DNA of 64,000 nt from Bryobacterales bacterium (GTDB taxonomy: Bacteria > Acidobacteriota > Terriglobia > Bryobacterales > Bryobacteraceae), in NCBI GenBank assembly GCA_003135055.1, contig PLDF01000083.1, forward strand, positions 1-64,000. The letters are read 5' to 3'. Positions within the stretch are counted from its first letter, which is position 1; every line of letters starts with the position of its first letter. The notes under the pieces are model-generated. The model worked only from the letters and a program-made list of their open reading frames with translations. It was not told where the DNA came from and did not search any database. Below, piece by piece: positions 1 through 64,000 of the stretch. The translations under genes were made by a program, and so were the position numbers.

Positions 1-561
1 GCAGGCTTACCGAAAGCTCACATCGCACTGGTAGCGACCGCAGGGATCGTGTGGCTATCGGCGCGATCGCACGTTGTTCCATTCGTCGTTCTAGTGGACA
101 ACCTCGGCCGGCCAATCGCCTCGGGAATCGCGGATCAGACGTCCTTAAACGATGACCGGCTAAAGCGATCGAACATTTTCAGTTGGGTCGAGAACCTGCG
201 GACGGTAACCACCGACGGCATCGCACAACGAAAGGTGATTGACCGCGTGTACGCGCAGATCGCCAGCGGCAGCGCGGCGCAGACATTTGTCAGCGAGTAC
301 TACCGCGGTGATCCACCGTTCAAGCGCGCCGAGACTGAGACAGTCTCCGTCGAGGTGAAATCCGTTCTACCCACCAGCGACCGCAGCTACGAAGTCGAAT
401 GGGTGGAAACAACGCGCGATCTCTACGGCGCCGTGAAGGCGACGGATCGCTGGAAGGGGTACGTCTCGATCGCGCTCAATCCGCCCAAGGATGAGCGCCA
501 GGCGCGCATCAACCCGCTCGGCGTTTATATCACGAACGCGAGCTGGGCCAAGGTTCTATGA
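1..561 (+). CDS. TrbF/VirB8-like T4SS inner-membrane protein, 5' partial
   Basis: The frame is open from base 1, so the true start lies before the window. VirB8/TrbF proteins are bitopic inner-membrane subunits that help assemble the conjugative type IV secretion channel. The visible N-terminal part has a hydrophobic stretch (HIALVATAGIVWLSA, residues about 7-21), then VVPFVVLVDNLGRP, and continues as a periplasmic NTF2-like domain with the family pattern 'YAQIASGSAAQTFVSEYY' and 'EVEWVETTRDLYG'. It overlaps or abuts the next gene, and the order matches trbF-trbG-trbI. Family assignment is from sequence pattern and context only. Confidence 0.8.
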   Translation, partial: AGLPKAHIALVATAGIVWLSARSHVVPFVVLVDNLGRPIASGIADQTSLNDDRLKRSNIFSWVENLRTVTTDGIAQRKVIDRVYAQIASGSAAQTFVSEYYRGDPPFKRAETETVSVEVKSVLPTSDRSYEVEWVETTRDLYGAVKATDRWKGYVSIALNPPKDERQARINPLGVYITNASWAKVL

Positions 562-575
562 AAGGAGCAAAGAAA

Positions 576-1613
576 ATGCAATCAAAACAAATCATCGGCA
601 TACTCGCACTCAGCATCCTGCCCATCCTGTCGGCGCAACCACCGACGGGAGTGAAGCGAGTGCCGCCTCCGCCAAAGAGCGTCCCACCGCTCTTGCGGCA
701 GTATGACTTTGGCGGTCAACTGCGAACGCTCGAAGATCCCACTACTTTGCCAAGTACGGTGACGCCTGAACTGGCGACGCCTACGGTTTCCAATGGAGCG
801 GCGCCCAATGACTACCGTCCGAAGACGGATGTCCCGCTGACCGCGACGGCACTCGAAGCGGTGCGCGTGAGCGAGCGCTGGCAAGGAGAGAAGAACGCAC
901 CATCGCTCGGTACCGATGGTCGCGTGATGTACTCCTATGGAGCCGGATTGCCGACAGTCGTCTGCGCGCCTCTGCGCGTGTGCACGATTGAGCTGCAGGC
1001 CGGCGAAAAGATCGTCGGCGAGCCCCAAATCGGTGACTCAGTCCGGTGGAGCATCTCGCCCGCAATGTACGGCACCGGCGATGAAACCACTGCCGCGATC
1101 ATCCTCAAACCGCGGGCGCCTGGTCTCGACACAAATCTCCTGATCACCACGGACCGACGCGCCTACTACCTCCGGCTGATTTCCAAACCGGAAGACTACG
1201 TGGCACGCGTCGCCTTCGCATATCCCGAGGACGATACACACAAGTGGCAACAGCAACTGGCAGAGCAGCAGGCTCTGGCGAAACAGGAGAAACATGCGGC
1301 GGACGTACCGGCAGCGATGATCACCGTAGAAAAGATCAATTTCGATTACACGATCCGCGGCGGCGATGAAAACCTCCGGCCCCTGCGCGTTTTTGACGAC
1401 GGAGCAAAGACCTACATCCAAATGCCACCCGAGCTGCAACACCGTGAAGCGCCAGTGCTGCTTGTCCTCGGCAAGGACGGCAAAGGCGAGATGACGAACT
1501 ACCGGGTGAAAGATCAGACCTACATCGTGGATCGACTGTTTGATCGCGCAAACCTCGTCCTCGGGTCGGGTAAAAAGGCCCTGAAAGTGGAGATCAGCCG
1601 TGGACACAAATAA
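576..1613 (+). CDS. TrbG/VirB9-like T4SS protein
   Basis: VirB9/TrbG forms part of the periplasmic and outer-membrane core complex of conjugative T4SSs. I chose the ATG at 576 over the one at 558 because an AGGAG lies at 563-567 and translation then begins with a signal peptide (MQSKQIIGILALSILPILSA, cleavage after the Ala). The middle of the protein has the VirB9-type stretch VVCAPLRVCTIELQAGEKI followed by GDSVRW and TNLLITTDRRAYYLRL, typical of the N-terminal beta domain. The C-terminal part (from about KINFDYTIRG) matches the VirB9 C-terminal domain. Its 3' end overlaps the VirB10-like gene by 14 bases, suggesting translational coupling. Confidence 0.85.
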   Translation: MQSKQIIGILALSILPILSAQPPTGVKRVPPPPKSVPPLLRQYDFGGQLRTLEDPTTLPSTVTPELATPTVSNGAAPNDYRPKTDVPLTATALEAVRVSERWQGEKNAPSLGTDGRVMYSYGAGLPTVVCAPLRVCTIELQAGEKIVGEPQIGDSVRWSISPAMYGTGDETTAAIILKPRAPGLDTNLLITTDRRAYYLRLISKPEDYVARVAFAYPEDDTHKWQQQLAEQQALAKQEKHAADVPAAMITVEKINFDYTIRGGDENLRPLRVFDDGAKTYIQMPPELQHREAPVLLVLGKDGKGEMTNYRVKDQTYIVDRLFDRANLVLGSGKKALKVEISRGHK

Positions 1614-3084
1614 TAGTTCCGAGCGCAAACCTATCGAAGCTCCGAGCGGAGTCAATCTCCATCCCCAACCTGCGAAGGCCGTCCGCATTAGTCGGCGAGC
1701 AGGCGGGGCCATCGTCTCCGTGATCGTTCTTCTGCTGCTCGCGTTTGCTTACGGCGGGTATCGCCGGACCCTCAACAACCAAACTGCTGCGCGCGATGCG
1801 GGCTTGCCGAAGGGTGTTACGCCGGCAACACAGGCAGGCAATGAGTTCATGCAGGCCACTCCAGCGGGAACCGTGCCGATGACTCGAAGCCATTCAGACG
1901 AACTGCATCCGCCCGATTCGCCGCCTTCGCCACAAACCACGTGCGGCTCGGATTCTAGAACTGGCCAACCTTTCCGTTTCAATCCGCAGACGGGCCAGCC
2001 TTGCAATGGCTTGCCCCAGGAGCGAGTCGTTGTGCGGCAGCCGAACGCCATCCGGACTCAGCCGGTCGCACCCGCGCCGATTCACGAAGAGACACCCGAG
2101 GAGCGCCGCATAGCAGCGGCGTATCAGCTAGAACAGGAAGCAATCCAAGCGCCCACCAGCGTTCGCAATTCAGTCACATCCTCGCCCACAGCGACTACCG
2201 GACAGTCCGGGTCAAATAATCTTTCTCAGGTCGAAGCACTGAGCCGTGCTCTGGGCATACGGCAGAGCGGTGATTCCGGTCCCTTGCCGAATGGACAGGC
2301 CACTGAAAACGACTACGACGCCCAGAACATGCAGTCCCGCAAGGAGGCGTTCCTGACTGGAGCCCGCACCGGCCAGGCGGACGATTATCTTCGCTCTACC
2401 CGCGAAGCGCCGCTCTCCCGCTATGAGATCAAAGCAGGCTGGGAGATCCCCGCAGTGCTGGAGCAATCTCTGAATTCCGATCTCCCCGGCGAATTGAACG
2501 CACTCGTCACATCCAACGTCTACGACACGGCAACGGGCCTCTACCTTCTGATTCCCCAGGGTTCCCGTTTGACCGGAAAGTATGACTCCCGCGTTTCCTA
2601 TGGTCAGGACGGCGTGCAAGTCGCGTGGAGCCGCATCATCTACCCGGACGCCTCGTCGGTTGATCTCGACGGTATGATGGCCCTCGATTCCCATGGCAAC
2701 GCCGGCCTGCGTGACAAAGTAGACCACCACTATACTCGTCTGATCGGATTCTCGGTGCTCACGAGCATGTTCACCGCCGCCTTCGCAATCTCGCAACGGA
2801 GCAACCAGAGCGCCCTCACGTACCCGTCGCCGGCCCAGACGGCCGGAAGCGCAGTCGGCCAGGAGCTCAGCCAGACCGGCGCGCAGATCACCCGCCGCAA
2901 CCTGAATGTGCAGCCGACGATCAAGGTCCCGGCGGGCTACAAGTTCACGGTTCGCGTTAATCGGGACATCCTTTTCGATGCTCCGTACGAACCTATGCGG
3001 GCGGACCCGCCCTCAGTCGAACCGCCTGGACAGCTTCGCCGGAGAGGCGGTGTATCGACCACAGGGTACGCGCCGAACCACTGA
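1600..3084 (+). CDS. TrbI/VirB10-like T4SS protein
   Basis: VirB10/TrbI spans the envelope in conjugative T4SSs. The protein (494 residues) has a short cytoplasmic N-terminus, one transmembrane segment (GGAIVSVIVLLLLAFAYGGY, about residues 31-50), a long Pro/Thr/Gln-rich periplasmic linker, and a C-terminal VirB10 beta-barrel domain beginning near YEIKAGWEIPAVLEQSLNSD. The latter carries the family features LLIPQGSRLTGKYDSRVSYG and AGYKFTVRVNRDILF. It starts with GTG inside the end of the VirB9 gene. Together with the two genes upstream it shows that the window opens inside a conjugative element. The VirB4, VirB6, VirB11 and relaxase genes would lie before base 1. Confidence 0.85.
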   Translation: MDTNNSSERKPIEAPSGVNLHPQPAKAVRISRRAGGAIVSVIVLLLLAFAYGGYRRTLNNQTAARDAGLPKGVTPATQAGNEFMQATPAGTVPMTRSHSDELHPPDSPPSPQTTCGSDSRTGQPFRFNPQTGQPCNGLPQERVVVRQPNAIRTQPVAPAPIHEETPEERRIAAAYQLEQEAIQAPTSVRNSVTSSPTATTGQSGSNNLSQVEALSRALGIRQSGDSGPLPNGQATENDYDAQNMQSRKEAFLTGARTGQADDYLRSTREAPLSRYEIKAGWEIPAVLEQSLNSDLPGELNALVTSNVYDTATGLYLLIPQGSRLTGKYDSRVSYGQDGVQVAWSRIIYPDASSVDLDGMMALDSHGNAGLRDKVDHHYTRLIGFSVLTSMFTAAFAISQRSNQSALTYPSPAQTAGSAVGQELSQTGAQITRRNLNVQPTIKVPAGYKFTVRVNRDILFDAPYEPMRADPPSVEPPGQLRRRGGVSTTGYAPNH

Positions 3085-3128
3085 TCGTCAAAGATTTCAA
3101 GATGTAGTGAACAGCTGGAGCCGCTAGG

Positions 3129-3377
3129 ATGTCGATCTCGTCTCTCTACAAAGCCATGGAAGGGCCGAAGAACAGCGCACAAGACGGAACGCTACTTGCT
3201 CCCCAGGATGTTGCGCGACGGCTTCAGGTCTCGGTAGCGTGGGTGCGCGATCACAGCACCCGTAAGCACCCGCGTCTACCAGTCGTGCGTGTCGGCGGAT
3301 TACTGCGATACCACCCAGTAGATCTTGAGCGGTGGATTGAGGATCTGCGTGCGGCTGGGATCAGAAGGGCCTCATGA
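3129..3377 (+). CDS. Excisionase-like helix-turn-helix protein
   Basis: An 82-residue protein with a MerR/excisionase-type winged HTH: LLAPQDVARRLQVSVAWVRDHS, then the wing segment PRLPVVRVGGLLRYHPVDLERWIEDL. Proteins of this size and pattern bind attachment-site DNA and set the direction of site-specific recombination, or regulate the integrase gene. It ends 33 bases before the integrase reading frame and is on the same strand, the usual xis-int arrangement. It could instead be a plain regulator. Confidence 0.75.
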   Translation: MSISSLYKAMEGPKNSAQDGTLLAPQDVARRLQVSVAWVRDHSTRKHPRLPVVRVGGLLRYHPVDLERWIEDLRAAGIRRAS

Positions 3378-3433
3378 GTTCCGCTTCCCACGAACCGCTC
3401 CTTTGAGGTATGCTCGCTTTTAAGGAGGCAGGA

Positions 3434-4627
3434 GTGTCACGCGAGCGCCATCAGAACGGATGGGTTGTAGAGTCCGGCAAGCGGATTAGGAAGTGGATCG
3501 GCCACTGGTGCCCGTACCGTCCGGACGGAACTCGTACCCACTCGACGGTGGTCCTAGGCCTTAAATCGAAGATGCGCAAGTGGGAGGCAGAAGATGCGCT
3601 CCGCAAGCACATCGAAAGCGAGACCGGACAGCGGCCGAAATGCGACGCCGATCCAACATTGCAGTGGTTCTGGGAGAACGCCTACCTACCATCTCGGACT
3701 TGGGGGCCGGCCATGGTCTCCACGGTTACATCAATTGTCAACCGACACATACTTCCGAAGTTCGGTCAGACGCCATTGGCCGACTTAGATAAACTCGAAC
3801 TCCAAAAGCATCTGAATGCACTTGCGGAGTCCTTCAGCCGATCAATGGTAAAAAAGATTCTGGTGCAGTACCGCGCGATCCTGGAGGAGGCGGTCGAACG
3901 GGATCTGGTCGTCAAGAACCAGGCGCGCAATCTGGCGATGCCGCCCACGAGGAAGCCATGCGGCCGGTTCCTGGCATTGGAAGAGTTCGATGCGCTCATG
4001 GCTCAACTGGAATTCCGGGATCGTCTCATCGTGCGGATGTTTTGTACGATGGGTTTCCGACCGGGCGAGATGTTCGCGCTCCGCTGGGACGACATCGAAG
4101 CGGGGCGAGTGAGGGTAGACGAGTCCGTTTCCCCGTGGGGAGTGAAGGAACCCAAAACCGAGGGGTCGGACGCCTACCTCCCCATGCCGGCGAGCGTCCA
4201 GTCGGAGATGGATTTATGGCGTGGCATGCGCTGCACCACGTCTCCGGCGTCCCTCGTCTTTCCAACGGCCAACGGCACTGCGCTCTCGGCCCACAACTAC
4301 GAACGCGACGTGATCGTGCCGGCCGCCATCCGCGCCGGTATCATGACCGCGCCTCCAAAGGAACGCCAGACAGGCGACGCGAAGCGCGACAAGGCGACCG
4401 CGGTGAACTTCCAAGCTTTCCGCCGAACCTTCGCCACCTGGATGCAACGCACGGGCGCTACCGTTAAGGACGTCCAGGGCGCCATGCGGCACAGCAGTCC
4501 CGACCAGACGCTGAAAGCTTACATGCGCGAGATTCCGGCTGGTGTGCGCACCGCGGTAGACGCGCTTGATCGGATGTTTACGGAGCGGCGTAACGCGGAT
4601 ACCAAGACGCAGGGGCCTCTCCAATGA
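3434..4627 (+). CDS. Tyrosine recombinase / integrase
   Basis: A phage-type tyrosine integrase that would insert and excise the element. I prefer GTG 3434 to ATG 3410 because AAGGAGG lies at 3422-3428, at good spacing. The N-terminal SAM-like core-binding domain includes 'TLQWFWENAYLPSRTWGP' and 'VNRHILPKFGQTPLADLDK'. The catalytic domain has Arg I in GFRPGEMFALRW, the beta-hairpin Lys in EPKTEGS, box II FQAFRRTFATWM, the second His in GAMRHSSPDQT, and the nucleophile Tyr in LKAYMREI. The usual first His of box II (HxxR) is Gln here. A degenerate tRNA 3' end follows 65 bases later, as expected for an element integrated at a tRNA. A copy of its C-terminal coding region recurs at 11456. Confidence 0.9.
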   Translation: MSRERHQNGWVVESGKRIRKWIGHWCPYRPDGTRTHSTVVLGLKSKMRKWEAEDALRKHIESETGQRPKCDADPTLQWFWENAYLPSRTWGPAMVSTVTSIVNRHILPKFGQTPLADLDKLELQKHLNALAESFSRSMVKKILVQYRAILEEAVERDLVVKNQARNLAMPPTRKPCGRFLALEEFDALMAQLEFRDRLIVRMFCTMGFRPGEMFALRWDDIEAGRVRVDESVSPWGVKEPKTEGSDAYLPMPASVQSEMDLWRGMRCTTSPASLVFPTANGTALSAHNYERDVIVPAAIRAGIMTAPPKERQTGDAKRDKATAVNFQAFRRTFATWMQRTGATVKDVQGAMRHSSPDQTLKAYMREIPAGVRTAVDALDRMFTERRNADTKTQGPLQ

Positions 4628-4716
4628 ACCATTCTGGTACACAGCCGCAAACAATCTTTGGTGTGGGGACGCCGATAGTTATATGAGAATCTGATACGCC
4701 CGAGTGGATCCGAGCC
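4511..4716 (+). repeat. Diverged direct repeat, copy 1 (integrase 3' end to tRNA remnant)
   Basis: From the last 39 codons of the integrase through the tRNA remnant, this stretch aligns by eye with 11456-11660. Shared landmarks in the same order are the codons for AY-REIPAGVR, a CAGGGC/CAGGGG motif, 'TACACA', a 'CTTTGG' block, 'AGTTAT', and the CCCGAGTGGAT core of a tRNA T-arm. The repeats mark the ends of two related elements integrated at similar sites. Confidence 0.65.
4692..4716 (-). other. Degenerate tRNA T-arm/acceptor remnant (att-like site A)
   Basis: Read on the minus strand, these 25 bases match the T-arm and acceptor 3' strand of the remnant at 11636 at 21 of 25 positions by hand count. 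The TTCGAAT T-loop has become CTCGGAT and the terminal CCA has become TCA. It sits 65 bases after the integrase stop. It is most simply a decayed attachment site. No tRNA 5' half is present. The rest of the gap from 4717 to 4984 shows no gene. Confidence 0.5.
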
Positions 4717-4984
4717 ATGCTGCCGCCCGCCAAGCCGACGCCGCATAGGGCGACGAGGGCTGAGTTGAGCAGCCAATCCAGGCAATTTCGGCTTAAGAAT
4801 TTATAGCGCCAGTTGTCGATGCGATCAAGGCAACGTTAGACAGATTGGATACCGTTGAAGGGAAGACCTTTCCGAGCCCTGCGAGTAAAGCAAGGCACCG
4901 CTTGCACGCACAGAGGGCTCGGGGAGCATCGCTAAGCGCCCGATTGACTCATCCCCGGCGACGATGGCGGGCTTGCAGCGGGCT

Positions 4985-5512
4985 CTACTCCAGGCGCCTC
5001 CACATTTCGGGATTGTGCTCGTAAAGGTCGTCCTGGTTTCCGGCGAACACCGCTTCCTGATCGAAAGGAATCTCGAAGCGGCAAACCGGCAGAAGCTCCA
5101 CAACATCAAACACGTCCCACCACGGCTCCTTTTCATCGGTCGGGTACCTGATCGTTTCGATGTAGATGCGCCCGAACTTCTCACGCCAGTGGTAGAAGCA
5201 TTGCTCCTCTCCATTCCACCGGGCTATGGTTGCGTTCCTGCATCGGCCTTTGTAAATCTCCCCGTGTCGAAGCTGTACTTTCGCCAGAATCCGGCGGCCG
5301 GTGATCTCGTCATGCGTCCTGGTCTTGATGAGGTGGACTGCGTAATCCCGGACTGCTACAAGATCGTCCGGGGCCAGTTGCGAGTATTTCTGAAGAACCT
5401 GGTCCTCAGTCATTCCGTGAAAGACCAGATCCCGGTAGACGTTCCAAAATCTCACGCCTCGGATATATGGTTCAGCCTTACCGGGTGCGATGGTGATTTG
5501 CTCTATTGGCAT
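4985..5512 (-). CDS. DUF433-domain protein with extra C-terminal domain
   Basis: The first ~70 residues match DUF433, a small three-helix winged-HTH-like antitoxin domain (IRGVRFWNVYRDLVFHGM, then SQLAPDDLVAVRDYAVHLI). DUF433 proteins are normally ~75-80 residues long and are encoded next to PIN-like toxins. Here the chain is 175 residues, and the extra ~100 residues (CFYHWREKFGRIYIETIRY, WWDVFDVVELLPV) are a Trp/Phe-rich domain I do not recognise. No toxin gene is adjacent. The fused segment may replace the partner or bind another substrate. It lies just inside the island after att-like site A. Confidence 0.6.
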   Translation of the reverse strand: MPIEQITIAPGKAEPYIRGVRFWNVYRDLVFHGMTEDQVLQKYSQLAPDDLVAVRDYAVHLIKTRTHDEITGRRILAKVQLRHGEIYKGRCRNATIARWNGEEQCFYHWREKFGRIYIETIRYPTDEKEPWWDVFDVVELLPVCRFEIPFDQEAVFAGNQDDLYEHNPEMWRRLE

Positions 5513-5645
5513 CTCGTCGTCACGTCATGGGGGCCTTCTCCGAGCATGGCAAACAACCGCACCTCCGCTCAGATGGTTCGACGGTGCCGGGTTCGATTTT
5601 CCGGCTGGCCCGGTACGTCGGTGGCTCATAGCCTAAAATCGAACC

Positions 5646-5894
5646 ATGCTCTTCAATTTCCGCTTCGACCAAACCAAATCCCGCACGATTCTTGATTTGC
5701 TCCAGACGAACGAGCCGGAAATGGCGCAAGGATGGGGCGGCGGCGAAGTGAATCTTGATCTCAATCGGGAAGATTTCGTTCAAGCCACCGTCAACTGCTA
5801 TCAACCTGATGGCTGGAGAATTGATACCTGCTTGCACAGAGCACATGAGCCACGAGGGTTCACAAACCGCCCCGTTGGACTTCACGTGTTGTGA
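5646..5894 (+). CDS. Small hypothetical protein
   Basis: An 82-residue frame starting with ATG. The first ~65 residues look like a normal globular protein (MLFNFRFDQTKSRTILDLLQ, then VNCYQPDGWRIDTC), while the last residues do not. A frame covers part of it on the other strand (5520-5885), but its composition is less protein-like. No family is recognised. The gene faces the pseudogene at 5942-6157. Confidence 0.35.
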   Translation: MLFNFRFDQTKSRTILDLLQTNEPEMAQGWGGGEVNLDLNREDFVQATVNCYQPDGWRIDTCLHRAHEPRGFTNRPVGLHVL

Positions 5895-5941
5895 ACCGCT
5901 GCTTCCAATCTTCCATATTCTGTGATCCTGCTACGATTACC

Positions 5942-6157
5942 TCAAATCACGCCCAACCTTCGCATGGCTTCCACTATCACCGGGCGCTTCTCCGGTGGAC
6001 AGGGATACTTCCTGCTCTTTGCTTCGATTCAGTTCGGTGCAACTCTCCCGGTCAGACCAAATTCAGACTTCACATGCGCAATCCAGCAATTCTTCGGCAG
6101 GAAGCCGCCGATGCGTTTGACCTCTTGGGCGATCTCAGAGTAGGTTGGCGATTTCAC
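5942..6157 (-). pseudogene. Small conserved DNA-binding-type protein interrupted by one in-frame stop
   Basis: On the minus strand a GTG at 6157 opens a 72-codon frame. It reads MKSPTYSEIAQEVKRIGGFL, PKNCWIAHVKSEFGLTGRVA, PN, stop, IEAKSRKYPCPPEKRPVIVE, AMRRLGVI, stop. The pieces on both sides of the TGA (6029-6031) belong to one small protein type known from many soil bacteria, in which I recall an Arg at this point ('APNR', from memory). A CGA to TGA change would therefore explain the stop. It starts 12 bases after the stop of the 6170-6544 gene, so it was probably the last gene of that minus-strand operon. Confidence 0.65.
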
Positions 6158-6169
6158 GACAGTTTGCGC

Positions 6170-6544
6170 TCAATTTGCGACGGCCTCCGGGTATCCGGCG
6201 AATGCGATACACTTCCGCACCTGTTCGGGCCAAAGCAATAGATCACTGCCGGGAGCGCCGTCGTATCCGACGCCAGGCATCCCGGTCGCCCGGTTCACTG
6301 CCAGAGAATTGAGCGGAGGCCAGTCGTTCTCCTCACACCACTCGGCAATCTCCCCGAGAAAACGGCCAACACCATGCGTCAGAAACGGGACACCAGCCCT
6401 CTCGCAAAGGTTCCCGTAGAAGATCACGCACTGTTCGACCATCTTGTCGGTAATCTTCTCGGGCGGTAGACCGTTGAACGCTCGACAGACTTCCTTATGA
6501 CGCTTCAGCAACGTTCTGACGATTGTCGTGGCTTCAGCAGTCAT
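6170..6544 (-). CDS. Conserved hypothetical protein (124 residues)
   Basis: A globular, probably alpha-helical protein (TIVRTLLKRHKEVCRAFNGL; CVIFYGNLCERAG; FLGEIAEWCEENDWPPLNSL). I do not recognise the family. It begins 16 bases after the stop of the nuclease-like gene at 6561-7565 on the same strand and is followed closely by the pseudogene at 5942-6157, so the three probably formed one minus-strand transcription unit. The conserved 'WPPLNSLAVNRATGMPGVGYD' area suggests a real, maintained gene. Its role is unknown. Confidence 0.65.
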   Translation of the reverse strand: MTAEATTIVRTLLKRHKEVCRAFNGLPPEKITDKMVEQCVIFYGNLCERAGVPFLTHGVGRFLGEIAEWCEENDWPPLNSLAVNRATGMPGVGYDGAPGSDLLLWPEQVRKCIAFAGYPEAVAN

Positions 6545-6560
6545 GATTGTCCCTGGTAGT

Positions 6561-7565
6561 TCACGATACCACCTTCTTCAAGTTTTTAAAGATCGGCTGG
6601 CTCCCCTTCCAGTCGTACCGGATTAGTTTGATGCCAAGCCTCTTCATCCGGCTTGCTGTATCCGCTGACACTTCACCGGGAAGCACAAGGATGCGCTGCG
6701 GATCACTCTTCTCCAAGGCACCATGCAGCATCGCTTGGCCCACTGCTTGATACAAGCTCGTCGTAGTCTGATCGGTTTTGACCTCGATCAAATGGGTTAT
6801 CGTGGCCTTGCCGTCAGCGAGAAAAAGGTCGATCTTGGGGGTTGTGTAGGCGTCGAGTCCCATTGCTTTCAGTTCGGCGTTGAGCATGTTCACAACGATG
6901 CCGTGGTCGCACTGGCTTTCAATGGCCGCCGTCAACTTATACCTCTTCCTTGGCCCCTCAAATTCCGGCGTGAAGGAGAGGTCCGGGTTTTTCTCGGTAA
7001 CTTGCGCCGGCGTTTTACCCGTTGCATTAGTCTTGAACTGTTCCGCCGCTCGAATGTAGGCCGCAAGGTTGTTGACGAAAGACCCGCCGCCAATTTTGCC
7101 CAAGACCACGACTTCGGCCGTGACGCCATCGGGCCATTCGATTTCGTCACGGTTCCCACTCCCGGTGTACTCTTCCAAGAAGTTCGCTTTGCCGATACCC
7201 TTGCGACCCCCGCCAACCCTACCGCTGTGGGCCAGATAAAGTCCTGACCGGATGTCTTTCAGGAAGATACCAGCACAATGACGATCAATCCCTTCTCTTG
7301 GCGGGTTAATCTCACAGGTGATATCCAGCGATCCATGCTGATTCGGGTCCATCATGCCATAGGCGCACCAATATCGGGAAAGCTCTTGCAGGCCGAAGAC
7401 GACCCAAAACCCTGCGCCTTCATGCCAGTACAAGTCGTATTCTCCGTGGTCTCCTGGCCAGCCGAGCTTTCGCTTGAACTTCTTGGAACCAGCAATCAAA
7501 CAAGATCGCAGTGCGTTGAATGCGATCTTGCCCTCCTTTCGGTTCGTGATCGGACTAAGATTCAT
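6561..7565 (-). CDS. Putative restriction-nuclease-like protein (PD-(D/E)XK-type C-terminus)
   Basis: A 334-residue protein. The C-terminal ~100 residues look like a PD-(D/E)XK-type nuclease core: PKIDLFLADGKATITHLIEV with the Asp, followed by the E-V-K signature (IEVKTDQ) and a helix with the conserved SLYQAVGQAMLHG. The N-terminal ~200 residues, with many aromatic residues (GEYDLYWHEGAGFWVVFGL, LQELSRYWCAYG), could be a recognition or sensor part, but I know no family. It is divergent from another nuclease-like gene (7701-8768), with 135 bases between them. Restriction or phage defence is the likely area, as an inference from the fold and island position. Confidence 0.55.
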   Translation of the reverse strand: MNLSPITNRKEGKIAFNALRSCLIAGSKKFKRKLGWPGDHGEYDLYWHEGAGFWVVFGLQELSRYWCAYGMMDPNQHGSLDITCEINPPREGIDRHCAGIFLKDIRSGLYLAHSGRVGGGRKGIGKANFLEEYTGSGNRDEIEWPDGVTAEVVVLGKIGGGSFVNNLAAYIRAAEQFKTNATGKTPAQVTEKNPDLSFTPEFEGPRKRYKLTAAIESQCDHGIVVNMLNAELKAMGLDAYTTPKIDLFLADGKATITHLIEVKTDQTTTSLYQAVGQAMLHGALEKSDPQRILVLPGEVSADTASRMKRLGIKLIRYDWKGSQPIFKNLKKVVS

Positions 7566-7700
7566 AGCGAGGCTCCATTCGTGTTTTCAAACATGTGATC
7601 CACAGCCCCTTTACCCACCATCATTCTACTTGGCTGTGACGCCCATCGCACTTGAAGGGCGCCAGGGAGTAAACTACGGTCGGAGCCGTGCAAATCCACG

Positions 7701-8768
7701 ATGACACTCGAAGAGGCATCCCAACTCCTTTCCAACTGGCTCACGCAGAAGCCGGTGGAGGTCGCCGCACAGAAGGCCGCTCTTGAACATTACGGCAAGT
7801 TCTTCCGTCCCGACAACCTTGGGAAGATAACGCAGGACGACTTTAGAGCCTTCCTCACCTTCAAGAACAACAAGCATTGGGCAAACATCCAGCGACAGCC
7901 GAACATTTACGCCGACATGGAGCGACTTCGTAAGGCGCTTGCCGTGCTGCTGGATGAGACGAAGGCGATTCAAGATCGTTTAGACAAGATCATGGACAAG
8001 AACGGACCACTTTACATCAAAGGTCTCGGCAGAGCGGTTCTGACCCCGATCCTCATGTGCGTGTACTCCGACAAGTACGCCGTCTACAACAGGATCAGCG
8101 AAGAGGGCTTGACCCGGCTGGGTCGGAATATGGCAAAATCCAACGACAGCTTCGGAAAACGCTACGTGGCGATTAACGAAGCGTGCCGCCAAATTGCTGA
8201 TGACATCAAACAACCTCTTTCGCTTGTCGATTCGATGTTCTCGCTCATGGTCCACGGTGCGGACTCCCCGCTCATATCTCCGTCCACGTCCGATGGCGGC
8301 GGTGAAGGCGGCGGGGATACGGAAATGGAGGCGGCGCCGATCACCACACTTGTTGGTAATTCCTTCGTGTTTCCCTTGGAGAAATACCTTGAAGACTTCC
8401 TCGTTTCAAATTGGGAGAAAACAGTTCTTGGAAAAACGCTGGCGCTCCATGTGGAAGACGACGAGATCGCAACGCAGTACTCCACCGATCTCGGCCCGAT
8501 TGACATTTTGGCTCGGGATAAGAGCAACCACGATTGGGTCGTCATCGAATTGAAAAAGGGTAAAAGCTCTGATGCCGTCGTGGGGCAACTGCTCCGGTAC
8601 ATGGGTTGGGTTAAGAAGCACCGGGCGACGGGCTGCGAAAGTGTCCGGGGCATCATCATCACCAGCGCCCCTGACGACCGGATCAAGTACGCCATGCTGG
8701 TTAGCCACGGCGTCTCGTTCTACACATATCGGGTGAGTTTCGATCTGGTGGAAGAGCAACCAGCTTGA
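7701..8768 (+). CDS. EndoNucS/DUF91-like nuclease-domain protein
   Basis: A 355-residue protein. Residues ~1-180 form an alpha-helical region (ASQLLSNWLTQKPVEVAAQK, GLGRAVLTPILMCVYSDKY), followed by a Gly/Ser linker (SDGGGEGGGD). The C-terminal ~120 residues resemble the NucS/DUF91 PD-(D/E)XK nuclease: LEKYLEDFLVSNWEK, the active-site Asp in TDLGPIDILARD, the Glu and Lys in WVVIELKKGKSSD, and the conserved QLLRYMGWV helix. Related proteins cleave branched or mismatched DNA or act in defence. Here the fused N-terminus probably sets the target. Expression would be from the intergenic region shared with the divergent gene at 6561-7565. Confidence 0.7.
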   Translation: MTLEEASQLLSNWLTQKPVEVAAQKAALEHYGKFFRPDNLGKITQDDFRAFLTFKNNKHWANIQRQPNIYADMERLRKALAVLLDETKAIQDRLDKIMDKNGPLYIKGLGRAVLTPILMCVYSDKYAVYNRISEEGLTRLGRNMAKSNDSFGKRYVAINEACRQIADDIKQPLSLVDSMFSLMVHGADSPLISPSTSDGGGEGGGDTEMEAAPITTLVGNSFVFPLEKYLEDFLVSNWEKTVLGKTLALHVEDDEIATQYSTDLGPIDILARDKSNHDWVVIELKKGKSSDAVVGQLLRYMGWVKKHRATGCESVRGIIITSAPDDRIKYAMLVSHGVSFYTYRVSFDLVEEQPA

Positions 8769-8772
8769 CTTC

Positions 8773-9837
8773 TTATTGAGTCGCCTCAAAGATCGCTCTC
8801 ATCTGGCCTATTTCAGCCGCCTTCGCCTCGGATACCTTGCCATCCGACGCCGCCGCAAAAAAGGCAATTATCAAGAAAATGTCGCGAGTTGGCTTCGTGA
8901 TGCCCGTGCCGTGAACCAAATCTAGGCGTTCGGCAACCTCAAGCGTATAAGGCTTCTTCAAGACCCCGAGATAGGTCTCCCTGTTCTTTTCGATGATAAG
9001 TTGAAAGAAGCTGAGCGTCGAATCAACCGTCCACCCTGTGTGGGTTCTCGGGTGCAGGTATTTGAAAATCTCCAGGTACAGATGGGCGGCATACGGAGAC
9101 ACGGAGCCATTGGTGAAGCCGACCCGAACGATAATCGCTCGTATGTCCTGTTCCACCAGATCACGAGCCATGCTGGATTGTCGTGTCTTCCGCAATTCTA
9201 CTTTCAGCAGCGGTTCCAACAATTCGATTAACTCCTTCGTTTTTTCCTTGAGAATATCAATCGTGACGAGGCCGGTGGCACACGTAAACTGTGGATCTAT
9301 GATTGGACCGTGGCTTCGCTCGTCCACTGGAATGGTGGTGGCTTGGTCAAGCTGCCCCGGTATTGCTGTTACGGCATCCACATTCGGTTTAGGTAAATAG
9401 TTCCCGCCGTGTTGCTGTTCGCTGGTCTCGTAGTTTGGCAGCACATGATCCACCGCTGAATCGCCAGCGGATTGCCGCAAGAACCGCCACGCTACATAGA
9501 TCCCTATTCCGACGACGAGGCACACGATCAGACCGCTTGTATTGCCGCTGCCGACCATATTGCCGACAATCGCAAGCACAACGAAAACCGTAAACAGTGT
9601 GCCGATGCAGCCACCGCAACCCATACCGGAACTCTGCCCTTGTGGGTTGCCGCTACTCAAGGTCTGACGATTGTAGAGTCCAGTTCCAGGAATCGAGAGC
9701 GTCCGAACGATCCGGCCACGGCTATCCCGGCCAATCCGAAAACCCTTAAATCCCCATGAAAACCCAAGGCCGCTCTTGGATAGGTTCATTCGGAGACCGC
9801 CAAAAAGCCGCCTTGATCTTCTATATCGCCATGCCAC
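8773..9837 (-). CDS. DUF4236-domain membrane protein
   Basis: The N-terminus is a DUF4236 domain: AWRYRRSRRLFGGLRMNLSK, SGLGFSWGFKG and SIPGTGLYNRQT, a small beta domain found at the start of many bacterial proteins of unknown role. I use the GTG at 9837 because it puts the domain at the very N-terminus, as is usual; an ATG at 9861 adds eight residues. A hydrophobic pair follows (CIGTLFTVFVVLAIVGNMVG and SGLIVCLVVGIGIYVAW, about residues 80-125). The C-terminal ~150 residues are helical, ending with a TerB-like stretch (IAFFAAASDGKVSEAKAAEI). It ends 4 bases from the convergent nuclease gene. Confidence 0.7.
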   Translation of the reverse strand: MAWRYRRSRRLFGGLRMNLSKSGLGFSWGFKGFRIGRDSRGRIVRTLSIPGTGLYNRQTLSSGNPQGQSSGMGCGGCIGTLFTVFVVLAIVGNMVGSGNTSGLIVCLVVGIGIYVAWRFLRQSAGDSAVDHVLPNYETSEQQHGGNYLPKPNVDAVTAIPGQLDQATTIPVDERSHGPIIDPQFTCATGLVTIDILKEKTKELIELLEPLLKVELRKTRQSSMARDLVEQDIRAIIVRVGFTNGSVSPYAAHLYLEIFKYLHPRTHTGWTVDSTLSFFQLIIEKNRETYLGVLKKPYTLEVAERLDLVHGTGITKPTRDIFLIIAFFAAASDGKVSEAKAAEIGQMRAIFEATQ

Positions 9838-9949
9838 GCTACACCGTCCATCGCCGCCCATCTGCGGCGCTAAAAATTCTCAAAATAATCCTGGTCCAGT
9901 CGCTTCAGCGTGTGCGTCTTTCGCCGGGGCCAGGCCGACGTCGTGTTCT

Positions 9950-10246
9950 TCACTTGGTGTCTTTCGGTGTCTGGCCCTCTTCCGGCTTCCCAGTATCTCC
10001 ACGTGTATCGTACTGGCGACCACCTTGGGATTTATCCGGCGTGTGGAGGACTACGTTAACCATCTCTAGCAACTTCACCGGCACGAACGGTTTTTCGATG
10101 AAAGCCCATCCGTAGTTGGCTCCGCTGCCGGCTTGAAGCACATGGAATTTGGCGCTTTTGAGAATTTCAACGACCAACTCCAGCACCATTTCCATATCGT
10201 CTACAACAAGGATGGTTTCGAGCGGCCTTGCTAATGACTCGGACAT
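9950..10246 (-). pseudogene. Response-regulator receiver domain with an internal deletion
   Basis: The frame starts as a typical receiver (TILVVDDMEMVLELVVEILK, SAKFHVLQAGSGA) with the acidic Asp pair. It then jumps directly to the C-terminal end of the domain (NYGWAFIEKPFVPVKLLEMV), which carries the conserved Lys-Pro. The middle ~45-50 residues, including the phosphoacceptor Asp and the conserved Thr/Ser strand, are missing without loss of frame. A receiver is normally ~115-120 residues; this has ~70. It should not be phosphorylatable. The tail after HTPDKSQGG looks non-native. The reading is that of an in-frame deletion remnant. Confidence 0.65.
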
Positions 10247-10434
10247 GAACTGAACCTATCCGGTTTATCGCTGTCACAAAACCCAGAAGAGCGCTCGCTG
10301 CCGGGGGGACTTGGCAAAAACGGTCCAAGCGGTGCGATTGTGTGGCGTCTTTATGTGGCACTTTCCTGGCCGATGTAGTTAACAATACCAAGCAGCGGAC
10401 ATTAGCTGCGGATTCAAGATCATCGAGGAGGTTC

Positions 10435-11199
10435 TTAGCAAATGTAAACAGAGTCGTAGAGGGTGAGTCGGCTACCTCTAATCGTCGGCTCGTCCGAATC
10501 AGCCAGAGCTTGTGCCTGAAATGCAACAGACCGGGAATCCGATTCTGGCAAAACCCCCTGATCGGACTTTTCGTTCTCGGGTTCCGGCCAGAGCCGGGAC
10601 ACTATGTCGGTGAGAAGTTGATAGCCAGACAGGGCCGACCTGGGCACCGTCACAAAATTGAACCGTTGCGGATGAGCAATCATGTCTCCAAACTTCGGCA
10701 ATTCTTCGATGAGCACAGTTGAAGCCTTGCTCTGGTAGAGCTTCTTTTGTTGTTCACTCAGTGAGTGCCAGCGCTTTTGGACTTCACCCCAGGTGGGGTT
10801 TGGTCCCAATAGTCCGTCCTCTCGTGCCCTATCGGGGAATGTCCGAAAAGCGAACTGGTTGCCAAATCTATTGACTACTTCCTGAATTGGAATCTCAATG
10901 TCTTCTGGCAACAACCGCGCCCGGAACACCCAGGTGAGTAACGCCGTGAAGCTGAAATCGAACCACTCCATCTCCGCAATTCGCCAATCTGAGCGGAGCC
11001 TGCCTTCCAACTCCTGAACTTGGATTTCGCAAACATCCTCTACGCCGTCGATGACTCGGACCACTTTGATCGGGTTCGGGTGCATCTCCTCGAATTTCAT
11101 CCTGAGTGCCATCTCAATAGCGGAAATGGACCAAAAAAGCGACACCGCATTAAACTCGTGGCAGAAATAGCCGTAGACAGCCACCTGTCGGGCGACCAA
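10435..11199 (-). CDS. Conserved hypothetical protein, possibly frameshifted at the 5' end
   Basis: The 254-residue frame looks like real protein (AVYGYFCHEFNAVSLFWSIS, AIEMALRMKFEEMHP, RLRSDWRIAEMEWFDFSFTA). No family is recognised. The listed start is a TTG with no clear ribosome-binding site. Upstream in another frame (to 11423) an equally protein-like run (MGTRFTADVPQSSRMDGFDL ... PDSVPPNCGSEFWSPDR) merges with it near 11180-11200. A single frameshift joining the two would give a protein of ~330 residues, so the gene may be broken or carry a sequencing error. Confidence 0.5.
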   Translation of the reverse strand: MVARQVAVYGYFCHEFNAVSLFWSISAIEMALRMKFEEMHPNPIKVVRVIDGVEDVCEIQVQELEGRLRSDWRIAEMEWFDFSFTALLTWVFRARLLPEDIEIPIQEVVNRFGNQFAFRTFPDRAREDGLLGPNPTWGEVQKRWHSLSEQQKKLYQSKASTVLIEELPKFGDMIAHPQRFNFVTVPRSALSGYQLLTDIVSRLWPEPENEKSDQGVLPESDSRSVAFQAQALADSDEPTIRGSRLTLYDSVYIC

Positions 11200-11455
11200 A
11201 ATTCGCTCCCGCAGTTTGGCGGAACCGAATCCGGTAGTCGGCTTTCACATTCGAGAAAAGGAGCTTGTAAGGACTGAATATCTGGCGTAATGCTGCGTTC
11301 ATCCGGGCTCGTAAGTTCATCGAGGGACTTCTCTTTGCCGGTCATTGGCACCCTCGGGAATGTCAGGTCGAAGCCGTCCATACGTGACGATTGTGGCACA
11401 TCAGCCGTAAAACGGGTCCCCATCGAAACCCCAAGAAAGATGAGCTTCGAGGAGC

Positions 11456-11545
11456 CTGAACGCCTACGTCCGCGAGATCCCGGCCGGTGTGCGCGCGCCG
11501 GTAGATGCGCTTAAGCGGATGCTCACCGAGCAGTGTAGCGCGTAA
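11456..11545 (+). pseudogene. Integrase C-terminal fragment (element end, copy 2)
   Basis: Thirty codons read LNAYVREIPAGVRAPVDALK, RMLTEQCSA, stop. They match the last part of the integrase ending at 4627 (LKAYMREIPAGVRTAVDALD, RMFTERR) at most positions. The catalytic Tyr and what follows are retained, and everything upstream is missing. The sequence downstream also follows that of copy 1, up to the tRNA remnant. This is the relic of a second, related integrase, most of it replaced or deleted. Confidence 0.75.
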
Positions 11546-11635
11546 ACCAAGCCTCAGGGCTTTGTCCAACGAAGAATTCTGCTACACAACTGCACACGAG
11601 CCTTTGGGGGAGATACCTGTAAGTTATTGAAAGCA

Positions 11636-11683
11636 TGGTACTCCCGAGTGGATTCGAACCACCGACCTTTTGCTCCGGAGGCA
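11636..11683 (-). other. tRNA-Arg(CCG) 3'-half remnant (att-like site B)
   Basis: Read on the minus strand, this is the 3' half of a tRNA: a 7-base anticodon loop CTCCGGA (anticodon CCG, Arg), variable region, a good T-arm (GGTGG-TTCGAAT-CCACT), a 7-base acceptor strand, discriminator A and encoded CCA. The 5' half does not continue on the other side of 11683, so it is not a functional tRNA. It matches site C at 40 of 48 positions, with compensatory T-stem changes. This is how an integrated element's att core looks when the core runs from the anticodon loop to the 3' end. 11200-11455 and 11684-11957 hold no clear gene. Confidence 0.7.
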
Positions 11684-11957
11684 GCCAGGTTCTCCTAACT
11701 CCTTGATTACAGAGCAAATATTTTCGTGTAAAACTTCAACTTAAGCACCAAAAATACCTCCCTGGGTGGGTAATTGGGTGGGCGGTTCTCGTGAGACCTC
11801 AACTCCCGATTCTCTCGCCGAAGGTTTACTTCTAGCTTCCGCCGACCTGTCCGCTCACGCATCATCCAAGCGCTATTGTACTTGTCTTTGCCCCGGCCCA
11901 GATCCGGAAAAATCGAATCGGGTGATTGAGTTGACTTCGATTTTGATCCTCCATCGG

Positions 11958-12185
11958 ATGACTTCGCCTCAATGGCTGAAGCATTTGAAGACAGGGATTT
12001 CCGGGCTTGAGGATGTCGCCGAGAGCCAACTGGCGAGCCTCGCGGCAGGGGATGCGCTTGTCTGGGCGCAGCGATCCACTGATAAGCGCTTCACCCAACG
12101 ACCTTACAAGATGCAGATTCGGCCACGATTCAGCCTTCACGGCGGTGGAACGAAAACGGCGGTCCTAAATGCAACCGTCAGATGA
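11958..12185 (+). pseudogene. C-terminal fragment of a HerA/DUF87-type ATP-binding protein
   Basis: About 75 residues (ISGLEDVAESQLASLAAGDA, LVWAQRSTDKRFTQRPYKMQ, IRPRFSLHGGGTKTAV) resemble the tail of HerA/VirB4-like ATPases, in which a helix that detaches 'L..GL..G.ALVW' precedes an 'IRPR...HGG.T' end. The ATPase core (Walker A and B) is not in this frame or upstream, and the residues before about 11958 look random. It is best read as a 3' fragment left by a deletion at the edge of the island after att-like site B. The family link rests on pattern memory. Confidence 0.4.
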
Positions 12186-12313
12186 TGTAGTACGCTCACT
12201 CGCATGCTGTGGGCATTTCCCCAAACAGGGCCAGCGAAGCTCGGACAGCGGCTGCCCATCGAGCCCCGCAGAAAGCTCCAGCCGGCATAGGAACAAACTC
12301 CGTCGTCCAGGGG

Positions 12314-13237
12314 CTATGCTCCGCTTACCGGGACGATAACCTTGTTCGGTTTCAGATACGCAACCAGGGTCAAAAGTTCATGGCCGTTATGAAACGGCTC
12401 GAACGAGAAGAGGTGCTCCTCGCCGCGATCATCCGTAAGGACAATCTCCCGCTTCCCCAGCGGGCCACGCTTCCCCCAGGAACAATAGCTTGAGAGAATA
12501 TCGAACCCGTCCTGCTCCGAGAAGGAGGCAAACATCTCCTCGAACTTCCGCGACCGAATGAAGTAACGGCAGGGGGCCGTCCGATCGAACTCCTCGTCAG
12601 TGTAGTGCGGATGTTGGCTGACGATCCCGAGCGCCGGAACCTCCAGCGTCTCAATCACCCGCCAAAGGCACGAGGTGATAGTGTTCTTAAATTGTTTCTG
12701 TGCATCCTGCACGAGTTTGAAGGAAACGGCTGAGCTTCTTGCGAATTCGTCAAAGACGCCCTGCAAAAAGAGAAGCCGTCCGGCGCCGTAGTTGGCCTCT
12801 CCCTCAAGTTCCGCGTGGCAGGTGGGATTCAGCGTGTGCGTTGTATCCCCGTGCATCAGCGTCTGGTGCCACGGCACGACGCTATGAATCACCTCGTGCG
12901 CCTCGCTCCACCGCCACTTCAGGCGATGCTGAGACTCATCAATCAGAATCCTCTTTCGATCCGGCAGATAGAGCGCCTTCAGGTCCCACTTCCGAATGGC
13001 GTCAATGACGAGCATCGGCCGAAGGGCGACCTGCTTCCCAGCAATGACCGCCCTGCTCACGAACTCCCGGATCGCGCTGTCATCGGTAGATGAGTAGTAT
13101 TGCCGGTCCAGGCGCAGAAGTTCCCTGACGGCGTCCAGGTCCAACGGCGGCTCGGGATTTCCAAGCCCCCGCAGAATTTTTGCGACCTGAGCGTCGATGT
13201 CGCGCGCGCTACGTCCGTCAAGGAATTTGTTTCTCAA
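12314..13237 (-). CDS. ImmA/IrrE-family zinc metallopeptidase
   Basis: A 307-residue protein with the gluzincin signature HEVIHS (HExxH) in RWSEAHEVIHSVVPWHQTLM and a downstream Glu-rich helix CHAELEGEANYGAGRLLFL that supplies the third ligand. ImmA/IrrE peptidases cut a partner HTH repressor and so switch on phage or element genes. Here the partner XRE gene lies directly upstream on the same strand, with a 4-base overlap (13234-13237), fitting this. The last ~100 residues (FEEMFASFSEQDGFDILSSY, HNGHELLTLVAYL) form an extra domain. Confidence 0.8.
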   Translation of the reverse strand: MRNKFLDGRSARDIDAQVAKILRGLGNPEPPLDLDAVRELLRLDRQYYSSTDDSAIREFVSRAVIAGKQVALRPMLVIDAIRKWDLKALYLPDRKRILIDESQHRLKWRWSEAHEVIHSVVPWHQTLMHGDTTHTLNPTCHAELEGEANYGAGRLLFLQGVFDEFARSSAVSFKLVQDAQKQFKNTITSCLWRVIETLEVPALGIVSQHPHYTDEEFDRTAPCRYFIRSRKFEEMFASFSEQDGFDILSSYCSWGKRGPLGKREIVLTDDRGEEHLFSFEPFHNGHELLTLVAYLKPNKVIVPVSGA

Positions 13238-13698
13238 GCTTTAGATAGGAAATTTACCCAGGCTTCAAAAGCAGCATGCTCTTCCGGAGTCGGCGCTTCG
13301 AGCGTCTCTGCACGAGCCGCAAAGCGAACAGACTCCTCTTGGAACTGAACGTCTTTCAGGTCAAGCAACCCCGCAAGAGCCATCAACCGCTGTTCCGATA
13401 TACCCAGGAAATCCGCTATCTGATAAACTGTCCGCGCCTTCGGCCTTGCCTTCTCAGTCTCGATATTGACGAGTTCGAAGAGATCGACGTCGGCTCGCTC
13501 GGCAAACTGCTCAAGCGTGAGCCTCTTTTCCTTGCGCGCAAGATGGACGAAACGGCTGAAGGAGACGCGAGTAGCATCGCCTACCTTGCGCTTCTCCTCA
13601 TCAGCCTTGTACAAAGATCCGGCCACAGAAACGAAGGACCCATCCTCCGCTTCGGCTTTCCGGCGCATCCATTCCGGGTCATTATTAAAATCCCTCAT
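13234..13698 (-). CDS. XRE-family HTH regulator
   Basis: A 154-residue protein with a central Cro/C1-type helix-turn-helix (FSRFVHLARKEKRLTLEQFA, ERADVDLFELVNIETEKARP, KARTVYQIADFLGISEQRLM). The N-terminal ~50 residues and an acidic C-terminal helix flank it. It overlaps the ImmA-like peptidase gene by 4 bases, so the two are translated together and probably form a repressor-protease switch. It follows the GNAT toxin-like gene with an 11-base gap, so all four minus-strand genes from 14517 to 12314 may share one promoter. Confidence 0.8.
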   Translation of the reverse strand: MRDFNNDPEWMRRKAEAEDGSFVSVAGSLYKADEEKRKVGDATRVSFSRFVHLARKEKRLTLEQFAERADVDLFELVNIETEKARPKARTVYQIADFLGISEQRLMALAGLLDLKDVQFQEESVRFAARAETLEAPTPEEHAAFEAWVNFLSKA

Positions 13699-13708
13699 TC
13701 CACTCTCC

Positions 13709-14308
13709 TCACAGTTTCGCAGCCTGTTCCGGCGTGAACTCGCACCAGAGCAGGTTCTCCTTGTTGGGATCGGGCGCCACCGGCGTCATGCCACAGACTT
13801 TGATGTAAAAGTCGTGGGATGTGGGCACCGCGTGAAGCCCAACCCGCCCCTTGAACCCCTCCTCGAAACTCTGACGCACCGCGGCTTCAATCAACCGCGT
13901 GCCAACCAGAGCATACTTCGGCTGCTCCCCCAGGGCGTTCATCAGCACCTTGATATTCCAGGGAGCAGTCTCCACGTAATCGATGTATACCAACTCTTTA
14001 CGGCTTTGCTCCGGGAGCCTGCAAACGTGCCCGACGGTCTCGACCTTCATCAGACCTTCGATTTTGTCTGCAAGTTGTATCGCGTAAAAGGTGTTTGCAA
14101 GGAGTGCGAGTTCGCGGTCTTTTGAGGTCCAGTCCCAGTGGGCATTACGCGGTCGAAGTTCGGGAGGAAGTTTTCGCCTGGCCTCCCGAATCATCGGCCG
14201 CCATTGCTCCTCGGCGAGAAGCAGGTGCTCTTCGGTCACCTCGTCAGACAACTCTGCGTCGACGAACTCCCCACTCGCCTTTTCGACGAGTTTGACCGGG
14301 ACTCTCAC
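13709..14308 (-). CDS. GNAT-family acetyltransferase, probable TA-type toxin
   Basis: A 199-residue protein with a GNAT fold in its second half: the beta4 strand LVYIDYVETAPWNI, the acetyl-CoA-binding region YALVGTRLIEAAVRQSFEEG, and the late strand GRVGLHAVPTSHDFYIKVCG. The pyrophosphate-binding loop is atypical, VGTRL, where QxxGxG/A is usual. Its start overlaps the upstream RHH gene by 4 bases (ATGA). An RHH antitoxin followed by an overlapping GNAT gene is the arrangement of TacAT-type toxin-antitoxin modules, whose toxins acetylate aminoacyl-tRNA. That function here is inferred from layout. The chain is somewhat longer than the ~160-175 residues of typical TacT proteins. Confidence 0.65.
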   Translation of the reverse strand: MRVPVKLVEKASGEFVDAELSDEVTEEHLLLAEEQWRPMIREARRKLPPELRPRNAHWDWTSKDRELALLANTFYAIQLADKIEGLMKVETVGHVCRLPEQSRKELVYIDYVETAPWNIKVLMNALGEQPKYALVGTRLIEAAVRQSFEEGFKGRVGLHAVPTSHDFYIKVCGMTPVAPDPNKENLLWCEFTPEQAAKL

Positions 14309-14517
14309 AGAACCATCAACTCCGCCTTTGCCTTTTGGTCATCCTCAAAGAACAGTTTCTCCCCACGCGCGAGACGGGCATCAACCATTTGATAGAGCCT
14401 GAGGGCTTGACGCAGAAGAGCCGTCTTGCTGAGATCCTTCTGTTCCGACAACTCGTCCAGAACCCGCATCTCCTGGTCAGTGAGATTCAATGTCATGGTC
14501 TTCTTCTGAGGTGTCAT
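14305..14517 (-). CDS. Ribbon-helix-helix antitoxin-like protein
   Basis: A 70-residue protein. The N-terminal strand KTMTLNLTDQEMRVLDELSE and helix-turn-helix KDLSKTALLRQALRLYQMVD match RHH/CopG-type DNA-binding antitoxins, and the charged C-terminal tail (EKLFFEDDQKAKAELMVL) would clamp the toxin. The ATG has a GGAG 7 bases upstream. A strong sigma-70-type promoter lies just upstream on the minus strand. As in other TA modules, the product is expected to repress its own operon. ATATACAT occurs twice (14540 and 14582) in the intergenic region as possible operator half-sites. Confidence 0.7.
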   Translation of the reverse strand: MTPQKKTMTLNLTDQEMRVLDELSEQKDLSKTALLRQALRLYQMVDARLARGEKLFFEDDQKAKAELMVL

Positions 14518-14538
14518 GTTCGATCTCCAGCTATATCA

Positions 14539-14566
14539 AATATACATCAGATGGCCAACATGTCAA
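14539..14566 (-). promoter_or_regulatory. Sigma-70-type promoter for the RHH/GNAT operon
   Basis: On the minus strand TTGACA (14566-14561) is followed after 16 bases by TATATT (14544-14539), 22 bases before the RHH start codon. The TTGACA is a perfect -35, and the -10 differs at one base. The repeated ATATACAT elements at 14540 and 14582 overlap or flank it and may bind the antitoxin. Confidence 0.65.
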
Positions 14567-14616
14567 CATTAAATAGCTGTAATATACATAAAAACTAGCC
14601 AAATAGTGGCCAAGTA

Positions 14617-14625
14617 TGGTATAAT
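14617..14625 (+). promoter_or_regulatory. Extended -10 promoter for the ubiquitin-like operon
   Basis: TGGTATAAT is a consensus extended -10 (TGnTATAAT), 35 bases before the ATG at 14660. No -35 match is seen, which extended -10 promoters tolerate. It lies inside the longer open frame that starts at 14606, which argues that translation starts at 14660 rather than upstream. Confidence 0.5.
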
Positions 14626-14659
14626 GGTTTTGGGCCCAGAAAAAGGAGGGGCCGCACAA

Positions 14660-15400
14660 ATGGAACCTGAACAAAAACCAGAGATCGTAGAAGTTGTTGA
14701 AATTATTGAGATTGTGGAGATCGAAGAGTTCGCAAAACGTGGGGAGCACGTACCTCATGCGAAGCACTACGCGTTTCGCGTCGACAAAGAGCGCGTCGTC
14801 GTGACCAGCCCGACCATAACCGGCACAGAAATCCTCGCCAAGGTCGGAAAGACCCCAGAGGCATTCAAACTCTACCAGCACAAGCGACACCACCAGCCGG
14901 TCTTGATCGGACCCCACGAAGTGGTCGATCTTCGCGCTCATGGCGTGGAGCGCTTTACGACCATGCCCAAAGACACCACCGAAGGACTGGTCACCTGCTC
15001 AGTCCACGAGGACTTTCGCCTCCCTGCGGCAGACGAGGAATACCTCGAAGGCTTGGGGCTTCCCTGGGAAGCGCGAAAGCATAACGAGAGCCAATGGCTC
15101 GTCATCCACACCTGGAGACTGCCCCCCGGCTATAACCACGAGACTGCAAAGCTAGCGCTTCTCATCCCGCCCGGGTACTCAGACAGCCAGATCGATATGG
15201 TCCATTTCTCGCCGGCACTCGCTCGTAACGACGGGAAACCAATCGGCGGCCTAAGCGCGAGCCGAGTCGGAAACGAAGGTTTTCAACAGTGGTCCAGACA
15301 CCGCACACAGAAAAACCCATGGCGCATCGGCATCGACGATGTTGCAAGCCACCTCGCCCTGGTCGATGACTGGCTCCGGCGCGAGTTCGAGAAGGCATAA
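14660..15400 (+). CDS. Multiubiquitin-domain / prokaryotic E2-like fusion protein
   Basis: The start is set by AGGAGG at 14644-14649 before ATG 14660 (a GTG at 14606 would add 18 residues). After an acidic Glu/Val/Ile tract, residues ~30-110 form one multiubiquitin (beta-grasp) domain: KHYAFRVDKERVVVTSPTIT, GTEILAKVGKTPEAFKLYQ, VVDLRAHGVERFTTMPKDTT. The rest matches the prokaryotic E2-like family found with it: FRLPAADEEYLEGLGLPWEA, SQWLVIHTWRLPPGYNHETA, LALLIPPGYSDSQIDMVHFS, WRIGIDDVASHL. The only Cys (residue 113 from this start) is at the junction of the two domains, so a normal E2 active-site Cys is not evident. It is the first gene of a three-gene operon with JAB-E1 and DUF6527. Confidence 0.85.
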   Translation: MEPEQKPEIVEVVEIIEIVEIEEFAKRGEHVPHAKHYAFRVDKERVVVTSPTITGTEILAKVGKTPEAFKLYQHKRHHQPVLIGPHEVVDLRAHGVERFTTMPKDTTEGLVTCSVHEDFRLPAADEEYLEGLGLPWEARKHNESQWLVIHTWRLPPGYNHETAKLALLIPPGYSDSQIDMVHFSPALARNDGKPIGGLSASRVGNEGFQQWSRHRTQKNPWRIGIDDVASHLALVDDWLRREFEKA

Positions 15401-15404
15401 CCCG

Positions 15405-16790
15405 GTGAGGTACGCGCTCCGATTAACCGAGGCGCAGCACGACCTGCTGCGCACTCATCTCTTCCCAGGTGATGGGAACGAAGCCGTCGCGCTTTTGCTC
15501 TGCGGACGAAGGAATGGTTCAGGTAGGCATGCCTTCTGCGTTCAGAAGATCTTGCCAGTGCCCCACAGTGCCTGCTCCGTACGCACGCCGGACCGAATCA
15601 CGTGGCCGACAACGTTCGTTGATGACCTCCTGAGCGAAGCCTTCGCAAGTGCGCAGGCGATCGTGAAGATTCATAGCCACCCCGGCTACTACCGAAAATT
15701 CTCCTCGGCCGATGACCAGTCTGATCGCGCGCTCTACGACTCCGTTTCAAGCCTTCTCGGAGACGCTCTTCCGCACGCGAGCGTCGTCATGTTGCCAGAC
15801 GGCCAGATGTTCGGGCGGGTCGTCGCCGCTGGCGAGATCGTGCAGCCACTCTCCTCAATTACCGTGACCGGATCTGACTTGAAGCTGTACGGTGCAGGTG
15901 CAGATGCATCCACCTCGACTGATGCCTTCGCCCTCCGCCATGCCCAAGCCTTTGGAAAGGGAACAACTGCGCTACTGCGCTCACTTTCGATCGCCGTGGT
16001 CGGATGTTCTGGAACGGGCAGCATTGTGATCGAGCAACTCGCCAGGCTCGGCGTGGGACGCCTCGTGCTTATCGATCCAGACTGCGTCGAAGAGAAAAAC
16101 CTGAACCGCATTTTGAACTCGGGAAAGGAAGATGCGTATCTGAAGCGCTACAAAGTCCACGTCCTTGCCTCCGCGATCGCCCGTATGGGGCTCGGTCAGG
16201 AAGTCCTCCCGTTACCTCTCAATCTGGCGACAAGGGAGGCGGTACTCGCCGTTGCAGAGTGCGATGTAGTATTTGGCTGCATGGACGGCGTCGAAGGCAG
16301 GCACCTGCTGAACCGGATCGCCACCTTCTATTCGATCCCCTATTTCGACGCTGGAGTCAGGCTTGACGCTGACGGAAAAGGAGGAATATCGAGCATTGCC
16401 GGAGCCGTGCATTATCTTCAGCCCGGCCGCTCCAGCCTCCTCAGTCGCGAGGTCTACACAATGAAGCAGGTCGAGGCTGAGGAATTGAAACGAACAAACC
16501 CGGACCTGTACGCCGAGCTGCGCCGGGCGGGATACCTTCGAGGCGTCGACGAGGACCGGCCGGCAGTCATCAGCGTCAACATGCTGTACGCCTCCCTCGC
16601 TGTAAACGAGTTCCTCGCGCGCGTGCACCCATACCGAAACCAGCCAAACAGCGACTACGCCTACCTGGGTGCAAGCCTCTCCGAAGTCGGTTTCTACCCG
16701 GAATCGGAAGCCGCCGATTGCCTCGCCCTCAAACGTCACCTGGGTCGCGGTGACGTAGAACCTCTCCTGGAAAGGCCGTCGCTCTCATGA
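15405..16790 (+). CDS. JAB deubiquitinase-like / ThiF-E1 fusion protein
   Basis: Two enzyme halves lie in one chain. Residues ~1-150 are a JAB/MPN metalloprotease domain with the metal-binding HSHPG and downstream S-x(n)-D (KIHSHPGYYRKFSSADDQSD, about residue 87), expected to trim or remove the ubiquitin-like tag. Residues ~190-460 are an E1/ThiF adenylation domain: IAVVGCSGTGSIVIEQLARL, VLIDPDCVEEKNLNRILN, and FGCMDGVEGRHLLNRIA. The position where many E1s carry a catalytic Cys reads QPGRSSLLSRE. I start at GTG 15405, because the frame before it overlaps the E2 gene. The product should activate the beta-grasp protein encoded upstream. The gap to that gene is 4 bases, and the next gene overlaps by 4. 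Confidence 0.85.
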   Translation: MRYALRLTEAQHDLLRTHLFPGDGNEAVALLLCGRRNGSGRHAFCVQKILPVPHSACSVRTPDRITWPTTFVDDLLSEAFASAQAIVKIHSHPGYYRKFSSADDQSDRALYDSVSSLLGDALPHASVVMLPDGQMFGRVVAAGEIVQPLSSITVTGSDLKLYGAGADASTSTDAFALRHAQAFGKGTTALLRSLSIAVVGCSGTGSIVIEQLARLGVGRLVLIDPDCVEEKNLNRILNSGKEDAYLKRYKVHVLASAIARMGLGQEVLPLPLNLATREAVLAVAECDVVFGCMDGVEGRHLLNRIATFYSIPYFDAGVRLDADGKGGISSIAGAVHYLQPGRSSLLSREVYTMKQVEAEELKRTNPDLYAELRRAGYLRGVDEDRPAVISVNMLYASLAVNEFLARVHPYRNQPNSDYAYLGASLSEVGFYPESEAADCLALKRHLGRGDVEPLLERPSLS

Positions 16791-17128
16791 TAAAGTGGCT
16801 TTCAACCGTGTGGCGAAATCTCTCGCATCTCTTTCGGCGCAGGGACAAACCATTCAACGTTTTTCATCTTGAAGAACTCCCCGAGAATCCTAAGCAGGGG
16901 ACCATTTATGCAATAGGGGAGGGGACCCCGTGGGCATTAGCGCTCCTTTGCCCTTGTGGCTGCAGAGCGCTGATTCAACTCAGCCTTCTGAAAGATGAAC
17001 GGCCGAGTTGGAAGATGCGCCTCGACCGCAAAGGTCGTCCCACGCTGACGCCCTCGGTCTGGCGAACCGCCGGTTGTCGTTCTCACTTTCTTGTCCGCGA
17101 GGGGCGCATTATCTGGTGCGGCAGATGA
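16787..17128 (+). CDS. DUF6527-type Cys-rich protein of the ubiquitin-like operon
   Basis: A 113-residue protein with a Cys/His set that suggests a small zinc-binding domain: LLCPCGCRALIQLSL, then AGCRSHFLVREGRIIWC. The body (FHLEELPENPKQGTIYAIGE) fits the family I know as DUF6527, repeatedly found downstream of JAB-E1 genes. Its ATG overlaps the JAB-E1 stop codon (ATGA). Whether it acts as an E3-like adaptor, a target or a regulator is unknown. From 17129 to 17369 I see no gene. Confidence 0.7.
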   Translation: MIKWLSTVWRNLSHLFRRRDKPFNVFHLEELPENPKQGTIYAIGEGTPWALALLCPCGCRALIQLSLLKDERPSWKMRLDRKGRPTLTPSVWRTAGCRSHFLVREGRIIWCGR

Positions 17129-17369
17129 GAGTTTCTCAGTTACTCGCTCCGCGAATCCCGGCCGGTTACGAACTCGTGAAAAGCCACGTCAGATCGGAAC
17201 ATCGTGACTCGCACTCTCCGAGGGTGAGCGGCGCCGCTTGTCGTAGATTTGAGTGGTCGTGATGTGCCTATGGCGGCGTCGCTTTGTGACCGCGGAGAAG
17301 GGCCGCCCTATCTATTTCTAAACGGGTCGCGGTTGGCCTTGGTAAGCTGTAAAATCGCAACAAGCGACT

Positions 17370-20300
17370 ATGCCGAAGAGTTTTTGGCTCATAACGTGGC
17401 TTTCGATTCGTGTCGCATTCGCGCTTGATCCGCAGAAGCCGATCGGTCAATTCATTCACACATCCTGGACAGAGCAGCAAGGCGCCCCCGATGATATCAG
17501 AGCTCTGGCGCAAACTGCCGACGGGTATTTGTGGCTGGGAACAACCAACGGGTTGTTTCACTTCGATGGAGTCCGGTTCGCGCGGTTTGAACCGAGACCA
17601 GGCGAACAGTTTCCGGCCTTCCGAGTTCGCTCGCTGCTTGCTACTCGCGACGGAGCCCTATGGATCGTGTTTGCGCCCGGCACAGTTAGCCGTCTCCTGG
17701 CAGGCCACGTGACCACTTATTCTGAGCGTGACGGATTGCCTGCGACGTTCGGCTTGGCAGAACAATCGGATGGCGCCCTGATCGCCGGGACCGCGAAGGG
17801 ACTTCTGCGGTTTCGGAAGGGAATGTGGCAGGATGCTGGAAGCGATTGGGACCTGCCGCGCAAACCGGTCAGACAGGTCTACCTTGACAAGTCCGGTGAA
17901 CTCTGGGTCCTCACCGACGATAGAGTTCTCCATCTTCCTGCGGGACAAACTCATTTTATTGACACAGGCGAGCCCATTGGAGCGGCGGGCAACTTCGCGC
18001 AGTCATCGGATGGAACGATTTGGATTCCTGAAACCGGACGATCCGCTCACAATGTGCGCCGATTCGGCGACGATGGTCCTCTGACAGAAGTTCGTGTCGG
18101 AGCGAGTTGCGTGCTCATCGATCGAGACGGCAGCCTCTGGATCGGTTCGGGGGGAGACGGGCTTCGCCGTGTTGCTTACCCGACCCGGATCGCGGGCCAG
18201 CTGATCGCTCAATTTGGACCGGAGGCCGAACAGTTCACCGGGAAGGACGGGTTGTCCGGCGATTATGTCAGGTCTGTGCTGGAGGACCGGGAAGGAAACA
18301 TCTGGTGGGGGACCCTGCATGGTCTCGACCGGTTTCGGGAGAGCACTTTCACGCCCGTCGCGCTTCCCCATTCAGACGTGCCCCGATCCCTTCTGGCGGA
18401 GCGAGACGGTAGCGTCTGGGTGTTCTCGCTGAATCCGGTCGGCATCGTGCGGATCGGCCCCCAAGGCGATCAGGACTTGGTGGCACAATCGAGTGCCACA
18501 GCGATGGGCGAAGACGAGTCGGGCGGCACATGGCTCGTCACAGCCCGGTCGCTCTATCGATTTCAAGCGGGGCGCCCTCTCCAAGTTGCCTTGCCGGGCG
18601 GCCTATCCCTGAAAGCGCCCGTCGCCATCACCGCCGACCGATCCGGAGGGATCTGGTTCCTCGATCAGGAGGAGGGTCTCTTCCGTTTCGCTCAAGGGAA
18701 GCTCAAGAATATCGGGCATGCTTCGGATCCAGTTTATCCATGGGGTTATCTGTACACGGATCGCGCCGGGAGGGTCTGGCTGGCAGCGTATGATCACGTC
18801 ACGCGCTATGACAACGAAGCAAAGTCCCAAGAATTCGGAGTCGCCGAAGGAGTTCCTCCCGGTCCAATCTTCACGATCTATGAAGATAGCGGAGGCCATA
18901 TTTGGGTAGGTGGCGATGGTGGTTTGAGCAGAGTTGATGGCGACCGCTTGAATCTGCTTTCTAAGACGTCGGGATTTCCGGCGCGCTCCGTTTATGGCTT
19001 GGCGGAGGACGACGACGGGTCCTGGTGGATTGCGAGCGATCTCGGCGTGCTGAGTTTGCCGGTCCACGAACTGGATCGCGCTGTGGGTGATCCGGATTAT
19101 CGCGTACGGTATCAAGCTTTCAATGTGCTCGACGGTCTGCCGGGAAAGCCGCGGAAAACCTTCCCGATGCCCGTGATCACACGATCGGCTGATGGCCGCA
19201 TCTGGTTTGCCACAAGCAACGGGATTGCCTTCCGGAATCCCGGCCATATCCCGAGAAATAGTCTTCCACCGCCGGTGCTGGTGGAAGCGGTGAAGATCGA
19301 CGGAAAGGAAATGACTCCGAGCGAAGGGATGGAGTTAGGTTCCAAGATGAACGACGTCGAAATCGACTACACCGCGCTGAGCCTGTCGATTCCGGAGCGG
19401 GTGTTGTTTCGCTATCGTCTCGAAGGCGCCGATTCCGATTGGCGCAACGCAGGTACGCGGCGCCAGGCTTTCTATAACAGGCTCGGTCCCGGGCACTACC
19501 GTTTTCGCGTGATCGCGTGCAATAACGACGGCGTTTGGAATGAGGCCGGCGCCACACTGGGATTTGTGGTTGCGCCGACGTTTTTTCAAACGCGATGGTT
19601 CCTTGCGGGGTGTGGTGGTCTGATCCTGTTATCGTTGTGGGGGCTATACCGCCTTCGCCTCCGGCAAATCGCGGCGCAGTTCGACCTCCGTCTGGAAGCG
19701 CGCGTCGGAGAGCGCACACGCATCGCCCGCGAATTGCATGACCATCTGCTGCAGAGCTTCCACGGGCTCATGCTGAGATTCCAACTGGTGCAAAAAATGC
19801 TGCCCGACCGTCCGGTGGAAGCCGGCAAGGCGCTTAAGGTTGCCATCGACCGTGCTGCCCAGGCGATCACGGAGGGGCGCGATGCGGTGCAGGAGTTGAG
19901 AAGCGGGGCTGTCGATAGCAACGATCTGATACCGGCGCTGACGGCTCTAGGAGAGGAGATGGCGGCCATTCACAGCGAGAATGGGAGCGGCCACAGTGCA
20001 TCGACATTTCGCCTGCTGGTAGAAGGCACGCCCGAGCCTCTCCATCCAATCCTTCAGGAGGATCTCTATCACATCGCGCGAGAAGCGGTTGGGAACGCCT
20101 TCCGGCACGCGCGAGCAAAGAGCATCGAGGTCGATGTGAGATTTAGCGAACGGTTGCTCCGATTGCGAGTGCGGGACGATGGGATCGGAATGGAATCGGG
20201 TGTCGCGCGAGAGGGACGCGCGGGTCATTGGGGACTGGCTGGCATGCGCGAGCGCGCCAAGAATATCGGAGCCCCCTTTGAGTTGTGGAGCGAAGCTGGA

Positions 20301-20387
20301 GCCGGAACCGAGATCGAGATCGTCATTCCGGCGACGATAGCTTACAGGCGCAGCCGGGCCGCGGGCGAGAAGAGAGAGACGGCATGA
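17370..20387 (+). CDS. Beta-propeller / Y_Y_Y sensor histidine kinase
   Basis: A 1005-residue membrane sensor kinase. A short signal-like N-terminus precedes about twelve to fourteen propeller repeats of the Reg_prop type (ADGYLWLGTTNGLFHFDGVR, REGNIWWGTLHGLDRF, GRIWFATSNGIAF). A Y_Y_Y domain follows (LSIPERVLFRYRLEGADSDW, then PGHYRFRVIACNNDG), then one transmembrane segment at ~740-763 (WFLAGCGGLILLSLWGLY). The cytoplasmic part has a HisKA_3 box with the phosphorylated His in RIARELHDHLLQSFHGL (~790) and a HATPase (REAVGNAFRHARAKSIEVDV, RDDGIGME). This architecture is common in Acidobacteriota, where it senses carbohydrates or other solutes. It overlaps the response regulator gene by 4 bases, so the two form a cognate pair. 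Confidence 0.9.
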   Translation: MPKSFWLITWLSIRVAFALDPQKPIGQFIHTSWTEQQGAPDDIRALAQTADGYLWLGTTNGLFHFDGVRFARFEPRPGEQFPAFRVRSLLATRDGALWIVFAPGTVSRLLAGHVTTYSERDGLPATFGLAEQSDGALIAGTAKGLLRFRKGMWQDAGSDWDLPRKPVRQVYLDKSGELWVLTDDRVLHLPAGQTHFIDTGEPIGAAGNFAQSSDGTIWIPETGRSAHNVRRFGDDGPLTEVRVGASCVLIDRDGSLWIGSGGDGLRRVAYPTRIAGQLIAQFGPEAEQFTGKDGLSGDYVRSVLEDREGNIWWGTLHGLDRFRESTFTPVALPHSDVPRSLLAERDGSVWVFSLNPVGIVRIGPQGDQDLVAQSSATAMGEDESGGTWLVTARSLYRFQAGRPLQVALPGGLSLKAPVAITADRSGGIWFLDQEEGLFRFAQGKLKNIGHASDPVYPWGYLYTDRAGRVWLAAYDHVTRYDNEAKSQEFGVAEGVPPGPIFTIYEDSGGHIWVGGDGGLSRVDGDRLNLLSKTSGFPARSVYGLAEDDDGSWWIASDLGVLSLPVHELDRAVGDPDYRVRYQAFNVLDGLPGKPRKTFPMPVITRSADGRIWFATSNGIAFRNPGHIPRNSLPPPVLVEAVKIDGKEMTPSEGMELGSKMNDVEIDYTALSLSIPERVLFRYRLEGADSDWRNAGTRRQAFYNRLGPGHYRFRVIACNNDGVWNEAGATLGFVVAPTFFQTRWFLAGCGGLILLSLWGLYRLRLRQIAAQFDLRLEARVGERTRIARELHDHLLQSFHGLMLRFQLVQKMLPDRPVEAGKALKVAIDRAAQAITEGRDAVQELRSGAVDSNDLIPALTALGEEMAAIHSENGSGHSASTFRLLVEGTPEPLHPILQEDLYHIAREAVGNAFRHARAKSIEVDVRFSERLLRLRVRDDGIGMESGVAREGRAGHWGLAGMRERAKNIGAPFELWSEAGAGTEIEIVIPATIAYRRSRAAGEKRETA

Positions 20388-21016
20388 AGAGTGAACCGAT
20401 TATTCACATTCTGGTGGTGGACGACCACCCACTGCTTCGCGACGGCATCACCGCGCTCATCGCCGACGAACCGGACATGGAGGTTGTTGCAGAAGCGTCC
20501 AACGGGCGCGAGGGCATCGAACGATTCAAGACTCATCGTCCGGATATAACCTTGATGGACTTGCAGATGCCTCAAGTCACCGGTCTCGAAGCGATTCTCG
20601 CTATCCGTCGCGAAGTGCCCGAGGCACGCGTCATTGTTCTTACCACGTATACGGGCGATGTGCAGACTGTGCGCGCCCTGCAGGCAGGGGCTCGCGCCTA
20701 CATCCTGAAGAACCTCTTACATCAAGACTTGCTCGATACGATTCGCGCCGTCCACGCGGGCCGAAAATGGATGTCTCCCGAGATCGCGGCAGATGTGGCC
20801 GACCACTCGATGGACGATGTGTTGACCGCGGCTGAAGTCGAGGTGCTGCGGCTAATCTCCCAGGGATGCGGGAACAAAGAGATCGCGGCAAGACTCTCCG
20901 TTACGGAGCACAGTGTAAAAAGCCGGGTGAAGAGCATTCTTGCCAAACTCGAAGCAAACGACCGCACGCACGCGGCCATGATCGGCCTGAAGCGCGGGAT
21001 CATCGAACTCCAGTAA
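20384..21016 (+). CDS. NarL/FixJ-family response regulator
   Basis: A 210-residue regulator. The N-terminal receiver has the Asp pair in HILVVDDHPLLRDG (D13, D14), the phosphoacceptor in DITLMDLQMP (D59), Thr in VIVLTTYTGD and Lys in AYILKN. The C-terminal LuxR-type HTH is LTAAEVEVLRLISQGCGNKE, IAARLSVTEHSVKSRVKSIL. The ATG is within the stop of the kinase gene (ATGA). The receiver should be phosphorylated by that kinase and bind promoter DNA, possibly of the neighbouring redox and metabolic genes. Confidence 0.92.
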   Translation: MKSEPIIHILVVDDHPLLRDGITALIADEPDMEVVAEASNGREGIERFKTHRPDITLMDLQMPQVTGLEAILAIRREVPEARVIVLTTYTGDVQTVRALQAGARAYILKNLLHQDLLDTIRAVHAGRKWMSPEIAADVADHSMDDVLTAAEVEVLRLISQGCGNKEIAARLSVTEHSVKSRVKSILAKLEANDRTHAAMIGLKRGIIELQ

Positions 21017-21030
21017 GATCGCGTGGAGAT

Positions 21031-21067
21031 TACCCAAAAGAGGCGATGAAACGGCTCATTTTGGGTA
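21031..21067 (+). terminator. Hairpin after the two-component operon
   Basis: TACCCAAAA (21031-21039) pairs perfectly with TTTTGGGTA (21059-21067), and an inner GAG/CTC can extend the stem with a bulge. It starts 14 bases after the regulator stop. The A-run and T-run in the stem fit a terminator working in either direction, although no long T-tail follows outside it. Confidence 0.45.
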
Positions 21068-21092
21068 GGAATTCTTAGGCGCCGGCCCTAAC

Positions 21093-21461
21093 ATTGAATG
21101 CGGGACGGCTCTGCAACGCCTATTTTCCACATTCGCAAACGGTTGGCCCGGCCGAGGGCTACTGCTTCTGCGAGTCGCTGTCTCTAGCTACCTGGTACAC
21201 GACGCTTTGACGGCCGAACTGACAGTTGTGCGAGTTCTGGCCGCCGTTGCCGGAGTGTTCCTGTTTATAGGCTTCGGGACGCCCTTGGCCGGCGGCCTAG
21301 CCGCGATCCTTGAACTCTGGATCGGCCTTTCCGATCTGAATCTCTGGCCACCTATTACCGCTTCAGCAATCGCGGCTGGGTTGGCCATGTTGGGGCCGGG
21401 GGCTTGGTCGGTGGACGCACGAATGTTTGGACGAAAACGGATCTCCATCGGCAGGCGTTAG
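21093..21461 (+). CDS. DoxX-like membrane protein, unusual start
   Basis: The recognisable protein is longer than a conventional start allows. In the same frame as the clear part (VVRVLAAVAGVFLFIGFGTP, LAGGLAAILELWIGL, LGPGAWSVDARMFGRKRI), the upstream codons read LQRLFSTFANGWPGRGLLLL, RVAVSSYLVHDALTAEL. This is the usual DoxX-like N-terminus with its first transmembrane helix. No ATG, GTG or TTG lies at the expected beginning. Only an ATT at 21093 is available; a TTG at 21207 would cut off the first helix. Either ATT initiation or a small upstream lesion explains this. The protein has four hydrophobic segments. DoxX-like proteins are linked to redox or thiol stress, fitting the next gene. 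Confidence 0.6.
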   Translation: MECGTALQRLFSTFANGWPGRGLLLLRVAVSSYLVHDALTAELTVVRVLAAVAGVFLFIGFGTPLAGGLAAILELWIGLSDLNLWPPITASAIAAGLAMLGPGAWSVDARMFGRKRISIGRR

Positions 21462-21581
21462 CGTGAGCCGGCTCGAAAGAGGCGGAATCCCGGCACCATT
21501 GAGCGAAACGAATAGCTCAAATTCGGTTGTTCGAGGAGGGCGTCTGGGCAAAAATCAGGTTGTACGAATCAGCCGCACAAT

Positions 21582-23204
21582 ATGTCATACGCTCCCATTC
21601 TGACGCAGGCGCAAATCGAGCGGATTCGCCCGGTCGCGAAGCCGCGGCAAGTGAGTGCCGACGAGGTCCTTTACCGGCCTAACGACGATACCCCGCCGGT
21701 ATTCGTGGTTCTTTCGGGCGCCATCAGAATTGTCGCGGGCGAGGAACGGATCGTGACCACCTACCGAGCCGGTCAATTTTCCGGAGAGTTGCTGATCATC
21801 GCTGGGAGGAGATCCATTTACAGGTGTCAGGTTACGGAAGCCGGGACACTGCTGGAATTGAGCGCCGTTAATTTGCGAGTCCTCATCGGAAAAGACGCCG
21901 AGCTCAGTGAAATCTTCATGAAGGCCTTTCTGGCGCGGCGGGTTTCGCTCCAGGAAACAGGGCAGGGCAACGTAATGGTGCTCGGCTCCCGTTATTCGGC
22001 AAACACACTCGCCGTCAGGGAGTTCCTGACGCGCGACGGACATCCGTTCAGCTATATCGATCTTGATTCCGATGCAACAGCTCAGGAGTTTCTCGACCGC
22101 TTTGGGGTCGCGATCTCCGATATCCCGGTCGTGATTTGCAACAGCGCTCTTGTTTTGCGAAATCCCTCGCCTAAGCAGGTGGCAGAGGCTTTGGGCTTCA
22201 ATTCCCGGATCGATGATTCGACGGTGCGCGATCTGGTCGTGGTCGGGGCCGGTCCCGCGGGATTGGCCGCCGCCGTCTATGCCGCCTCCGAAGGGCTCGA
22301 CGTGTTGGTGATCGAGAGGGCGGCCCCCGGTGGACAAGCGGGTGCGAGTTCCAAGATCGAAAACTACCTTGGTTTTCCGGCCGGCCTGTCGGGAAATGAC
22401 CTGGCGTCGCGCGCGATCGCCCAATCGGAGAAGTTCGGCGCCCGGATCATGGTGGCGCGCGCGGTCGAACGTCTGGACTGCGGGCGGCGTCCCTACGAAG
22501 TCGTGCTCGACGACGGGGAAGTGATTTTCGCCCGAACGGTCCTTCTGGCGACGGGCGCGGAATATAACAGACCGGCGCTGGCCAACATCGAAGCTTTCAC
22601 CGGCAAGGGCGTGTATTTCAGCGCGACATTCATGGAGGCGCAGTTCTGCGCTTCCGAGGACGTGGTGGTGATCGGCGGCGGTAATTCGGCGGGTCAGGCG
22701 GCGGTCTTCCTGTCGCAAAGCGCCGCGACCGTTCATCTGCTCGTCCGCAGGGACGGTCTGGGCGATACCATGTCGCGTTACCTGATCCAGCGAATCGAGG
22801 AGAACTCGCGGATTCGCGTGCACACCTCGACTGAGCTCAACGCTCTTGAAGGAGACGGACACCTGGAAGCCGTGGCATGGATCGACAAGATCTCCGGCAT
22901 GGTATCGACGCATCCGATCCGGCACGTATTTGTCATGGCCGGAGCGTCGCCCAAGACGGGTTGGCTGTCCGGCTGCGTGGCGTTGGACAACAAGGGATTC
23001 ATCGTGACGGGCCGCGAGTTGGAGGGCGGCGCGGCCCCGATCCCGTGGCCCTTGCGGCGGCCGCCCTACATGCTGGAAACCAGTATTCCGGGAGTTTTTG
23101 CCGTGGGAGACGCGCGGTCGGGGAACGTCAAGCGCGTCGCCTCCGCGGTTGGAGAAGGCTCTATCGTTGTCAGCCTCGTTCACCAGGCTTTAGCGGGTTC
23201 TTAG
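21582..23204 (+). CDS. cNMP-binding domain / thioredoxin-reductase-like fusion
   Basis: A 540-residue protein. Residues ~15-130 form a Crp-type cyclic-nucleotide-binding beta-roll (VFVVLSGAIRIVAGEERIVT, GQFSGELLIIAGRRS). Residues ~140-205 look like a glutaredoxin/thioredoxin-like segment (VMVLGSRYSANTLAVREFLT, FGVAISDIPVVI). From ~215 it is a two-Rossmann flavoprotein: FAD site DLVVVGAGPAGLAAAVYAAS, PGGQAGASSKIENYLGFP, NAD(P)H site DVVVIGGGNSAGQAAVFLSQ, and the C-terminal FAD motif IPGVFAVGDARSGNVKRVAS. The redox CxxC of classical thioredoxin reductases is absent (ATFMEAQFCASED). The substrate may thus be other than thioredoxin. The cNMP domain could gate activity. Confidence 0.88.
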   Translation: MSYAPILTQAQIERIRPVAKPRQVSADEVLYRPNDDTPPVFVVLSGAIRIVAGEERIVTTYRAGQFSGELLIIAGRRSIYRCQVTEAGTLLELSAVNLRVLIGKDAELSEIFMKAFLARRVSLQETGQGNVMVLGSRYSANTLAVREFLTRDGHPFSYIDLDSDATAQEFLDRFGVAISDIPVVICNSALVLRNPSPKQVAEALGFNSRIDDSTVRDLVVVGAGPAGLAAAVYAASEGLDVLVIERAAPGGQAGASSKIENYLGFPAGLSGNDLASRAIAQSEKFGARIMVARAVERLDCGRRPYEVVLDDGEVIFARTVLLATGAEYNRPALANIEAFTGKGVYFSATFMEAQFCASEDVVVIGGGNSAGQAAVFLSQSAATVHLLVRRDGLGDTMSRYLIQRIEENSRIRVHTSTELNALEGDGHLEAVAWIDKISGMVSTHPIRHVFVMAGASPKTGWLSGCVALDNKGFIVTGRELEGGAAPIPWPLRRPPYMLETSIPGVFAVGDARSGNVKRVASAVGEGSIVVSLVHQALAGS

Positions 23205-23243
23205 CCGCCTATACGTTGTTGGCGAAGGATTGAAAGGAAGATC

Positions 23244-23933
23244 ATGAGAGTACTATTTATTATTTCCGGCTCCGACACGGCCTTCTGGTTGTCGGAAGTG
23301 ACGCACCCCTATTGGCACCTTACCGAGCGCGGCGTCGAAGTGGACTTCGCCAGCCCGGCAGGCGGCAAGGTGGTCTGGGATCAATATAGTGATCCCTACT
23401 TTAAGAATTCCACCGAGGCTGACGACCTGGTCAGCAAGGGTTTTCTCTCTGACAGCGCACTGCGGACCAAGCTGGACACGACGCTCGCGCTCAAGGATGT
23501 TGATCTGGATCGCTATGATGCCGTGCATGTGGCGGGCGGCCGGGGCGCCACTTTTGACCTTTACCCGAACGCTGAAGTCGAGAAAGCCCTGGAGCATTTC
23601 TGGGCCAGCGACAAAGTCGTCGGAGCCATCTGCCACGGCGCGATCGCGCTCGGGAACATCCCGGATCGCGTGCGCGGACGCCGGGTCACAGGCTACACAC
23701 TCGAAGGGGATCAGGCGCTGGAGCGGCTGTTCGGGAGCGGCTTTCTGATTCCTCACTACCCTCAGACGGTGCTTGAGGAAGCAGGCACGCATTACACTCG
23801 CGTCGCGCCCAACGATCCCCTGGTTGTCATCGACGGCAAGCTGGTAACGGGTCAGAACCAGCAATCGGCGTCAGAATATGCGCTCGTCCTGTTACACGCA
23901 ATGACCGGAAGCAGTCCCGTGACAAAGGCTTGA
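23244..23933 (+). CDS. DJ-1/PfpI-family (Hsp31-like) protein
   Basis: A 229-residue class I glutamine-amidotransferase-like protein. It has the N-terminal strand RVLFIISGSD, the conserved Asp/Glu area DAVHVAGGRGATFDLYPN, and the nucleophile elbow VVGAICHGAIAL with Cys. Length and the YWHLTERGVEVDFASPAGGK segment fit the Hsp31/YDR533c-like branch, whose members act as glyoxalase III or chaperones against carbonyl damage. An AGGAAG ribosome site precedes the ATG. It is the first gene of a plus-strand run of closely spaced metabolic genes. Confidence 0.85.
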   Translation: MRVLFIISGSDTAFWLSEVTHPYWHLTERGVEVDFASPAGGKVVWDQYSDPYFKNSTEADDLVSKGFLSDSALRTKLDTTLALKDVDLDRYDAVHVAGGRGATFDLYPNAEVEKALEHFWASDKVVGAICHGAIALGNIPDRVRGRRVTGYTLEGDQALERLFGSGFLIPHYPQTVLEEAGTHYTRVAPNDPLVVIDGKLVTGQNQQSASEYALVLLHAMTGSSPVTKA

Positions 23934-23943
23934 GGAGCGGCAT

Positions 23944-24243
23944 ATGCTATTTCACGTCGGCATCACGGTCCGGATTCCGCACGGCGCGGACGCGGACGAG
24001 ATCCAAAAGCTGAGCGCTCGGGAACACGAGCGCGCGAAGGAGCTCCAGCTTCAGCGCAAGTGGCTGCATCTTTGGCGGGTCGCCGGTAAGTTCGCCAACA
24101 TCAGCGTTTTCGATGTCGACAGTCCGGCCGAGTTGCACGAGATCCTGAACTCGCTTCCGCTCTACCCGTTCATGGAAGTCGAGGTGACGGCGCTCTGCCG
24201 TCATCCGGGTGCGCTGGAACCAGCCGCAGAGCAAATCACCTAG
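23944..24243 (+). CDS. Muconolactone isomerase-like protein
   Basis: A 99-residue protein matching the muconolactone delta-isomerase (CatC) family in length and pattern: MLFHVGITVRIPHGADADEI, AKELQLQRKWLHLWRVAGKF, ANISVFDVDSPAELHEILNS, LPLYPFMEVEVTALCRHP. CatC is a small ferredoxin-like-fold enzyme of catechol ortho-cleavage. No catA or catB is next to it, so the substrate may be a different lactone. It lies 10 bases after the DJ-1-like gene and 15 before the hydrolase. Confidence 0.85.
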   Translation: MLFHVGITVRIPHGADADEIQKLSAREHERAKELQLQRKWLHLWRVAGKFANISVFDVDSPAELHEILNSLPLYPFMEVEVTALCRHPGALEPAAEQIT

Positions 24244-24258
24244 AAAAGGAGCTTTCCG

Positions 24259-25101
24259 ATGAACCCCAAACAACAGAGCAGCCTCGGTGCCCTCCAGTTC
24301 AAGAGCATCGACGGCCTGCAGATCCGCTTTGTCACCAACGACAGGAAAAGCGGCGATCCGATTCTTCTGCTCAGTCCGCTGCCCGAAAGCATCCTGGCGT
24401 TTCTCCCGACGTGGGATTCGTTCTCCGCGCTGGGTCCGGTGATCGCGATGGATCTTCCCGCCTTCGGACTTTCGGAAAGCCGCGCCGGTGTTCGGTCCCC
24501 CGAAGGGTTAGGCGAATTTGTGATGCGTATTGTGGATTCGTTCGGTCTCGACCGGCCACACGTCGTGGCGCCCGACGTGGGCACGCCGGCATGCCTGTTC
24601 GCCGCGGCGAATCATCCCGGAGTCTTCAAGAGCATGGTGATCGGGAGCGGCGCGACGGACCATACCGACATCGGGGGCATTCTCGACAAGCTGGTCAACG
24701 CCCCTTCCCTGGAGCCGTACAAGGCTCTTACCGGAGAGCAGTTCGTCCGGGGCGCGCTCGAAAACATGACGAAGTACAAGCTACCTGACCACGCGTTGCA
24801 GGACTACCTTACCTGCTACGAGGGCGCCCGGTTCTGGGATGCGATCGATTTCATCCGGGCCTACCCGCAGTCCCTCCCCCGCCTCGCCAAACGGCTTCCG
24901 GAGATCGTGACACCGTGTCAGATTATCGTGGGACGCCACGATCCGTTCGTCCCGGTCTCCAACGCGGAGGGCCTTCATAAAGAGTTGCCAAAAAACAACC
25001 TTAGTGTGTTGGATTGCGGCCATTTCGTATGGGAAGACGCCGCTGCCGAATATGCCAGGCTCGCCTGCGATTTCATCACCGGCGGCTACGCGAAGTTTTA
25101 G
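24259..25101 (+). CDS. Alpha/beta-hydrolase with Asp nucleophile
   Basis: A 280-residue alpha/beta-hydrolase. The nucleophile elbow reads HVVAPDVGTPACLF, with Asp in place of Ser, as in haloalkane dehalogenases and epoxide hydrolases. The acid is probably Asp in IIVGRHDPFVPVS and the base His in LDCGHFVWED. The oxyanion region is LLLSPLPESILAF. The Asp nucleophile suggests C-halogen or epoxide opening, or loss of normal esterase activity. The substrate is not known. It belongs to the small-enzyme operon and follows the isomerase-like gene by 15 bases with an AAAGGAG site. Confidence 0.82.
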   Translation: MNPKQQSSLGALQFKSIDGLQIRFVTNDRKSGDPILLLSPLPESILAFLPTWDSFSALGPVIAMDLPAFGLSESRAGVRSPEGLGEFVMRIVDSFGLDRPHVVAPDVGTPACLFAAANHPGVFKSMVIGSGATDHTDIGGILDKLVNAPSLEPYKALTGEQFVRGALENMTKYKLPDHALQDYLTCYEGARFWDAIDFIRAYPQSLPRLAKRLPEIVTPCQIIVGRHDPFVPVSNAEGLHKELPKNNLSVLDCGHFVWEDAAAEYARLACDFITGGYAKF

Positions 25102-25120
25102 TTCGCGAGGAAAGGACTCT

Positions 25121-25651
25121 ATGTCGAACGATCGCACACTCTCCCTCTCCACAGTAACCGCCACGATCAACGCGCCGATTGAAAAGGTGAACATCGCGGA
25201 CTGGCTGCTCCATCTCCCCGACGCCGAATATCAACGCTGCGCGCATGCGCACATCGCGGCCGGAAGCACGAGCGCCGACGACGGCCGGGCGATGTCGATT
25301 AACGTCGAGACCATTGGCGATGCTCTTGTAATTCAGCATTACGTCGCGGAGATTCGCGAACCGCAGCTCTGCCGCATGGTTTCGATTTCCGATTCGATCA
25401 GCCCCGCCGGCCGCACGAAGCTTCAGGTCATCTGGGAACTCAGCGCGAAGAAAACCGAAGATCAAGCCTGTGAGTTCACCAATCACATCCATTCAAGCGC
25501 CATTGACGAAACGCTGGCGTTTTTCGACACGCACGGCATTCCGTTTGAGCGGGCCCGCGACGCCCGCCAGCGCGCCTCGCACGCTCACAATCTGGAGGAA
25601 ACCCCCAACTTTGCCAAGAGCATCGAGCGCAGGGCACTGAGCCGCGGCTAG
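25121..25651 (+). CDS. SRPBCC-like small-ligand-binding protein
   Basis: A 176-residue protein. The ATG at 25121 has AGGAAAGGA before it; a longer frame starts inside the preceding gene and is not preferred. The pattern of an N-terminal strand STVTATINAPIEKVNIADWL, a central antiparallel sheet (DALVIQHYVAEIREPQLCRM, RTKLQVIWELSAKK), and a long C-terminal helix is that of START/SRPBCC-type proteins, which bind hydrophobic ligands. I cannot name the subfamily or ligand. Position in the operon suggests it handles an intermediate. Confidence 0.55.
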   Translation: MSNDRTLSLSTVTATINAPIEKVNIADWLLHLPDAEYQRCAHAHIAAGSTSADDGRAMSINVETIGDALVIQHYVAEIREPQLCRMVSISDSISPAGRTKLQVIWELSAKKTEDQACEFTNHIHSSAIDETLAFFDTHGIPFERARDARQRASHAHNLEETPNFAKSIERRALSRG

Positions 25652-25690
25652 ACTTCGAGATTTCTAAGACTCATCAGGAGAAACAACACT

Positions 25691-26515
25691 ATGAAAACAG
25701 CCAAACAACTTCTACAAGCCTATATCGACGGCAATGCCCAGGACTCTGCCGCACTGTTCGCAGAAAACGGAGTCCTGGAGCTCCCCTATCTCGCGGACCT
25801 TGGCGTCGACCCGCGCTATGAAGGGCCCAAGACGATCGGGGCATTTCTCACGTTTTTGCACGAGAAGATGTATCCGGGCTTCACGTTCGTTGACGTGAAG
25901 ATTTACATCGACACGCCGGACCAGGCCTTCGGGGAATACACCATTCACCAGAAGTCCGGGATCTCCGGCAAGGAGGTCCATCAGCGTTTCTTCGGTCACT
26001 GCACGGCGGCCAACGGCAAGATCGTCCTGCTCCGGGAGGCGCTGAATGTTCTCGCGGCGGCCGACGGGATGTTTCCGGGCGGCATCGCCGATGTGGTTCG
26101 CCAGAAGGCCGGGTCGGAACAGGCGGCTCCGATCAGCGACTCCGAAAAACAGGCGCTCGCGACTTCATTTATCTGGGCGTTGCGTTCGCTGGATGAGAAG
26201 GGCTTTCAGAAAATCATGACCGACGACGTGGTCTGGACCCTGCCGGGCTCGAGTCTGGTATCGGGTGTAGCGCACGGCGTGGCCGGAATTCTCAAGCGGG
26301 CGCAGGCCATCGTCGACCGCAACGTGACACTGGAGATCATGCACGTGGTCCTGGGCCATGAAGGAGTCGCGTTGCTTCTGCATAACACTGGAAAGTGGAA
26401 GGGAAAGGTGCTTGACGAATATCTGACCACGGTTTGCACGCTCCGAGACGGGAAAATCGCCCGCCTCGACACGTATATTTCCGACATCCCGATGGTTAAC
26501 ACGTACTTCGCCTAA
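25691..26515 (+). CDS. Two-domain NTF2-like (SnoaL-type) protein
   Basis: A 274-residue protein made of two consecutive NTF2-like/SnoaL domains, each ~130 residues. The first begins AKQLLQAYIDGNAQDSAALF with GVLELPYL and GEYTIHQKS. The second begins SFIWALRSLDEKGFQKIMTD, DVVWTLPGSS, and ends KIARLDTYISDIPMVNTYF. Such folds act as isomerases, cyclases or dehydratases on polyketide- and steroid-like compounds, or just bind them. The duplication suggests a pseudo-dimer. AGGAGAAAC precedes the ATG. Confidence 0.75.
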   Translation: MKTAKQLLQAYIDGNAQDSAALFAENGVLELPYLADLGVDPRYEGPKTIGAFLTFLHEKMYPGFTFVDVKIYIDTPDQAFGEYTIHQKSGISGKEVHQRFFGHCTAANGKIVLLREALNVLAAADGMFPGGIADVVRQKAGSEQAAPISDSEKQALATSFIWALRSLDEKGFQKIMTDDVVWTLPGSSLVSGVAHGVAGILKRAQAIVDRNVTLEIMHVVLGHEGVALLLHNTGKWKGKVLDEYLTTVCTLRDGKIARLDTYISDIPMVNTYFA

Positions 26516-26525
26516 GGCGGCTCTT

Positions 26526-27083
26526 ATGACCAAGCGCTGCGCCTGGGTCGGCGAAGACGAACTCCTCACAACGTACCACGACCGGGAGTGGGGCGTGCCC
26601 GAGTTCGACAGCCGCGCGCTCTGGGAGTCGCTCATGCTGAGCGGTTTCCAGGCAGGCCTATCGTGGGTCACCATCCTGAGAAGACGCGAAGCATTTCGCA
26701 AGGCTTTCCGTGGTTTCGATCCCGAAAAGGTTGCCCACTTAACCGAGGCGGACGTAGCCCGGCTGCTGAAGGATGCAGCCATCATCCGGTCGAAAGCGAA
26801 AATATCGGCGACGATCGAGGGAGCGCGGTCGTATATGGCGATGGTCGATGCCGGCGAAGACTTTTCGCATTTCGCCTGGGGCTTCGTCGGCAACAAACCA
26901 ATTCAGCACACTGGTCCCTTGCAGGCGCAAAGCCCTCTCTCGGAGAAGATCTCAAAAGCCCTCAAGCAACGAGGCTTCAAGTTCGTGGGGCCCGTGATCG
27001 TCTACGCGTGGATGCAGTCGTCGGGAATCGTCAATGATCACCTGCCTGATTGTTTTCGCCGTAAGGTCGTTCAGCTCCGTTAG
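26526..27083 (+). CDS. tag: DNA-3-methyladenine glycosylase I
   Basis: A 185-residue enzyme that removes 3-methyladenine from DNA. It begins with the family signature KRCAWVGEDELLTTYHDREW, GVP, including the N-terminal Cys and Tyr/His that bind zinc and the base. It continues with LMLSGFQAGLSWVTILRRRE, AFRKAFRGFDPEKVA, and the C-terminal GFKFVGPVIVYAWMQSSGIV, NDH with the second zinc ligands. Length fits the E. coli Tag family (187). It lies in the middle of a catabolic-looking gene run, which is unusual and may reflect alkylation-type or carbonyl stress from the pathway. Confidence 0.93.
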   Translation: MTKRCAWVGEDELLTTYHDREWGVPEFDSRALWESLMLSGFQAGLSWVTILRRREAFRKAFRGFDPEKVAHLTEADVARLLKDAAIIRSKAKISATIEGARSYMAMVDAGEDFSHFAWGFVGNKPIQHTGPLQAQSPLSEKISKALKQRGFKFVGPVIVYAWMQSSGIVNDHLPDCFRRKVVQLR

Positions 27084-27109
27084 TTCAAGTTTGGGAAGGA
27101 GGAAAGCGC

Positions 27110-27424
27110 ATGATCTTCTACATGCAAATGCGATGGAACATCGAGGGCAGGCTTAAGCTCGACGAGGTGTGGGATCTGGAAATCGAAGAGGCCAAGGCTG
27201 CCAAAGACGGATTCAAGCTCATCGCGATGTACAAGGTGGCGGGGCAGAGGCGCGTTATCGCCATCGTGGAGATCGAAACCGCAGAGGATCTCGATCGCGT
27301 GATACTCGGCCGCCTTCCCTTGCGGGAGGTTCTGGAATTTGAGGCCATCTGGCCCCTCAGGAGCTTTGAGAGTTTTCTGGACGACTGCCGAACTCACTTC
27401 GGGACGAAGGAGCCCGCGAAGTGA
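27110..27424 (+). CDS. Small muconolactone-isomerase-like protein
   Basis: A 104-residue ferredoxin-like-fold protein: MIFYMQMRWNIEGRLKLDEV, GFKLIAMYKVAGQRRVIAIV, EIETAEDLDRVILGRLPLRE. It shares length and layout with the protein encoded at 23944-24243 (CatC-type) but little direct identity. It probably belongs to the dimeric alpha+beta barrel group that binds or isomerises small organic acids. GGAAGGAGG precedes the ATG. Confidence 0.65.
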   Translation: MIFYMQMRWNIEGRLKLDEVWDLEIEEAKAAKDGFKLIAMYKVAGQRRVIAIVEIETAEDLDRVILGRLPLREVLEFEAIWPLRSFESFLDDCRTHFGTKEPAK

Positions 27425-27526
27425 GAGACGGGGGCTTGATCACCGAATCAGGCAGTTCTCAGGCGACAAGTCAGCACGGAATGTTCAAGAGGCCGGTCGC
27501 GGATGGCCAGCCGAGGAAGGAATCTC

Positions 27527-27985
27527 ATGCCCTGGATCAATCTGACAGTTCGACGCGGCGCACTGACGAAAGAGATGCAGCACGCGGTCATGGCCAAGCT
27601 GACGGATGCCCTGATGTTCTGGGAAAAAGTCCCCGACACGCCGGAAGCCCGCAAGAAGATGAAGGGCTGGGTGTACGAAGTGGCGGAGGATGCCGACTAC
27701 AGCGGCGGAAGTGCCGGCCACGAGGACCCCTTCTACTTCATCGAGGTGCGTCTGCCCGCCGGCCGCTTTGATGTGCTGACGAAGCGGCACATGATTCTGG
27801 ATTTCACCAAAATCATATTGCTGGCCGAGGGCAAGCCTCCGGCGCCTGAATCCGCAAACCGGATCTGGGTGACCATTGTCGAACTGAAAGAAGAGGACTG
27901 GGGCATCGGAGGCCACGTTGACTGGCTGCGTGACTACGAAAGTTCCTTGATTGTCCTCGGCACTGAACTGAAACCTCGTTCTTAA
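27527..27985 (+). CDS. Tautomerase-superfamily protein
   Basis: A 152-residue protein starting at the ATG that exposes Pro after the initiator Met (MPWINLTVRRGALTKEMQHA). Pro-1 is the catalytic base of 4-oxalocrotonate-type tautomerases, and GAGGAAGG precedes this start. A second beta-alpha-beta unit appears at FDVLTKRHMILDFTKIILLA and NRIWVTIVELKEEDWGIGG, as in double-length tautomerase (cis-CaaD/MSAD-like) proteins. Likely reaction: keto-enol tautomerisation or hydration of an unsaturated acid. Substrate unknown. Confidence 0.75.
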   Translation: MPWINLTVRRGALTKEMQHAVMAKLTDALMFWEKVPDTPEARKKMKGWVYEVAEDADYSGGSAGHEDPFYFIEVRLPAGRFDVLTKRHMILDFTKIILLAEGKPPAPESANRIWVTIVELKEEDWGIGGHVDWLRDYESSLIVLGTELKPRS

Positions 27986-28024
27986 CGAGACTTCCGCCAA
28001 GCGGAAAGGAGACGAACACTGCTC

Positions 28025-28807
28025 GTGTCAACAGAAACACTACATCTCGAATATCTCGACGGCAAAACCATCGCTGTGATCACGCTCGACGATCCCGCGG
28101 ACGCCAACGCCATGAGCCCGGAGATGGGCGATGCCTTCTCACGCGCCGTGCGCGACATCCAAAACGAATCCGATGTGAGGGCCGTTGTCATTCGCGGCGC
28201 GGGTAAGGACTTCTCGATCGGCGGCCATCGCGACATGCTGATCCGGCTTGGCAGCGGCAGCATGACCGAGGGGCAGCTTCACGATTTCATGCTGGCTTTC
28301 TACGACCGGTGGCTGCCGATGCTCGATCTCGAAGTGCCGGTGGTTTCCGCGCTGCAGGGCGACTGCATTGGGGTGGCGCCGGTTTTCGCCTGCGCTCCGG
28401 ACATTGCGGTGGCCGACGAAACGCTCAATCTTCAGGTGACCTTCGCCGGTCTCGCTTTGTATCCCGGCATGGGTCTGCCCTGGCTGCTCGCGCGCAAGGT
28501 GGGCGCAAGCCGCGCGGCGCTGCTCACCATGTCCAATCTGGCTGTCTCGGGCCGGGAAGCCGAGCGCCTCGGACTGGTGGAACGGTGCGTTCCGGCAGGA
28601 CAGGCCTTCGACGAGGCACTGCGAGTCGCCCGTGACATCGCCGCGTCAGCGCCCGAGACAGTCCGGCTGCTGAAGAAGAATCTGGGACTCCAGCGCGGCG
28701 AACTTCAGGCGGAGCTTGAGCGCAACGCCCTGCAGCAAGCCAGGGACTTCCGAACCGATGAGTACCGCGCGCGCATCGCGCATTATCTGCCGAACCACTA
28801 CGACTAA
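28025..28807 (+). CDS. Enoyl-CoA hydratase/isomerase-family protein
   Basis: A 260-residue crotonase-fold protein with a GTG start preceded by GGAAAGGAG. Visible features are the CoA and oxyanion-hole loop RAVVIRGAGKDFSIGGHRDM, the second oxyanion glycine region VSALQGDCIGVAPVFACAPD, FAGLALYPGMGLPWLLARKV, and AVSGREAERLGLVERCVPAG. The positions where classic hydratases carry two Glu read CIGVAP and LYPGMG, so hydration is not assured. Isomerase or hydrolase activity is possible. Confidence 0.85.
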   Translation: MSTETLHLEYLDGKTIAVITLDDPADANAMSPEMGDAFSRAVRDIQNESDVRAVVIRGAGKDFSIGGHRDMLIRLGSGSMTEGQLHDFMLAFYDRWLPMLDLEVPVVSALQGDCIGVAPVFACAPDIAVADETLNLQVTFAGLALYPGMGLPWLLARKVGASRAALLTMSNLAVSGREAERLGLVERCVPAGQAFDEALRVARDIAASAPETVRLLKKNLGLQRGELQAELERNALQQARDFRTDEYRARIAHYLPNHYD

Positions 28808-28834
28808 CCCCGATCCACAGCAAAGGAGCCAACC

Positions 28835-29398
28835 ATGAACACGATAAAGATATTCGTCATTGCAACACTCGCCGGACTGGCCGCTTACGGGCAGACGGCG
28901 GAAACCAAACTCCCGGCGACCGACGCCGAGAAAATCGCCGACGCGTTGCGCGCCGGCCCTGCCTTCGTGACGAAGGATGCTACGTTGCTCGACTGGCCTT
29001 CGACGGCGGGCGGCAAGTATCGGGTCCTGCGGCAGGGAACGAGTGAATGGACCTGTCTGCCCGCGGTGCCGGGCTATCCGCACGACGAACCGGGCTGCTT
29101 CGACGCCGTCTTTCTGCGATGGATTCAGGACGGCCTCGCCGGAAAGAAGGCGAAGATTGACCGGGTTGGCATCGCTTACATGTATGTAGGCGCCTGGGTC
29201 CCGGAAAAATCAGATCATCCTGGCGGCATACATAGCGAGTTTCATGTCGGCCCGCACATCATGATCATCACACCGCATCAGGATGAGCTTCAGTCGATGA
29301 ATCGCGATGGCTCGACCGGCATGCCCTACGTCGCGCACCTGCCCAACCAGACCGACGTGTTCCTGGTGATGCCGATTCGCGAATGGGGCGATAAGTAA
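28835..29398 (+). CDS. Secreted hypothetical protein (paralogue of 30208-30732)
   Basis: A 187-residue protein with a signal peptide (MNTIKIFVIATLAGLAAYGQ). Mature residues include KIADALRAGPAFVTKDATLL, VLRQGTSEWTCLPAVPG, DAVFLRWIQDGLAGKKAKID, RVGIAYMYVGAWV and PHIMIITPHQDELQSMNRDG. It matches the protein at 30208-30732 along its length (AKIARALSAGPPDIAKSA, VLREGSNGFTCMPG, GITYMLAGAT, PHWMIMWPFDPK). I do not know the family. Conserved Cys, His and Trp positions may bind a ligand. It precedes the MBL hydrolase gene by 6 bases. Confidence 0.7.
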   Translation: MNTIKIFVIATLAGLAAYGQTAETKLPATDAEKIADALRAGPAFVTKDATLLDWPSTAGGKYRVLRQGTSEWTCLPAVPGYPHDEPGCFDAVFLRWIQDGLAGKKAKIDRVGIAYMYVGAWVPEKSDHPGGIHSEFHVGPHIMIITPHQDELQSMNRDGSTGMPYVAHLPNQTDVFLVMPIREWGDK

Positions 29399-29404
29399 GC
29401 GATC

Positions 29405-30211
29405 ATGTACGGCACAATCAACATCACATCGGATAGAGCACTCCGCATCCATACTTATACGGCGCCGGACGACGGCTGGGGCGTAAACAGCCACATCATC
29501 GAGCTCGCGACACAGACGATTGTCATTGATGCTCAGTACACGCTGGTATACGGACGCGACGTGGTCGACTACGCGAACGCCCTGGGGAAGCCGATTTCCA
29601 GGCTCTACGTTACGCACTACCATCCGGATCACCTTCTGGGTGCAGCGGCGTTCCCCGTGCCCATCCATGCGCTGGCGGAGGTGAAGAAAAAGATCGACCT
29701 AGTTGGAGACCGGGTGGCGCGCGAGGAGCATGAGAAGTTCCCTGAAACGATCCCCAAACACGCCGAGAAGCCGAGCCTGATCGTCACGCCCGGCCGCGAA
29801 ACGATCGACGGGGTGAAGTTCGACTTCATGCAGTTGCAGCATGCGGAAACTGAAAACGCATTAATGATCGGTTTCCCCGAGCACGGCATCCTGGTCACCC
29901 AGGATCTGATCTATCGCGGCATCCACGTATTCCTGGGAGAACAGGCTTTCGATACCTGGCTGGAAGCGCTGGCGCATCATCAATCTCTTCCCTACGGAAA
30001 GATACTCCCCGGCCATGGCGCTCCCGGCGGACCCGAACTTTACGACGGGATGAGGCACTACCTCACAACGGCTCGCGAGACGCTTGTGGCATCGCGAGAC
30101 GCCGCGGACTTCAAGGCGCGCATGATCGCCGCGTTTCCGGCCTTCGGCGGGCATGCGCTGTTGGATCATGAGATGCGTTTCCTGTTCCCGAATGAAGAGG
30201 CTAAGGCATGA
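29405..30211 (+). CDS. Metallo-beta-lactamase-fold hydrolase
   Basis: A 268-residue MBL-fold protein with the metal-binding HxHxDH motif in RLYVTHYHPDHLLGAAAFP, a following His in FMQLQHAETENALMIGFPEH, and the last His in ILPGHGAPGG. No signal peptide is seen, so it appears to be cytoplasmic. The layout is that of quinoprotein-relay or glyoxalase-II-like enzymes. It lies between two paralogous secreted-protein genes, and its stop overlaps the second by 4 bases (ATGA), so the trio appears to be one functional unit. Confidence 0.88.
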   Translation: MYGTINITSDRALRIHTYTAPDDGWGVNSHIIELATQTIVIDAQYTLVYGRDVVDYANALGKPISRLYVTHYHPDHLLGAAAFPVPIHALAEVKKKIDLVGDRVAREEHEKFPETIPKHAEKPSLIVTPGRETIDGVKFDFMQLQHAETENALMIGFPEHGILVTQDLIYRGIHVFLGEQAFDTWLEALAHHQSLPYGKILPGHGAPGGPELYDGMRHYLTTARETLVASRDAADFKARMIAAFPAFGGHALLDHEMRFLFPNEEAKA

Positions 30212-30732
30212 AACTCCTGACCTGTCCTCTCGGAGTGCTGCTGGTTGCCTACTCCGCCGACGCTCCCGAATCGGCTAAGGCGAAGATCGCGCGCGCCTTG
30301 TCGGCGGGTCCTCCGGACATTGCAAAGTCGGCGCGCATTGTCGATACCGATGCGCAGGGCATGATGGTCGTGCTGCGTGAGGGCAGCAACGGATTCACCT
30401 GCATGCCGGGCAATCCCAGGGTGATCGGCGATCCGCCGATGTGCGCGGATGCCGCATCGATGCAGTGGGCGGCCGACTTTAAGGCTCACAAACCGAAACC
30501 GACCAACACGGTTCCGGGGATCACTTACATGCTGGCCGGCGCGACGCAACGCAGCGATTCGGACCCATACGACCAAACCAGCCCGCCCATTACGGTGCCC
30601 CCGCACTGGATGATCATGTGGCCGTTCGATCCGAAAGCCACCGGGCTGCCAACCACGCACCGGGATACCGGGGCGTACATCATGTGGGCGGGCTCTCCCT
30701 ACGCGCACATGCACATTATGGGAAGGCCGTAG
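30208..30732 (+). CDS. Secreted hypothetical protein (second paralogue)
   Basis: A 174-residue protein, paralogous to the product of 28835-29398. The N-terminus (MKLLTCPLGVLLVAYSADAP) is a short signal-peptide-like stretch, possibly with a lipobox-like Cys but without a proper lipobox. Shared features are the N-terminal AKIARALSAGPPDI helix, NGFTCMPGNPRVIGDPPMCA and the closing YIMWAGSPYAHMHIMGRP. Function unknown. Its ATG overlaps the MBL-fold gene stop. 30733-30969 shows no convincing gene. Confidence 0.65.
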   Translation: MKLLTCPLGVLLVAYSADAPESAKAKIARALSAGPPDIAKSARIVDTDAQGMMVVLREGSNGFTCMPGNPRVIGDPPMCADAASMQWAADFKAHKPKPTNTVPGITYMLAGATQRSDSDPYDQTSPPITVPPHWMIMWPFDPKATGLPTTHRDTGAYIMWAGSPYAHMHIMGRP

Positions 30733-30969
30733 AGGGGGGCGCTTGCGCGAGTTCTCCAACAACACATAAAGCGTATGACGCAAAGAACGGAGACGGCCAT
30801 GATTACGGGATCATCGTCCGGCATCAGCGCGGTCTACGACGACCAGTTCGGCCCATGATGGGCATGAATCTATGCAGTGCCCGAGGTTGCCGAATCGTTA
30901 TCGGGCGCCCGCGGAAACCGAGACACACGGCCCGGATAAACCCCAGTCAGAAAGAGGAAGGTTACGAAC

Positions 30970-31464
30970 ATGATGAAAACATTCAACGGCGTCGCTGCGA
31001 CGGGGTTGTTGATCGTTGCGGCCTGCCTGGCCAACGCCCAAACGTCCACGGACCTCGAAATCAAACGCGCCTACAAGAATTTGATCGATGCGGAGAACCG
31101 GCACGATCTGGCCGCGGTGAAGGGAATGGTGTGGGACTCGCTTTCGGCGCTCTTCGTGGCGAAAGCGCCCGTCGGATGGCGCGGCTACTGGGGCATCGAC
31201 GATGTGATGCAGCACCTTCACGATATGTATCAACAGCCATTTCGAATTGACCCGGTTTATGAAGAGGAAAAGGTCGCCTTCATCACGCCCGATGTCGCCG
31301 AGACCTACGCGCCGGTGAAGATCACCGTCGCCTACGGCGGTCAAAATCCAGCTCCGAAGCCGTTCATCATGGTTCTGTTGTGGGTCAGAACGCCGAAGGG
31401 GTGGAAGATGACGACGGACATCCCGATTCCTGTTCCGCCAGACCCCGCGCCAGCGACTGCGTGA
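30970..31464 (+). CDS. Secreted NTF2/SnoaL-like protein
   Basis: A 164-residue protein with a signal peptide (MMKTFNGVAATGLLIVAACL, ANAQ) followed by a single NTF2-like domain (LEIKRAYKNLIDAENRHDLA, VKGMVWDSLSALFVAKAPVG, RGYWGIDDVMQHLHDMY, and the late strands VAETYAPVKITVAYGG and FIMVLLWVRTPKGWKMTTDI). It probably ends the metabolic gene run. AGAAAGAGGAAGG precedes the ATG. The ligand is unknown. Confidence 0.72.
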   Translation: MMKTFNGVAATGLLIVAACLANAQTSTDLEIKRAYKNLIDAENRHDLAAVKGMVWDSLSALFVAKAPVGWRGYWGIDDVMQHLHDMYQQPFRIDPVYEEEKVAFITPDVAETYAPVKITVAYGGQNPAPKPFIMVLLWVRTPKGWKMTTDIPIPVPPDPAPATA

Positions 31465-31469
31465 GGGAA

Positions 31470-31615
31470 AGCAGGTAATTGAGCGCGTCAACCACCCCGT
31501 CAGCATTTGTCTTCGTCATCAGGTAAACACCCTCGACGCCTGAAAACGCGGCCGTGATCGCTCCCTGGTCCGACAACCCGGCTACGACAATGTCAAAATC
31601 CTTGGCGCGGCCACG
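31470..31615 (-). pseudogene. Fragment of an NmrA-like NAD(P)-binding protein
   Basis: On the minus strand the frame GRAKDFDIVVAGLSDQGAIT, AAFSGVEGVYLMTKTNADGV, VDALNYLLS is a piece of an NmrA/SDR-type protein, where 'L.D..S..AA..GV.GVYLM' follows the Rossmann strand. The N-terminal glycine motif and the substrate domain are missing, and the frame ends by running into the convergent gene. It is a relic of the same decaying patch as 32259-32787. Confidence 0.5.
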
Positions 31616-31627
31616 TATGAGCTTATT

Positions 31628-32065
31628 TCAGGCCTCTGCCGACTGGGACGACAAGATCTCCACAGCTGGATAGTCTTCAATATATTCCTCGCCGTTAGAG
31701 CCGAAGTACGTGACTGTTCGCGCTGGGAAATCGACATCGCAGCGCACAACACCGGCGCGCCAACTCGCCGCCAGGAACTCAGGGAATGTGCTCTGGCCCG
31801 CCTGATCGGTTCGCAGCGCAACGATAAGCGCCTCGCGGTTGAATGCCGGCACATCTGAGATGCCGGTTACAAGCGGCGTGCCCACGATCACAACAGGGCC
31901 GTCCGAGGTCACGTACAAACTCTGGCATGACGGCAAAGACCAGACATTGCGGATGACGCCTGCGCGCCGTAATGTTTCCGCCAGGTACGGGAAGCCGCCG
32001 ACTTTCGGCCGACCGGCCATCGCCCGCTTCTGTGCCGCTTGCAGATTCTCAACCGCTTTGCTCAT
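31628..32065 (-). CDS. DUF1398-family protein
   Basis: A 145-residue protein (MSKAVENLQAAQKRAMAGRP, KVGGFPYLAETLRRAGVIRN, VWSLPSCQSLYVTSDGPVV, REALIVALRTDQAGQSTFPE, FLAASWRAGVVRCDVDFPAR) that clearly fits DUF1398. These are small proteins of unknown function, often annotated as phage-envelope-like. I start at the ATG (32065) with AAGGAGATGATCAA before it; an in-frame ATG 18 bases upstream is less likely. It looks intact while its neighbours on both sides are broken. Confidence 0.82.
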   Translation of the reverse strand: MSKAVENLQAAQKRAMAGRPKVGGFPYLAETLRRAGVIRNVWSLPSCQSLYVTSDGPVVIVGTPLVTGISDVPAFNREALIVALRTDQAGQSTFPEFLAASWRAGVVRCDVDFPARTVTYFGSNGEEYIEDYPAVEILSSQSAEA

Positions 32066-32258
32066 TTGATCATCTCCTTCCAAGATGTTGCGGACCAGTG
32101 CTTTCGGCGCTCACCTGCCAGGATGCGGTCAGTGCCAGGCGATCTACGGCCAGCGGTGGGCGGCTGACATAGCGGCACAGCCGTTCGAGCTTTGCGCACT
32201 GGCCACATCGATATCAAGCCCGGCGCGCAGCGAAAACCCGCCAGCCAGTGTGGCACCG

Positions 32259-32787
32259 TTATGCCCTTCCCCCTCGCCTTGCGCCGGTACGAGACCTCTG
32301 TCTCATCGCCGCATTTTCGAGATACACGACGCCATTGGGGGCCGAGCTACTGATGAATTCAGCGGCAAAAGCGCGCCCGATATCATCCTGCTCAATCGTC
32401 CCAAACGGTCCCGGAACGAGACGCCCCAACCAAGCAACATAGCCCGGCGTGTTAGCATTGCCTGCGATAATTCCCGGGCGAAAATGGCCAGACTTTTGAA
32501 GCCGATACCTTGAACCGTTTCTTCTTTTAACCCATAACTCGCGCATAACGAATCCTGCTTTTCGCTGTGCTTCCCGCTGCCGAGACCAGCGCAAACTGGG
32601 CGACGCCTCCGGCATGGCAACCACGGGCAAAACCACCGACAACCCCAATTTCGAGAGCCTTCAATTCCTCCTCGCTCCACTTCATGCTGCCTTTACCGAC
32701 ACCAACACAGGAGGCTCCATAGACAGGGTCGCCTAGCGCCACCATGCTCAGTGCAAGCTTGGTCACTTCTGCGGGAAACTGGCGCAA
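32259..32787 (-). pseudogene. Frameshifted NAD(P)-dependent epimerase/NmrA-like gene
   Basis: Two adjacent minus-strand frames make up the C-terminal two thirds of an NAD(P)H-binding epimerase. The first (from 32787) gives CHAGGVAQFALVSAAGSTAK, SRIRYARVMG. The second gives KEETVQGIG, then FRPGIIAGNANTPGYVAWLG, RLVPGPFGTIEQDDIGRAFA, AEF and VVYLENAAMRQRSR. 'LVSAAGSTAKS..RY..VMG..E' followed by 'FRPG.I.G' is the usual order, but several frame changes occur between 32480 and 32560. The N-terminal glycine-rich motif was not found. 32788-33054 holds nothing I can support. Confidence 0.6.
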
Positions 32788-33054
32788 CGCCTGTGCGGTA
32801 TTCCGTGGGAGCCCGGCGAGAATTGTCAGGACTACCTGTCACGGATTACCAGCGGCAGGTCCGGCAGTTTCCAGCGAGACGGCATCGTCGGACTGGGGCT
32901 CCTGGTAGCGGGCCTGTTTGTGGCGGGAAACCTCCTGAACGAGTCCGGGCGGTAGGCGTTATTCGCGCATGCGTCGCTCGATGTTGCACGGCTCAATGGC
33001 TTCTTCGCCGTACATCCTCGCGACACATTCCGAACCGAAGGCGACAATAGACTG

Positions 33055-35322
33055 TCAGTCATCGATGTCGTCGAAGATGCTGCGGGTGCCGGGCGAAGGC
33101 GGCTCGGATGCATCCATTTCTCCAAATACGCGCGGCGCGCGTTCTCGCGGTGAGTCGCGTTCAGCCATTTTCTCGGCAATCCACTCGTTGACTGAATCGA
33201 TCTCCTGCTGGATCATCCGCGCAAGTGCGGGCTCGGAAGAGAATTGCTGCTTGAGGGATTTGTACGACTCCAGCAGGGGCTGCATCATGTCTTCGGGACT
33301 TGCGGAGGGGAAGAAGTCGTGCATCCAATGCGATGAGACATCGGAGAGTTTCGGGATCAGGTCGTCATGCACGCGCTTGCGGAACTGCGCCATTTCTTCA
33401 GATGTAAATACACTCTGAATGCCTTTGTTTTCGAGACCATAAAAATCGTCGCCGTCGAATGTGTAGGCCATCACCTTCTCGACAAAGGCTTTGCGATATT
33501 GCTCCGGCAGAACGCCACACTGGTGGAGCCGCACGGCGAGACGGACCTCGGAACAAGCATCAAGGGCGAGGCCGGGATCGGCGACCCTTTTGAGGACCTT
33601 CTCGTCCTCGATGTAGAGCGCAAGGAAGTCCTTCGAACATCGGTAGCTTAGAAAGTCGTCTACGCGGCTTCGGCGGTCGCTCATCGACACATGCGATGCC
33701 GCTTCGTCGGTGCAGTACGTCATGAGGCGCTTGCGGACCAGCGGGAAGAGGCTTTTCGGGATCATGACAGCGCGTTCCAGGCTTACGTCGCCGCAGGTGA
33801 TCTGCGACATGAGCTTGTCGGCGGGGCTGCCTTGTACATAGATGCCGAGCCACTCGGGGTTCTTGAGCAGCAACGAAGCGAAGGCTTCGCCCACGGTCGG
33901 ATGTTTAAAGCGCCAGATAGCGCCGTCGTCGCTTTGGACATACTGAACGAGGCTGCCTTGAAGGCAATCGAGAGCGACGGTACAACCTCCCAGATTGCTT
34001 CCCAGCTTTTCGATCGCTTCGCGCTCCGAAGGCTCCAGCGAAATTGGGCTGTCGAGCGTGCCGCTGCGCATGTAAATGAGCGCCAGCGCCGCTTTGCTGT
34101 CTTCGTCGAGGCCGGTGATGACTTCGTGCAACAGCCGCTCTTGCTTCTCCACAAACTGGTCGATCTCGTCCCGGTCCAGTTCAAGCTCCTGGGTGAACAG
34201 GGGATCGCCCAGGCGCCGCGCGGTTTCGGGGATAAAGCGCTTATGTTCCGCGACGAAGGCCAGATGCGGCTTGACCGCCTTACGAAACTTCTTCGTCTGC
34301 TTTCCAAGCCGAATATGGTTATACAAGATCTGCTGGCGTTCGTCCAAGGTGAGATCGTGTACGTCGATGACAACCTGGCTCTCGCGCAGCAGCGGGAACG
34401 CGCCCTCCTTGAGCTCGTTGCGGGCATGCCGGTAAATGTAATCGCGCGAGGTCATGACGATTTTGCCGCCTTGCCGCAGAATCGCCTTGACCTCTCCGAG
34501 AACGTGATTCCAACGGTGGACAAGGTGCGATTCGAATTGCGTGTCGCCGAAGGCATCGTCAACCCAGAAGAATTGCGCTGGCTCGTCCGTGTTCCAGTGC
34601 TTGATAACCTGGCCTGCATCATTGAGCTTCAGCGTCGAGCAGCCCCACTGGTCAAGCGCCGCGACGGCGAGTATAGAGGCGATTGTCGTTTTCCCCGCCG
34701 CCGGCTCGCCGATCAGCAGCACAAACCCGTGCCGGTCGAGCGCCTCGACAGCACGCCGATAGGCGGAGGTGATCACGACTTTTGAGAGATCCTCGCGCAG
34801 AGATGCCAGCAACGCCTTGGCCTGCCGGTAAGCCCTATCATCGAGAATCTGGCTTAGATCGCCCAGCCCGTAAATGCGCGGCACCATCATGCGCAGGCGC
34901 CTGCGCTCCCGGATTTGGTCGCAGATCCAGGTGCCGCCGAAGATCGCGACAGACTTGACGCCAACGGCTTTGAGTGAGGCCTTGATCTCAGCGGCTGCAG
35001 CGCCCGAGACGCCCGCGTTCGTCATCAGCACATAGCTGTCGCAGAGGTCCCGTTTGACCAGCTTCCCAGCCTTTTTCATTTCGTCGGCGAGATCGGCGGC
35101 GCGAAGGTTGCGCTCGCGCTTGCTCGTAAACTTGCACTGAATGACGAAGTGCCCGGAGAGTCTTTCCTTTGCCTGGCGTTTCCAGGCGCCGACAAAGGCG
35201 CCGTCCTGGCCTGCGTCGGCGCTGGGCAGGAAAGATTCCACAGTCTGGCCTAAGACTTCCCGGCAGACCGTAAGGCACAACTGCTGGAAGCTGTGCCAGC
35301 CCAGATTGTGAAGATCGTACAT
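33055..35322 (-). CDS. Mrr-like nuclease / nSTAND-type NTPase protein
   Basis: A ~755-residue protein. The N-terminal ~130 residues are a restriction-endonuclease-like domain: YDLHNLGWHSFQQLCLTVCR, with the catalytic Asp in SADAGQDGAFVG and the QxK of HFVIQCKFTSK. A P-loop NTPase of the nSTAND3 kind follows: Walker A FVLLIGEPAAGKTTIASIL, Walker B QFFWVDDAFGD and sensor IVMTSRDYIY. The remaining ~350 residues are helical and may sense a phage component. Nuclease-STAND proteins act in antiviral defence as oligomerising sensors (Avs-like). I start at the ATG 35322 with GGAG upstream; ATG 35361 would add 13 residues. The gene stands alone and is divergent from the DISARM region. Confidence 0.75.
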   Translation of the reverse strand: MYDLHNLGWHSFQQLCLTVCREVLGQTVESFLPSADAGQDGAFVGAWKRQAKERLSGHFVIQCKFTSKRERNLRAADLADEMKKAGKLVKRDLCDSYVLMTNAGVSGAAAAEIKASLKAVGVKSVAIFGGTWICDQIRERRRLRMMVPRIYGLGDLSQILDDRAYRQAKALLASLREDLSKVVITSAYRRAVEALDRHGFVLLIGEPAAGKTTIASILAVAALDQWGCSTLKLNDAGQVIKHWNTDEPAQFFWVDDAFGDTQFESHLVHRWNHVLGEVKAILRQGGKIVMTSRDYIYRHARNELKEGAFPLLRESQVVIDVHDLTLDERQQILYNHIRLGKQTKKFRKAVKPHLAFVAEHKRFIPETARRLGDPLFTQELELDRDEIDQFVEKQERLLHEVITGLDEDSKAALALIYMRSGTLDSPISLEPSEREAIEKLGSNLGGCTVALDCLQGSLVQYVQSDDGAIWRFKHPTVGEAFASLLLKNPEWLGIYVQGSPADKLMSQITCGDVSLERAVMIPKSLFPLVRKRLMTYCTDEAASHVSMSDRRSRVDDFLSYRCSKDFLALYIEDEKVLKRVADPGLALDACSEVRLAVRLHQCGVLPEQYRKAFVEKVMAYTFDGDDFYGLENKGIQSVFTSEEMAQFRKRVHDDLIPKLSDVSSHWMHDFFPSASPEDMMQPLLESYKSLKQQFSSEPALARMIQQEIDSVNEWIAEKMAERDSPRERAPRVFGEMDASEPPSPGTRSIFDDIDD

Positions 35323-35506
35323 CAGCCAAGGCGCTCCAATTGTGCAACTGCCTGAAAACATTTTCGCGCAGGTTTGTGTGTTTGGCCGAGCTTAGACTGT
35401 GGGGCGCAGGAGTTCAATGAAGGATGGGGGGCAGGTTATGGCCATTGCCGGAATCGCCGGACTCCTCGTTCTTTGTACAATGTTGCGCGTTCAAGAGGGA
35501 TCAATC

Positions 35507-35740
35507 ATGCCAAATGCAAAAACGAAGGGCGAAACGCGTCTGGAGCGGAGGGAAAAATGGTTCCGCAACGAGCCGTTGTTTTCTGTCTTGATTCTCGTTG
35601 CGACAATCGTGGCCGGTGCCGCCGAGGCCGTACAGCACGGTTCGGACCTGCTTGTCGCCGCCGGCCTCAAACAGGAGAAAACGCTGGAGCTGGCGCGCGA
35701 TACGCCAAGGAGGAGTTCTCACGGCTGGCTGGTGGAAACG
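35507..35740 (+). pseudogene. Remnant of a small single-pass membrane protein
   Basis: The frame MPNAKTKGETRLERREKWFR, NEPLFSVLILVATIVAGAAE, AVQHGSDLLVAAGLKQEKTL looks like a short membrane protein with a charged start and one hydrophobic helix. After about 35700 the sensible continuation (YAKEEFSRLA) is in another frame, suggesting a frameshift. The rest of the open frame up to 36193 runs through the tRNA remnant and is not coding. Confidence 0.35.
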
Positions 35741-35983
35741 GCGTGGCGACGCGGCAACGGTGTGGGCGAAGGTCGGTCGAGATCGCGTGGAATGCGGCTG
35801 ATTCGAACATCGACCGTTTGCCCGGCCAGCAAAAGATCAGGGGTTCTAATCACTCATGGGCGCGCCAAGAATTCAATAGCTTATCGGCACTCACTCCAGA
35901 AACAGCCCATCCATTCACCCACCCACATTCGCTCATTAGGCACCCACATCTACACGAAAACTGGATGTAAGTTGTTGATTTTA

Positions 35984-36031
35984 TGGTGCGCCCGGGCAGA
36001 TTCGAACTGCCGACCTCTTGCTCCGGAGGCA
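35984..36031 (-). other. tRNA-Arg(CCG) 3'-half remnant (att-like site C)
   Basis: On the minus strand the 48 bases run from the anticodon loop CTCCGGA (CCG, Arg) with 3' stem GCAAG, through the T-arm (GGCAG-TTCGAAT-CTGCC), to the acceptor strand CGGGCGC, A and CCA. A GCGCCCG 5' acceptor strand is not found at the proper place. A TAGCTCA resembling the D-arm occurs further along, but D-stem and acceptor pairing fail, so this is not a working tRNA. The acceptor half fits the E. coli tRNA-Arg(CCG) type. The preceding bases share TGTAAGTTrTTG with site B. No integrase is nearby. Confidence 0.7.
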
Positions 36032-36271
36032 ATGCGGCCAGGCGTGAGCTATCATTCGGTGGAACCACTGGGATCATTTCAGCACCTCTCCAGACTGCCT
36101 TTCCGAGAAATTACGGGGGAAGTTTTCTCGCTCACAGTTCTCGCGTGCGAACCCGAAATTCCGTCAACTTTGCGAAGCCAGCATGATCGATGAACGCCCT
36201 TATATAGCACGCCCTGAACTATTGAACGAATTTGACGATCACTCTCGGTGCGCATGGCGCAAGAGAACGCC

Positions 36272-36330
36272 GGGCAAACATTCTCGGAATTTCATTCGTC
36301 CAGCCAACGAAATTCCGAGAATTGTTGCCC
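36272..36330. promoter_or_regulatory. Long inverted repeat upstream of DISARM
   Basis: A perfect 14-base inverted repeat, ATTCTCGGAATTTC (36280-36293) with GAAATTCCGAGAAT (36309-36322), encloses a 15-base loop. Beyond a 2x2 mismatch the arms continue as GGGCAA (36272-36277) and TTGCCC (36325-36330), giving 20 paired positions of 22. It lies 324 bases before drmD, in a region (36032-36653) that otherwise shows no gene. It could be an operator, an attenuator or terminator, or a small mobile repeat. No T-run follows on either side. Confidence 0.55.
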
Positions 36331-36653
36331 CTGGAGATATTGGGCTGGAAATAGTGGATAGACCGCCACCTCCTCTGTCGAAGGCGGAATCTCGTGAGCA
36401 ACCCTTCGTCCTTCGTCGGACCTGGGGCTGACGTGGCGATGTGGCCACTCGGGTAGACGACTGAAATGAAGCGCCTCTTGCCAAGTCGGTGAGCGGAGGT
36501 GGGCGACTCTCGATCGTCACCGCAGTTCAACTGGCCGGCGTCCTGAGTCTGGGTCAACACGACAGGTCATTCTCGCCGGGCGCCGAGGGCCATTTCCCAG
36601 CATCCTCTGTGACAACGCGATAACCTTTAGTATTCTAAGCATTTTCAATAATC

Positions 36654-39600
36654 ATGAGCGTAGCTGCCGCTATCCCAGAAGTCGGCCAGATTGTCCGCGT
36701 GCGCCAACGACTGTACTTGGTGGAGGGCCTGGTTGCGCGCCCCCGGCCGCAAGATTCCACGCTCGTCGAACTCTCCTGCATCGAGGACGACGCTCAAGGG
36801 CAGGAGCTCAAGGTGCTCTGGGAGCGAGAGTTGGACGCGGCGATCCTGACGGGTGAGGAGTGGGCGCGGCTCGCCCAGCGCGGATTCGACCCGCCTGAGT
36901 ACTTCTCCGCCTATCTCAATACCCTCCGGTGGAATTGTGTCACTTCCACCGACGCCACCCTCCTGCAATCCCCTTTCCGTGCGGGTATCCGGCTGGACGC
37001 CTATCAGCTCGAACCACTGAGAAAGGCGTTGCGACTACCACGCGTGAATCTGTTCATTGCCGATGACGTCGGCCTTGGCAAGACCATCGAGGCCGGCTTG
37101 ATCGCGCGCGAATTGCTGATGCGCAAGAAAGTCCGCGAAATCGTGGTAGCGTGTCCGCCGTCGATGCTACTTCAGTGGCAGGAGGAACTTGAACAGCGAT
37201 TTGGCCTTCTCTTCGAGATCTTCGACAAAGACTTCATTGCCCAGATTCGCCGCGAACGAGGCTTCGGGGTCAACCCCTGGACGGCCCATTCCCGCTTTCT
37301 GATTTCCCACCGTCTGTTGATCGACGAGACCTACGCCGGGCCTCTCCGCAACTGGCTCGGGACGTTCCGCCCCGGCACCCTGCTTATCCTCGACGAAGCG
37401 CACCACGCCGCACCATCGAGCGGTCAGCGCTACGCCATCGACTCGCAGATTACGCGAGCGATCCAGGGGCTCTCTCCCAGGTTCGAACACCGATTGTTTC
37501 TATCCGCCACACCGCACAACGGCCATTCGAACAGTTTCACCGCCCTGCTGGAGTTGTTGGATCCGCAGCGCTTCTGCCGCGGCGTCAAAGTGGTCAAGCG
37601 CAACCTGGATGACGTGATGGTGCGCCGCCTCAAGGACGACCTGCGCGAGATCGTTGGCGGATTTCCGAAGCGCCATGTCGTGCAGGTTGATATTTCGGGT
37701 CTGCCCGCCGACTCTCCCGAGCTCCGTATCGCCGCCCTACTGGACCAGTACCGCGCCCTCCGCGAGGAGCGGCTGGCCGGAGAAAGCCGGCGCACGCAGA
37801 GTGCCTCCGGCCTCCTGATCACCGGTCTTCAGCAGAGGCTGTTCTCTTCCATCGAAGCGTTCGCTAAAACGCTGGCGGTCCATCGCAAGACCGTCAAGAA
37901 GCAATGGGAACAGGCGCCGACGGCGCCAGCCGCCACAACATCGCTCGACTTGCTCTCAGAATCGGTAGGAGCGGACGACGAACGAGCCATCCTCTCCGAG
38001 GAGGCGCTCGCCGCAGAGGCCGACGCCCAGATGGAGGCCGCCACCACGGCGACCATCGGACCGACCCAGGATCAATCCTCGAGGTCCCTCTTCGACCGCG
38101 AGCAACAGCTCCTTGACGAAATGACGGAACTTGCAGACAAGGCCCGCTTCCAGCCCGATGGACGGGTAAAGAAGCTGGTGGAGTGGATTCGCGCCGAACA
38201 GCTCAAAGACGGTAAGCACTGGACCGATATTCGCGTCATCATCTTCACGGAGTACGACGACACCAAGCGCTATCTCCTCAATCAGCTGAACGCAATCATC
38301 GATCAATCCGACCGCGCTGAGGAGCGCATCGCCGTGTACCATGGCCCGACCCCGGCTGCTGAGCGCGAGACCATCAAGAGAGCCTTCAACGCAGATCCGA
38401 AGCAGCATCCACTGCGGATTTTGATCGCCACTGACGCGGCGCGCGAGGGTCTCAACTTGCAAGCCCATTGCTGGAATCTTTTCCATTTCGACGTTCCCTG
38501 GAACCCCGGGCGCATGGAGCAGCGCAACGGTCGTATCGACCGCAAGCTGCAGCCCAGCCCCGATGTCTACTGCCATTACTTTTTCTACACGCAGCGGCCT
38601 GAGGATCGAATCCTGAAGGTGCTAGTCGAAAAGACCAAGCGCATCCAGGAGGAACTTGGATCGCTCTCACAAGTCATCGAAAGTCGCCTGGAAACGCTGA
38701 TGAAGAACGGCATCCGCCGCCGCGATCTCTCGACTCTCGAACAGCAAATCCGCGATGCTGACATCGAGAAGGAACGCCGTGAGACCATGGCGGACGAACT
38801 GGAAGCCGCCCGCGAGCGGCAGGACGCCCTCCGCGAACAGATTGACCGCCTCCGCGGCATGCTCAATCGCTCGCGCCAGGCCGTCGCCTTCCAGGAAGAC
38901 CACTTCCGTGCCGCCATCTCCTGTGGACTTCGCATCGCAGGTTCCGAGCCACTCGGCGCCCAAGCCGCCAGCGGAACTCCGACGGCCATTCATGGCCCAA
39001 CGCAGTACACCTTCCCCGCGATCGACCAGCGCGATGGAGCCGATCCCACCTGGGCCGCCACGCTGGACGCCCTGCGAAAGCCGCGCGATCGAGGCGAGCG
39101 TCTATGGGAGTGGCGCCGCAACGCACCCATCCGGCCGGTAGTCTTTGAGGACCCGGGAATCGTTACGGATGAGGTGGTGCATCTTCACCTGGAGCACCCG
39201 GTCGTCCGCCGTCTGTTGTCCCGGTTTGTCTCCCAGGGCTTCGTACATCACGATCTGTCTCGCGCCTGCTTGAGCCAGACCAACGACGCCATTCCGCGCG
39301 TGATCCTGCTGGGGCGATTGGCACTCTATGGCCCCGGGGCAGCCCGCCTTCACGAAGAGATCATTCCCGTGACGGCCCGCTGGCGCGAGTCCACCCGAAC
39401 GGAGCCGCTCACTCCTTACGCGCGCACTGCCGAAACCGAAACGTTGCGGCTGCTCGATGATGCCCTGATGGCTCCGCGCGATCACCGTCTCAATGAAACC
39501 ATACGCCGTCAACTGTTGGAATCGGTAACCCGCGACATCCAGGACCTTTTGCCTCACCTCGAAACTCGGGCTCGGGAATACGAACAGGATGCTCGCACCG

Positions 39601-39896
39601 CTCTCGGTAAACGCGCGGACGCCGAGGCCAAAGCCATGCGAGAGATCCTCGATCTGCAACAGACCCACCTGCTCTCCACCATCAGCGCTCACGACAAGAG
39701 CCTTCAGTTGTTGCTCGATTTCAACGATGACGAACGCCGTCAGAAGGAGCATGACCGGCGCTACTGGGAGACACGCCTCGGCGAATTGCATCGCGAACGT
39801 GAGACAGAGCCCGAGCGTATTCGTGCCCTTTATGAAGTGAAGGCCCGCCGCGTCGAACCCATCGGCCTTGTCTATCTGTGGCCGGTGACCAACTAA
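36654..39896 (+). CDS. drmD: DISARM SNF2-type helicase DrmD
   Basis: A 1080-residue SWI2/SNF2-family helicase. N-terminal lobe: Walker A FIADDVGLGKTIEAGLIARE (~residue 136), VACPPSMLLQWQEELEQRFG, DEAH-box LLILDEAHHAAPSSG and motif III FLSATPHNGHSNSFTALLEL. C-terminal lobe: IRVIIFTEYDDTKRYLLNQL, IATDAAREGLNLQAHCWN and the arginine-finger motif DVPWNPGRMEQRNGRIDR. The long C-terminal part is helical and charged. It is the signature gene of class 1 DISARM and heads the operon drmD-drmMI-drmA-drmB-drmC. In DISARM the helicases probably act on incoming phage DNA. The next gene starts 6 bases after its stop. Confidence 0.9.
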   Translation: MSVAAAIPEVGQIVRVRQRLYLVEGLVARPRPQDSTLVELSCIEDDAQGQELKVLWERELDAAILTGEEWARLAQRGFDPPEYFSAYLNTLRWNCVTSTDATLLQSPFRAGIRLDAYQLEPLRKALRLPRVNLFIADDVGLGKTIEAGLIARELLMRKKVREIVVACPPSMLLQWQEELEQRFGLLFEIFDKDFIAQIRRERGFGVNPWTAHSRFLISHRLLIDETYAGPLRNWLGTFRPGTLLILDEAHHAAPSSGQRYAIDSQITRAIQGLSPRFEHRLFLSATPHNGHSNSFTALLELLDPQRFCRGVKVVKRNLDDVMVRRLKDDLREIVGGFPKRHVVQVDISGLPADSPELRIAALLDQYRALREERLAGESRRTQSASGLLITGLQQRLFSSIEAFAKTLAVHRKTVKKQWEQAPTAPAATTSLDLLSESVGADDERAILSEEALAAEADAQMEAATTATIGPTQDQSSRSLFDREQQLLDEMTELADKARFQPDGRVKKLVEWIRAEQLKDGKHWTDIRVIIFTEYDDTKRYLLNQLNAIIDQSDRAEERIAVYHGPTPAAERETIKRAFNADPKQHPLRILIATDAAREGLNLQAHCWNLFHFDVPWNPGRMEQRNGRIDRKLQPSPDVYCHYFFYTQRPEDRILKVLVEKTKRIQEELGSLSQVIESRLETLMKNGIRRRDLSTLEQQIRDADIEKERRETMADELEAARERQDALREQIDRLRGMLNRSRQAVAFQEDHFRAAISCGLRIAGSEPLGAQAASGTPTAIHGPTQYTFPAIDQRDGADPTWAATLDALRKPRDRGERLWEWRRNAPIRPVVFEDPGIVTDEVVHLHLEHPVVRRLLSRFVSQGFVHHDLSRACLSQTNDAIPRVILLGRLALYGPGAARLHEEIIPVTARWRESTRTEPLTPYARTAETETLRLLDDALMAPRDHRLNETIRRQLLESVTRDIQDLLPHLETRAREYEQDARTALGKRADAEAKAMREILDLQQTHLLSTISAHDKSLQLLLDFNDDERRQKEHDRRYWETRLGELHRERETEPERIRALYEVKARRVEPIGLVYLWPVTN

Positions 39897-39901
39897 CCAC
39901 C

Positions 39902-42900
39902 ATGGCGAAGTCCCCGGAACAGCTCGCGCATGAGCAGTGGCTCGGCTACATCCAGCCTGAAGGGTTGGTAGTCTCTATTCCGGCCCTGCTGGAAGCCCGT
40001 GCGCACATCAACCAGAACTTCCTACCCCGCCACCGCGCGCTGCTCGAATTCCTGCCCAAGGACCGCACCGGCCAGCCCATCGGTGAACTGCCGGGCTTTC
40101 TCCCGTTCGCTGAATCCATTCTCGGTTGGTCGCAAGCCGACATCGCTGGAGCACCGCAAGGGCCGGCTCTGCCCGACACGCTTCAGTTTTACCTGCGGGA
40201 TTATGGCGAGACCCTGCAGCCGACCTATGCCGTGCGCGACTCGGCCCGCGACGACTCGGACTGGCTGCTACTGATTGAGGAACTGCCCGGTGTTCAGGAT
40301 TTCGATACCGCCATCCCCACCGGCATCCGGCAATGGCAGGCCAGCCCGCAAGCTCGCTTTGAGCGCCTGCTGCGAGAGACGAAAGTGCCAGCCGGACTGC
40401 TGGTCAACCAACAAGCCATCCGCCTGGTCTACGCTCCACGGGGCGAATCGAGCGGTTTTCTCACCTTCCGCATTCCTGAAATGATCCAAGTCGCGGGACG
40501 GCCGCTCTTCGCCGCCCTCGACATGCTGCTGTCCGCCGACCGCCTCTTCGTTGTCGAGAGGAAGGAGCAACTCCCGGCGATTCTTGCCGCCAGCCGTAAA
40601 TACCAGAACGTCGTCTCGACACGCCTGGCTGGGCAGGTGTTGGCCGCGCTGTACGAATTGCTGCGAGGCTTCCAGGCGGGCCATGACCAGTCGTCGGGCC
40701 AGTTACTGAAAGACGTGCTGGCGAACGATCCCCATCAGGTCTACCAGGGCCTGCTCACGGTGCTGCTGCGGCTGGTCTTCATCCTCTTTGCCGAGGATCG
40801 CGGCCTGCTCTCGACCGATCCCATCTACACCAACCACTACGGCATCGGCGGTCTCTTCGAGCGGCTCCGCGCCGACGCTGCCCGCTACCCCGACACCATG
40901 GATCAGCGCTTCGGAGCCTGGGCGCAACTCCTCACGCTGTTCCGCCTCATCTATGATGGCGGCAGTCACGGGCCCAAGTTCGATCTGCCCGCGCGCCGCG
41001 GCTACCTCTTCGATCCCAGCCGCTACGCCTTCCTCGAAGGCCGCCAAGCTGCAGAAGACTCTATCGCCATTCCCCGCATCTCGGACGGCGTACTCCATCG
41101 CGTACTCGAGAACCTGCTCATCCTCGACGGCGAACGGCTCAGCTACCGCAATCTCGATGTTGAACAGATCGGCAGCGTCTACGAGGCTGTCATGGGCTTC
41201 ACTCTTGAGGTAGCTGCGGGACCTGCCATCGCGATCACCTCGCCGAAGAAGGCGAAAGGCGGGGCACCCGTCACCATTAACCTGGACGAACTGCTTCGAG
41301 CCGCGCCCGCCAAACGCGGCGAGTGGTTGCAGAAAGCCACCGGCCAGAAACTCGCCCCAAAGGCGGCGGCTGCACTGAAATCCGCTGCTTCGCTCGCCGA
41401 TCTGTTGGCCGCGCTCGACCGCAAGATCGAGAAAGACCTGACGCCCGCCGTGGTCCCTGCCGGCTCCATGATCTTCCAGCCGTCACCCGAACGCCGCCGC
41501 AGCGGATCCCACTATACGCCCCGGTCGCTCACCAGCCCCATTGTCGAAGCCGCCTTGGCTCCCGTACTTCAGCAACTCGGCCCCGAGCCGACATCGGAAC
41601 AGATTCTCGATCTCAAGGTCTGTGACCCAGCCATGGGCTCAGGCGCATTCCTTGTGGAAGCCTGCCGGCAGTTGGGCGAGCACTTGCTCGAAGCCTGGCG
41701 CCGCGAAGATTCCCTTCCGCCGATTCCTCCGGACGAGGAAGAACTGCTCCATGCCCGCCGTGTGATCGCCCAGCGCTGTCTGTACGGTGTGGACAGGAAC
41801 AAAATGGCTGTTGATCTCGCCAAGCTTTCCCTTTGGCTGGCGACGCTTGCCAAGGAGCACCCCTTCACGTTCCTCGACCATGCGCTGCGCGATGGCGATT
41901 CGTTGGTCGGTTTCACCACTCGGCAGATCAGTTACTTCGACTGGTCTCAGAGCCCTCAACAGGACATCTTCGGCAAACGCTTCCAGGAAAGGTTAGAACG
42001 CGTTCTTCGCAATAGAGCCGTCATTATTAACTCCCCGGACACCATTCCGTACGAGACTCAGCAGCAGCGTTTGCGGAAGGCGGACGAGTACTTGATGGAT
42101 GCCCGCCTCACCGGTGACCTGCTAGTGGCAGGGTTCTTTTCGGCATCGAAGCCAAAGGCGAGGGAAAAGGAGCGGCTCGCTAAAGGCGCGCTTCTCAAGC
42201 GAGCGCTTGAGAAGATTACAGATCTCGATGCCGACGATGAGATCCAGGGCATCGCGCGAGCGCTCCGTGCTCAGGGCGTCACGCCCTTCCATTGGGAAAT
42301 CGAGTTTCCAGAAGTCTTTCGTTTGGGCGGTTTCGACGTGATCGTCGGCAACCCTCCCTTTGCCGGCAAGAATACGATCATAGAAGGCAATGCCACCTAT
42401 TATATGGACTGGCTGAAGTTGATTCATGCCGAGTCCCACGGCAACTCGGACCTGGCTGCGCACTTCTTCCGGCGAGCATTCACTTTGCTCAAGCCGGGAG
42501 GCTGCTTTGGCCTGATCGCTACGAACACTATCGGACAGGGCGATACGCGATCCACTGGGCTGCGCTGGATCTGCGGGAATGGCGGTGTCATCTATCACGC
42601 GCGCAAGCGCTACAAGTGGCCGGGACAGGCGGCGGTGGTGGTCAGCGTCGTGCATGTGCACAAAGGCCCGCTTGAGCGCCCGTACTATCTCGACGGCCGC
42701 GCGGTGGAGCGCATAACAGCCTATCTGTTCCATGCTGGTGGTAGCGAAGATCCCGAGACACTGGTGGCCAATGAGGATAAGAGTTTTCAAGGGAGTATCG
42801 TTCTCGGTATGGGCTTTACCTTTGACGATAGCGATAGCAAAGGCGTCGCTTCGTCGTTGGCCGAGATGCACCGCTTGATCGCGAAAGACTCGCGCAATGC

Positions 42901-43957
42901 CGAACGGATTTTTCCTTACATCGGCGGCGAAGAGCTTAACGACTCCCCGACTCACGCCCACCACCGTTACGTGATCAATTTCGAGGACTTTCCGCTGCGC
43001 CGCAAGGAGACGGGGCACACGTGGTTCGGGTTGAAGGAGGAGACGAAGCGTGCGCAATTGCGGTTAGGGATCGTCGCCCCGGACTATCCAGGTACTGTAG
43101 CGGAAGACTGGCCAGACCTGCTCGCAATCGTCGAGGATCGAGTAAAGCCACTGCGCGCGAGCGATAAGCGGGAGAACTATCGGGAACGTTGGTGGCGCTT
43201 TGCCGAGAACCGGCCGGGCCTCAGCGGTGCACTAAGCCGGATACCTCGGACCATTGTGATCTCACGCGTTAGTCAACTGCTCGCATTCGCATTTCTGCCG
43301 AGCAGTATCGTGCCGGCAGAAAGCCTTGTGGCGGTGGCCCTTCCAACCCATTCCGCGTTCGCCGCACTGCAGGCGCGCGTGCATGAAATCTGGGCACGCT
43401 TCATGGCGTCCTCGATGAAAGACGACTTGCGGTACACACCATCGGACTGCTTCGAGACGTTCCCTTTTCCTGCCGGTTTTGAGTGCCAGCCCGCGCTCGA
43501 AACGGCGGGTCAAGTCTACTACGACTTCCGCGCCGCTCTGATGCTCCGGAACAACGAAGGCCTCACGAAGACGTATAACCGCTTTCATGATCCCGGCGAG
43601 ATGTCGAGTGACATTATCGAACTGCGTCGCCTGCACGATTCCATGGATCGCACAGTACTTGACGCCTACGGTTGGACGAACTTTCGACCGATTTGCGATT
43701 TCTTCCCTGAGTTCGACGATGAAGACGAGGACGAATCGGAGATCAGTCGCAAGAAGAAGCGCTTCCGTTATCGTTGGCCTGATGAGGTCCGCGACGACGT
43801 GCTGGCTCGGCTCCTAGTCATGAATCAGCGGCGCTATGAGGAAGAAGTCCTGGCAGGGCTACACGACAAAGCCGACGGATCGCGAAGCACCCGGCGCCGG
43901 AAATCAGCCGAGCCCGAGGATGAACCAGTCGAGGATCAGGGAGAATTGGATCTATGA
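39902..43957 (+). CDS. drmMI: DISARM adenine methyltransferase DrmMI
   Basis: A 1351-residue Eco57I/type IIG-like N6-adenine methyltransferase. Motif I with the SAM site is LKVCDPAMGSGAFLVEACRQ (~residue 570), and motif IV is FDVIVGNPPFAGKNTI (NPPF, ~815). The N-terminal ~450 residues resemble the accessory region of large type II enzymes (LLTVLLRLVFILFAEDRGLL). The C-terminus looks like a target-recognition region followed by an acidic and basic tail. The ATG at 39902 fits better than a GTG at 39878 that would overlap drmD. In DISARM the methylase marks host DNA as self. It overlaps drmA by 4 bases. Confidence 0.9.
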   Translation: MAKSPEQLAHEQWLGYIQPEGLVVSIPALLEARAHINQNFLPRHRALLEFLPKDRTGQPIGELPGFLPFAESILGWSQADIAGAPQGPALPDTLQFYLRDYGETLQPTYAVRDSARDDSDWLLLIEELPGVQDFDTAIPTGIRQWQASPQARFERLLRETKVPAGLLVNQQAIRLVYAPRGESSGFLTFRIPEMIQVAGRPLFAALDMLLSADRLFVVERKEQLPAILAASRKYQNVVSTRLAGQVLAALYELLRGFQAGHDQSSGQLLKDVLANDPHQVYQGLLTVLLRLVFILFAEDRGLLSTDPIYTNHYGIGGLFERLRADAARYPDTMDQRFGAWAQLLTLFRLIYDGGSHGPKFDLPARRGYLFDPSRYAFLEGRQAAEDSIAIPRISDGVLHRVLENLLILDGERLSYRNLDVEQIGSVYEAVMGFTLEVAAGPAIAITSPKKAKGGAPVTINLDELLRAAPAKRGEWLQKATGQKLAPKAAAALKSAASLADLLAALDRKIEKDLTPAVVPAGSMIFQPSPERRRSGSHYTPRSLTSPIVEAALAPVLQQLGPEPTSEQILDLKVCDPAMGSGAFLVEACRQLGEHLLEAWRREDSLPPIPPDEEELLHARRVIAQRCLYGVDRNKMAVDLAKLSLWLATLAKEHPFTFLDHALRDGDSLVGFTTRQISYFDWSQSPQQDIFGKRFQERLERVLRNRAVIINSPDTIPYETQQQRLRKADEYLMDARLTGDLLVAGFFSASKPKAREKERLAKGALLKRALEKITDLDADDEIQGIARALRAQGVTPFHWEIEFPEVFRLGGFDVIVGNPPFAGKNTIIEGNATYYMDWLKLIHAESHGNSDLAAHFFRRAFTLLKPGGCFGLIATNTIGQGDTRSTGLRWICGNGGVIYHARKRYKWPGQAAVVVSVVHVHKGPLERPYYLDGRAVERITAYLFHAGGSEDPETLVANEDKSFQGSIVLGMGFTFDDSDSKGVASSLAEMHRLIAKDSRNAERIFPYIGGEELNDSPTHAHHRYVINFEDFPLRRKETGHTWFGLKEETKRAQLRLGIVAPDYPGTVAEDWPDLLAIVEDRVKPLRASDKRENYRERWWRFAENRPGLSGALSRIPRTIVISRVSQLLAFAFLPSSIVPAESLVAVALPTHSAFAALQARVHEIWARFMASSMKDDLRYTPSDCFETFPFPAGFECQPALETAGQVYYDFRAALMLRNNEGLTKTYNRFHDPGEMSSDIIELRRLHDSMDRTVLDAYGWTNFRPICDFFPEFDDEDEDESEISRKKKRFRYRWPDEVRDDVLARLLVMNQRRYEEEVLAGLHDKADGSRSTRRRKSAEPEDEPVEDQGELDL

Positions 43958-46900
43958 CCTCGGCGGAAGTCCGTTCGAAATTGGTAGAGTCGCTGGAACT
44001 CGATCTGGTGGGCCCGCGCCCCGGTTTGGGCGATGCGAAGGAAATCTTGTCCCAATCGCCCTCGCGTTGGTATCTGACGGGCTTTCTGGTCCCGATCGAC
44101 GCAGCGTCCTCGCAGAAGGTAGACGAAGATGCGACCGAAGAACTGGATACGGCCGAATCCGGCGGCGTTGACGATGACGAACCGCCAGAGCGCGGCTCCG
44201 CCCGGAATCGCATCTTCCCTTCCTCGATGGGCGTGAGCGTGTTAGTTCCGGCCGAAGCCAAGGCGCTTGCAGTGACGGTAACGTGGGGAGACTACGAGCC
44301 GCGCAGCGGTCCTGAAAGCTGGCTCCGCGTTCCGCATGAACACCTTTTGACGCTCAATCTGCCGGCGAAAACCGGCAATACGCGAGAAACCGTCGTCCCG
44401 GAAAGCAAGGGTTTGAAAGTGGCGCTGCTGGTGCGCCCCGTTGAGTCCGCGGCCCTCGAAGCCGGACTGGCCGCGGGTACTCGGACGGTGTCTGTATTCC
44501 TGGTCAACCGCCGGAAGCCGGCGCCCGATGAACAGAAGGACAAGGCATTCGCCTTTCAGGCGCAACTCGATATCCGCGCCGATGTGCCGTTGGTTGCGCG
44601 GCCCGACCTGCGGGGCCTGGCGAGCGACGATTGGGACGACCGCATTGCCGACTTGCAGTATCGCGACACCGGTGAATACGCCGTCGGTCACAATGTCGCG
44701 ACAGAAGCCATTCTGGCCGATGGCCACTGCCAGGCGGTGCGCACCTGCTGGGTGCCGACGGCCGAGGTGGAGCGGGTCGCTCCCGCCCCGATCGCCGGAG
44801 TGGAATTGAAGATGGATGCCCTCGCGGCGCTGGTGGACTTTCCCGACGCGCAGGCGAAGCTCAATCCGCTGGTCACCGAGTACCGGACCTGGATCTCCGC
44901 GCAAACGGTACCCACGTTGTCAGCCAAGCGCAAAGAAACCGCCGACGGTTTGCAGAGCAAGGCAAGAGTGGCGGCGGACCGCATCGCGCTAGGCATCGCG
45001 CTGCTTGAAGATCCGCAATGTCTGGCCGCATTTCAGCTCGCCAACAAGGTGATGGCGACGGCGGCTCGGCGGCGGTTGGGCGTGATGCAGGGGAAGCCAC
45101 CTGCGTCAATCACGCCGGAATGGCGTCCTTTCCAGTTGGCATTCCTGCTGATGAATCTGCCAGGCATCGCCCGCCCCCTGGCCGAAGATCGCAAGGTGGT
45201 GGACCTGCTGTTTTTCCCTACGGGCGGCGGCAAGACCGAAGCCTACCTGGGGCTCGCCGCGTGCACGCTCGTCTTGCGACGGATGCAGAACCCCGGCATC
45301 ACGAGTGCGGGCGTCAGTGTTCTGATGCGTTACACGCTGCGACTGCTGACGCTGGATCAGTTAGGACGCGCGGCGACGTTGATTTGCGCCTTGGAGTTAG
45401 AGCGGCAGAACGACGCCAAGCTCCTGGGCGACTGGCCATTTGAAATCGGCCTCTGGGTGGGACGGGCAGCGACGCCGAACCGCATGGGTCGGAAAGGCGA
45501 CAACGACCGCGAATCGGCGCGGGCGCGGACCGTCGCGTATCTGAACGATGATCGCAAGCCGTCGCCAATTCCGCTGGAAGAGTGCCCGTGGTGCGGGACG
45601 AAGTTCAAACCGATTTCTTTCAAGCTGCTGCCGAATCCGGATGAGCCGACCGACTTGCGAATTCGTTGCGTGAATCGGAGTTGCGAGTTCGGCCGCGAGT
45701 TCTCACTGCCAATTTTGGCGGTAGACGATCCGATTTATCGCCGCCTGCCCTGCTTCATCATCGCGACGGTCGATAAGTTCGCGGGCCTGCCGTGGGTGGG
45801 GCAGGTTGGCGCGTTCTTTGGGCGGGTCAACCGCTATGACGCCAGGGCTGGTTTCTTTGGGCCGTGCGACACGGCACAGGGCACCGCCATACCGGGAGGG
45901 CGGCTGCTGCCTCCGGACCTGGTCATACAGGATGAGTTGCACTTGATCTCGGGTCCGCTGGGCACGATGGTCGGGCTTTACGAGACTGCGCTGGAAGCGC
46001 TCAGCATACGGCAACTGGATGGCGTGGCCGTCAAGCCCAAGATCATCGCCTCGACCGCGACGGTTCGCCGTGCCGATAGTCAGATTCGCGCGCTATTCAA
46101 TCGCGCGACGGTGGACATCTTTCCGCCACCGGGACCGGATCGCCGCGATTCGTTTTTTGCCCACACGCTGCCGGTATCCGAAAGTCCCGCCAGGGAGTAC
46201 GCCGGGATCGCCGCTCAGGGCCGAAGCCCGAAGGTGGTGATGCTGAGAGTGTATATGGCGCTTTTGGGGGCATCGCAAAAGTATTTCGACCGTTTGAAGG
46301 TGAAGGGGCAGGAGAATCCAGCGGACCCCTACATGACGCTGGTCGGCTATTACAACGCGCTGCGAGAACTCGGCGGAGCGCGGCGGTTGATCGAAGACGA
46401 AGTCCGCAACCGGTTGGTGGGCTACTCGTCAAGGAAGCGGCAAGGCGAGGCCGAGGGGTTGTTCGCCAACCGCCAGATCGATTACGAACCCGTCGAATTG
46501 ACCAGCCGCGAGAGCACGGCCCGGGTCTCGGAGGCCAAACGTCGCCTCGCACTGCCGTTTGGCCAGGACAAAGCCGTGCATGTCGCGATCGCCACCAATA
46601 TGATCTCGGTTGGCCTCGACATCACCCGGCTGGGCTTGATGGTGGTATTCGGGCAGCCAAAAACGAGCGCGGAATACATCCAGGCCACGAGCCGTGTAGG
46701 CCGCGCCGAGAGCCGGCCAGGTTTAGTGGTGACGATCTACAACGTCCACAAGCCGCGCGACCGCTCCCACTATGAGCGCTTTGAGATCTACCATGAGACG
46801 TTTTACCGGAGCGTGGAAGTGACCAGTGTGACGCCCTTCTCCCCGCGCGCGCTCGACAAAGGTCTGGCGGGGACGATGGTGGGTTTGGCGCGGCACATTC

Positions 46901-47316
46901 TGCCTCCGATGACTCCCGCTCGCGGCGCCGCGCAGATTCTGGCCGAAAGGGTACGACTCGACTCTGTGGTCGATACGCTGGCGGAACGGGCGCTGGGCCA
47001 CTCGACCCTTCCACCCGCGGAGGCCGATATCTTGCGGCGCCGGGTACGGGAACGGACGCTCGATCTGCTCGATGAGTGGAGCAAGGAGGCGATGGAGCTC
47101 GCGAACGTCGGCGTGGGCTTGCAGTACAACCCTACCGAGGCGGGCGGCGCGCAGCCACTGTTACGCGATTTCCTCAGTCCCGATTTGAAGAACTTGCCGC
47201 CCAATCACCGGCGCATGAAGTTCCGGGCGAACCGTTCGTTGCGGGACGTCGAGCCGAGTGTCGCCGTCCAGGTGAAGACCATCGACCTGCAGCCCGTGGA
47301 GGAAGACGAAGTATGA
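43954..47316 (+). CDS. drmA: DISARM helicase DrmA
   Basis: A 1120-residue superfamily 2 helicase of the DrmA type. Walker A is VVDLLFFPTGGGKTEAYLGL. A four-Cys cluster (ECPWCGTKF and IRCVNRSCEFG) may bind zinc. Motif II is DLVIQDELHLISGPLGTMVG (DELH), motif III IIASTATVRRADSQIR, and the C-terminal lobe has AIATNMISVGLDITRLGLMV and YIQATSRVGRAESRPGLVV. DrmA and DrmB form the core complex that loads on DNA. The ATG lies in the drmMI stop, and the gene overlaps drmB by 4 bases. Confidence 0.9.
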   Translation: MTSAEVRSKLVESLELDLVGPRPGLGDAKEILSQSPSRWYLTGFLVPIDAASSQKVDEDATEELDTAESGGVDDDEPPERGSARNRIFPSSMGVSVLVPAEAKALAVTVTWGDYEPRSGPESWLRVPHEHLLTLNLPAKTGNTRETVVPESKGLKVALLVRPVESAALEAGLAAGTRTVSVFLVNRRKPAPDEQKDKAFAFQAQLDIRADVPLVARPDLRGLASDDWDDRIADLQYRDTGEYAVGHNVATEAILADGHCQAVRTCWVPTAEVERVAPAPIAGVELKMDALAALVDFPDAQAKLNPLVTEYRTWISAQTVPTLSAKRKETADGLQSKARVAADRIALGIALLEDPQCLAAFQLANKVMATAARRRLGVMQGKPPASITPEWRPFQLAFLLMNLPGIARPLAEDRKVVDLLFFPTGGGKTEAYLGLAACTLVLRRMQNPGITSAGVSVLMRYTLRLLTLDQLGRAATLICALELERQNDAKLLGDWPFEIGLWVGRAATPNRMGRKGDNDRESARARTVAYLNDDRKPSPIPLEECPWCGTKFKPISFKLLPNPDEPTDLRIRCVNRSCEFGREFSLPILAVDDPIYRRLPCFIIATVDKFAGLPWVGQVGAFFGRVNRYDARAGFFGPCDTAQGTAIPGGRLLPPDLVIQDELHLISGPLGTMVGLYETALEALSIRQLDGVAVKPKIIASTATVRRADSQIRALFNRATVDIFPPPGPDRRDSFFAHTLPVSESPAREYAGIAAQGRSPKVVMLRVYMALLGASQKYFDRLKVKGQENPADPYMTLVGYYNALRELGGARRLIEDEVRNRLVGYSSRKRQGEAEGLFANRQIDYEPVELTSRESTARVSEAKRRLALPFGQDKAVHVAIATNMISVGLDITRLGLMVVFGQPKTSAEYIQATSRVGRAESRPGLVVTIYNVHKPRDRSHYERFEIYHETFYRSVEVTSVTPFSPRALDKGLAGTMVGLARHILPPMTPARGAAQILAERVRLDSVVDTLAERALGHSTLPPAEADILRRRVRERTLDLLDEWSKEAMELANVGVGLQYNPTEAGGAQPLLRDFLSPDLKNLPPNHRRMKFRANRSLRDVEPSVAVQVKTIDLQPVEEDEV

Positions 47317-49142
47317 CCGGCGCGCGCTACATCAAGCCTCAGGGAGAGCTGCGGCAGAGCCAGGTGGTGATGACGTTCGGTCCGGGCTCGATGGTCGATC
47401 TGCCGAAGCACTCGGTCCTGATCGCAGGACTGGACTATTGGAGTGGTGGCGGGACGGAGATCTTCGAAGCCCGCTTGGCAGCGAAGGCCGCAAAGCTCCT
47501 GGACTTGCCTTCCGTTCGCCTGGTGACGCCGCCGCCATCCGATGACGATCCGTTGGGATCGAACCCGCACATCGAGGCATTTCAGTTTCCGGAGTGGTTC
47601 ATCACTCAAGACAACGAGCGGGATTCATCGCCCATGTTCGGGCGAACCCGGCTGCTGGTACATCGGAAGGCGCTCACGCGCGGGGCCTACATTGACCGCA
47701 ACAAGAAACGCCGGTCTGTGGTGCCCATTCGCTTCGTGAGGGCGTGCCGTTGTGGGCACATCGGCGATATCGACTGGTACGCTTTCGTTCACCAGGGAAA
47801 ATCTGAATGCACCCAGCAGCAGCGGCAACTATTCATCGACGAGCGGGGAACGAGTGGCGACCTGACCGAGATCTTCATACGCTGTGAATGCGGTAAGGCG
47901 GAGCGCAGTGTCGCCCAGGCCGCGCGATTTCAGGACCGTGCTCTCGGCAACTGTGACGGAAGCAGGCCGTGGCTGGGGCCGTTCACGAAGGAGGCATGCG
48001 GCGAACCGAGCCGCTTGTTGATCCGAAGCGCTTCGAATGCGTACTTTCCACAAACGATGAGTGTGATCTCGCTGCCCGATCGTAATGAGGCCGTACGGAA
48101 GGCTGTGGACGCGGCCTGGGACTATCTCGATATCGTCGAGACGATGGAGGATCTGGAGCGCGAGATGCGCCGGCCGAAGGTACGCGAGGCGCTGGATGGC
48201 GTTTCGCCGGAGGAAGCCTTCGCGCAGATTGTGGCTCGGCGTACCGCTGCGCCCGCTCCGGACAAGTCTGTCAAGCAGGCGGAACTGGAAACGCTCGCAG
48301 CCTCGAAGGAAGAGATTGGATCGGATCAGGCAGAAGGCGTGTTTTACGCTCGCTCGTTGCCGAAGCCGATCTGGGATCGGCCGTGGATGAAGCCGATTGA
48401 TCGAATCGTTTTGGTGCATCGGTTGAGAGAAGTGGGGGCGCAGGTAGGCTTCACGCGCTTCGAGTCAGCGGCGCCTGATATTGAGGGTGAGTTGGACCTC
48501 GGCGTCAAGCGAGCCGTACTGGCTCGGGAGACGACTTGGCTGCCGGCGTACGAGAACAAGGGCGAAGGCATCTTCCTGCAGTTCAGTTCGGCGTACTTGA
48601 ATGCCTGGGTGAAGAGACCTGCGGTCGTCAAACAGGGTATTCGCCTGAAACAGGGGTTTGATGCCTGGAAAGCGGAGCGCCAAGGCAGTTCGCGGCTGTT
48701 TCCTGGACTGCCCTACGTTGCTCTGCATAGTTTCTCGCACCTGCTACTCACGGCGGTCGCCCTGGAATGCGGCTATCCGGCCAGTTCGATTCGGGAGCGA
48801 ATTTACGCGATTCCGAGCGTCGGTTACGGCGTCCTTCTATACACCGGAAGCTCGGACGCCGAAGGAACGCTGGGCGGCCTGATCCAGGTTGGCAGGCGCA
48901 TCCACAATTCGGTGCGAAGCGCGCTGGAGCTCGGGCTGCTGTGCTCGAACGACCCGGTCTGCGCGCAGCACGATCCGGAGAACAGGCAAGAGCATCGCCA
49001 CCTGCACGGAGCGGCTTGCCACGGCTGTGTTCTGACCGCCGAGACCAGTTGCGAACAGCAGAACGATTTCCTGGATCGCGCCTTGGTCGTGAAAACGGTC
49101 GAAGAATTAGGCGCTGAGTTGTTCAGCGACGCTGGATGGTGA
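47313..49142 (+). CDS. drmB: DISARM DUF1998 protein DrmB
   Basis: A 609-residue DUF1998-type protein starting at the ATG that overlaps the drmA stop; the frame upstream of it is non-coding. It begins RYIKPQGELRQSQVVMTFGP, GSMVDLP, as typical DrmB proteins do. Cys pairs at RACRCGHIGDIDW and RCECGKAE, and a C-terminal cluster (LCSNDPVCAQHDPENRQEHR, HLHGAACHGCVLTAETSCE) suggest zinc sites. Near the end SFSHLLLTAVALECGYPASS, IRERIYA is the conserved DUF1998 core. It partners DrmA. The stop overlaps the drmC start. Confidence 0.9.
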   Translation: MTGARYIKPQGELRQSQVVMTFGPGSMVDLPKHSVLIAGLDYWSGGGTEIFEARLAAKAAKLLDLPSVRLVTPPPSDDDPLGSNPHIEAFQFPEWFITQDNERDSSPMFGRTRLLVHRKALTRGAYIDRNKKRRSVVPIRFVRACRCGHIGDIDWYAFVHQGKSECTQQQRQLFIDERGTSGDLTEIFIRCECGKAERSVAQAARFQDRALGNCDGSRPWLGPFTKEACGEPSRLLIRSASNAYFPQTMSVISLPDRNEAVRKAVDAAWDYLDIVETMEDLEREMRRPKVREALDGVSPEEAFAQIVARRTAAPAPDKSVKQAELETLAASKEEIGSDQAEGVFYARSLPKPIWDRPWMKPIDRIVLVHRLREVGAQVGFTRFESAAPDIEGELDLGVKRAVLARETTWLPAYENKGEGIFLQFSSAYLNAWVKRPAVVKQGIRLKQGFDAWKAERQGSSRLFPGLPYVALHSFSHLLLTAVALECGYPASSIRERIYAIPSVGYGVLLYTGSSDAEGTLGGLIQVGRRIHNSVRSALELGLLCSNDPVCAQHDPENRQEHRHLHGAACHGCVLTAETSCEQQNDFLDRALVVKTVEELGAELFSDAGW

Positions 49143-49930
49143 TGAACGGACTGCTTACGCTCTCGGCGTCGGACCTCACCGCCTTGAAGGAGGCTCTCCG
49201 AACTGGGCGCCTGCCTGCGCCGTTTCTGCCCACCCTGATCGAACGGATCGTCCCACGTGCCGTGGCGGGCGACGTTTCAGCGGCGCTTCAGGGGATGGCC
49301 GCCGCCGGCGCCAACCGGGAGGGTCTCGTCGCTGCGCTCGAATTGCTGGCGGCCGCGCGTGCCCAGCAACCCTCCATCGACGAAGTGATAGAACTCGTCA
49401 CAACGGGTCCAGACACCGGCACGGTGACAAACCGTGACACCCAGGTGGTGGTTCAAGAGCTATTCCGAAATGCCGAACGCAGCGTTCTCGTCGTCGGTTA
49501 TGAGCTGTATCAGGCAGCGGCGGTGTTTCGGATTTTGGCTGACCGGATGGCGGAGGAACCCCGCCCGAGCGTACGCATGTTCTTGAACGTTAAGCGGCCA
49601 CTCGGAGACACCAGCACCGACAGCGAGCTCATCGCCGCCTTCGCGTTTCGTTTTCGGACCCAGCACTGGCCGAGCGAGCGAGATTTGCCGGAAATCTACT
49701 TCGATCCTCGATCCCTCGCGGTCGACGCAAGACAGAGGGCCGTCCTCCATGCCAAATGCGTCGTTATCGACGGACGAATGGCTTTCGTATCGTCTGCCAA
49801 CTTCACAGAGGCGGCCCAGGAACGAAACATCGAAGTTGGGATGCTGGTGCGGTCACCGATTGTCGCTGAACGGCTCGTGACGTTCTTTTCGGCATTGGTT
49901 TCCACAGGTGCGGCAAAGCGGGCACTGTGA
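49136..49930 (+). CDS. drmC: DISARM phospholipase-D-like protein DrmC
   Basis: A 264-residue protein with one PLD/HKD motif near the C-terminus: LHAKCVVIDGRMAFVSSANF (H-x-K-x4-D with the following SSAN), about residues 204-223. An N-terminal helical part precedes it (LTALKEALRTGRLPAPFLP), then SVLVVGYELYQAAAVFRILA. PLD-fold nucleases of this kind dimerise to form an active site with two HKD motifs. In published DISARM work DrmC was not essential for protection. It closes the operon. An in-frame ATG 6 bases downstream is an alternative start. Confidence 0.88.
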   Translation: MVMNGLLTLSASDLTALKEALRTGRLPAPFLPTLIERIVPRAVAGDVSAALQGMAAAGANREGLVAALELLAAARAQQPSIDEVIELVTTGPDTGTVTNRDTQVVVQELFRNAERSVLVVGYELYQAAAVFRILADRMAEEPRPSVRMFLNVKRPLGDTSTDSELIAAFAFRFRTQHWPSERDLPEIYFDPRSLAVDARQRAVLHAKCVVIDGRMAFVSSANFTEAAQERNIEVGMLVRSPIVAERLVTFFSALVSTGAAKRAL

Positions 49931-50315
49931 TGGAAGTACCACAGGCCAAGTCGCCAGGATCAACGCTGTGCAAGCTCGGTCGGCTCAGGACTTTCTGAGC
50001 TTCGAATCGGTGTATCAATGCTGCTAAACTATTGGAGCTTCTCAACATGTTGCATTCCGTATACCCAGACTTTAGAGGTGCAGGCTTGTATCGCCGAGCT
50101 AGCCGGCGCGGCCACTGGACCACAGACCATCGACCGGCATGAGAGACCGAAAGGTACGACAATGGGTATGATGGCGCAACGACGAGCCGGCCTCGGTAAG
50201 TCGGCCCCCTTTGTATTCGCTTTTTCTTCGCCTTTTGATAGTATGAGAACTTGAGCAAATCTTGACGCCGGCTGGGACGGACCCGAGGCGCTAGAAAAAA
50301 GGGAGTATTCATCGA
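49931..50315. other. Intergenic gap between DISARM and the kinase operon
   Basis: These 385 bases show no supported gene. A short perfect hairpin (GCTCAG 49983-49988 with CTGAGC 49995-50000) stands 53 bases after drmC. It has no T-run, so termination is possible but not clear. GGGAG at 50301-50305 is the ribosome-binding site of the next gene. I found no convincing -35/-10 pair, although the five-gene operon should have its promoter here. Confidence 0.5.
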
Positions 50316-51470
50316 GTGCTAACAATGAAGCTTGCGAAGGCAAAACAAGGAGCGAAAGTTGTTGGGACAGGGTTCCTCCCACTGGACCTTGTCTATCGTG
50401 ACGACGATCCGTCCAAACTGCAAGCTTATGCCGGGGGAACCTGCGGCAATGTCCTGGCAATTCTCGCATTTCTAGGTTGGGATGCGTACCCCATTGCCAG
50501 ACATAGTGATTCTCCTCTTGCGCAGATCATAAAGGACGACTTGAAATTGTGGGGTGCCCATTTGGAATTCATCGGCTTGGAGCCAACTGCGCTGCCGCCC
50601 GTTGTCGTCCAGAGGGTCTTCGCAAAACCACGTGGCGCGAAAACTCACAGTTTTGCATGGGCCTGCCCCGGGTGCGGAGCTCCACTTCCGAGCTTCAAGC
50701 CAGTCCTCGCCAAGAGCGTCGCCCAGGTGACCGACCGCCTGCCAAAGATGCAGGCCTTCTTCTTTGACCGGGTTTCCCGGTCAGCGCTCGATCTTGCGAA
50801 AAAGTGCGCTGATTCGGGTGGCGTCGTGGTCTTTGAACCCTCAATGATCGGCGATCCGCGACTATTCTCCGAAGCGATCAGACTAAGCCACATTTTCAAG
50901 TACTCTCAGGATCGACTTTCGGACGTTCACGAAGTTCGCGGCTCGGCAGAACCGTTGATTGAAATTGAGACTCTTGGTTCGGCGGGATTGCGGTATCGGC
51001 GGCGCGGAAAGCATTGGAAGGAAGTTGACGCGTTTTCAATCCGTCGAACCGTTGATACTTCCGGCGCCGGCGACTGGTGTACAGCAGGAATCCTACACCT
51101 GCTTTGTCAGGACGGAATGCCCGGTTTACAGCGTGCAACGGATCAAGAAACCCTCGCGGCAGTGCGACTTGGTCAGGCAATGGCCGCTTGGACCTGCCAA
51201 TTCGAGGGGGCGCGAGGCGGGATGTATGGGATTGCCTGGGCCGATTGGAAGAAGGCGGTCCTGAAGATCATCAAGAGCGGATCTACCGTCGACCAAACTA
51301 CGCTGCAAGTGGTGCGAGTTTGTCCCGCAGTTCTTCTCGACGTGTGCCGCCCCGGGGCCTTCGATCACGTGGATCACGGTGCTCGCGTGCCGCATCAGAC
51401 TGGATCTCAGGGCTGCGCGACGCTTTGGCCAGGGGGTGGCGTTGGGAAAGCCCTACCTCAGCGAACTTAG
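50316..51470 (+). CDS. PfkB-family (ribokinase-like) carbohydrate or nucleoside kinase
   Basis: A 384-residue kinase with a GTG start 10 bases after GGGAG. It has the N-terminal substrate region GTGFLPLDLVYRDDD and the glycine pair YAGGTCGNVLAILAFLGW (as in PfkB signature 1). The C-terminal PfkB signature with the catalytic Asp is RTVDTSGAGDWCTAGILHLL (~residues 248-267). A Cys pair (WACPGCGAPL) in the middle is unusual for the family. The substrate is probably a sugar, sugar phosphate or nucleoside. It is the first gene of a five-gene coupled operon, and its end overlaps the SIS-HAD gene. The tail after WADWKKAVLKIIKS looks extended. Confidence 0.82.
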   Translation: MLTMKLAKAKQGAKVVGTGFLPLDLVYRDDDPSKLQAYAGGTCGNVLAILAFLGWDAYPIARHSDSPLAQIIKDDLKLWGAHLEFIGLEPTALPPVVVQRVFAKPRGAKTHSFAWACPGCGAPLPSFKPVLAKSVAQVTDRLPKMQAFFFDRVSRSALDLAKKCADSGGVVVFEPSMIGDPRLFSEAIRLSHIFKYSQDRLSDVHEVRGSAEPLIEIETLGSAGLRYRRRGKHWKEVDAFSIRRTVDTSGAGDWCTAGILHLLCQDGMPGLQRATDQETLAAVRLGQAMAAWTCQFEGARGGMYGIAWADWKKAVLKIIKSGSTVDQTTLQVVRVCPAVLLDVCRPGAFDHVDHGARVPHQTGSQGCATLWPGGGVGKALPQRT

Positions 51471-53385
51471 CCTACTGTCAGACACCTTTGATTGGGCTCG
51501 CAGCCAGGACCTCCAATACGTTACGCGGGCAGTGAGCGCATCTTCATTTCTTCCGATCTTGGCAATCGGGTCTGGCGGTTCTATGGCTGCCGCGGATTAC
51601 CTGGCGGTTCTTCACACTCGTCTCGCCGGTCATCATAGTACGACTCACACGCCTCTTGAGTTTCTCCGCTCAGAGGCTCGGATGGACGAGTTCTCCGTGT
51701 GGTTACTCTCAGCTGGCGGTCGGAATGTGGATATTCTCCGAAGCGCCAGAAAAGCCATCCAAGTAGAGCCGGCCCACCTGGCCATTTTTTGTGCTTCAAA
51801 CGGCAGCCCTCTTGCAAAAATGGCATCACCACTGGCCATTGACCTTCTAGAGTATGAGCCGCCTGCCGGAAAAGACGGGTTTCTTGCGACTAACTCTCTG
51901 GCTTCCTTTCTGCTCCTCCTTGCCCGAACGTACTCAGACGCTATCGGCACATCATTTGTTAGCTCTCTCCCCGAGTTGCTAGACGCTGCTGTGCCAGAGT
52001 CGAGTGATTTATGCGCTCTTCGGAAAAAGTTCACACCGTTGTTGGACCGCGAACACTGGCTGGTCCTCTATGATCCGGGTTGCCGCCCGATGGCGACGGA
52101 TATGGAATCGCGATTCAGCGAAGCGGCTCTGGGATCGATCAAAGTTAGTGACATTAGGAATTTTGCCCACGGCAGGCATCATTGGATCGCGAAGCGCGAA
52201 TCGACCTCCGCAGTAGTCATCTTGAGCCAACCGGGTACGGCGAAAGTGGCCACGAGGTCGCTCGATTTGCTCCCTCGGTCGCTTCCTCGGATCCATTTGC
52301 AGTTTTCCGACAATCCCGTAATAGCACCAGTTGGCGGAATCTTCCTCTCGATGGAAATCGCCGGCTGGGTAGGTGAGGCGCGAGGCATCGATCCAGGAAG
52401 GCCAGGAGTTCCGGAGTTTGGCCGGCGGCTGTATAATCTTTCGTCAAATCCCTTGCCTGGCTCGAAGCTCCAATCCGTGATGCAGATCATCGCCAGAAAG
52501 GCCCGGGTCACACCCGATTCTCTGCGAGCCTCGGAGCTTGACAAGGTGTGGCAAGCGGCGTTGGAGAGTTTCCGAGATGAATTGTACCGTACGCCGATCA
52601 AAGGGATCGTCTTCGATTACGATGGAACTCTGGTCGACGTTCAGGATCGCTTCGATCCGCCGAAACTGCCAGTATCCGAAGCGCTAACCAAGTTACTCAC
52701 ATCTGGGGTTCGGATCGGAATCGCAACGGGTCGTGGACGATCGGCCCGCCGAGATCTGAGGGAAGTCATTTCAAGGGATTATTGGCCGCACATTCTTATG
52801 GGTTATCACAATGGCGCCGAACTCGGTCCGCTCGGGGACGAAGCCACGCCAGACTCGACAAACGGCTCACTTGCCCCGGCGATCGCTAAGGCCCTGCAAC
52901 TGCTCGAAAACCAGCCTGCTATCTGGAGGCGCCTGACAGTTGACCCATCCCATTCGCAGATCGGCCTTCAATGGAAGTCGAAGATTCTTGGATGGCATCT
53001 AAGTTCTCTGCTCCAACCATTGATGCCAGCCCTGCACGGTCTGGGTTTACAGTTAGTGAGTTCCGGACATAGCATCGACTTGCTCGCACCTGGTGTTTCT
53101 AAGAAAGGGGTCATCCTTCGCTTGGCGGAATCCGAGGCCATATCACTCTCCGAGATCCTGGTGATCGGAGACCGGGGCCGAGCCCCGGGCAATGACGCTG
53201 AGATGCTGTCCCACCGTCCGTCGCTCAGCGTGGACGAAGTGTCCGATGAAGCCTCGACCTGTTGGCGACTTACCCCGGCGATGCTCAAAGGGCCAGCAGC
53301 GACTCTTTGGTACCTTGGCCGCCTTTCGACACGGAAGAAGTGTCCTGGAGCTGTCTTTTTCAAGAAGGGCAGCCTTACGAAATGA
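51442..53385 (+). CDS. SIS sugar-isomerase domain fused to HAD phosphatase
   Basis: Two domains in ~647 residues. Residues ~20-350 are a double SIS fold (ILAIGSGGSMAAADYLAVLH, VWLLSAGGRNVDILRSARKA), as in GlmS or arabinose-phosphate isomerases that handle phosphosugars. From ~385 it is a HAD phosphatase of the Cof/trehalose-phosphatase kind: motif I GIVFDYDGTLVDVQDRFDPP, motif II IGIATGRGRSARRDL and motif IV ILVIGDRGRAPGNDAEML. The start is set at TTG 51442 (AGGGGG upstream); GTG 51436 is equally possible. It overlaps the kinase end by ~29 bases and the PRTase ATG by 4 (ATGA). Phosphosugar isomerisation plus dephosphorylation is the inferred chemistry. Confidence 0.8.
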   Translation: MGKPYLSELSLLSDTFDWARSQDLQYVTRAVSASSFLPILAIGSGGSMAAADYLAVLHTRLAGHHSTTHTPLEFLRSEARMDEFSVWLLSAGGRNVDILRSARKAIQVEPAHLAIFCASNGSPLAKMASPLAIDLLEYEPPAGKDGFLATNSLASFLLLLARTYSDAIGTSFVSSLPELLDAAVPESSDLCALRKKFTPLLDREHWLVLYDPGCRPMATDMESRFSEAALGSIKVSDIRNFAHGRHHWIAKRESTSAVVILSQPGTAKVATRSLDLLPRSLPRIHLQFSDNPVIAPVGGIFLSMEIAGWVGEARGIDPGRPGVPEFGRRLYNLSSNPLPGSKLQSVMQIIARKARVTPDSLRASELDKVWQAALESFRDELYRTPIKGIVFDYDGTLVDVQDRFDPPKLPVSEALTKLLTSGVRIGIATGRGRSARRDLREVISRDYWPHILMGYHNGAELGPLGDEATPDSTNGSLAPAIAKALQLLENQPAIWRRLTVDPSHSQIGLQWKSKILGWHLSSLLQPLMPALHGLGLQLVSSGHSIDLLAPGVSKKGVILRLAESEAISLSEILVIGDRGRAPGNDAEMLSHRPSLSVDEVSDEASTCWRLTPAMLKGPAATLWYLGRLSTRKKCPGAVFFKKGSLTK

Positions 53386-54180
53386 ATCAGAAACTCGGCC
53401 TTCAACTCCTCGGAGAGATCATGCAGTGGTCTGACGAGCAAGCACGGGACGAGTTCCGCTGGTTGAAGCTAATGTCGCGCATTCGATATGACGGTTATGA
53501 AGATTTTCGGGCTGGCGTGAGGTTTCTCGAACGACTGAGCGTTTGGCTTCAGCAGTTCAAGCCGCAACATCGCGAAACCGCTTATCAGTTTGTCAAGAAT
53601 CGGCTGGTTTATATAGGCCCCGCCGAGATGCAACTGCTTGTTGAACGCCTGTATCCCGAAGTCATTGAACGCCGTCTCGTGCGAGCGGTATCTACAGCCC
53701 AGGAGATTCCGCCGTATCTTGTGTGGAGAAGCCCAGTGGCGGTAGCTGACCTAATTGCGCTCAGACGCAAGTCACTGTTCATGGCACTGAGCGATGGCGC
53801 CAGGATTGACGAATTTCGCCGTGCGAATGTCGGGATCCTCTCGAATGAGCAGATTGTGGTCGCGACACAGCTTGATGGATCAAAGTGGAGGGACCTACTA
53901 AAGGAGCTTCGTAAGGATCAAGGCGCGAGTGCGACATTTGAGGAGATTTACCTCATCGATGACTTTGTTGCTTCGGGAACAACTTTGCTGCGTTTCGATG
54001 AGGAAGGCCAAGCCTGGAAGGGAAAGCTAGTTAAATTCAGGGACACGCTTCGAGAGGCACAAGACGCACTTAGCGGCGCGAAGGCCACGGCAGATGCGGC
54101 ACGGATCCACATTCACCATTACGTAGCATCTGCCTACGCCCGGTGCGTGTCAACGACTTTGAGACACTTCTTTTGATTAT

Positions 54181-55203
54181 TTAGTGAGTTTCTTCTTCTG
54201 AGTTTAATGGTTTGTTGATCCAAACCTCCTTTGGAAGCTGAGGCGGTGAAGGGGGGCGGCGGACGAACCGTTCGGGATGGTCGCGGTATGCGGCATCGAG
54301 AACGAGCTGGCGGTTTTCGCGGATGCTGACCGCTGCACCGTGGTGCACCATCGACGGCGACATCATGCCGATTCCAGAGTGGCGATGTTCGTCGTTGTAC
54401 CAGGGGAAAAACGTCTGGCAGAATGCCCGGCTGTCTTGGATACAGCCAAACCGATCTGGGAACTCGGGGCGGTATTTCATGGTGCGGAACTGGCTTTCTG
54501 AGTAAGGGTTGTCGTTGGACGTGTAGGGCCGGCTGTGGGTCTTGGTGACGCTGAGGTCGGCGAGCAGGAGGGCCACGGGTTTGGACCGCATGGCCGAGCC
54601 GCGGTCGGCATGGAGGGTGAGCTGGCTTGGCTGGATGTTCTGCTTTTCGCAGGATTCCTCGATGAGCTTCTTGGCCAGTTCGGCGCTCTCGCGCGGAGCC
54701 ACCATCCAGCCAACGACATAGCGGCTGAAGACGTCGAGGATGACGTAGAGATAAAAGTACGTCCACTTGGCGGGGCCGCGCAGCTTGGTGATGTCCCAAC
54801 TCCAAAGCTGGTTGGGCGCGGAGGCCAATAACTCTGGCTTTTGGTATTGCGGATGAGTGAGTTGATCCCGTCGTTCGCGCGTGGCGCCGTCCTCTTCCAA
54901 GACCCGATACATGGTCCGTGTAGAACAGAGATACTGGCCTTCATCGAGCAATGTGGCATGGATCGCAGTCGGCGAGCAATCCTGGAATCGCTGAGAATTC
55001 AAGACGGCTCGAACCGCTTGGATCTCCTCGGCGCCCAATGCCCGGGCAGGAGTTGGCCGAGCGACTGGCGGCAACGGAGAGTGGGCCGACAGGGTCGGTC
55101 CGAGCAATGGCCTCTGCCGATAGAAGGAAGCACGAGCGACGCCGAGGACGTCGCAGGCGGATTCGATTCCGACGGTGACGGAGAGGAGCAAGACGGCGTC
55201 CAT
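54181..55203 (-). CDS. IS3-family transposase OrfB (DDE integrase core)
   Basis: A 340-residue rve-type transposase. An N-terminal HTH_21-like region (SACDVLGVARASFYRQR; EEIQAVRAVLNSQRFQDCSP) precedes the catalytic core. The DDE residues are visible: first Asp in NQLWSWDITKLRGPAKW, second in LTLHADRGSAMRSKP, and Glu in NDNPYSESQFRTMKYRPEFP. The end has FFPWYNDEHRHSGIGMMSP. Its ATG (55201-55203) overlaps the OrfA stop as TAATG. The same frame is open upstream to the A8 slippery run, so it may be made as an OrfAB fusion by -1 frameshifting. Confidence 0.9.
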   Translation of the reverse strand: MDAVLLLSVTVGIESACDVLGVARASFYRQRPLLGPTLSAHSPLPPVARPTPARALGAEEIQAVRAVLNSQRFQDCSPTAIHATLLDEGQYLCSTRTMYRVLEEDGATRERRDQLTHPQYQKPELLASAPNQLWSWDITKLRGPAKWTYFYLYVILDVFSRYVVGWMVAPRESAELAKKLIEESCEKQNIQPSQLTLHADRGSAMRSKPVALLLADLSVTKTHSRPYTSNDNPYSESQFRTMKYRPEFPDRFGCIQDSRAFCQTFFPWYNDEHRHSGIGMMSPSMVHHGAAVSIRENRQLVLDAAYRDHPERFVRRPPSPPQLPKEVWINKPLNSEEETH

Positions 55204-55703
55204 TATGGCTTCCCCTCCGGCTCGCTGGCCAGGATCGGACGGCCCAACAGAGTGGCCACTTTTTTTTGAATGTCGATTACGATTTCGGCTTTACGTAGTT
55301 CCTCGATGAGACGCTCGGTCTGGCGACGCAGTTGGAGATTCTCTTCGGCCAAGGGATCGCGTTTGGATTTGGGGCCGCGCTTCTGCGGCGCCAATGCCTG
55401 CAGAACGCCGGCGTCCCGCTCGCGGCGCCAGGTGGCTAGCAGGGACGAATACAGACCTTCGCGACGGAGGAGTGCGCCGATACCGCCGGTGCCCTTGGCC
55501 TGGTCGGCGGCGGACAGAATCTGCTGCTTGTATTCGGCAGTGAAGCGGCGGCGCTTGGCTTGCGCGACGACCTCGGGATCGGGACGGGCGGTGGTGTTGC
55601 CGCCGGTGGTGCTCCGGTCACCCTCGCTACGCTCGGGCTCCCTCCGTCCCACCGGCGGCAACACCACGGGGGAAGAAGAAGCTGGTAACTCGTTGTTTTT
55701 CAC
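55203..55703 (-). CDS. IS3-family OrfA (HTH protein)
   Basis: A 166-residue first-frame protein. A low-complexity Pro/Ser/Glu-rich N-terminus is followed by the transposase_8-type HTH (KRRRFTAEYKQQILSAADQA, GGIGALLRREGLYSSLLATW) and a leucine-rich helix (DPLAEENLQLRRQTERLIEE) that would dimerise with OrfB. The A8 run in the codons for QKKV is followed within 60 bases by the stop at 55203-55205. Confidence 0.85.
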   Translation of the reverse strand: MKNNELPASSSPVVLPPVGRREPERSEGDRSTTGGNTTARPDPEVVAQAKRRRFTAEYKQQILSAADQAKGTGGIGALLRREGLYSSLLATWRRERDAGVLQALAPQKRGPKSKRDPLAEENLQLRRQTERLIEELRKAEIVIDIQKKVATLLGRPILASEPEGKP

Positions 55704-56147
55704 TTTAGGAGATTCTTTCTCGCCCTGCTCTTTAATTAAGCGACGAGAAGTGTCTCACTCATATTGGCACGGAGGGGCCGAATCGATCATCAGGGATCGC
55801 CTGCTTGACATGAGGCGCTCGACACCTAGTGCGGATTGGTTGGATCGAGTGACGTTCTCCTTTGGATATGTCCTCCCGGCCGATCTGCCGCTCACAAAAC
55901 AGTCCACCGAGCCGTTCCGACACCTTGTCGAGGACTACTATGATCCAGGCCTTCAAAATCGCCATTCGGCAGTGAGCGGCGTCGAGTCTATGATGTTTGG
56001 CTACAAGGAGTGTGGTCTGCCCCTAGTCTTTGAGCACAATACGCCGAACAACTCCCTCCCGCTGTTGTGGGCTGAGACCACAGGCGATTCGGTGAAGGGG
56101 GTGCATTCAATGAGACCCCTATTCCGGCGACGTCAGAGGCACTCCGA

Positions 56148-58085
56148 ATGAGCAACCCATTTGAGAAGAGGGCAACCGAGTACCTCCGCGATGATGAAGC
56201 ATTTCTGTCTGTCGTGACTCCTGCGCCTCTCTTTACCTTCTTTGAACCCAAGGCAAAGGACGGCGTCCTTTTTGATCGACTCGTCGTTGTTGTCGGAACT
56301 CCAGGGAGCGGGAAGACGACGATTGCGACTCTTCTGCAGTATAAGACGATGTATACCCTCCAGCGGACAACCGGCATGGAGAATCACAAAGAACTGATCC
56401 AGGCATTGAACCGTTGTGGAGCAATGAAGGATGGTGAGATCGTTGTTTGTGGATGCAGACTAGCACTCGAATCTGAATATCGCGATTTCTGGGAGCTACC
56501 TTATCCGGAAAGCGTAAAAACGGGGTTGATGCACTCTCTGTTGCAAGCGCGTGCAGTGATTTCGTGGATACAGAGTTTCCGTGAAGGCGATGCTCATTCA
56601 TTGGAGGAAATAGAGATCGTTCCGAAAGATCCTTCACCGGGCAGGATCGAACAAATTGGTGGCATCTCCGGACCCGAAGTCTACGCTCGAGCTTGTGAGA
56701 TGGAGAAAGAGATCTATCGGATTGGATCCGCCTTGGTTGCGCCAAAACTAGAGGCACTCTCCACACTAGCACTAGAAGGATATTCGCCTTTCGAAGTCAT
56801 AGAGAAGCTCTCCGTGCGTCGGACCGGTTCCGATTCCGCTCGCGAGTATAAGCCACTCGTCATTTTGGATGACGCACACAGCCTCCATCCCCAGCAGCTA
56901 GCAGAGTTGTTGAGGTGGCTTGCGCGACGTGAACAGCAGGCATCGAGATGGGTCCTCATGCGACTTGATTCGCAGACTCCGCAGGCAGCTCTGCTCGATT
57001 CGTTCGAGGACGAGCAATCCGAAGAGACGGGGCGCGGCCCGAAGATCACCAGAGAAGTGACTACAATTTGGCTGCAGCGCAAAGATGATCGCCGGACCCA
57101 ACGCACTCAGTTTCGATCGATGGCCAGGCAAATGGCCGATCGATACTTACGCCTCATGGAGATCTTCAATCGCGGTGGAATCACGGGTTTGGCGAGTATC
57201 CTTGACGTTCCAGCCGAATCGCTATCGAGCGGCCGCGAGAAAGAACTCGCGAAGCGCGTCCAGAGGATTCAAGAAGAGCTACAAATTTCCGCGATGATCC
57301 GAAAGGATCTAGAGAAGGAGATTGCCGCCTATTTCGAGGGCGCCGGCAGCGAAGGTGATGCCGCCGACGTCCGGCTAGCGATGCTCCGAGTTCTGATGCA
57401 TCGCTTTGCGAGGCGGACGCCCCAGGTGGGGCTTTTTGAGGCGGAAACCCAGGAACCGTCCCGACCAGTCATTGCAAACGCAAGTATCGCGGATGGAGCT
57501 CGAATTCAATTGATGCATGAATACAGCCGTCCCTATTACTTCGGCATGGACGCGTTATGTGACGGCTCATCGGAAAACGCTGAGATCTTCCTGCAACTCG
57601 CCGGCCGGTTGGTCTCTCTCTCAGAAACGCGAATTATTCGGTCAAATCGGTCCGGGCCGAGCCTTCCGGCGTCACTTCAACACAAGGAGTTAAGACAGAA
57701 AGCAGTGGAGATGATCGACGAGTGGAGGTTTCCTGAACGAAGACTGGTAAAGGCCCTCGTCGATGGCATTGCGGCGGAGTGCATTACAAAGACGCTTGAG
57801 CCCACGGCCTCGCTGGGTGGCGGCCCGAATGCGTTCGGCATACCTCAAGGGGCGTTTGAGCAGATACCCAAAATGCACCCGCGCCTTGCCGAAGTCCTGA
57901 AGTATGGTGTCGGCTATAATGTCATCCACATTAAGCAGGACCACGGAACCAAACACGTGAGCTGGTGTCTTGTCGAACTCGGTGGAGTCGCAATTCTCAA
58001 ACACGGCCTTAGCTTTCGTCGGGGAAATTTTCTGGAACGTACGCCCGAAGATCTTGCTCTCTTAATCGAAGGCGAGTTCCCATGA
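56148..58085 (+). CDS. P-loop ATPase, ORC/Cdc6-like type
   Basis: A 645-residue NTPase. Walker A is VVVVGTPGSGKTTIATLL (residues ~46-63), and Walker B is YKPLVILDDAHSLHPQQLAE (~234-253), with a sensor-like segment RWVLMRLDSQT. The family is close to what I recall as 'ORC-CDC6-like', an AAA+/STAND-related branch. The C-terminal half (REKELAKRVQRIQEELQISA, DEWRFPERRLVKALVDGIA) is helical and may include winged-helix or sensor parts. It starts in the stop of the PRTase gene (ATGA) and ends overlapping the next gene by 4 bases. It may regulate the metabolic enzymes or sense a trigger. Confidence 0.78.
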   Translation: MSNPFEKRATEYLRDDEAFLSVVTPAPLFTFFEPKAKDGVLFDRLVVVVGTPGSGKTTIATLLQYKTMYTLQRTTGMENHKELIQALNRCGAMKDGEIVVCGCRLALESEYRDFWELPYPESVKTGLMHSLLQARAVISWIQSFREGDAHSLEEIEIVPKDPSPGRIEQIGGISGPEVYARACEMEKEIYRIGSALVAPKLEALSTLALEGYSPFEVIEKLSVRRTGSDSAREYKPLVILDDAHSLHPQQLAELLRWLARREQQASRWVLMRLDSQTPQAALLDSFEDEQSEETGRGPKITREVTTIWLQRKDDRRTQRTQFRSMARQMADRYLRLMEIFNRGGITGLASILDVPAESLSSGREKELAKRVQRIQEELQISAMIRKDLEKEIAAYFEGAGSEGDAADVRLAMLRVLMHRFARRTPQVGLFEAETQEPSRPVIANASIADGARIQLMHEYSRPYYFGMDALCDGSSENAEIFLQLAGRLVSLSETRIIRSNRSGPSLPASLQHKELRQKAVEMIDEWRFPERRLVKALVDGIAAECITKTLEPTASLGGGPNAFGIPQGAFEQIPKMHPRLAEVLKYGVGYNVIHIKQDHGTKHVSWCLVELGGVAILKHGLSFRRGNFLERTPEDLALLIEGEFP

Positions 58086-59158
58086 GCGCCTCGATTCGTT
58101 GGCAGCCGTGTATAAGCCACCGGCCGGATGAGGTTGAGGAATTCGTTGCCAGCTACTTCGGCAGTCGTGATTTTAAGATCCTTTTGATCGCGGGCGCGGG
58201 CTTTGACCCTCGGGCGACATCCGTCGCCCAGCTACTTCGTACGCACTGCAAATTATTGCCTGACGCGGTCTTAATAAAGGAGGAACGGCCAAATCCTGAC
58301 AGTGTGCTTGTGGAGCGGGCTAGAGCGAACCTGGAGTTACTCACGCCATGCGTAAGGAACGCAGTGGTGCTTGAGGTAAATGTGTTCGCGTCCGACGGAG
58401 CCGTCGTCGGTGGGAGATCTGTCCTTCGACAGCTTGACGCTATCGACCTTTTGCCATATTCTGACGTCGTTATCGATTCTAGCGCCTTATCGATTGGGAT
58501 AAGCTTTCCCCTTGTCAAGTACGTTCTGGAGCGTGTTCAGCTAACCGGCCAGAATGTGCATCTGTTTGCTTCAGATTGGCCCGCTCTGGACCACGTAATC
58601 CAACCTCAGCTTGCGGATCGGGCCTCAAATGTTCACGGCTTCAGGAAGGTAACTGAACTCTACAGCGCTGCGTCCGTCGCTAAACTCTGGCTTCCGCAGC
58701 TTGCGCCTTCCGGGCGCCAGACATTGCAGAGGATTTTTGACGAGGTATTACCGAGCGACACATGCCCCATTCTGCCCTTCCCCTCAGCTCAGCCTAAGCT
58801 CTCCGATCGACTCCTGGCGGAGTATCTTGCTGAATTGGAAAGCACTTGGAGTGTCGATACGGGCAGTATCATCTTTGCGGATGAGAATGATCCTTTGGGC
58901 CTGTATAGAACGATCCTCAGAATCGACGACGAGCGAACGCCGGCTTTCGAGGCATTGGGCGGTTCGCTGTTGATCCTGTCTCCGCTCGGCAGCAAGATGC
59001 TTGCGATAGGGGCACTCATGGCGGCACTTGATCGTGACCTTCCCGTGTACTATGTGGAAGCTAGAGGCTACGAAGTAGATTGGAAGACAGCGGGTAAAGT
59101 CGATCTGACTGCTGCGTCGATTCGCCACGTGTGGCTCGCAGGAAGTGTCTACCATTAA
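58082..59158 (+). CDS. Unrecognised 358-residue protein of the kinase-PRTase operon
   Basis: I do not recognise the family. Visible features are a Rossmann-like first strand with a Gly turn (ILLIAGAGFDPRATSVAQLL), a central DVVIDSSALSIGISFPLVKY, and a conserved-looking region PFPSAQPKLSDRLLAEYLAE. The C-terminal block LLILSPLGSKMLAIGALMAA, LDRDLPVYYVEARGYEVDW combines 'SPLGSK', 'GALMA' and 'YVEA'. These are the likely active or binding segments. There is no transmembrane helix. It is the last gene of the run, overlapping the ATPase gene (ATGA). A role as effector or as sugar/nucleotide-binding partner is only inferred. Confidence 0.65.
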   Translation: MSASIRWQPCISHRPDEVEEFVASYFGSRDFKILLIAGAGFDPRATSVAQLLRTHCKLLPDAVLIKEERPNPDSVLVERARANLELLTPCVRNAVVLEVNVFASDGAVVGGRSVLRQLDAIDLLPYSDVVIDSSALSIGISFPLVKYVLERVQLTGQNVHLFASDWPALDHVIQPQLADRASNVHGFRKVTELYSAASVAKLWLPQLAPSGRQTLQRIFDEVLPSDTCPILPFPSAQPKLSDRLLAEYLAELESTWSVDTGSIIFADENDPLGLYRTILRIDDERTPAFEALGGSLLILSPLGSKMLAIGALMAALDRDLPVYYVEARGYEVDWKTAGKVDLTAASIRHVWLAGSVYH

Positions 59159-59354
59159 GGAGATTATATGTTATGACCCGGCCGTTGCCCGACTCCACTC
59201 CTTTGCGGATGATGTCGTGATCGGCACGCACTGCTCGTATCCAGCTTTGTTGAGCCGTGTGGATGCCATGGTCCTTTCAACCAACGAGTGCCCTTCAGGC
59301 GCTGATATCGGAGAGGCGTTCATCTACGGCACACTACGCGAGGCTAGACTTTAA
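59145..59354 (+). pseudogene. Possible fragment of a nucleotide-sugar dehydrogenase
   Basis: From a GTG overlapping the preceding gene the frame gives EIICYDPAVARLHSFADDVV, IGTHCSYPALLSRVDAMVLS, TNECPSGADIGEAFIYG, stop. 'YDPAV... A L ..VDAMVL.T' resembles the C-terminal UDP-binding domain of UDP-glucose/GDP-mannose dehydrogenases (YDP...ALEGADAVVL.T). A whole enzyme is ~430 residues, and no other part is present. Alternatively it is a small genuine sixth gene of the operon. From 59355 to 59642 I see no supported gene. Confidence 0.35.
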
Positions 59355-59642
59355 TTTATTGGCGTTTAGAAGTATGAAGGCTGCTCCGGGTTCGGTGGTT
59401 ATGTGGAAAGGGCACCGACGAGACGAGCGCCCGATCGCCGCCCGACCCTTGACACAGATTCGCAACGGTTCCCGTTGGGAAGGGACTGAAACGCTTATTG
59501 CGTGCTGCGACGGCACGGTTGCAAAGCAAAAGGAGATCGAAATGAGCGGGTCCGCCTTAGCGGGCTTCCCGAATTCTCTGATCGGGAACGGCCAATTGGT
59601 CGAAGTGATCCGACGTGGAGAGGAGGATTTTCGAGCGAGAGC

Positions 59643-59942
59643 CTATCCTTGGTTTGGTTTTCTTGCCCCTCCCTCCTGGCTGACAATCCACCGTTCCATT
59701 CGCTTGGAAAGCTGGCTCAGCGGGGTCTTCAGGACGTCGGCGATCTTCCACAACCGACTGACCGTAGGATTGATGATGCCTCGTTCAACGCGGCTGATAT
59801 ACGTCCGATCGAACCCGCACTCGTTGCTGAGGCGCTCCTGCGATTGGCCCGACTGTTCGCGGAGTTCGCGCACGACGACCCCGACGGCTTTTGCCTTAAG
59901 ATCGGTCGGCTGGACTTGCCTCTGGCGCCGTTGCATGGGCAA
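59643..59942 (-). CDS. XRE-family HTH regulator
   Basis: A 99-residue Cro/C1-type regulator: AVGVVVRELREQSGQSQERL, SNECGFDRTYISRVERGIIN, PTVSRLWKIADVLKTPLSQL. The full HTH_3 domain is present, with a short basic start and tail. It faces the end of the five-gene operon, so it is convergent with it, and it is divergent from the gene at 60015. It may repress one or both. The -35/-10 region is not clear. Confidence 0.82.
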   Translation of the reverse strand: MPMQRRQRQVQPTDLKAKAVGVVVRELREQSGQSQERLSNECGFDRTYISRVERGIINPTVSRLWKIADVLKTPLSQLSKRMERWIVSQEGGARKPNQG

Positions 59943-60014
59943 ATCCGATGGTGGTATTGTTGAAGCGTATTAGCCAACGGCATATACGCCTCATTTGGAG
60001 GGCGAGTTCATCCT

Positions 60015-60671
60015 GTGTTGGTCGGGGGCGCGGCACCAGCCGAGGTCACGTTTTCGCTGGATGCCCTGAGACCTCTTGGTGTATCGTATGATGTAACCTT
60101 CCTTGCGGTGCTACTCAGGCGGCGCGCCAGAATCGGCGATGCACTGTATTGTCCTAAATCCCCTAGAGATCTGATGAAGGCTGCTTCGAAAAACCGGACT
60201 ACGGAAGTCGCCCTGGGGCGGCGATCGCAGAAAGTTGCGGAGAACGAATCCAGATTGGTGGCGCGTGACCTCCTCGATGAAGCGGTCGCCAAATTCCTTG
60301 AGTGGCGAGCGTTTTCATATTGGCTCCGGCTCTGCGTTGAGACCGACGGCACGGTGTCGGTCTCTCTCGCCGCTACACTTCAAGACCGCTGTCCAGGCTT
60401 TTTGGAATTCGCAGCAGCATACGCCAGGCAGCATCCAAGTGAAAAGGAGTTCCTCTGGCTTCGCTTCCTGGAGTGGGCCGACGAAAGACTGTTTCAAACT
60501 CCTATTACTGAGGGCTGGCGCCACGCGCTCGGTTATTATGCGACACGGGATCCTCGCATGGATCAGCTTCGGGCGTACTGGAAGAGCTGCCGTCAAACGT
60601 GGAAGGTTCAGCCGCCTGCGTCCCTTCCGAGCTTCGAGAGTTGGCGCGAGTCCGCGTTCCAGCCTCGTTGA
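60015..60671 (+). CDS. Conserved hypothetical protein (218 residues)
   Basis: GTG start. The sequence looks like genuine soluble protein (LRPLGVSYDVTFLAVLLRRR, GDALYCPKSPRDLMKAASKN, AVAKFLEWRAFSYWLRLCVE, TPITEGWRHALGYYATRDPR). I do not recognise a family. Its last ~165 bases overlap the end of the convergent gene at 60505. The gene is divergent from the XRE regulator, which may control it. Confidence 0.5.
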   Translation: MLVGGAAPAEVTFSLDALRPLGVSYDVTFLAVLLRRRARIGDALYCPKSPRDLMKAASKNRTTEVALGRRSQKVAENESRLVARDLLDEAVAKFLEWRAFSYWLRLCVETDGTVSVSLAATLQDRCPGFLEFAAAYARQHPSEKEFLWLRFLEWADERLFQTPITEGWRHALGYYATRDPRMDQLRAYWKSCRQTWKVQPPASLPSFESWRESAFQPR

Positions 60672-62061
60672 CTCTGATCCTCTCCGCCTCCAAGAGGTCG
60701 GATACCCAGAAGGTCGTATCCTCGTCGAGCAGCGGCCAGTTGATTCGCTCGGGATGGCTGTAAAGGAAAGATTGCAACGAATCCTCGGCGATCCGACCGT
60801 TCCTCTTCTTGTGAAGCAGGCCGGCCTTGATCCACGTCCGGATGCTCGGCCGCCGGACGTGTAGCTTGGCGGAAAGCTCGCGCACGGTGTATCCATCCTG
60901 GAATCCTGCAGGGATTCCACGATGCCCAACCATGTTCCAGACGGCCTTCTCAGAACGTTCGAGCTCGTCGGCGATTTCCCTGACGGTAAGGTGGTTCACG
61001 GACTCAATCGCGAAGCGCAACTCCGCCATCGTCCACCGTTGACGATCACCCGCCGACTCGGTGGGCAACCCCAGCTTGTGAGCCCGCCTCAGAATTGCTC
61101 GACGCGGCCAACCGGTGAAGTTCTGAATGTCCGATACAGATGCGCTCAATCCCGCATCCCGATGGACGCGCACCAGGCGCTCGTCCAGTTCGTCTGTCCA
61201 CAGTAGTGGCCCGCCCGTTCCCTGCTTGTATCGCAAACGGCGAAGACGCGCCCATATAGCGGCGGTTCGAAGCTCGGAGAATGCGCGCAATGCCTTGTCA
61301 ACCGCTTCGCGCTCGCATTGATTCGCTTTGCGGATGCCTTCAAGCAGGATGGGATCGACGGATTGCCAAACCCTCCGGTCGTTTGAGCTGACGGCGGAGG
61401 TGGACGTCTCTTCCACAGCCGAGCCGGTTCCCCGCGCTACACCCGTCAATTTTACGAGGCTGTCGGCGAACGATACAGCTTCCGGTTCTCCGTTCCGCCG
61501 GTTTCGCAATGCTCTAAGACGCCGCCAGACGGCGCCAATGTGTAGCCCTGGGCACGTCCTTAGTGCCTTGTCAACCGCCTCCCTCCGATAGCGGGTCGCG
61601 CGGTCAACGCCAATCAGAAGAATCGGGTCAACCTCCGTTGCCCAGAACTCGGTTTGGACCCATCGGGGCAGGCCGGCTCGGGCGACTTCCTCCATTCGGT
61701 CCCGTAGCCATGCCGAGGAGATTTCGGGCCAGACGGCATGGATACGGTCAATCGCGCTGGACTTCGACCCACTCCTGCCCAAGATCCCCTGGATCAGCAC
61801 ATTGTCAATTTCCTGCTGCCAGAATTCCAGCGCCAGCCACGGCTGCACGCGATCCCCTGAATGTTTTTCGAATATTTTACGGAGGCGCTTTTCGAAGTCA
61901 GTCGAGTGGTGATCCCTTCCTTCTGGAAGAGGATGCAGAGCCCTCAGGCGCGCCTCAGCCAGTCCTTTCCCGTGCTCGTTAGCTTCGATGCCATCCAGCA
62001 ACACGACCGCAGAATCGCTTGTCCAGACAGCACCGCTCTGTGCGCCGTGTCTTGCGCCCAT
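60505..62061 (-). CDS. Large protein with repeated HTH-like units
   Basis: A ~518-residue protein starting at the ATG 62061. The frame is open further upstream to 62430, but there the sequence is not protein-like. Two or more tandem units share the pattern 'VDPILL.GI..A...REAVDKALR....L...A.W.RLR.LR' (ATEVDPILLIGVDRATRYRR and WQSVDPILLEGIRKANQCER), with a related one earlier. They are followed by SANT/Myb- and MerR-like HTH segments (ELDERLVRVHRDAGLSA; LTVREIADELERSEKAVWNM; YTVRELSAKLHVRRPSIRTW). It is probably a DNA-binding protein. The Ser/Thr/Glu-rich tail overlaps the convergent 60015 gene. Confidence 0.6.
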   Translation of the reverse strand: MGARHGAQSGAVWTSDSAVVLLDGIEANEHGKGLAEARLRALHPLPEGRDHHSTDFEKRLRKIFEKHSGDRVQPWLALEFWQQEIDNVLIQGILGRSGSKSSAIDRIHAVWPEISSAWLRDRMEEVARAGLPRWVQTEFWATEVDPILLIGVDRATRYRREAVDKALRTCPGLHIGAVWRRLRALRNRRNGEPEAVSFADSLVKLTGVARGTGSAVEETSTSAVSSNDRRVWQSVDPILLEGIRKANQCEREAVDKALRAFSELRTAAIWARLRRLRYKQGTGGPLLWTDELDERLVRVHRDAGLSASVSDIQNFTGWPRRAILRRAHKLGLPTESAGDRQRWTMAELRFAIESVNHLTVREIADELERSEKAVWNMVGHRGIPAGFQDGYTVRELSAKLHVRRPSIRTWIKAGLLHKKRNGRIAEDSLQSFLYSHPERINWPLLDEDTTFWVSDLLEAERIRVNEAGTRTRANSRSSEGTQAAEPSTFDGSSSSTPEADPCEDPVSHNNRARGASPQ

Positions 62062-62290
62062 TCGAAGGACTCCCGAATTTCGGCACCGAGGGCTTCCAGC
62101 GCTGGCAGCCACTCGTGACGATGGAAAACGCCCCCTATACAAAAAGGCATCCGGGAATATAGATTTCGCCGCTAAGACCAAACTTTTCTGCACACGCCGC
62201 CCGGGGGGGCCGGGCAAACCAATCTGGTGACAAAGTGCCCGGCGACGATGAATGGTAATGCAGTCGTAATGGTGCGATTCGGTACCAAAC

Positions 62291-62327
62291 GTACGCGCCG
62301 TACTGAGCCCTGTTTTTGGAGTATAAT
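62291..62327 (+). promoter_or_regulatory. Candidate promoter with palindrome before the sigma-like gene
   Basis: TATAAT at 62322-62327 lies 27 bases before the ATG at 62354. Upstream, GTACG-CGC-CGTAC (62291-62303) is a perfect 5-base palindrome that could bind a regulator. No clear -35 is seen. The remaining intergenic bases between 62062 and 62353 hold nothing else I can support. Confidence 0.4.
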
Positions 62328-62353
62328 GTACGCATTCTGATCGGAGTTGGTGA

Positions 62354-62848
62354 ATGCCGGTCAAGCCTCCTCCCCCACCCACGGGTCCAGTGTCGTTCGA
62401 AGGGTTTTCGAGCGTCTCCCGCCATGCCAAGGAGACTGTCCGGCGTCTGCGGACCTACCTCAGAGGCCGCCGCGCGGTTGACGTTGAGTCGCTGGTAGCC
62501 GATTCCCGAATATTAACCACCAGCGAATGGAACGCCGCCCTGCCCGAGCAGCGGAATAATGGAAAGCTTGTTTATCTCGAACCCTCGTCGCTGGAACGAC
62601 GTTCCGACAGCCGGGAAGATCCGTTCGACACGGTGTATGGTTGGGAACTTCTCTCGCGTTTGGAGGCCGGGCTTCCACCTGAGCAAGTGCCATACCTGGA
62701 CGCATTTCTCGCTGGCGAGAAGCCTCAGGACGTCGCCCGGCGCTTGGGAATCTCGGCCAAAGCCGCCTCAGCCCGAATGCGTAGGTTCAAGGCGAAGATT
62801 ACAGACCTTTACGCCGCCTTAGACGGATTACGGAACCATACCGATTGA
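62354..62848 (+). CDS. Sigma-factor-like HTH protein
   Basis: A 164-residue protein. The C-terminal third has a region-4-like HTH: GLPPEQVPYLDAFLAGEKPQ, DVARRLGISAKAASARMRRF, KAKITDLYAALDGL. The N-terminus (ETVRRLRTYLRGRRAVDVES) is short compared with a proper ECF sigma region 2. It may be a diverged sigma factor or a small regulator. It is followed by a gene for a membrane protein with a possible zinc anti-sigma motif 25 bases away, typical of sigma/anti-sigma pairs. Confidence 0.6.
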   Translation: MPVKPPPPPTGPVSFEGFSSVSRHAKETVRRLRTYLRGRRAVDVESLVADSRILTTSEWNAALPEQRNNGKLVYLEPSSLERRSDSREDPFDTVYGWELLSRLEAGLPPEQVPYLDAFLAGEKPQDVARRLGISAKAASARMRRFKAKITDLYAALDGLRNHTD

Positions 62849-62873
62849 GGAATGAGGCATAATATGCTATCGA

Positions 62874-63536
62874 ATGGACATTGAGCGCGTCCGCAAGGAA
62901 CTACAGGCGTCGGCCCTAAGGGAGTTCCCCAACCCTGAGCGTGTCGGCTGTCCCGATCCCGCCGTTCTGGACGCTATGTCCCGTCGAACAATAGAGATAA
63001 CGCAGTCACAACTACATCACATCACCCATTGTTCGCCCTGCTTCCAGACCTTTCTATCGATCCGCGAGGAAATTCAGAAGAAGCGAGCCGTCCGATTGCG
63101 GATCGCCGCCGCGGCGTGCGCAGCCGTAATTGTTGTGGGAGCGATTATCTATACGGTGGCGGACCGTTTGAAGTCTCCAGCCCAGGTAGCCGTCCTGGCC
63201 ACGCCCGCCACGCTCGATCTCCGTCCGTTGAGCGAATATCGCGGGACAGACTCGGGCCGTGCCACTGAAGCGAAGCCGGCGCTGATTCTGCCGAGGAAGA
63301 ATCTGCGTTTGACCCTCTATTTCCCGGTGGGAGCCGATGAGGGCCAGTACACCCTGCAATTGCTCGACGGACAGCTCCACACGCTGCTGAAACAGCAATT
63401 GACAGCGACCCTTCAGAATCACGTCGTGACAGCAAGCGCTGATTTGGATCTGCGTTCCTTGACCCCTGGCGCCCATACGCTTGCCATTCAGAGAATTGGC
63501 GACGAGTGGCGCTTGTATTCGGTTGAGTTGCAATAA
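62874..63536 (+). CDS. Single-pass membrane protein with anti-sigma-like zinc motif
   Basis: A 220-residue protein. The N-terminal cytoplasmic part has H-x3-C-x2-C (QLHHITHCSPCFQTF), as in zinc-binding anti-sigma factors. One transmembrane helix follows (IAAAACAAVIVVGAIIYTV, ~residues 80-98). The extracytoplasmic part is beta-rich (LRLTLYFPVGADEGQYTLQL, TLQNHVVTASADLDLR) and ends in a GxHTLAIQRIGDEW-type strand. It is the probable partner of the sigma-like protein encoded upstream. 63537-63777 shows no supported gene. Confidence 0.65.
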   Translation: MDIERVRKELQASALREFPNPERVGCPDPAVLDAMSRRTIEITQSQLHHITHCSPCFQTFLSIREEIQKKRAVRLRIAAAACAAVIVVGAIIYTVADRLKSPAQVAVLATPATLDLRPLSEYRGTDSGRATEAKPALILPRKNLRLTLYFPVGADEGQYTLQLLDGQLHTLLKQQLTATLQNHVVTASADLDLRSLTPGAHTLAIQRIGDEWRLYSVELQ

Positions 63537-63777
63537 GGCCTCCGTTGCTCGCGAGAATTGACTTCTGCTCCTCCAGGAATTGACCCATACAGTCTCTAGC
63601 GTAGCTATGGCTAGCTGATCCGCGGAGGCGAACGATGCCAGCCCATCCAATGAGGCGTGAACGGCTCGTCCTTGCGCGCCACTGGGATTCCGACGAAGCC
63701 GAACGCTGATTCCGAAATGATCCGCCCTTCTTGATGCGTCCGTCCGATTGGAGCTTTAGGATTCAGAGCATCTGAAC

Positions 63778-64000
63778 CTACGGGATCACCATGACCGGTG
63801 CCTGCCAGAACGCAGCCTTCTGGCCCGCCGGATCGAGAACCGTCACTTCGCAATCGTATTCGCCGGGCCGGAGCGTGGCGAGAGGGAAGCCGAGCTGTAA
63901 AGGCAGCATATGGGATTTCGGGTTCAAGCCGCTCGTCACTTCCACCGGCGAGGTCTCCATCACCTTAATGGGTCCCTGAAAGAAGCTTACATACATCGTG
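63778..64000 (-). CDS. C-terminus of a VWFA-related acidobacterial protein, partial
   Basis: The minus-strand frame is open to the end of the window, so only the last ~74 residues are present: MYVSFFQGPIKVMETSPVEV, GLNPKSHMLPLQLGFPLATL, RPGEYDCEVTVLDPAGQKAA, FWQAPVMVIP. This ending ('VLDPAGQKAAFWQAP') is one I associate with acidobacterial VWFA-related proteins. The VWA domain would lie beyond base 64000. The start and any signal peptide are not visible. Confidence 0.6.
   Translation of the reverse strand, partial: TMYVSFFQGPIKVMETSPVEVTSGLNPKSHMLPLQLGFPLATLRPGEYDCEVTVLDPAGQKAAFWQAPVMVIP

Follow-up and report, generated by a model that had tools for sequence, protein, structure and literature searches.

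A bacterial operon that joins a ubiquitin-like (Ubl) domain to an E2 in one chain, and a JAB protease to an E1 in the next, raises the questions of which kind of conjugation system it represents, how a Ubl made as part of its own E2 could be used as a tag, and what ties the operon to phage defense. We examined these questions in a 64-kb window from a soil bacterium, meaning the whole stretch of 64,000 nucleotides analyzed, against a comparison set of about 40 Bub operons and loci from genomes, plasmids, and viral contigs. The operon lies at 14660-17128 on the forward strand and consists of three genes encoding Ubl+E2, JAB+E1, and DUF6527 proteins (Table 1). This is the layout that an earlier note had read from the letters of the DNA, and open reading frames and Pfam matches, every one above the curated cut-offs, bear it out to the base. 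The first chain matches Multi_ubiq (PF14452, residues 37-103, E = 4e-12) and Prok-E2_E (PF14462, residues 121-241, E = 1.4e-29) and contains, as claimed, one β-grasp multiubiquitin domain fused to an E2. The claimed joining of JAB protease and E1 is seen in the second chain, with matches to Prok-JAB (PF14464, residues 11-124, E = 6e-6) and ThiF/E1 (residues 180-407, E = 1.8e-28), and the third protein is indeed a Cys-rich DUF6527 protein, its cysteines clustering at C55, C57, C59, and C97. The spacing was also read correctly: genes 1 and 2 are separated by 4 bases, and genes 2 and 3 share 4 (ATGA). The start of gene 1 is backed by an AAGGAGG sequence at 14643-14649 and by a co-linear start in a relative, L007.

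The neighborhood search that the note had suggested for the trio recovered the gene order and both fusions in homologous loci from other phyla, and the arrangement is thus not a product of chance. The assembly comprises 10.7 Mb in 515 contigs with an estimated contamination of 9%, and the nearest relatives are MAGs labelled Bryobacterales and Chloracidobacterium, which makes an acidobacterium the probable host.

Table 1. Features of the Bub operon, its control module, and the region between them.
Feature	Position	Strand	Description
Gene 1, bubA-bubB fusion	14660..15400	+	246 aa; single multiubiquitin-type Ubl aa 37-109, Prok-E2_E domain aa 119-245
Gly109 codon	14984..14986	+	predicted mature Ubl C-terminus and cleavage point (TTEG|LVTCSVHED)
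E2 Ser212 codon (WSRH motif)	15293..15295	+	predicted acceptor of Ubl oxyester
Gene 2, bubCD	15405..16790	+	GTG start, 461 aa; N-terminal JAB metalloprotease fused to ThiF-type E1
E1 Ser344 codon	16434-16436	+	catalytic-Cys position of BubCD E1
Gene 3, DUF6527 protein	16787..17128	+	113 aa; Pfam PF20137 (8e-24)
Predicted operator	14574..14612	.	four degenerate TAGCTA half-sites, 11-bp spacing
Predicted Bub promoter	14596..14625	+	TAGCCA, 18 nt, TG + TATAAT; -35 inside operator array
Predicted divergent promoter of control module	14539..14566	-	TTGACA, 16 nt, TATATT
RHH (CopG-type) DNA-binding protein	14305..14517	-	first gene of the module; Pfam RHH_1; 63-75% identity to linked homologues
GNAT-like acetyltransferase family protein	13709..14308	-	37-40% identity to linked homologues
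Xre-type HTH protein, CapH-like by position and partner	13234..13698	-	HTH_19 4e-13; 30-42% identity to linked homologues
M78/ImmA-IrrE metalloprotease, CapP-like	12314..13237	-	HEVIH; PADLOC capP 1.6e-11; 46-50% identity to linked homologues

Homology identifies the operon as a ubiquitin-like conjugation operon, as had been claimed, and specifically as Bub (bacterial ubiquitination-like), a known kind of which this locus is a further member. The JAB-E1 chain aligns end to end with Citrobacter BubCD in the PDB (E = 2.2e-87), and the E2 half of gene 1 matches Citrobacter BubB (PDB 9eae_C, E = 7e-25). In the same database, the Ubl half finds its matches among multi-ubiquitin proteins of bacteria (6e-6 to 2e-4), with a weak one to BubA. 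A Foldseek search with the AF2 model of the fusion returned BubB as the top match (E = 8.5e-11, TM 0.92 on the target), followed by multi-ubiquitin proteins. Four features of Bub are found here: a multiubiquitin-type Ubl (BubA), a BubB-family E2 with a non-Cys acceptor, a JAB-E1 fusion with an intact JAMM motif, and a DUF6527 gene with a Ser-His pair. Citrobacter Bub shares with the window the whole length of the JAB-E1 protein, the E2 family, a Ubl ending in Gly before the E2, and a DUF6527 gene that comes next in its plasmid operons (L014, L042). However, related Citrobacter chains have three Ubls where the window has one, the E1 acceptor position is Thr in Citrobacter and Ser in the window, and the Citrobacter plasmids carry a CapK/CapS-like pair (annotated as an ATP-binding protein and a winged-HTH/DNA-binding protein) in place of the RHH-GNAT-HTH-M78 genes described below.

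The earlier note did not know this particular fused arrangement to have been tested. Novelty of the fusion was rejected: it is listed for some species in row 6e of Iyer, Burroughs and Aravind 2006 (PMC1779556), relatives of the fused protein occur on 97 plasmids, and solved structures exist for the E1, E2, and Ubl parts of Bub (PDB 9ea4, 9ea5, 9ea8, 9eae, 9eav). The fusion is ordinary within the Bub kind. All four components of class 6e (polyUbl, inactive E2-like protein, JAB-E1, and metal-binding protein Y) are common to the window operon. The window differs from the class in that its fusion has a single Ubl and its E2 is read here as active through Ser, and the accessible text on class 6e carries no mention of a control module (PMC1779556).

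Two other kinds were also considered. Bil (BilABCD) likewise holds Ubl, E2, JAB, and E1 in one operon, but the E1 and E2 of the window match Bub enzymes best, its JAB and E1 form one chain where Bil has separate genes, its E2 acceptor position lacks the catalytic Cys of BilB, and DUF6527 is present; membership in Bil was rejected. Type II CBASS Cap2/Cap3 shares an E1-like ThiF domain and a JAB domain with the window, whose E1, in contrast, is not fused to its E2 and is accompanied by a dedicated Ubl. PADLOC E1-E2 models cover only part of the E1 domain, the PADLOC scan of the seven proteins of the operon and module shows no CD-NTase cyclase, and membership in this type was rejected as well. 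The fused protein has no relative in phage records.

The main work on Bub reportedly describes oxyester chemistry in the pathway. Serine at both the E1 and the E2 positions where canonical enzymes have Cys agrees with what such chemistry would lead one to expect. The WSRH serine of the E2 is invariant in 39/39 aligned E2 domains, which contain no conserved Cys. Less favorably for this chemistry, the E1 acceptor position varies among the 39 loci, being Ser in 16, Thr in 7, Cys in 14, Gly in one (L018), and Asn in one. Ser or Thr occupies it in most of the window's clade and Cys in a second clade, and two changes on the tree suffice to account for the Cys and non-Cys types. The E1 position is Asn in L037/L061, where the E2 serine is kept; both carry the same control module as the window.

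The lack of a catalytic Cys also fits the proposal of Iyer et al. for the class, namely that the E2 lacks activity and is an RWD-like domain for binding Ubl, in which case the operon would not conjugate. While this is the annotation of 2006 (PMC1779556), the invariance of the WSRH serine and the solved BubB-BubCD structure (9eae) argue against it, and we consider it very improbable. We retain the reading in which the E2 would be active through its serine. The protease residues are equally well preserved: the JAMM residues of JAB (E26, H90, H92, S100, and D103) are kept as E/H/H/S/D in 39/39 loci, and Ser90 and His100 of DUF6527 are invariant (32/32). The DUF6527 protein is accordingly a predicted Ser-His hydrolase, which we take to be the published Bub serine (Ser-His) protease. 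A sequence search of the PDB for relatives of DUF6527 returned none, and its AF2 model is weak (mean pLDDT 63.7).

The junction between Ubl and E2 suggests how the fusion is used. In 20/20 tabulated fused chains the last Ubl is followed by a glycine at a constant position, as [E/N/D/A]G in nearly all. The linker from this glycine to the E2 is of variable sequence, ranges in length from 1 to 13 aa, and is predicted to be disordered. Residues 106-114, which surround G109, form the sole internal segment of the AF2 model with pLDDT<50. Inner Ubl-Ubl joints, in chains with two or three Ubls, have no glycine; the stand-alone tandem Ubl of L047 has one near, but off, the joint position. The stand-alone Ubls of six separate-gene operons (L009, L032, L039, L040, L041, L045) stop exactly at -TEG, and the BubA constructs in the PDB finish at the corresponding -NNG. 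In some of the other stand-alone Ubls the chain runs on briefly past the glycine, and a distant group is without it. Together, the joint glycine, the Ubls ending at -TEG, and the glycine-free Ubl-Ubl joints indicate that the fusion is most likely a precursor cut after G109, such that a single predicted cleavage would free both tag and E2 from one chain.

Phylogeny is consistent with this reading. In an E1 tree with 43 rows, switches between the fused and the separate state number at least 4 and most simply 7, and the window's nearest plasmid relative, L008, has separate Ubl and E2 genes; such interchange fits equivalent products of the fused and separate forms. If instead the fusion stayed uncut, the Ubl would serve the E2 in cis, for docking or regulation, and would not be conjugated. 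A single chain would secure equal amounts and proximity, and the Ubl folds independently in the model. Against this reading stand a glycine kept at every Ubl-E2 joint and at no internal one, stand-alone Ubls that end at precisely that residue, the variable and disordered linker that follows, and repeated fusion and fission, and we judge an uncut fusion to be quite unlikely. As for the protease that would cut the precursor, the fusion persists in two operons that lack an intact DUF6527, which was not detected in L053 and is truncated in L033. This points to JAB, and favors it over DUF6527, although the number is small and both operons may be decaying or may be complemented in trans.

Divergent from the Bub operon, at 12314-14517 on the reverse strand, lie four genes that form a conserved unit encoding RHH, GNAT, HTH, and M78 proteins. 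Partners of the RHH protein are 58-76% identical and occur on 19 plasmids. Pfam GNAT models match 4/8 relatives of the GNAT protein, and a profile search of the PDB with this protein found nothing. The same four genes face Bub in identical order in Thioclava, Shinella, Agrobacterium, and Roseibium (L037, L057, L058, L061). The module also faces a Bub-like operon in Novosphingobium (L060), and in Methylobacterium currus and Nitrobacter hamburgensis (L063, L064) it faces type III CBASS, for which PADLOC identifies the cyclase, HORMA, TRIP13, and SAVED endonuclease. Judged by coordinates, it faces CBASS in two Methylocystis bryophila records and Bub in Methylomagnum, Rhizobium CIAT894, and Nitratireductor. 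Fourteen of the 19 plasmid RHH records could be resolved, and 13 of these face Bub (7), a Bub-like operon (2 records, one plasmid), or CBASS (4); GNAT and M78 matches are close by in nearly all plasmid RHH matches. In Jiella (L059) the module stands beside the Bub operon, not opposite, and this locus was left out of the divergent set. In another acidobacterial family, L043 (G098:C7) combines a decayed Bub locus with what is left of the same module (M78-HTH-GNAT).

The last two genes of the module, an HTH gene followed by an M78 gene and divergent from an immune operon, have the layout of the CapH + CapP controller, and at least six homologous loci are alike. The window differs from that controller by the RHH and GNAT genes ahead and by an array of TAGCTA half-sites spaced 11 bp apart. 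CapW or CapH+CapP adjoins 219/544 Bub operons, and in related systems CapP cleaves CapH on binding ssDNA (PMC13373217). A literature search, which did not reach the main papers, found no description of the extended CapH/CapP-like module.

The intergenic regions of module loci, whether they face Bub or CBASS, have a TAGCTA-N5-TAGCTA motif in common. A relaxed TRGCYA form has a single occurrence in the window, at 14596-14612, with 0.01 expected; the window's own site was known when the motif was relaxed, and the count is to that extent circular. A non-circular test used the layout taken from Nitrobacter, four TAGCTA half-sites at 11-bp spacing. The best such array in the 64 kb is the predicted operator, which lies between two promoter-like sites and scores 18/24, a score reached by 0/100 shuffles of the whole window and 0/2000 of the intergenic region; among alternative half-site spacings from 7 to 16, none but 11 exceeds 14. 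The operator is degenerate when compared with Nitrobacter, where 24/24 positions agree. Among the loci examined, none that lacks the RHH gene contains the relaxed motif, and HTH+M78 pairs that lack RHH (e.g. L012, L017, L018) are without it. Its absence where RHH is absent suggests that the RHH protein is the likely reader of the TAGCTA motif.

We propose, at about an even chance of being right, that RHH-GNAT-HTH-M78 is an undescribed, exchangeable immune-operon controller with its own operator of tandem TAGCTA half-sites 11 bp apart, that it fronts unrelated cargo (Bub of two E1 clades and type III CBASS), and that its GNAT adds acetylation to an ssDNA-protease switch. RHH with GNAT is a known toxin-antitoxin layout, and tRNA acetylation occurs in such pairs. 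The substrate of the GNAT protein may be a module partner or, by analogy with those pairs, tRNA; both are candidates. The two genes could also be an ordinary toxin-antitoxin pair that only by chance separates a CapH/CapP pair from the operon and has no part in control, as the occurrence of GNAT relatives without Bub (e.g. Nostoc L062) would allow. Against such an accident, the four genes travel as a unit in the same order opposite both Bub and CBASS, GNAT and M78 accompany almost every plasmid RHH match, and the Bub promoter has its -35 inside the operator array. We regard such an accident as unlikely.

Taken as a whole, we think it probable that this is a Bub-type conjugation operon under an extended CapH/CapP-like controller, in which a precursor cut, an oxyester relay, and release of a repressor are combined. 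In the resting cell RHH, helped by the CapH-like HTH protein, would occupy the four half-sites between the divergent promoters. DNA damage or infection would, through ssDNA, activate the CapP-like M78 protease, by analogy with CapH/CapP (PMC13373217), and loss of the repressor would allow expression of the Bub operon. The Ubl would be made as the N-terminal part of a chain that continues into its E2, and the operon protease, most likely the JAB half of BubCD, would cut after Gly109 to leave a Ubl ending in -TTEG and a free E2. The E1 half would adenylate the C-terminal glycine of the Ubl, which would then be passed as oxyesters from E1 Ser344 to E2 Ser212 and on to a target. JAB and/or DUF6527 may remove the tag.

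Several other genes in the window are of kinds associated with defense or mobility. A complete class 1 DISARM operon (drmD, drmMI, drmA, drmB, drmC) lies at 36654-49930 on the forward strand, ~20 kb from the Bub operon. A possible further defense gene at 33055-35361 on the reverse strand encodes a protein with Mrr-type nuclease and nSTAND3 domains and matches the PADLOC candidate PDC-S73. At 56148-59158 lie genes for an AAA/ORC-CDC6-like protein and, next to it, a CARF6-type protein (PADLOC 2e-106), and this pair is adjoined by an IS transposase at 54181-55203. Upstream of Bub, a tyrosine integrase and a NucS_C/YhcG-like nuclease gene (3410-4627 and 7701-8768) may mark an island edge.

Phage protection has been demonstrated for no Bub operon (EMBO J 2026, PMC13373217), and an anti-phage role therefore cannot be transferred as fact from Bil or CBASS. 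The earlier note had drawn its link with defense from kinship to those systems; the operon is of the Bub kind and belongs to neither Bil nor CBASS Cap2/3, and the link itself stands through the controller common to type III CBASS and through DISARM in the window. A connection of the homologues with defense islands, whose absence the note had named as refuting its reading, is likewise present in the controller shared with CBASS and in the DISARM operon, integrase, and other defense-like genes of the window. The biochemistry of Bub pathways has been worked out, and what they lack is a proven biological role. Here, a four-gene module and operator common to Bub and type III CBASS are independent evidence placing Bub in phage immunity, and a controller that also fronts a proven anti-phage system ties the operon to immunity more firmly than do the tag genes alone. 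The shared module further suggests induction by DNA damage under a regulator exchangeable between systems, and it is this four-gene controller with its operator that should interest specialists.

A housekeeping or stress-related protein-modification system without a role in phage defense is another reading of these data. The authors of the 2026 study leave a general stress role open (PMC13373217), and no operon of the kind has been shown to protect; yet the operon is patchily present, in about 3% of sampled Acidobacteriota genomes, is frequently carried on plasmids, shares its controller with CBASS, and lies in the same window as DISARM. A housekeeping or stress function alone is somewhat unlikely, and we infer an anti-phage role for the operon.

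Two further observations concern Bub genes elsewhere. DUF6527 genes were seen in IMG/VR contigs at 5869-6288 of L071 and 4438-4719 of L073, in records that contain no E2 or E1; these are possibly virus-borne deconjugating proteins that could serve counter-defense, the neighbors in L071 being not clearly viral. In Enterobacter hormaechei pEho7-1 (L038), the Bub operon is spread over several frames as Ubl, E2, and E1 pieces and represents a decaying copy of the common IncHI2 version.

What the first reader, a model, noticed from the sequence alone, without database searches (positions are those of the whole stretch)
50316..59158. Five-gene coupled operon: PfkB kinase, SIS-HAD, PRTase, ORC-like ATPase and an orphan protein
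Seen: five plus-strand genes, each overlapping the next (kinase/SIS-HAD by ~29 bases, the other three junctions as ATGA). The encoded parts are a phosphosugar kinase, phosphosugar isomerase and phosphatase, a PRPP-loop protein, a P-loop ATPase and a protein I cannot place. It lies directly after DISARM. Family knowledge: I recall PRTase-CE and ORC-CDC6-like as names from predicted conflict systems. Inference: an ATPase-gated pathway that makes or removes a ribosyl or sugar-phosphate compound, perhaps as a signal or nucleotide-depleting weapon in phage defence. No experimental work on this exact set is known to me.
Basis: partly seen in the sequence, partly recalled or inferred. Interest (0 to 1): 0.88.

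Follow-up and report, generated by a model that had tools for sequence, protein, structure and literature searches.

The report
Mobile five-gene CARF-ATPase-PRTase defence module
Five overlapping genes next to a known anti-virus system in a soil bacterium prove to be a conserved travelling set, found in three bacterial phyla and sometimes beside other defence genes, that joins an ATPase switch and a likely signal-binding protein to enzymes handling sugar phosphates; it probably helps cells resist viruses, though this copy has been broken by a jumping gene.

Summary
Five plus-strand genes (50316-59158) overlap by 29 bases and three ATGA junctions. The third (PRTase) is split by an IS3-like element (54141-55776; duplication GCC). 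The 'orphan' fifth protein is not an orphan: it matches PADLOC CARF6 models (E 2e-106), and a low-confidence model of its first half is closest to Can2/Csm6 CARF domains. The set recurs. Of 20 loci compared (Acidobacteriota, Alpha- and Betaproteobacteria, Actinomycetota), 19 carry all five genes. In 72,556 plasmid records, the 17 with the CARF gene also carry PRTase and SIS-HAD. PRTase-ORC-CARF order is the same in 22 of 22 triads, while SIS-HAD and PfkB move; two plasmids have two triads and one SIS-HAD/PfkB pair. Neighbours in 7 of 20 loci include DISARM, type I R-M, Gabija or Shedu genes; a NADAR N-glycosidase gene accompanies 7 of 20. In one relative an HD phosphohydrolase (HD-CE) stands before ORC-CARF6 instead, so PRTase probably sits in an exchangeable effector slot. 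Best reading: a mobile, CARF- and AAA+-controlled defence module whose output is PRPP/phosphosugar chemistry. The module is well supported, defence likely, the chemistry inferred. New variant of a kind whose parts already have Pfam and PADLOC names.

The parts
50316..51470 (+). PfkB-family sugar/nucleoside kinase (GTG 50316 or ATG 50325 start), with a Cys-Pro in an insert that is invariant in the 16 aligned and further Cys in some relatives
   Evidence: Pfam PfkB 1.5e-8; GAGD-type catalytic Asp invariant in 16 sequences; profile closest to fructokinases/sugar kinases in PDB
51442..53385 (+). Double-SIS phosphosugar isomerase-like part fused to HAD-IIB phosphatase; start TTG 51442 inferred from homologues (ORF open from 51379)
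   Evidence: HAD: Pfam 2.9e-10, NCBIfam Cof 3e-12 below its cut-off. SIS: profile hits NagB-II 8eol / 3hba at 3e-4; E248 and H264 align with GlmS E489/H505 in gene numbering. Homologue starts
53382..54140 (+). PRTase-CE, 5' part (N-terminal region and PRPP loop IDDFVASGTT), cut by the IS
   Evidence: Pfam PRTase-CE 2e-5, 25.1 bits, under the 27-bit cut-off; tblastn to the intact L006 gene 85% over 256 aa
54141..55776 (.). IS3-like insertion element inside the PRTase gene; target duplication GCC (54138-54140 and 55777-55779); imperfect terminal inverted repeats (21 of the outer 31 bases match, 12 of them in one run)
   Evidence: End comparison; a second copy, 91% identical over 1477 bases, in the same genome; IS3 family by gene layout, not by a family search
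54181..55203 (-). Transposase orfB of the IS3-like element
   Evidence: ORF; recognised by reading only
55203..55703 (-). Transposase orfA of the IS3-like element
   Evidence: ORF; recognised by reading only
55780..56151 (+). PRTase-CE, 3' part
   Evidence: Pfam PRTase-CE 1.1e-10, 42.3 bits over a cut-off of 27; tblastn 81% over 124 aa to L006
56148..58085 (+). ORC-CDC6-like AAA+ ATPase (Walker A GTPGSGKTT, Walker B ILDDAH)
   Evidence: Pfam 1e-11, 44.7 bits over 27; P52 G53 G55 K56 and D241 invariant in 17 sequences
58082..59158 (+).
   Evidence: PADLOC PDLC01916 2e-106, PDLC01910 9.5e-87; model's N-terminal half best matched by Can2 (Z 9.6) and Csm6 (Z 9.2) CARF domains
36654..49930 (+). Neighbouring DISARM system (drmD, methylase, drmA, drmB, drmC); not part of the module
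   Evidence: PADLOC, Pfam; drmB and drmC also directly upstream in L006

Best explanation
It is a mobile, defence-associated module with a fixed three-gene core: PRTase-CE, ORC/CDC6-like AAA+ ATPase, CARF6 protein. Attached to the core is a movable pair of sugar-phosphate enzymes: a double-SIS isomerase fused to a HAD phosphatase, and a PfkB kinase. Shown: conservation, fixed core order, active-site motifs kept in relatives, defence-gene neighbours in some loci, an IS-broken PRTase here. Inferred from comparison: the ATPase and the CARF protein are the control part, and the PRTase sits in an exchangeable effector slot, because one relative has an HD phosphohydrolase (HD-CE) there. Inferred mechanism: on infection the AAA+ ATPase, gated by a small ligand bound to the CARF protein, switches on the PRTase. 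The PRTase then uses PRPP to put a phosphoribosyl group on an unknown acceptor, or simply drains PRPP and nucleotides. SIS-HAD and PfkB isomerise, strip and re-add phosphate on the sugar part, either completing the product or burning ATP in a cycle. NADAR, where present, is the N-glycosidase that reverses the PRTase product. The result would be nucleotide starvation or dormancy that stops phage growth. The window copy is probably inactive.
For: Set conserved: 19 of 20 loci with all five. The 17 of 72,556 plasmid records with the CARF gene also hold SIS-HAD and PRTase, and 15 of the 17 the ORC by tblastn; the other two have it by HMM (L020, L021). Core order PRTase-ORC-CARF in 22 of 22 triads (one with a truncated PRTase); L016 and L022 have two triads with one SIS-HAD/PfkB pair, one triad from each of two deep clades, and their SIS-HADs group with those of L014 and L020 although the triads do not: the pair is exchanged. 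Effector-slot exchange: L087 is C5 methylase, HD-CE, ORC-CDC6-like, CARF6. PRTase-CE is fused to an AAA/STAND ATPase in L026, follows nSTAND7 in L083 and directly precedes a NADAR-methylase protein in L082. NADAR in 7 of 20 loci. Defence neighbours: DISARM (window, L006), type I R-M with one YgjP-like gene between (L023), GajA/GajB (L012, interrupted by IS; L028, GajB split), SduA (L031), caspase (L027). The L006 PRTase matches PADLOC's PRTase_III-A models, 1.4e-16. Catalytic motifs conserved. Precedent for CARF-gated HAD chemistry that lowers ATP and IMP: PMC12715507, abstract.
Against: No enzyme activity or phage protection has been tested for any member. Defence neighbours were sought by PADLOC only among selected genes, in ten of the 20 loci, with no background rate; some loci lie among T4SS, catabolic or transport genes (L014, L019, L021). 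The CARF call rests on PADLOC model names and a low-confidence model (pLDDT 47); its C-terminal half is untested, and the two halves do not align with each other. A relative of SIS-HAD outside the system lies in a sugar ABC-transporter/aldose-epimerase operon (L030), so its chemistry may be ordinary sugar metabolism; the PRTase also occurs alone (L029). One HD-CE locus carries the effector-slot argument; a second HD-CE locus looked at (G301) has no ORC or CARF match, and L102 is only a hint, since its kinase-like N-terminus had no Pfam kinase match.
Confidence: 0.45

Rival explanations
1. Signal-maker reading: PRTase, SIS-HAD and PfkB build a new phosphoribosyl or sugar-nucleotide messenger that the CARF protein senses; the AAA+ ATPase is the trigger, and the killing step is done by the ATPase/CARF complex or by a host enzyme.
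For: CARF proteins are ligand sensors by family knowledge; no known messenger synthase is among the five genes; isomerase + PfkB kinase + HAD phosphatase is the enzyme logic that makes sugar-1-phosphates in the heptose pathway (GmhA/HldE/GmhB, recalled); a ribosyl N-glycosidase (NADAR) could erase such a signal (PMC9503650 passages).
Against: No nucleotidyltransferase or separate effector is among the five genes; in L087 the same ORC-CARF6 pair stands with HD-CE instead of PRTase and sugar enzymes, which fits an output slot better than a signal source; weak NCBIfam matches to heptose-7-P kinase are no better than to fructokinase.
Confidence: 0.22
2. The set is a metabolic or plasmid-fitness operon (sugar or nucleoside salvage) that rides with defence genes by chance.
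For: SIS, HAD and PfkB are relatives of sugar enzymes; a SIS-HAD relative sits in a sugar-uptake operon (L030); several loci are on plasmids among catabolic genes, and L021 has sugar-uptake genes next to it on the other strand.
Against: No transporter belongs to the set in the 15 annotated plasmid loci; an ORC-type ATPase, CARF6 and PRTase-CE are fixed members; DISARM lies directly upstream in the window and L006 and type I R-M one gene upstream in L023; presence is patchy (3 of 396 Acidobacteriota genomes, the window's own included).
Confidence: 0.13
3. SIS-HAD, PfkB and NADAR are the antidote side: they destroy a toxic phosphoribosyl product of the PRTase so that the core triad can be kept in the cell.
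For: The pair moves and is shared between two triads in L016 and L022; NADAR acts on ribosyl N-glycosides (PMC9503650 passages) and stands next to PRTase-CE again in the unrelated L082.
Against: Each of the 20 loci has a SIS-HAD, while NADAR was found in only 7 (the L022 stretch begins inside SIS-HAD, so it may be cut off there); other PRTase-CE loci (L083, L085) gave no SIS-HAD or PfkB match in the stretches read.
Confidence: 0.15

Closest known systems
HD-CE / ORC-CDC6-like / CARF6 locus (Pfam PF24391, PF24389; PADLOC CARF6), here L087
   Same: ORC-CDC6-like ATPase directly followed by a CARF6 protein, preceded by an enzyme of a '-CE' family
   Different: The enzyme is an HD phosphohydrolase, not a PRTase; no SIS-HAD or PfkB match in the 13 kb read; a C5 DNA methylase lies upstream
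PRTase-CE genes in other loci (Pfam PF24390; PADLOC PRTase_III-A)
   Same: Same PRTase family; mostly beside or fused to an NTPase, ParB or DNA-modification gene
   Different: Those loci have ParB, STAND ATPases, SNF2 helicase or methylases instead of ORC-CARF6 and the sugar enzymes
CARF-HAD phosphatase effectors of type III-A CRISPR (Chp, PMC12715507)
   Same: CARF and HAD phosphatase in one immune pathway; the output lowers ATP and IMP (abstract)
   Different: There CARF and HAD are one membrane protein driven by Cas10; here they are separate genes, HAD is fused to SIS, and no Cas10 is among the five genes
DprA-PRTase system of P2-like phages and retron PRTases (PMC9122126)
   Same: A PRTase proposed as effector next to a sensor (passages read)
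   Different: Sensor is DprA or a retron; no ORC, CARF or sugar enzymes are mentioned in the passages read
DISARM
   Same: Adjacent in the window and in L006
   Different: A separate system: the 15 annotated plasmid loci of the module list no Drm gene by product name

Membership tests
PRTase-CE (PF24390) | Match above Pfam gathering score (27 bits) | tested here: met
   3' part of the window gene 42.3 bits, 5' part 25.1 (gene split); intact L006 78.9, L007 69.9
PRTase-CE (PF24390) | PRPP-binding loop (hydrophobic strand, D-D, G-T/S) | tested here: met
   D194, F195 and G199 invariant, D193 nearly so, in the 16 aligned
PRTase-CE (PF24390) | Phosphoribosyl transfer activity | not testable with these tools
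   needs a purified enzyme; structure model unusable (pLDDT 47)
ORC-CDC6-like (PF24389) | Match above gathering score | tested here: met
   window 44.7 bits, L006 49.8, L007 51.7 against 27
ORC-CDC6-like (PF24389) | Walker A and Walker B | tested here: met
   P52 G53 G55 K56 and D241 invariant in 17
CARF superfamily, CARF6 | Match to CARF6 models | tested here: met
   PDLC01916 2e-106, PDLC01910 9.5e-87, weak CARF3 matches 0.0017 and 0.016; PADLOC gives no cut-off here
CARF superfamily, CARF6 | CARF Rossmann fold | tested here: inconclusive
   N-terminal half of a low-confidence model: first five rows are Can2 and Csm6 (Z 9.2-9.6), Card1 8.2, with KtrA 8.9, TubZ 8.8 and other Rossmann folds between and below; C-terminal half not tested
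CARF superfamily, CARF6 | Second CARF copy in the same chain | tested here: inconclusive
   halves do not align by hhalign; the PADLOC model name implies several copies
CARF superfamily, CARF6 | Binds a cyclic oligonucleotide | not testable with these tools
   needs binding assays
CBASS / type III CRISPR signalling | Messenger synthase (CD-NTase or Cas10) in the locus | tested here: inconclusive
   none among the five genes, none named in the annotated plasmid loci; unnamed proteins were not all scanned
Double-SIS isomerase/deaminase (GlmS, NagB-II type) | SIS fold and the Glu and His of the isomerase site | tested here: met
   profile hits 8eol and 3hba at 3e-4 over the first SIS domain and the start of the second; Pfam SIS itself only 0.012 and 1 of 15 members at 0.01; E248 and H264 nearly invariant and aligned with GlmS E489/H505 (role of these residues recalled)
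HAD-IIB phosphatase | DxDGT, GR, Lys and GD motifs | tested here: met
   D413, D415, G416, T417, G451, R452, K575, G597, D598 invariant in 15; Hydrolase_3 in 14 of 15 members
PfkB kinase | C-terminal GAGD catalytic motif | tested here: met
   G246, G248, D249 invariant in 16
Ordinary sugar-metabolism operon | Sugar transporter or pathway genes in the same operon | tested here: not met
   not within the module in the 15 annotated plasmid loci; L021 has them adjacent on the other strand; within an operon only for the outlier L030
DISARM | Gene present with drm genes across genomes | tested here: not met
   drm genes seen only in window and L006; none by product name in 15 annotated plasmid loci; L007 contig is too short upstream to tell, L024 barely scanned

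The most novel reading that the evidence does not exclude
A new immune chemistry: an infection-sensing AAA+ ATPase and a CARF protein control a PRTase that uses PRPP to make a phosphoribosyl compound; a dedicated isomerase-phosphatase and a kinase then remodel its sugar, and NADAR erases it. The compound would be either a new CARF messenger or a nucleotide-like poison, a kind that I did not find described in the papers I could search.
Probability: 0.3. Interest if true: 0.88.

Novelty: new variant of a known kind. Interest (0 to 1): 0.66.

Why it matters
The module gives a concrete, testable case of CARF-linked control without a known messenger synthase among its genes, and of sugar-phosphate enzymes recruited into what looks like immunity. 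It is compact, mobile (17 plasmid records, eight of them typed as conjugative by PLSDB) and apparently intact in several soil bacteria, so protection, the role of each gene and the metabolite can be tested directly. It also suggests a general plan, an exchangeable enzyme plus ORC-type ATPase plus CARF6, that would organise other unplaced loci.

Tried and rejected
Fold of PRTase: AlphaFold on the intact L006 protein with two sequences gave pLDDT 47 and was not used. Fold of the CARF protein: pLDDT 47; Foldseek had no match under E 0.001 (best 0.0012, 6lfn; Can2 among ranks 26-38); only the VIA re-alignment put CARF proteins on top, over residues 20-197. Profiles of CARF and PRTase found no related solved structure. 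GlmS by hhalign aligned only the first SIS domain and with low probability; the second was aligned by MAFFT. Trees were made for CARF, ORC and SIS-HAD only.

Tandem CARF repeat inside the chain: looked for, not found. Heptose-type pathway (GmhA/HldE/GmhB): attractive by enzyme kinds, but no nucleotidyltransferase and no specific family match. Viral origin: no relative of the CARF protein in phage records or, by short patterns, in IMG/VR, nor of the PRTase profile in IMG/VR. HD-CE survey: 76 of 366 genomes match, 42 over the cut-off; I read only G343 (L087) and G301 (L103, neither ORC nor CARF hit), and left the other strong ones (G119, G318, G316) unread. The wider family searches ring below the cut-off in control genomes: PF24390 in 4 of 14, PF24389 in 1 of 14, HD-CE in 1 of 14; the CARF6 models ring in none. 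PF24389 and PF24390 outside this system do not strictly co-occur: in G345 they are on different contigs. The PRTase also occurs alone in NZ_CP121643 (L029) and weakly in NZ_CP018229; a short CARF match in NZ_CP053441 (L032) is a fragment.

Literature: ten text searches (at most 20 titles listed in each) showed no paper describing the five-gene set; the terms PRTase-CE and CARF6 found none that bears on it. Papers seen: PMC12715507 abstract and outline; PMC9122126, PMC9503650, PMC13092281, PMC12839542, PMC7824862, PMC4012209, PMC7159879 passages by term only. A CARF census of 2020, a 2020 paper on uncharacterised immune components and a 2015 paper on nucleotide-centric systems (recalled) are not held, so prior description there cannot be excluded.
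Full report
OBSERVATION. The window carries five plus-strand genes at 50316-59158. Reading the DNA confirms three ATGA junctions (53382, 56148, 58082). The third gene is interrupted. An element from 54141 to 55776 is flanked by GCC/GCC, has imperfect inverted ends and two minus-strand ORFs laid out as in IS3 elements (by reading); a 91% copy exists elsewhere in the genome. Both PRTase pieces still show dN/dS of 0.05 and 0.10 against L006, like the other four genes (0.07-0.12), so the module was under selection until recently. Against L007, dS is saturated in most comparisons and was not used.

WHAT THE PROTEINS ARE. Pfam: PfkB, HAD (Hydrolase_3), PRTase-CE on both pieces, ORC-CDC6-like; the fifth had no meaningful Pfam match, nor did the 19 members of its alignment. 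PADLOC: the fifth is CARF6 (E 2e-106), and the PRTase resembles PRTase_III-A (1.4e-16 for the intact L006 protein). The CARF assignment got independent but modest support: a low-confidence model (pLDDT 47), re-aligned against Foldseek's own best 1000 chains, has Can2 (Z 9.6, rmsd 4.0, 132 residues) and Csm6 (Z 9.2) as its first five rows and Card1 at 8.2; KtrA (8.9), TubZ (8.8) and other Rossmann folds lie between and below. Foldseek itself ranked Can2 only 26th and lower. The first half of SIS-HAD looks like a double SIS: its profile finds NagB-II-type structures at 3e-4 over the first SIS domain and the start of the second, and its Glu and His, 16 residues apart, align with GlmS E489/H505 in gene numbering (that these are the isomerase residues is recalled). 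HAD motifs, the PfkB GAGD motif, Walker A/B and the PRPP loop are conserved in all or nearly all of the 15-17 relatives aligned.

THE SET RECURS. A genome scan found two near relatives, both Acidobacteriota, with all five genes in the same order and an intact PRTase of 376 aa: L006 (also directly after DISARM) and L007. tblastn in 72,556 plasmid records found 17 records with the CARF gene, 15 with the ORC, 18 with SIS-HAD and 19 with the PRTase. All 17 CARF records are in the SIS-HAD and PRTase lists. Extras: one SIS-HAD relative in a sugar-uptake operon (L030), one lone PRTase (L029) and one weak PRTase match in an unannotated record. PfkB was not searched in plasmids on its own. Three of 396 Acidobacteriota genomes match the CARF6 model, one being the window's own; the other two gave more distant copies (L023, L024). 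HMMs built here found all five components in 19 of the 20 loci that I fetched and compared (window, L006, L007, L011-L024, L027, L028, L031); L021 lacks PfkB. Two of the 17 plasmid records (NZ_CP116695, CP039919) were not fetched. L028 has several genes split into pieces. The hosts are Acidobacteriota, Alpha- and Betaproteobacteria and Actinomycetota.

ARCHITECTURE. PRTase-ORC-CARF is in that order in all 22 triads (the second PRTase of L016 is truncated). SIS-HAD and PfkB are found before, after or on both sides. L016 and L022 carry two triads, one from each of two deep clades of the ORC and CARF trees, but one SIS-HAD/PfkB pair; their SIS-HADs group with those of L014 and L020, which have triads of different clades. 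So the triad is the core and the pair is an attachable unit. NADAR, a ribosyl N-glycosidase family (PMC9503650, passages), stands beside the set in 7 of 20 loci, in five of them with a small HTH protein. One such NADAR matches an NCBI model named as an anti-phage NADAR protein, far below its cut-off (63.9 against 240 bits), and reaches the cut-off of the riboflavin-intermediate N-glycosidase model (80.3 against 73.7).

WIDER FAMILY. Outside the set, PRTase-CE genes in Acidobacteriota were fetched in seven loci, with some neighbours scanned in six: with ParB and a D12 methylase (L025, L085), fused to an AAA/STAND ATPase (L026), after an SNF2 helicase and before a NADAR-methylase protein (L082), after nSTAND7 (L083), and with its own wHTH next to an M14 peptidase (L084); L086 was not scanned. 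The strongest ORC-CDC6-like match outside the set (L087) lies between HD-CE and a CARF6 protein. In L102 an ORC-CDC6-like domain sits in a 919-aa protein followed by a CARF6 match of 3.4e-7. The plainest reading is an exchangeable enzyme in front of an ORC-CARF6 control pair, with PRTase-CE being one such enzyme; it rests mainly on L087.

DEFENCE CONTEXT. Known defence genes near the set: DISARM (window, L006), a complete type I R-M set with one YgjP-like gene between (L023), GajA/GajB (L012, with IS genes between them; L028, GajB in two pieces), SduA of Shedu (L031), a caspase protein (L027). That is 7 of 20, from a partial scan: PADLOC was run on selected neighbours of ten loci only (window, L006, L012, L013, L018, L023, L024, L027, L028, L031), and with no background rate. 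Others lie beside T4SS or catabolic genes. Presence is patchy, and all relatives outside Acidobacteriota found here are on plasmids, the only collection searched for them with success.

MECHANISM. Shown: conservation, architecture, motifs. Inferred: (1) ORC ATPase as trigger, CARF as ligand-binding gate; (2) PRTase as output, using PRPP; (3) SIS-HAD and PfkB acting on the sugar phosphate, either to finish the product or as an ATP-burning cycle; (4) NADAR reversing the N-glycosidic bond. CARF-controlled HAD activity that lowers ATP and IMP is known (PMC12715507, abstract), and PRTases are proposed effectors in a DprA pair and in retrons (PMC9122126, passages). I hold the existence of a conserved module as near certain, a defence role as likely (about 0.8), and the chemistry above as one of three open readings.

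NOVELTY. The component families already have names in Pfam (PRTase-CE, ORC-CDC6-like, HD-CE) and PADLOC (CARF6), so someone has seen parts of this. Ten text searches (listed under Tried and rejected) showed no description of the five-gene set or of its SIS-HAD/PfkB/NADAR attachment, but three likely papers could not be read. I therefore file it as a new variant of a known, predicted kind.

Noticed in passing
L082 6785-10830: SNF2 helicase (3341-6766), PRTase-CE, then a 1032-aa protein joining NADAR to an HmaB-like DNA methylase: a PRTase-NADAR link inside a helicase-methylase locus.
   Followed up: partly
L087 3283-8307: C5 methylase, HD-CE, ORC-CDC6-like, CARF6 in a row: a second ORC-CARF6 locus with another enzyme in front.
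   Followed up: partly
L102 4795-8680: 919-aa protein with a kinase-like N-terminus and an ORC-CDC6-like domain, followed by a CARF6 match; no Pfam kinase match.
   Followed up: partly
L030 8912-10825: SIS-HAD relative without the second-SIS HGRH motif, in a sugar ABC-transporter/aldose-epimerase operon: a possible metabolic cousin that could hint at the substrate.
   Followed up: partly
L016 8943-21117 and L022 180-13083: Two triads of different clades with one SIS-HAD/PfkB pair; the second PRTase of L016 is truncated or frameshifted.
   Followed up: partly
L028 5972-12958: PRTase, CARF and SIS-HAD genes are all split into pieces: a decaying copy or sequencing errors, on a conjugative plasmid beside Gabija genes (GajB also split).
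   Followed up: no
L012, L013, L016, L022, L027, L031: A gene annotated as RHE_PE00001 family protein recurs within about 10 kb of the module on these plasmids.
   Followed up: no
window 59257-62430: Downstream ORFs (59257-59973, 60015-60671) had no Pfam match; 60505-62430 on the minus strand has HTH domains.
   Followed up: no
L025 195-2862 and L085 4508-7173: ParB-N protein, PRTase-CE and a D12 adenine methylase together in two genomes: a small recurring PRTase-CE locus.
   Followed up: no
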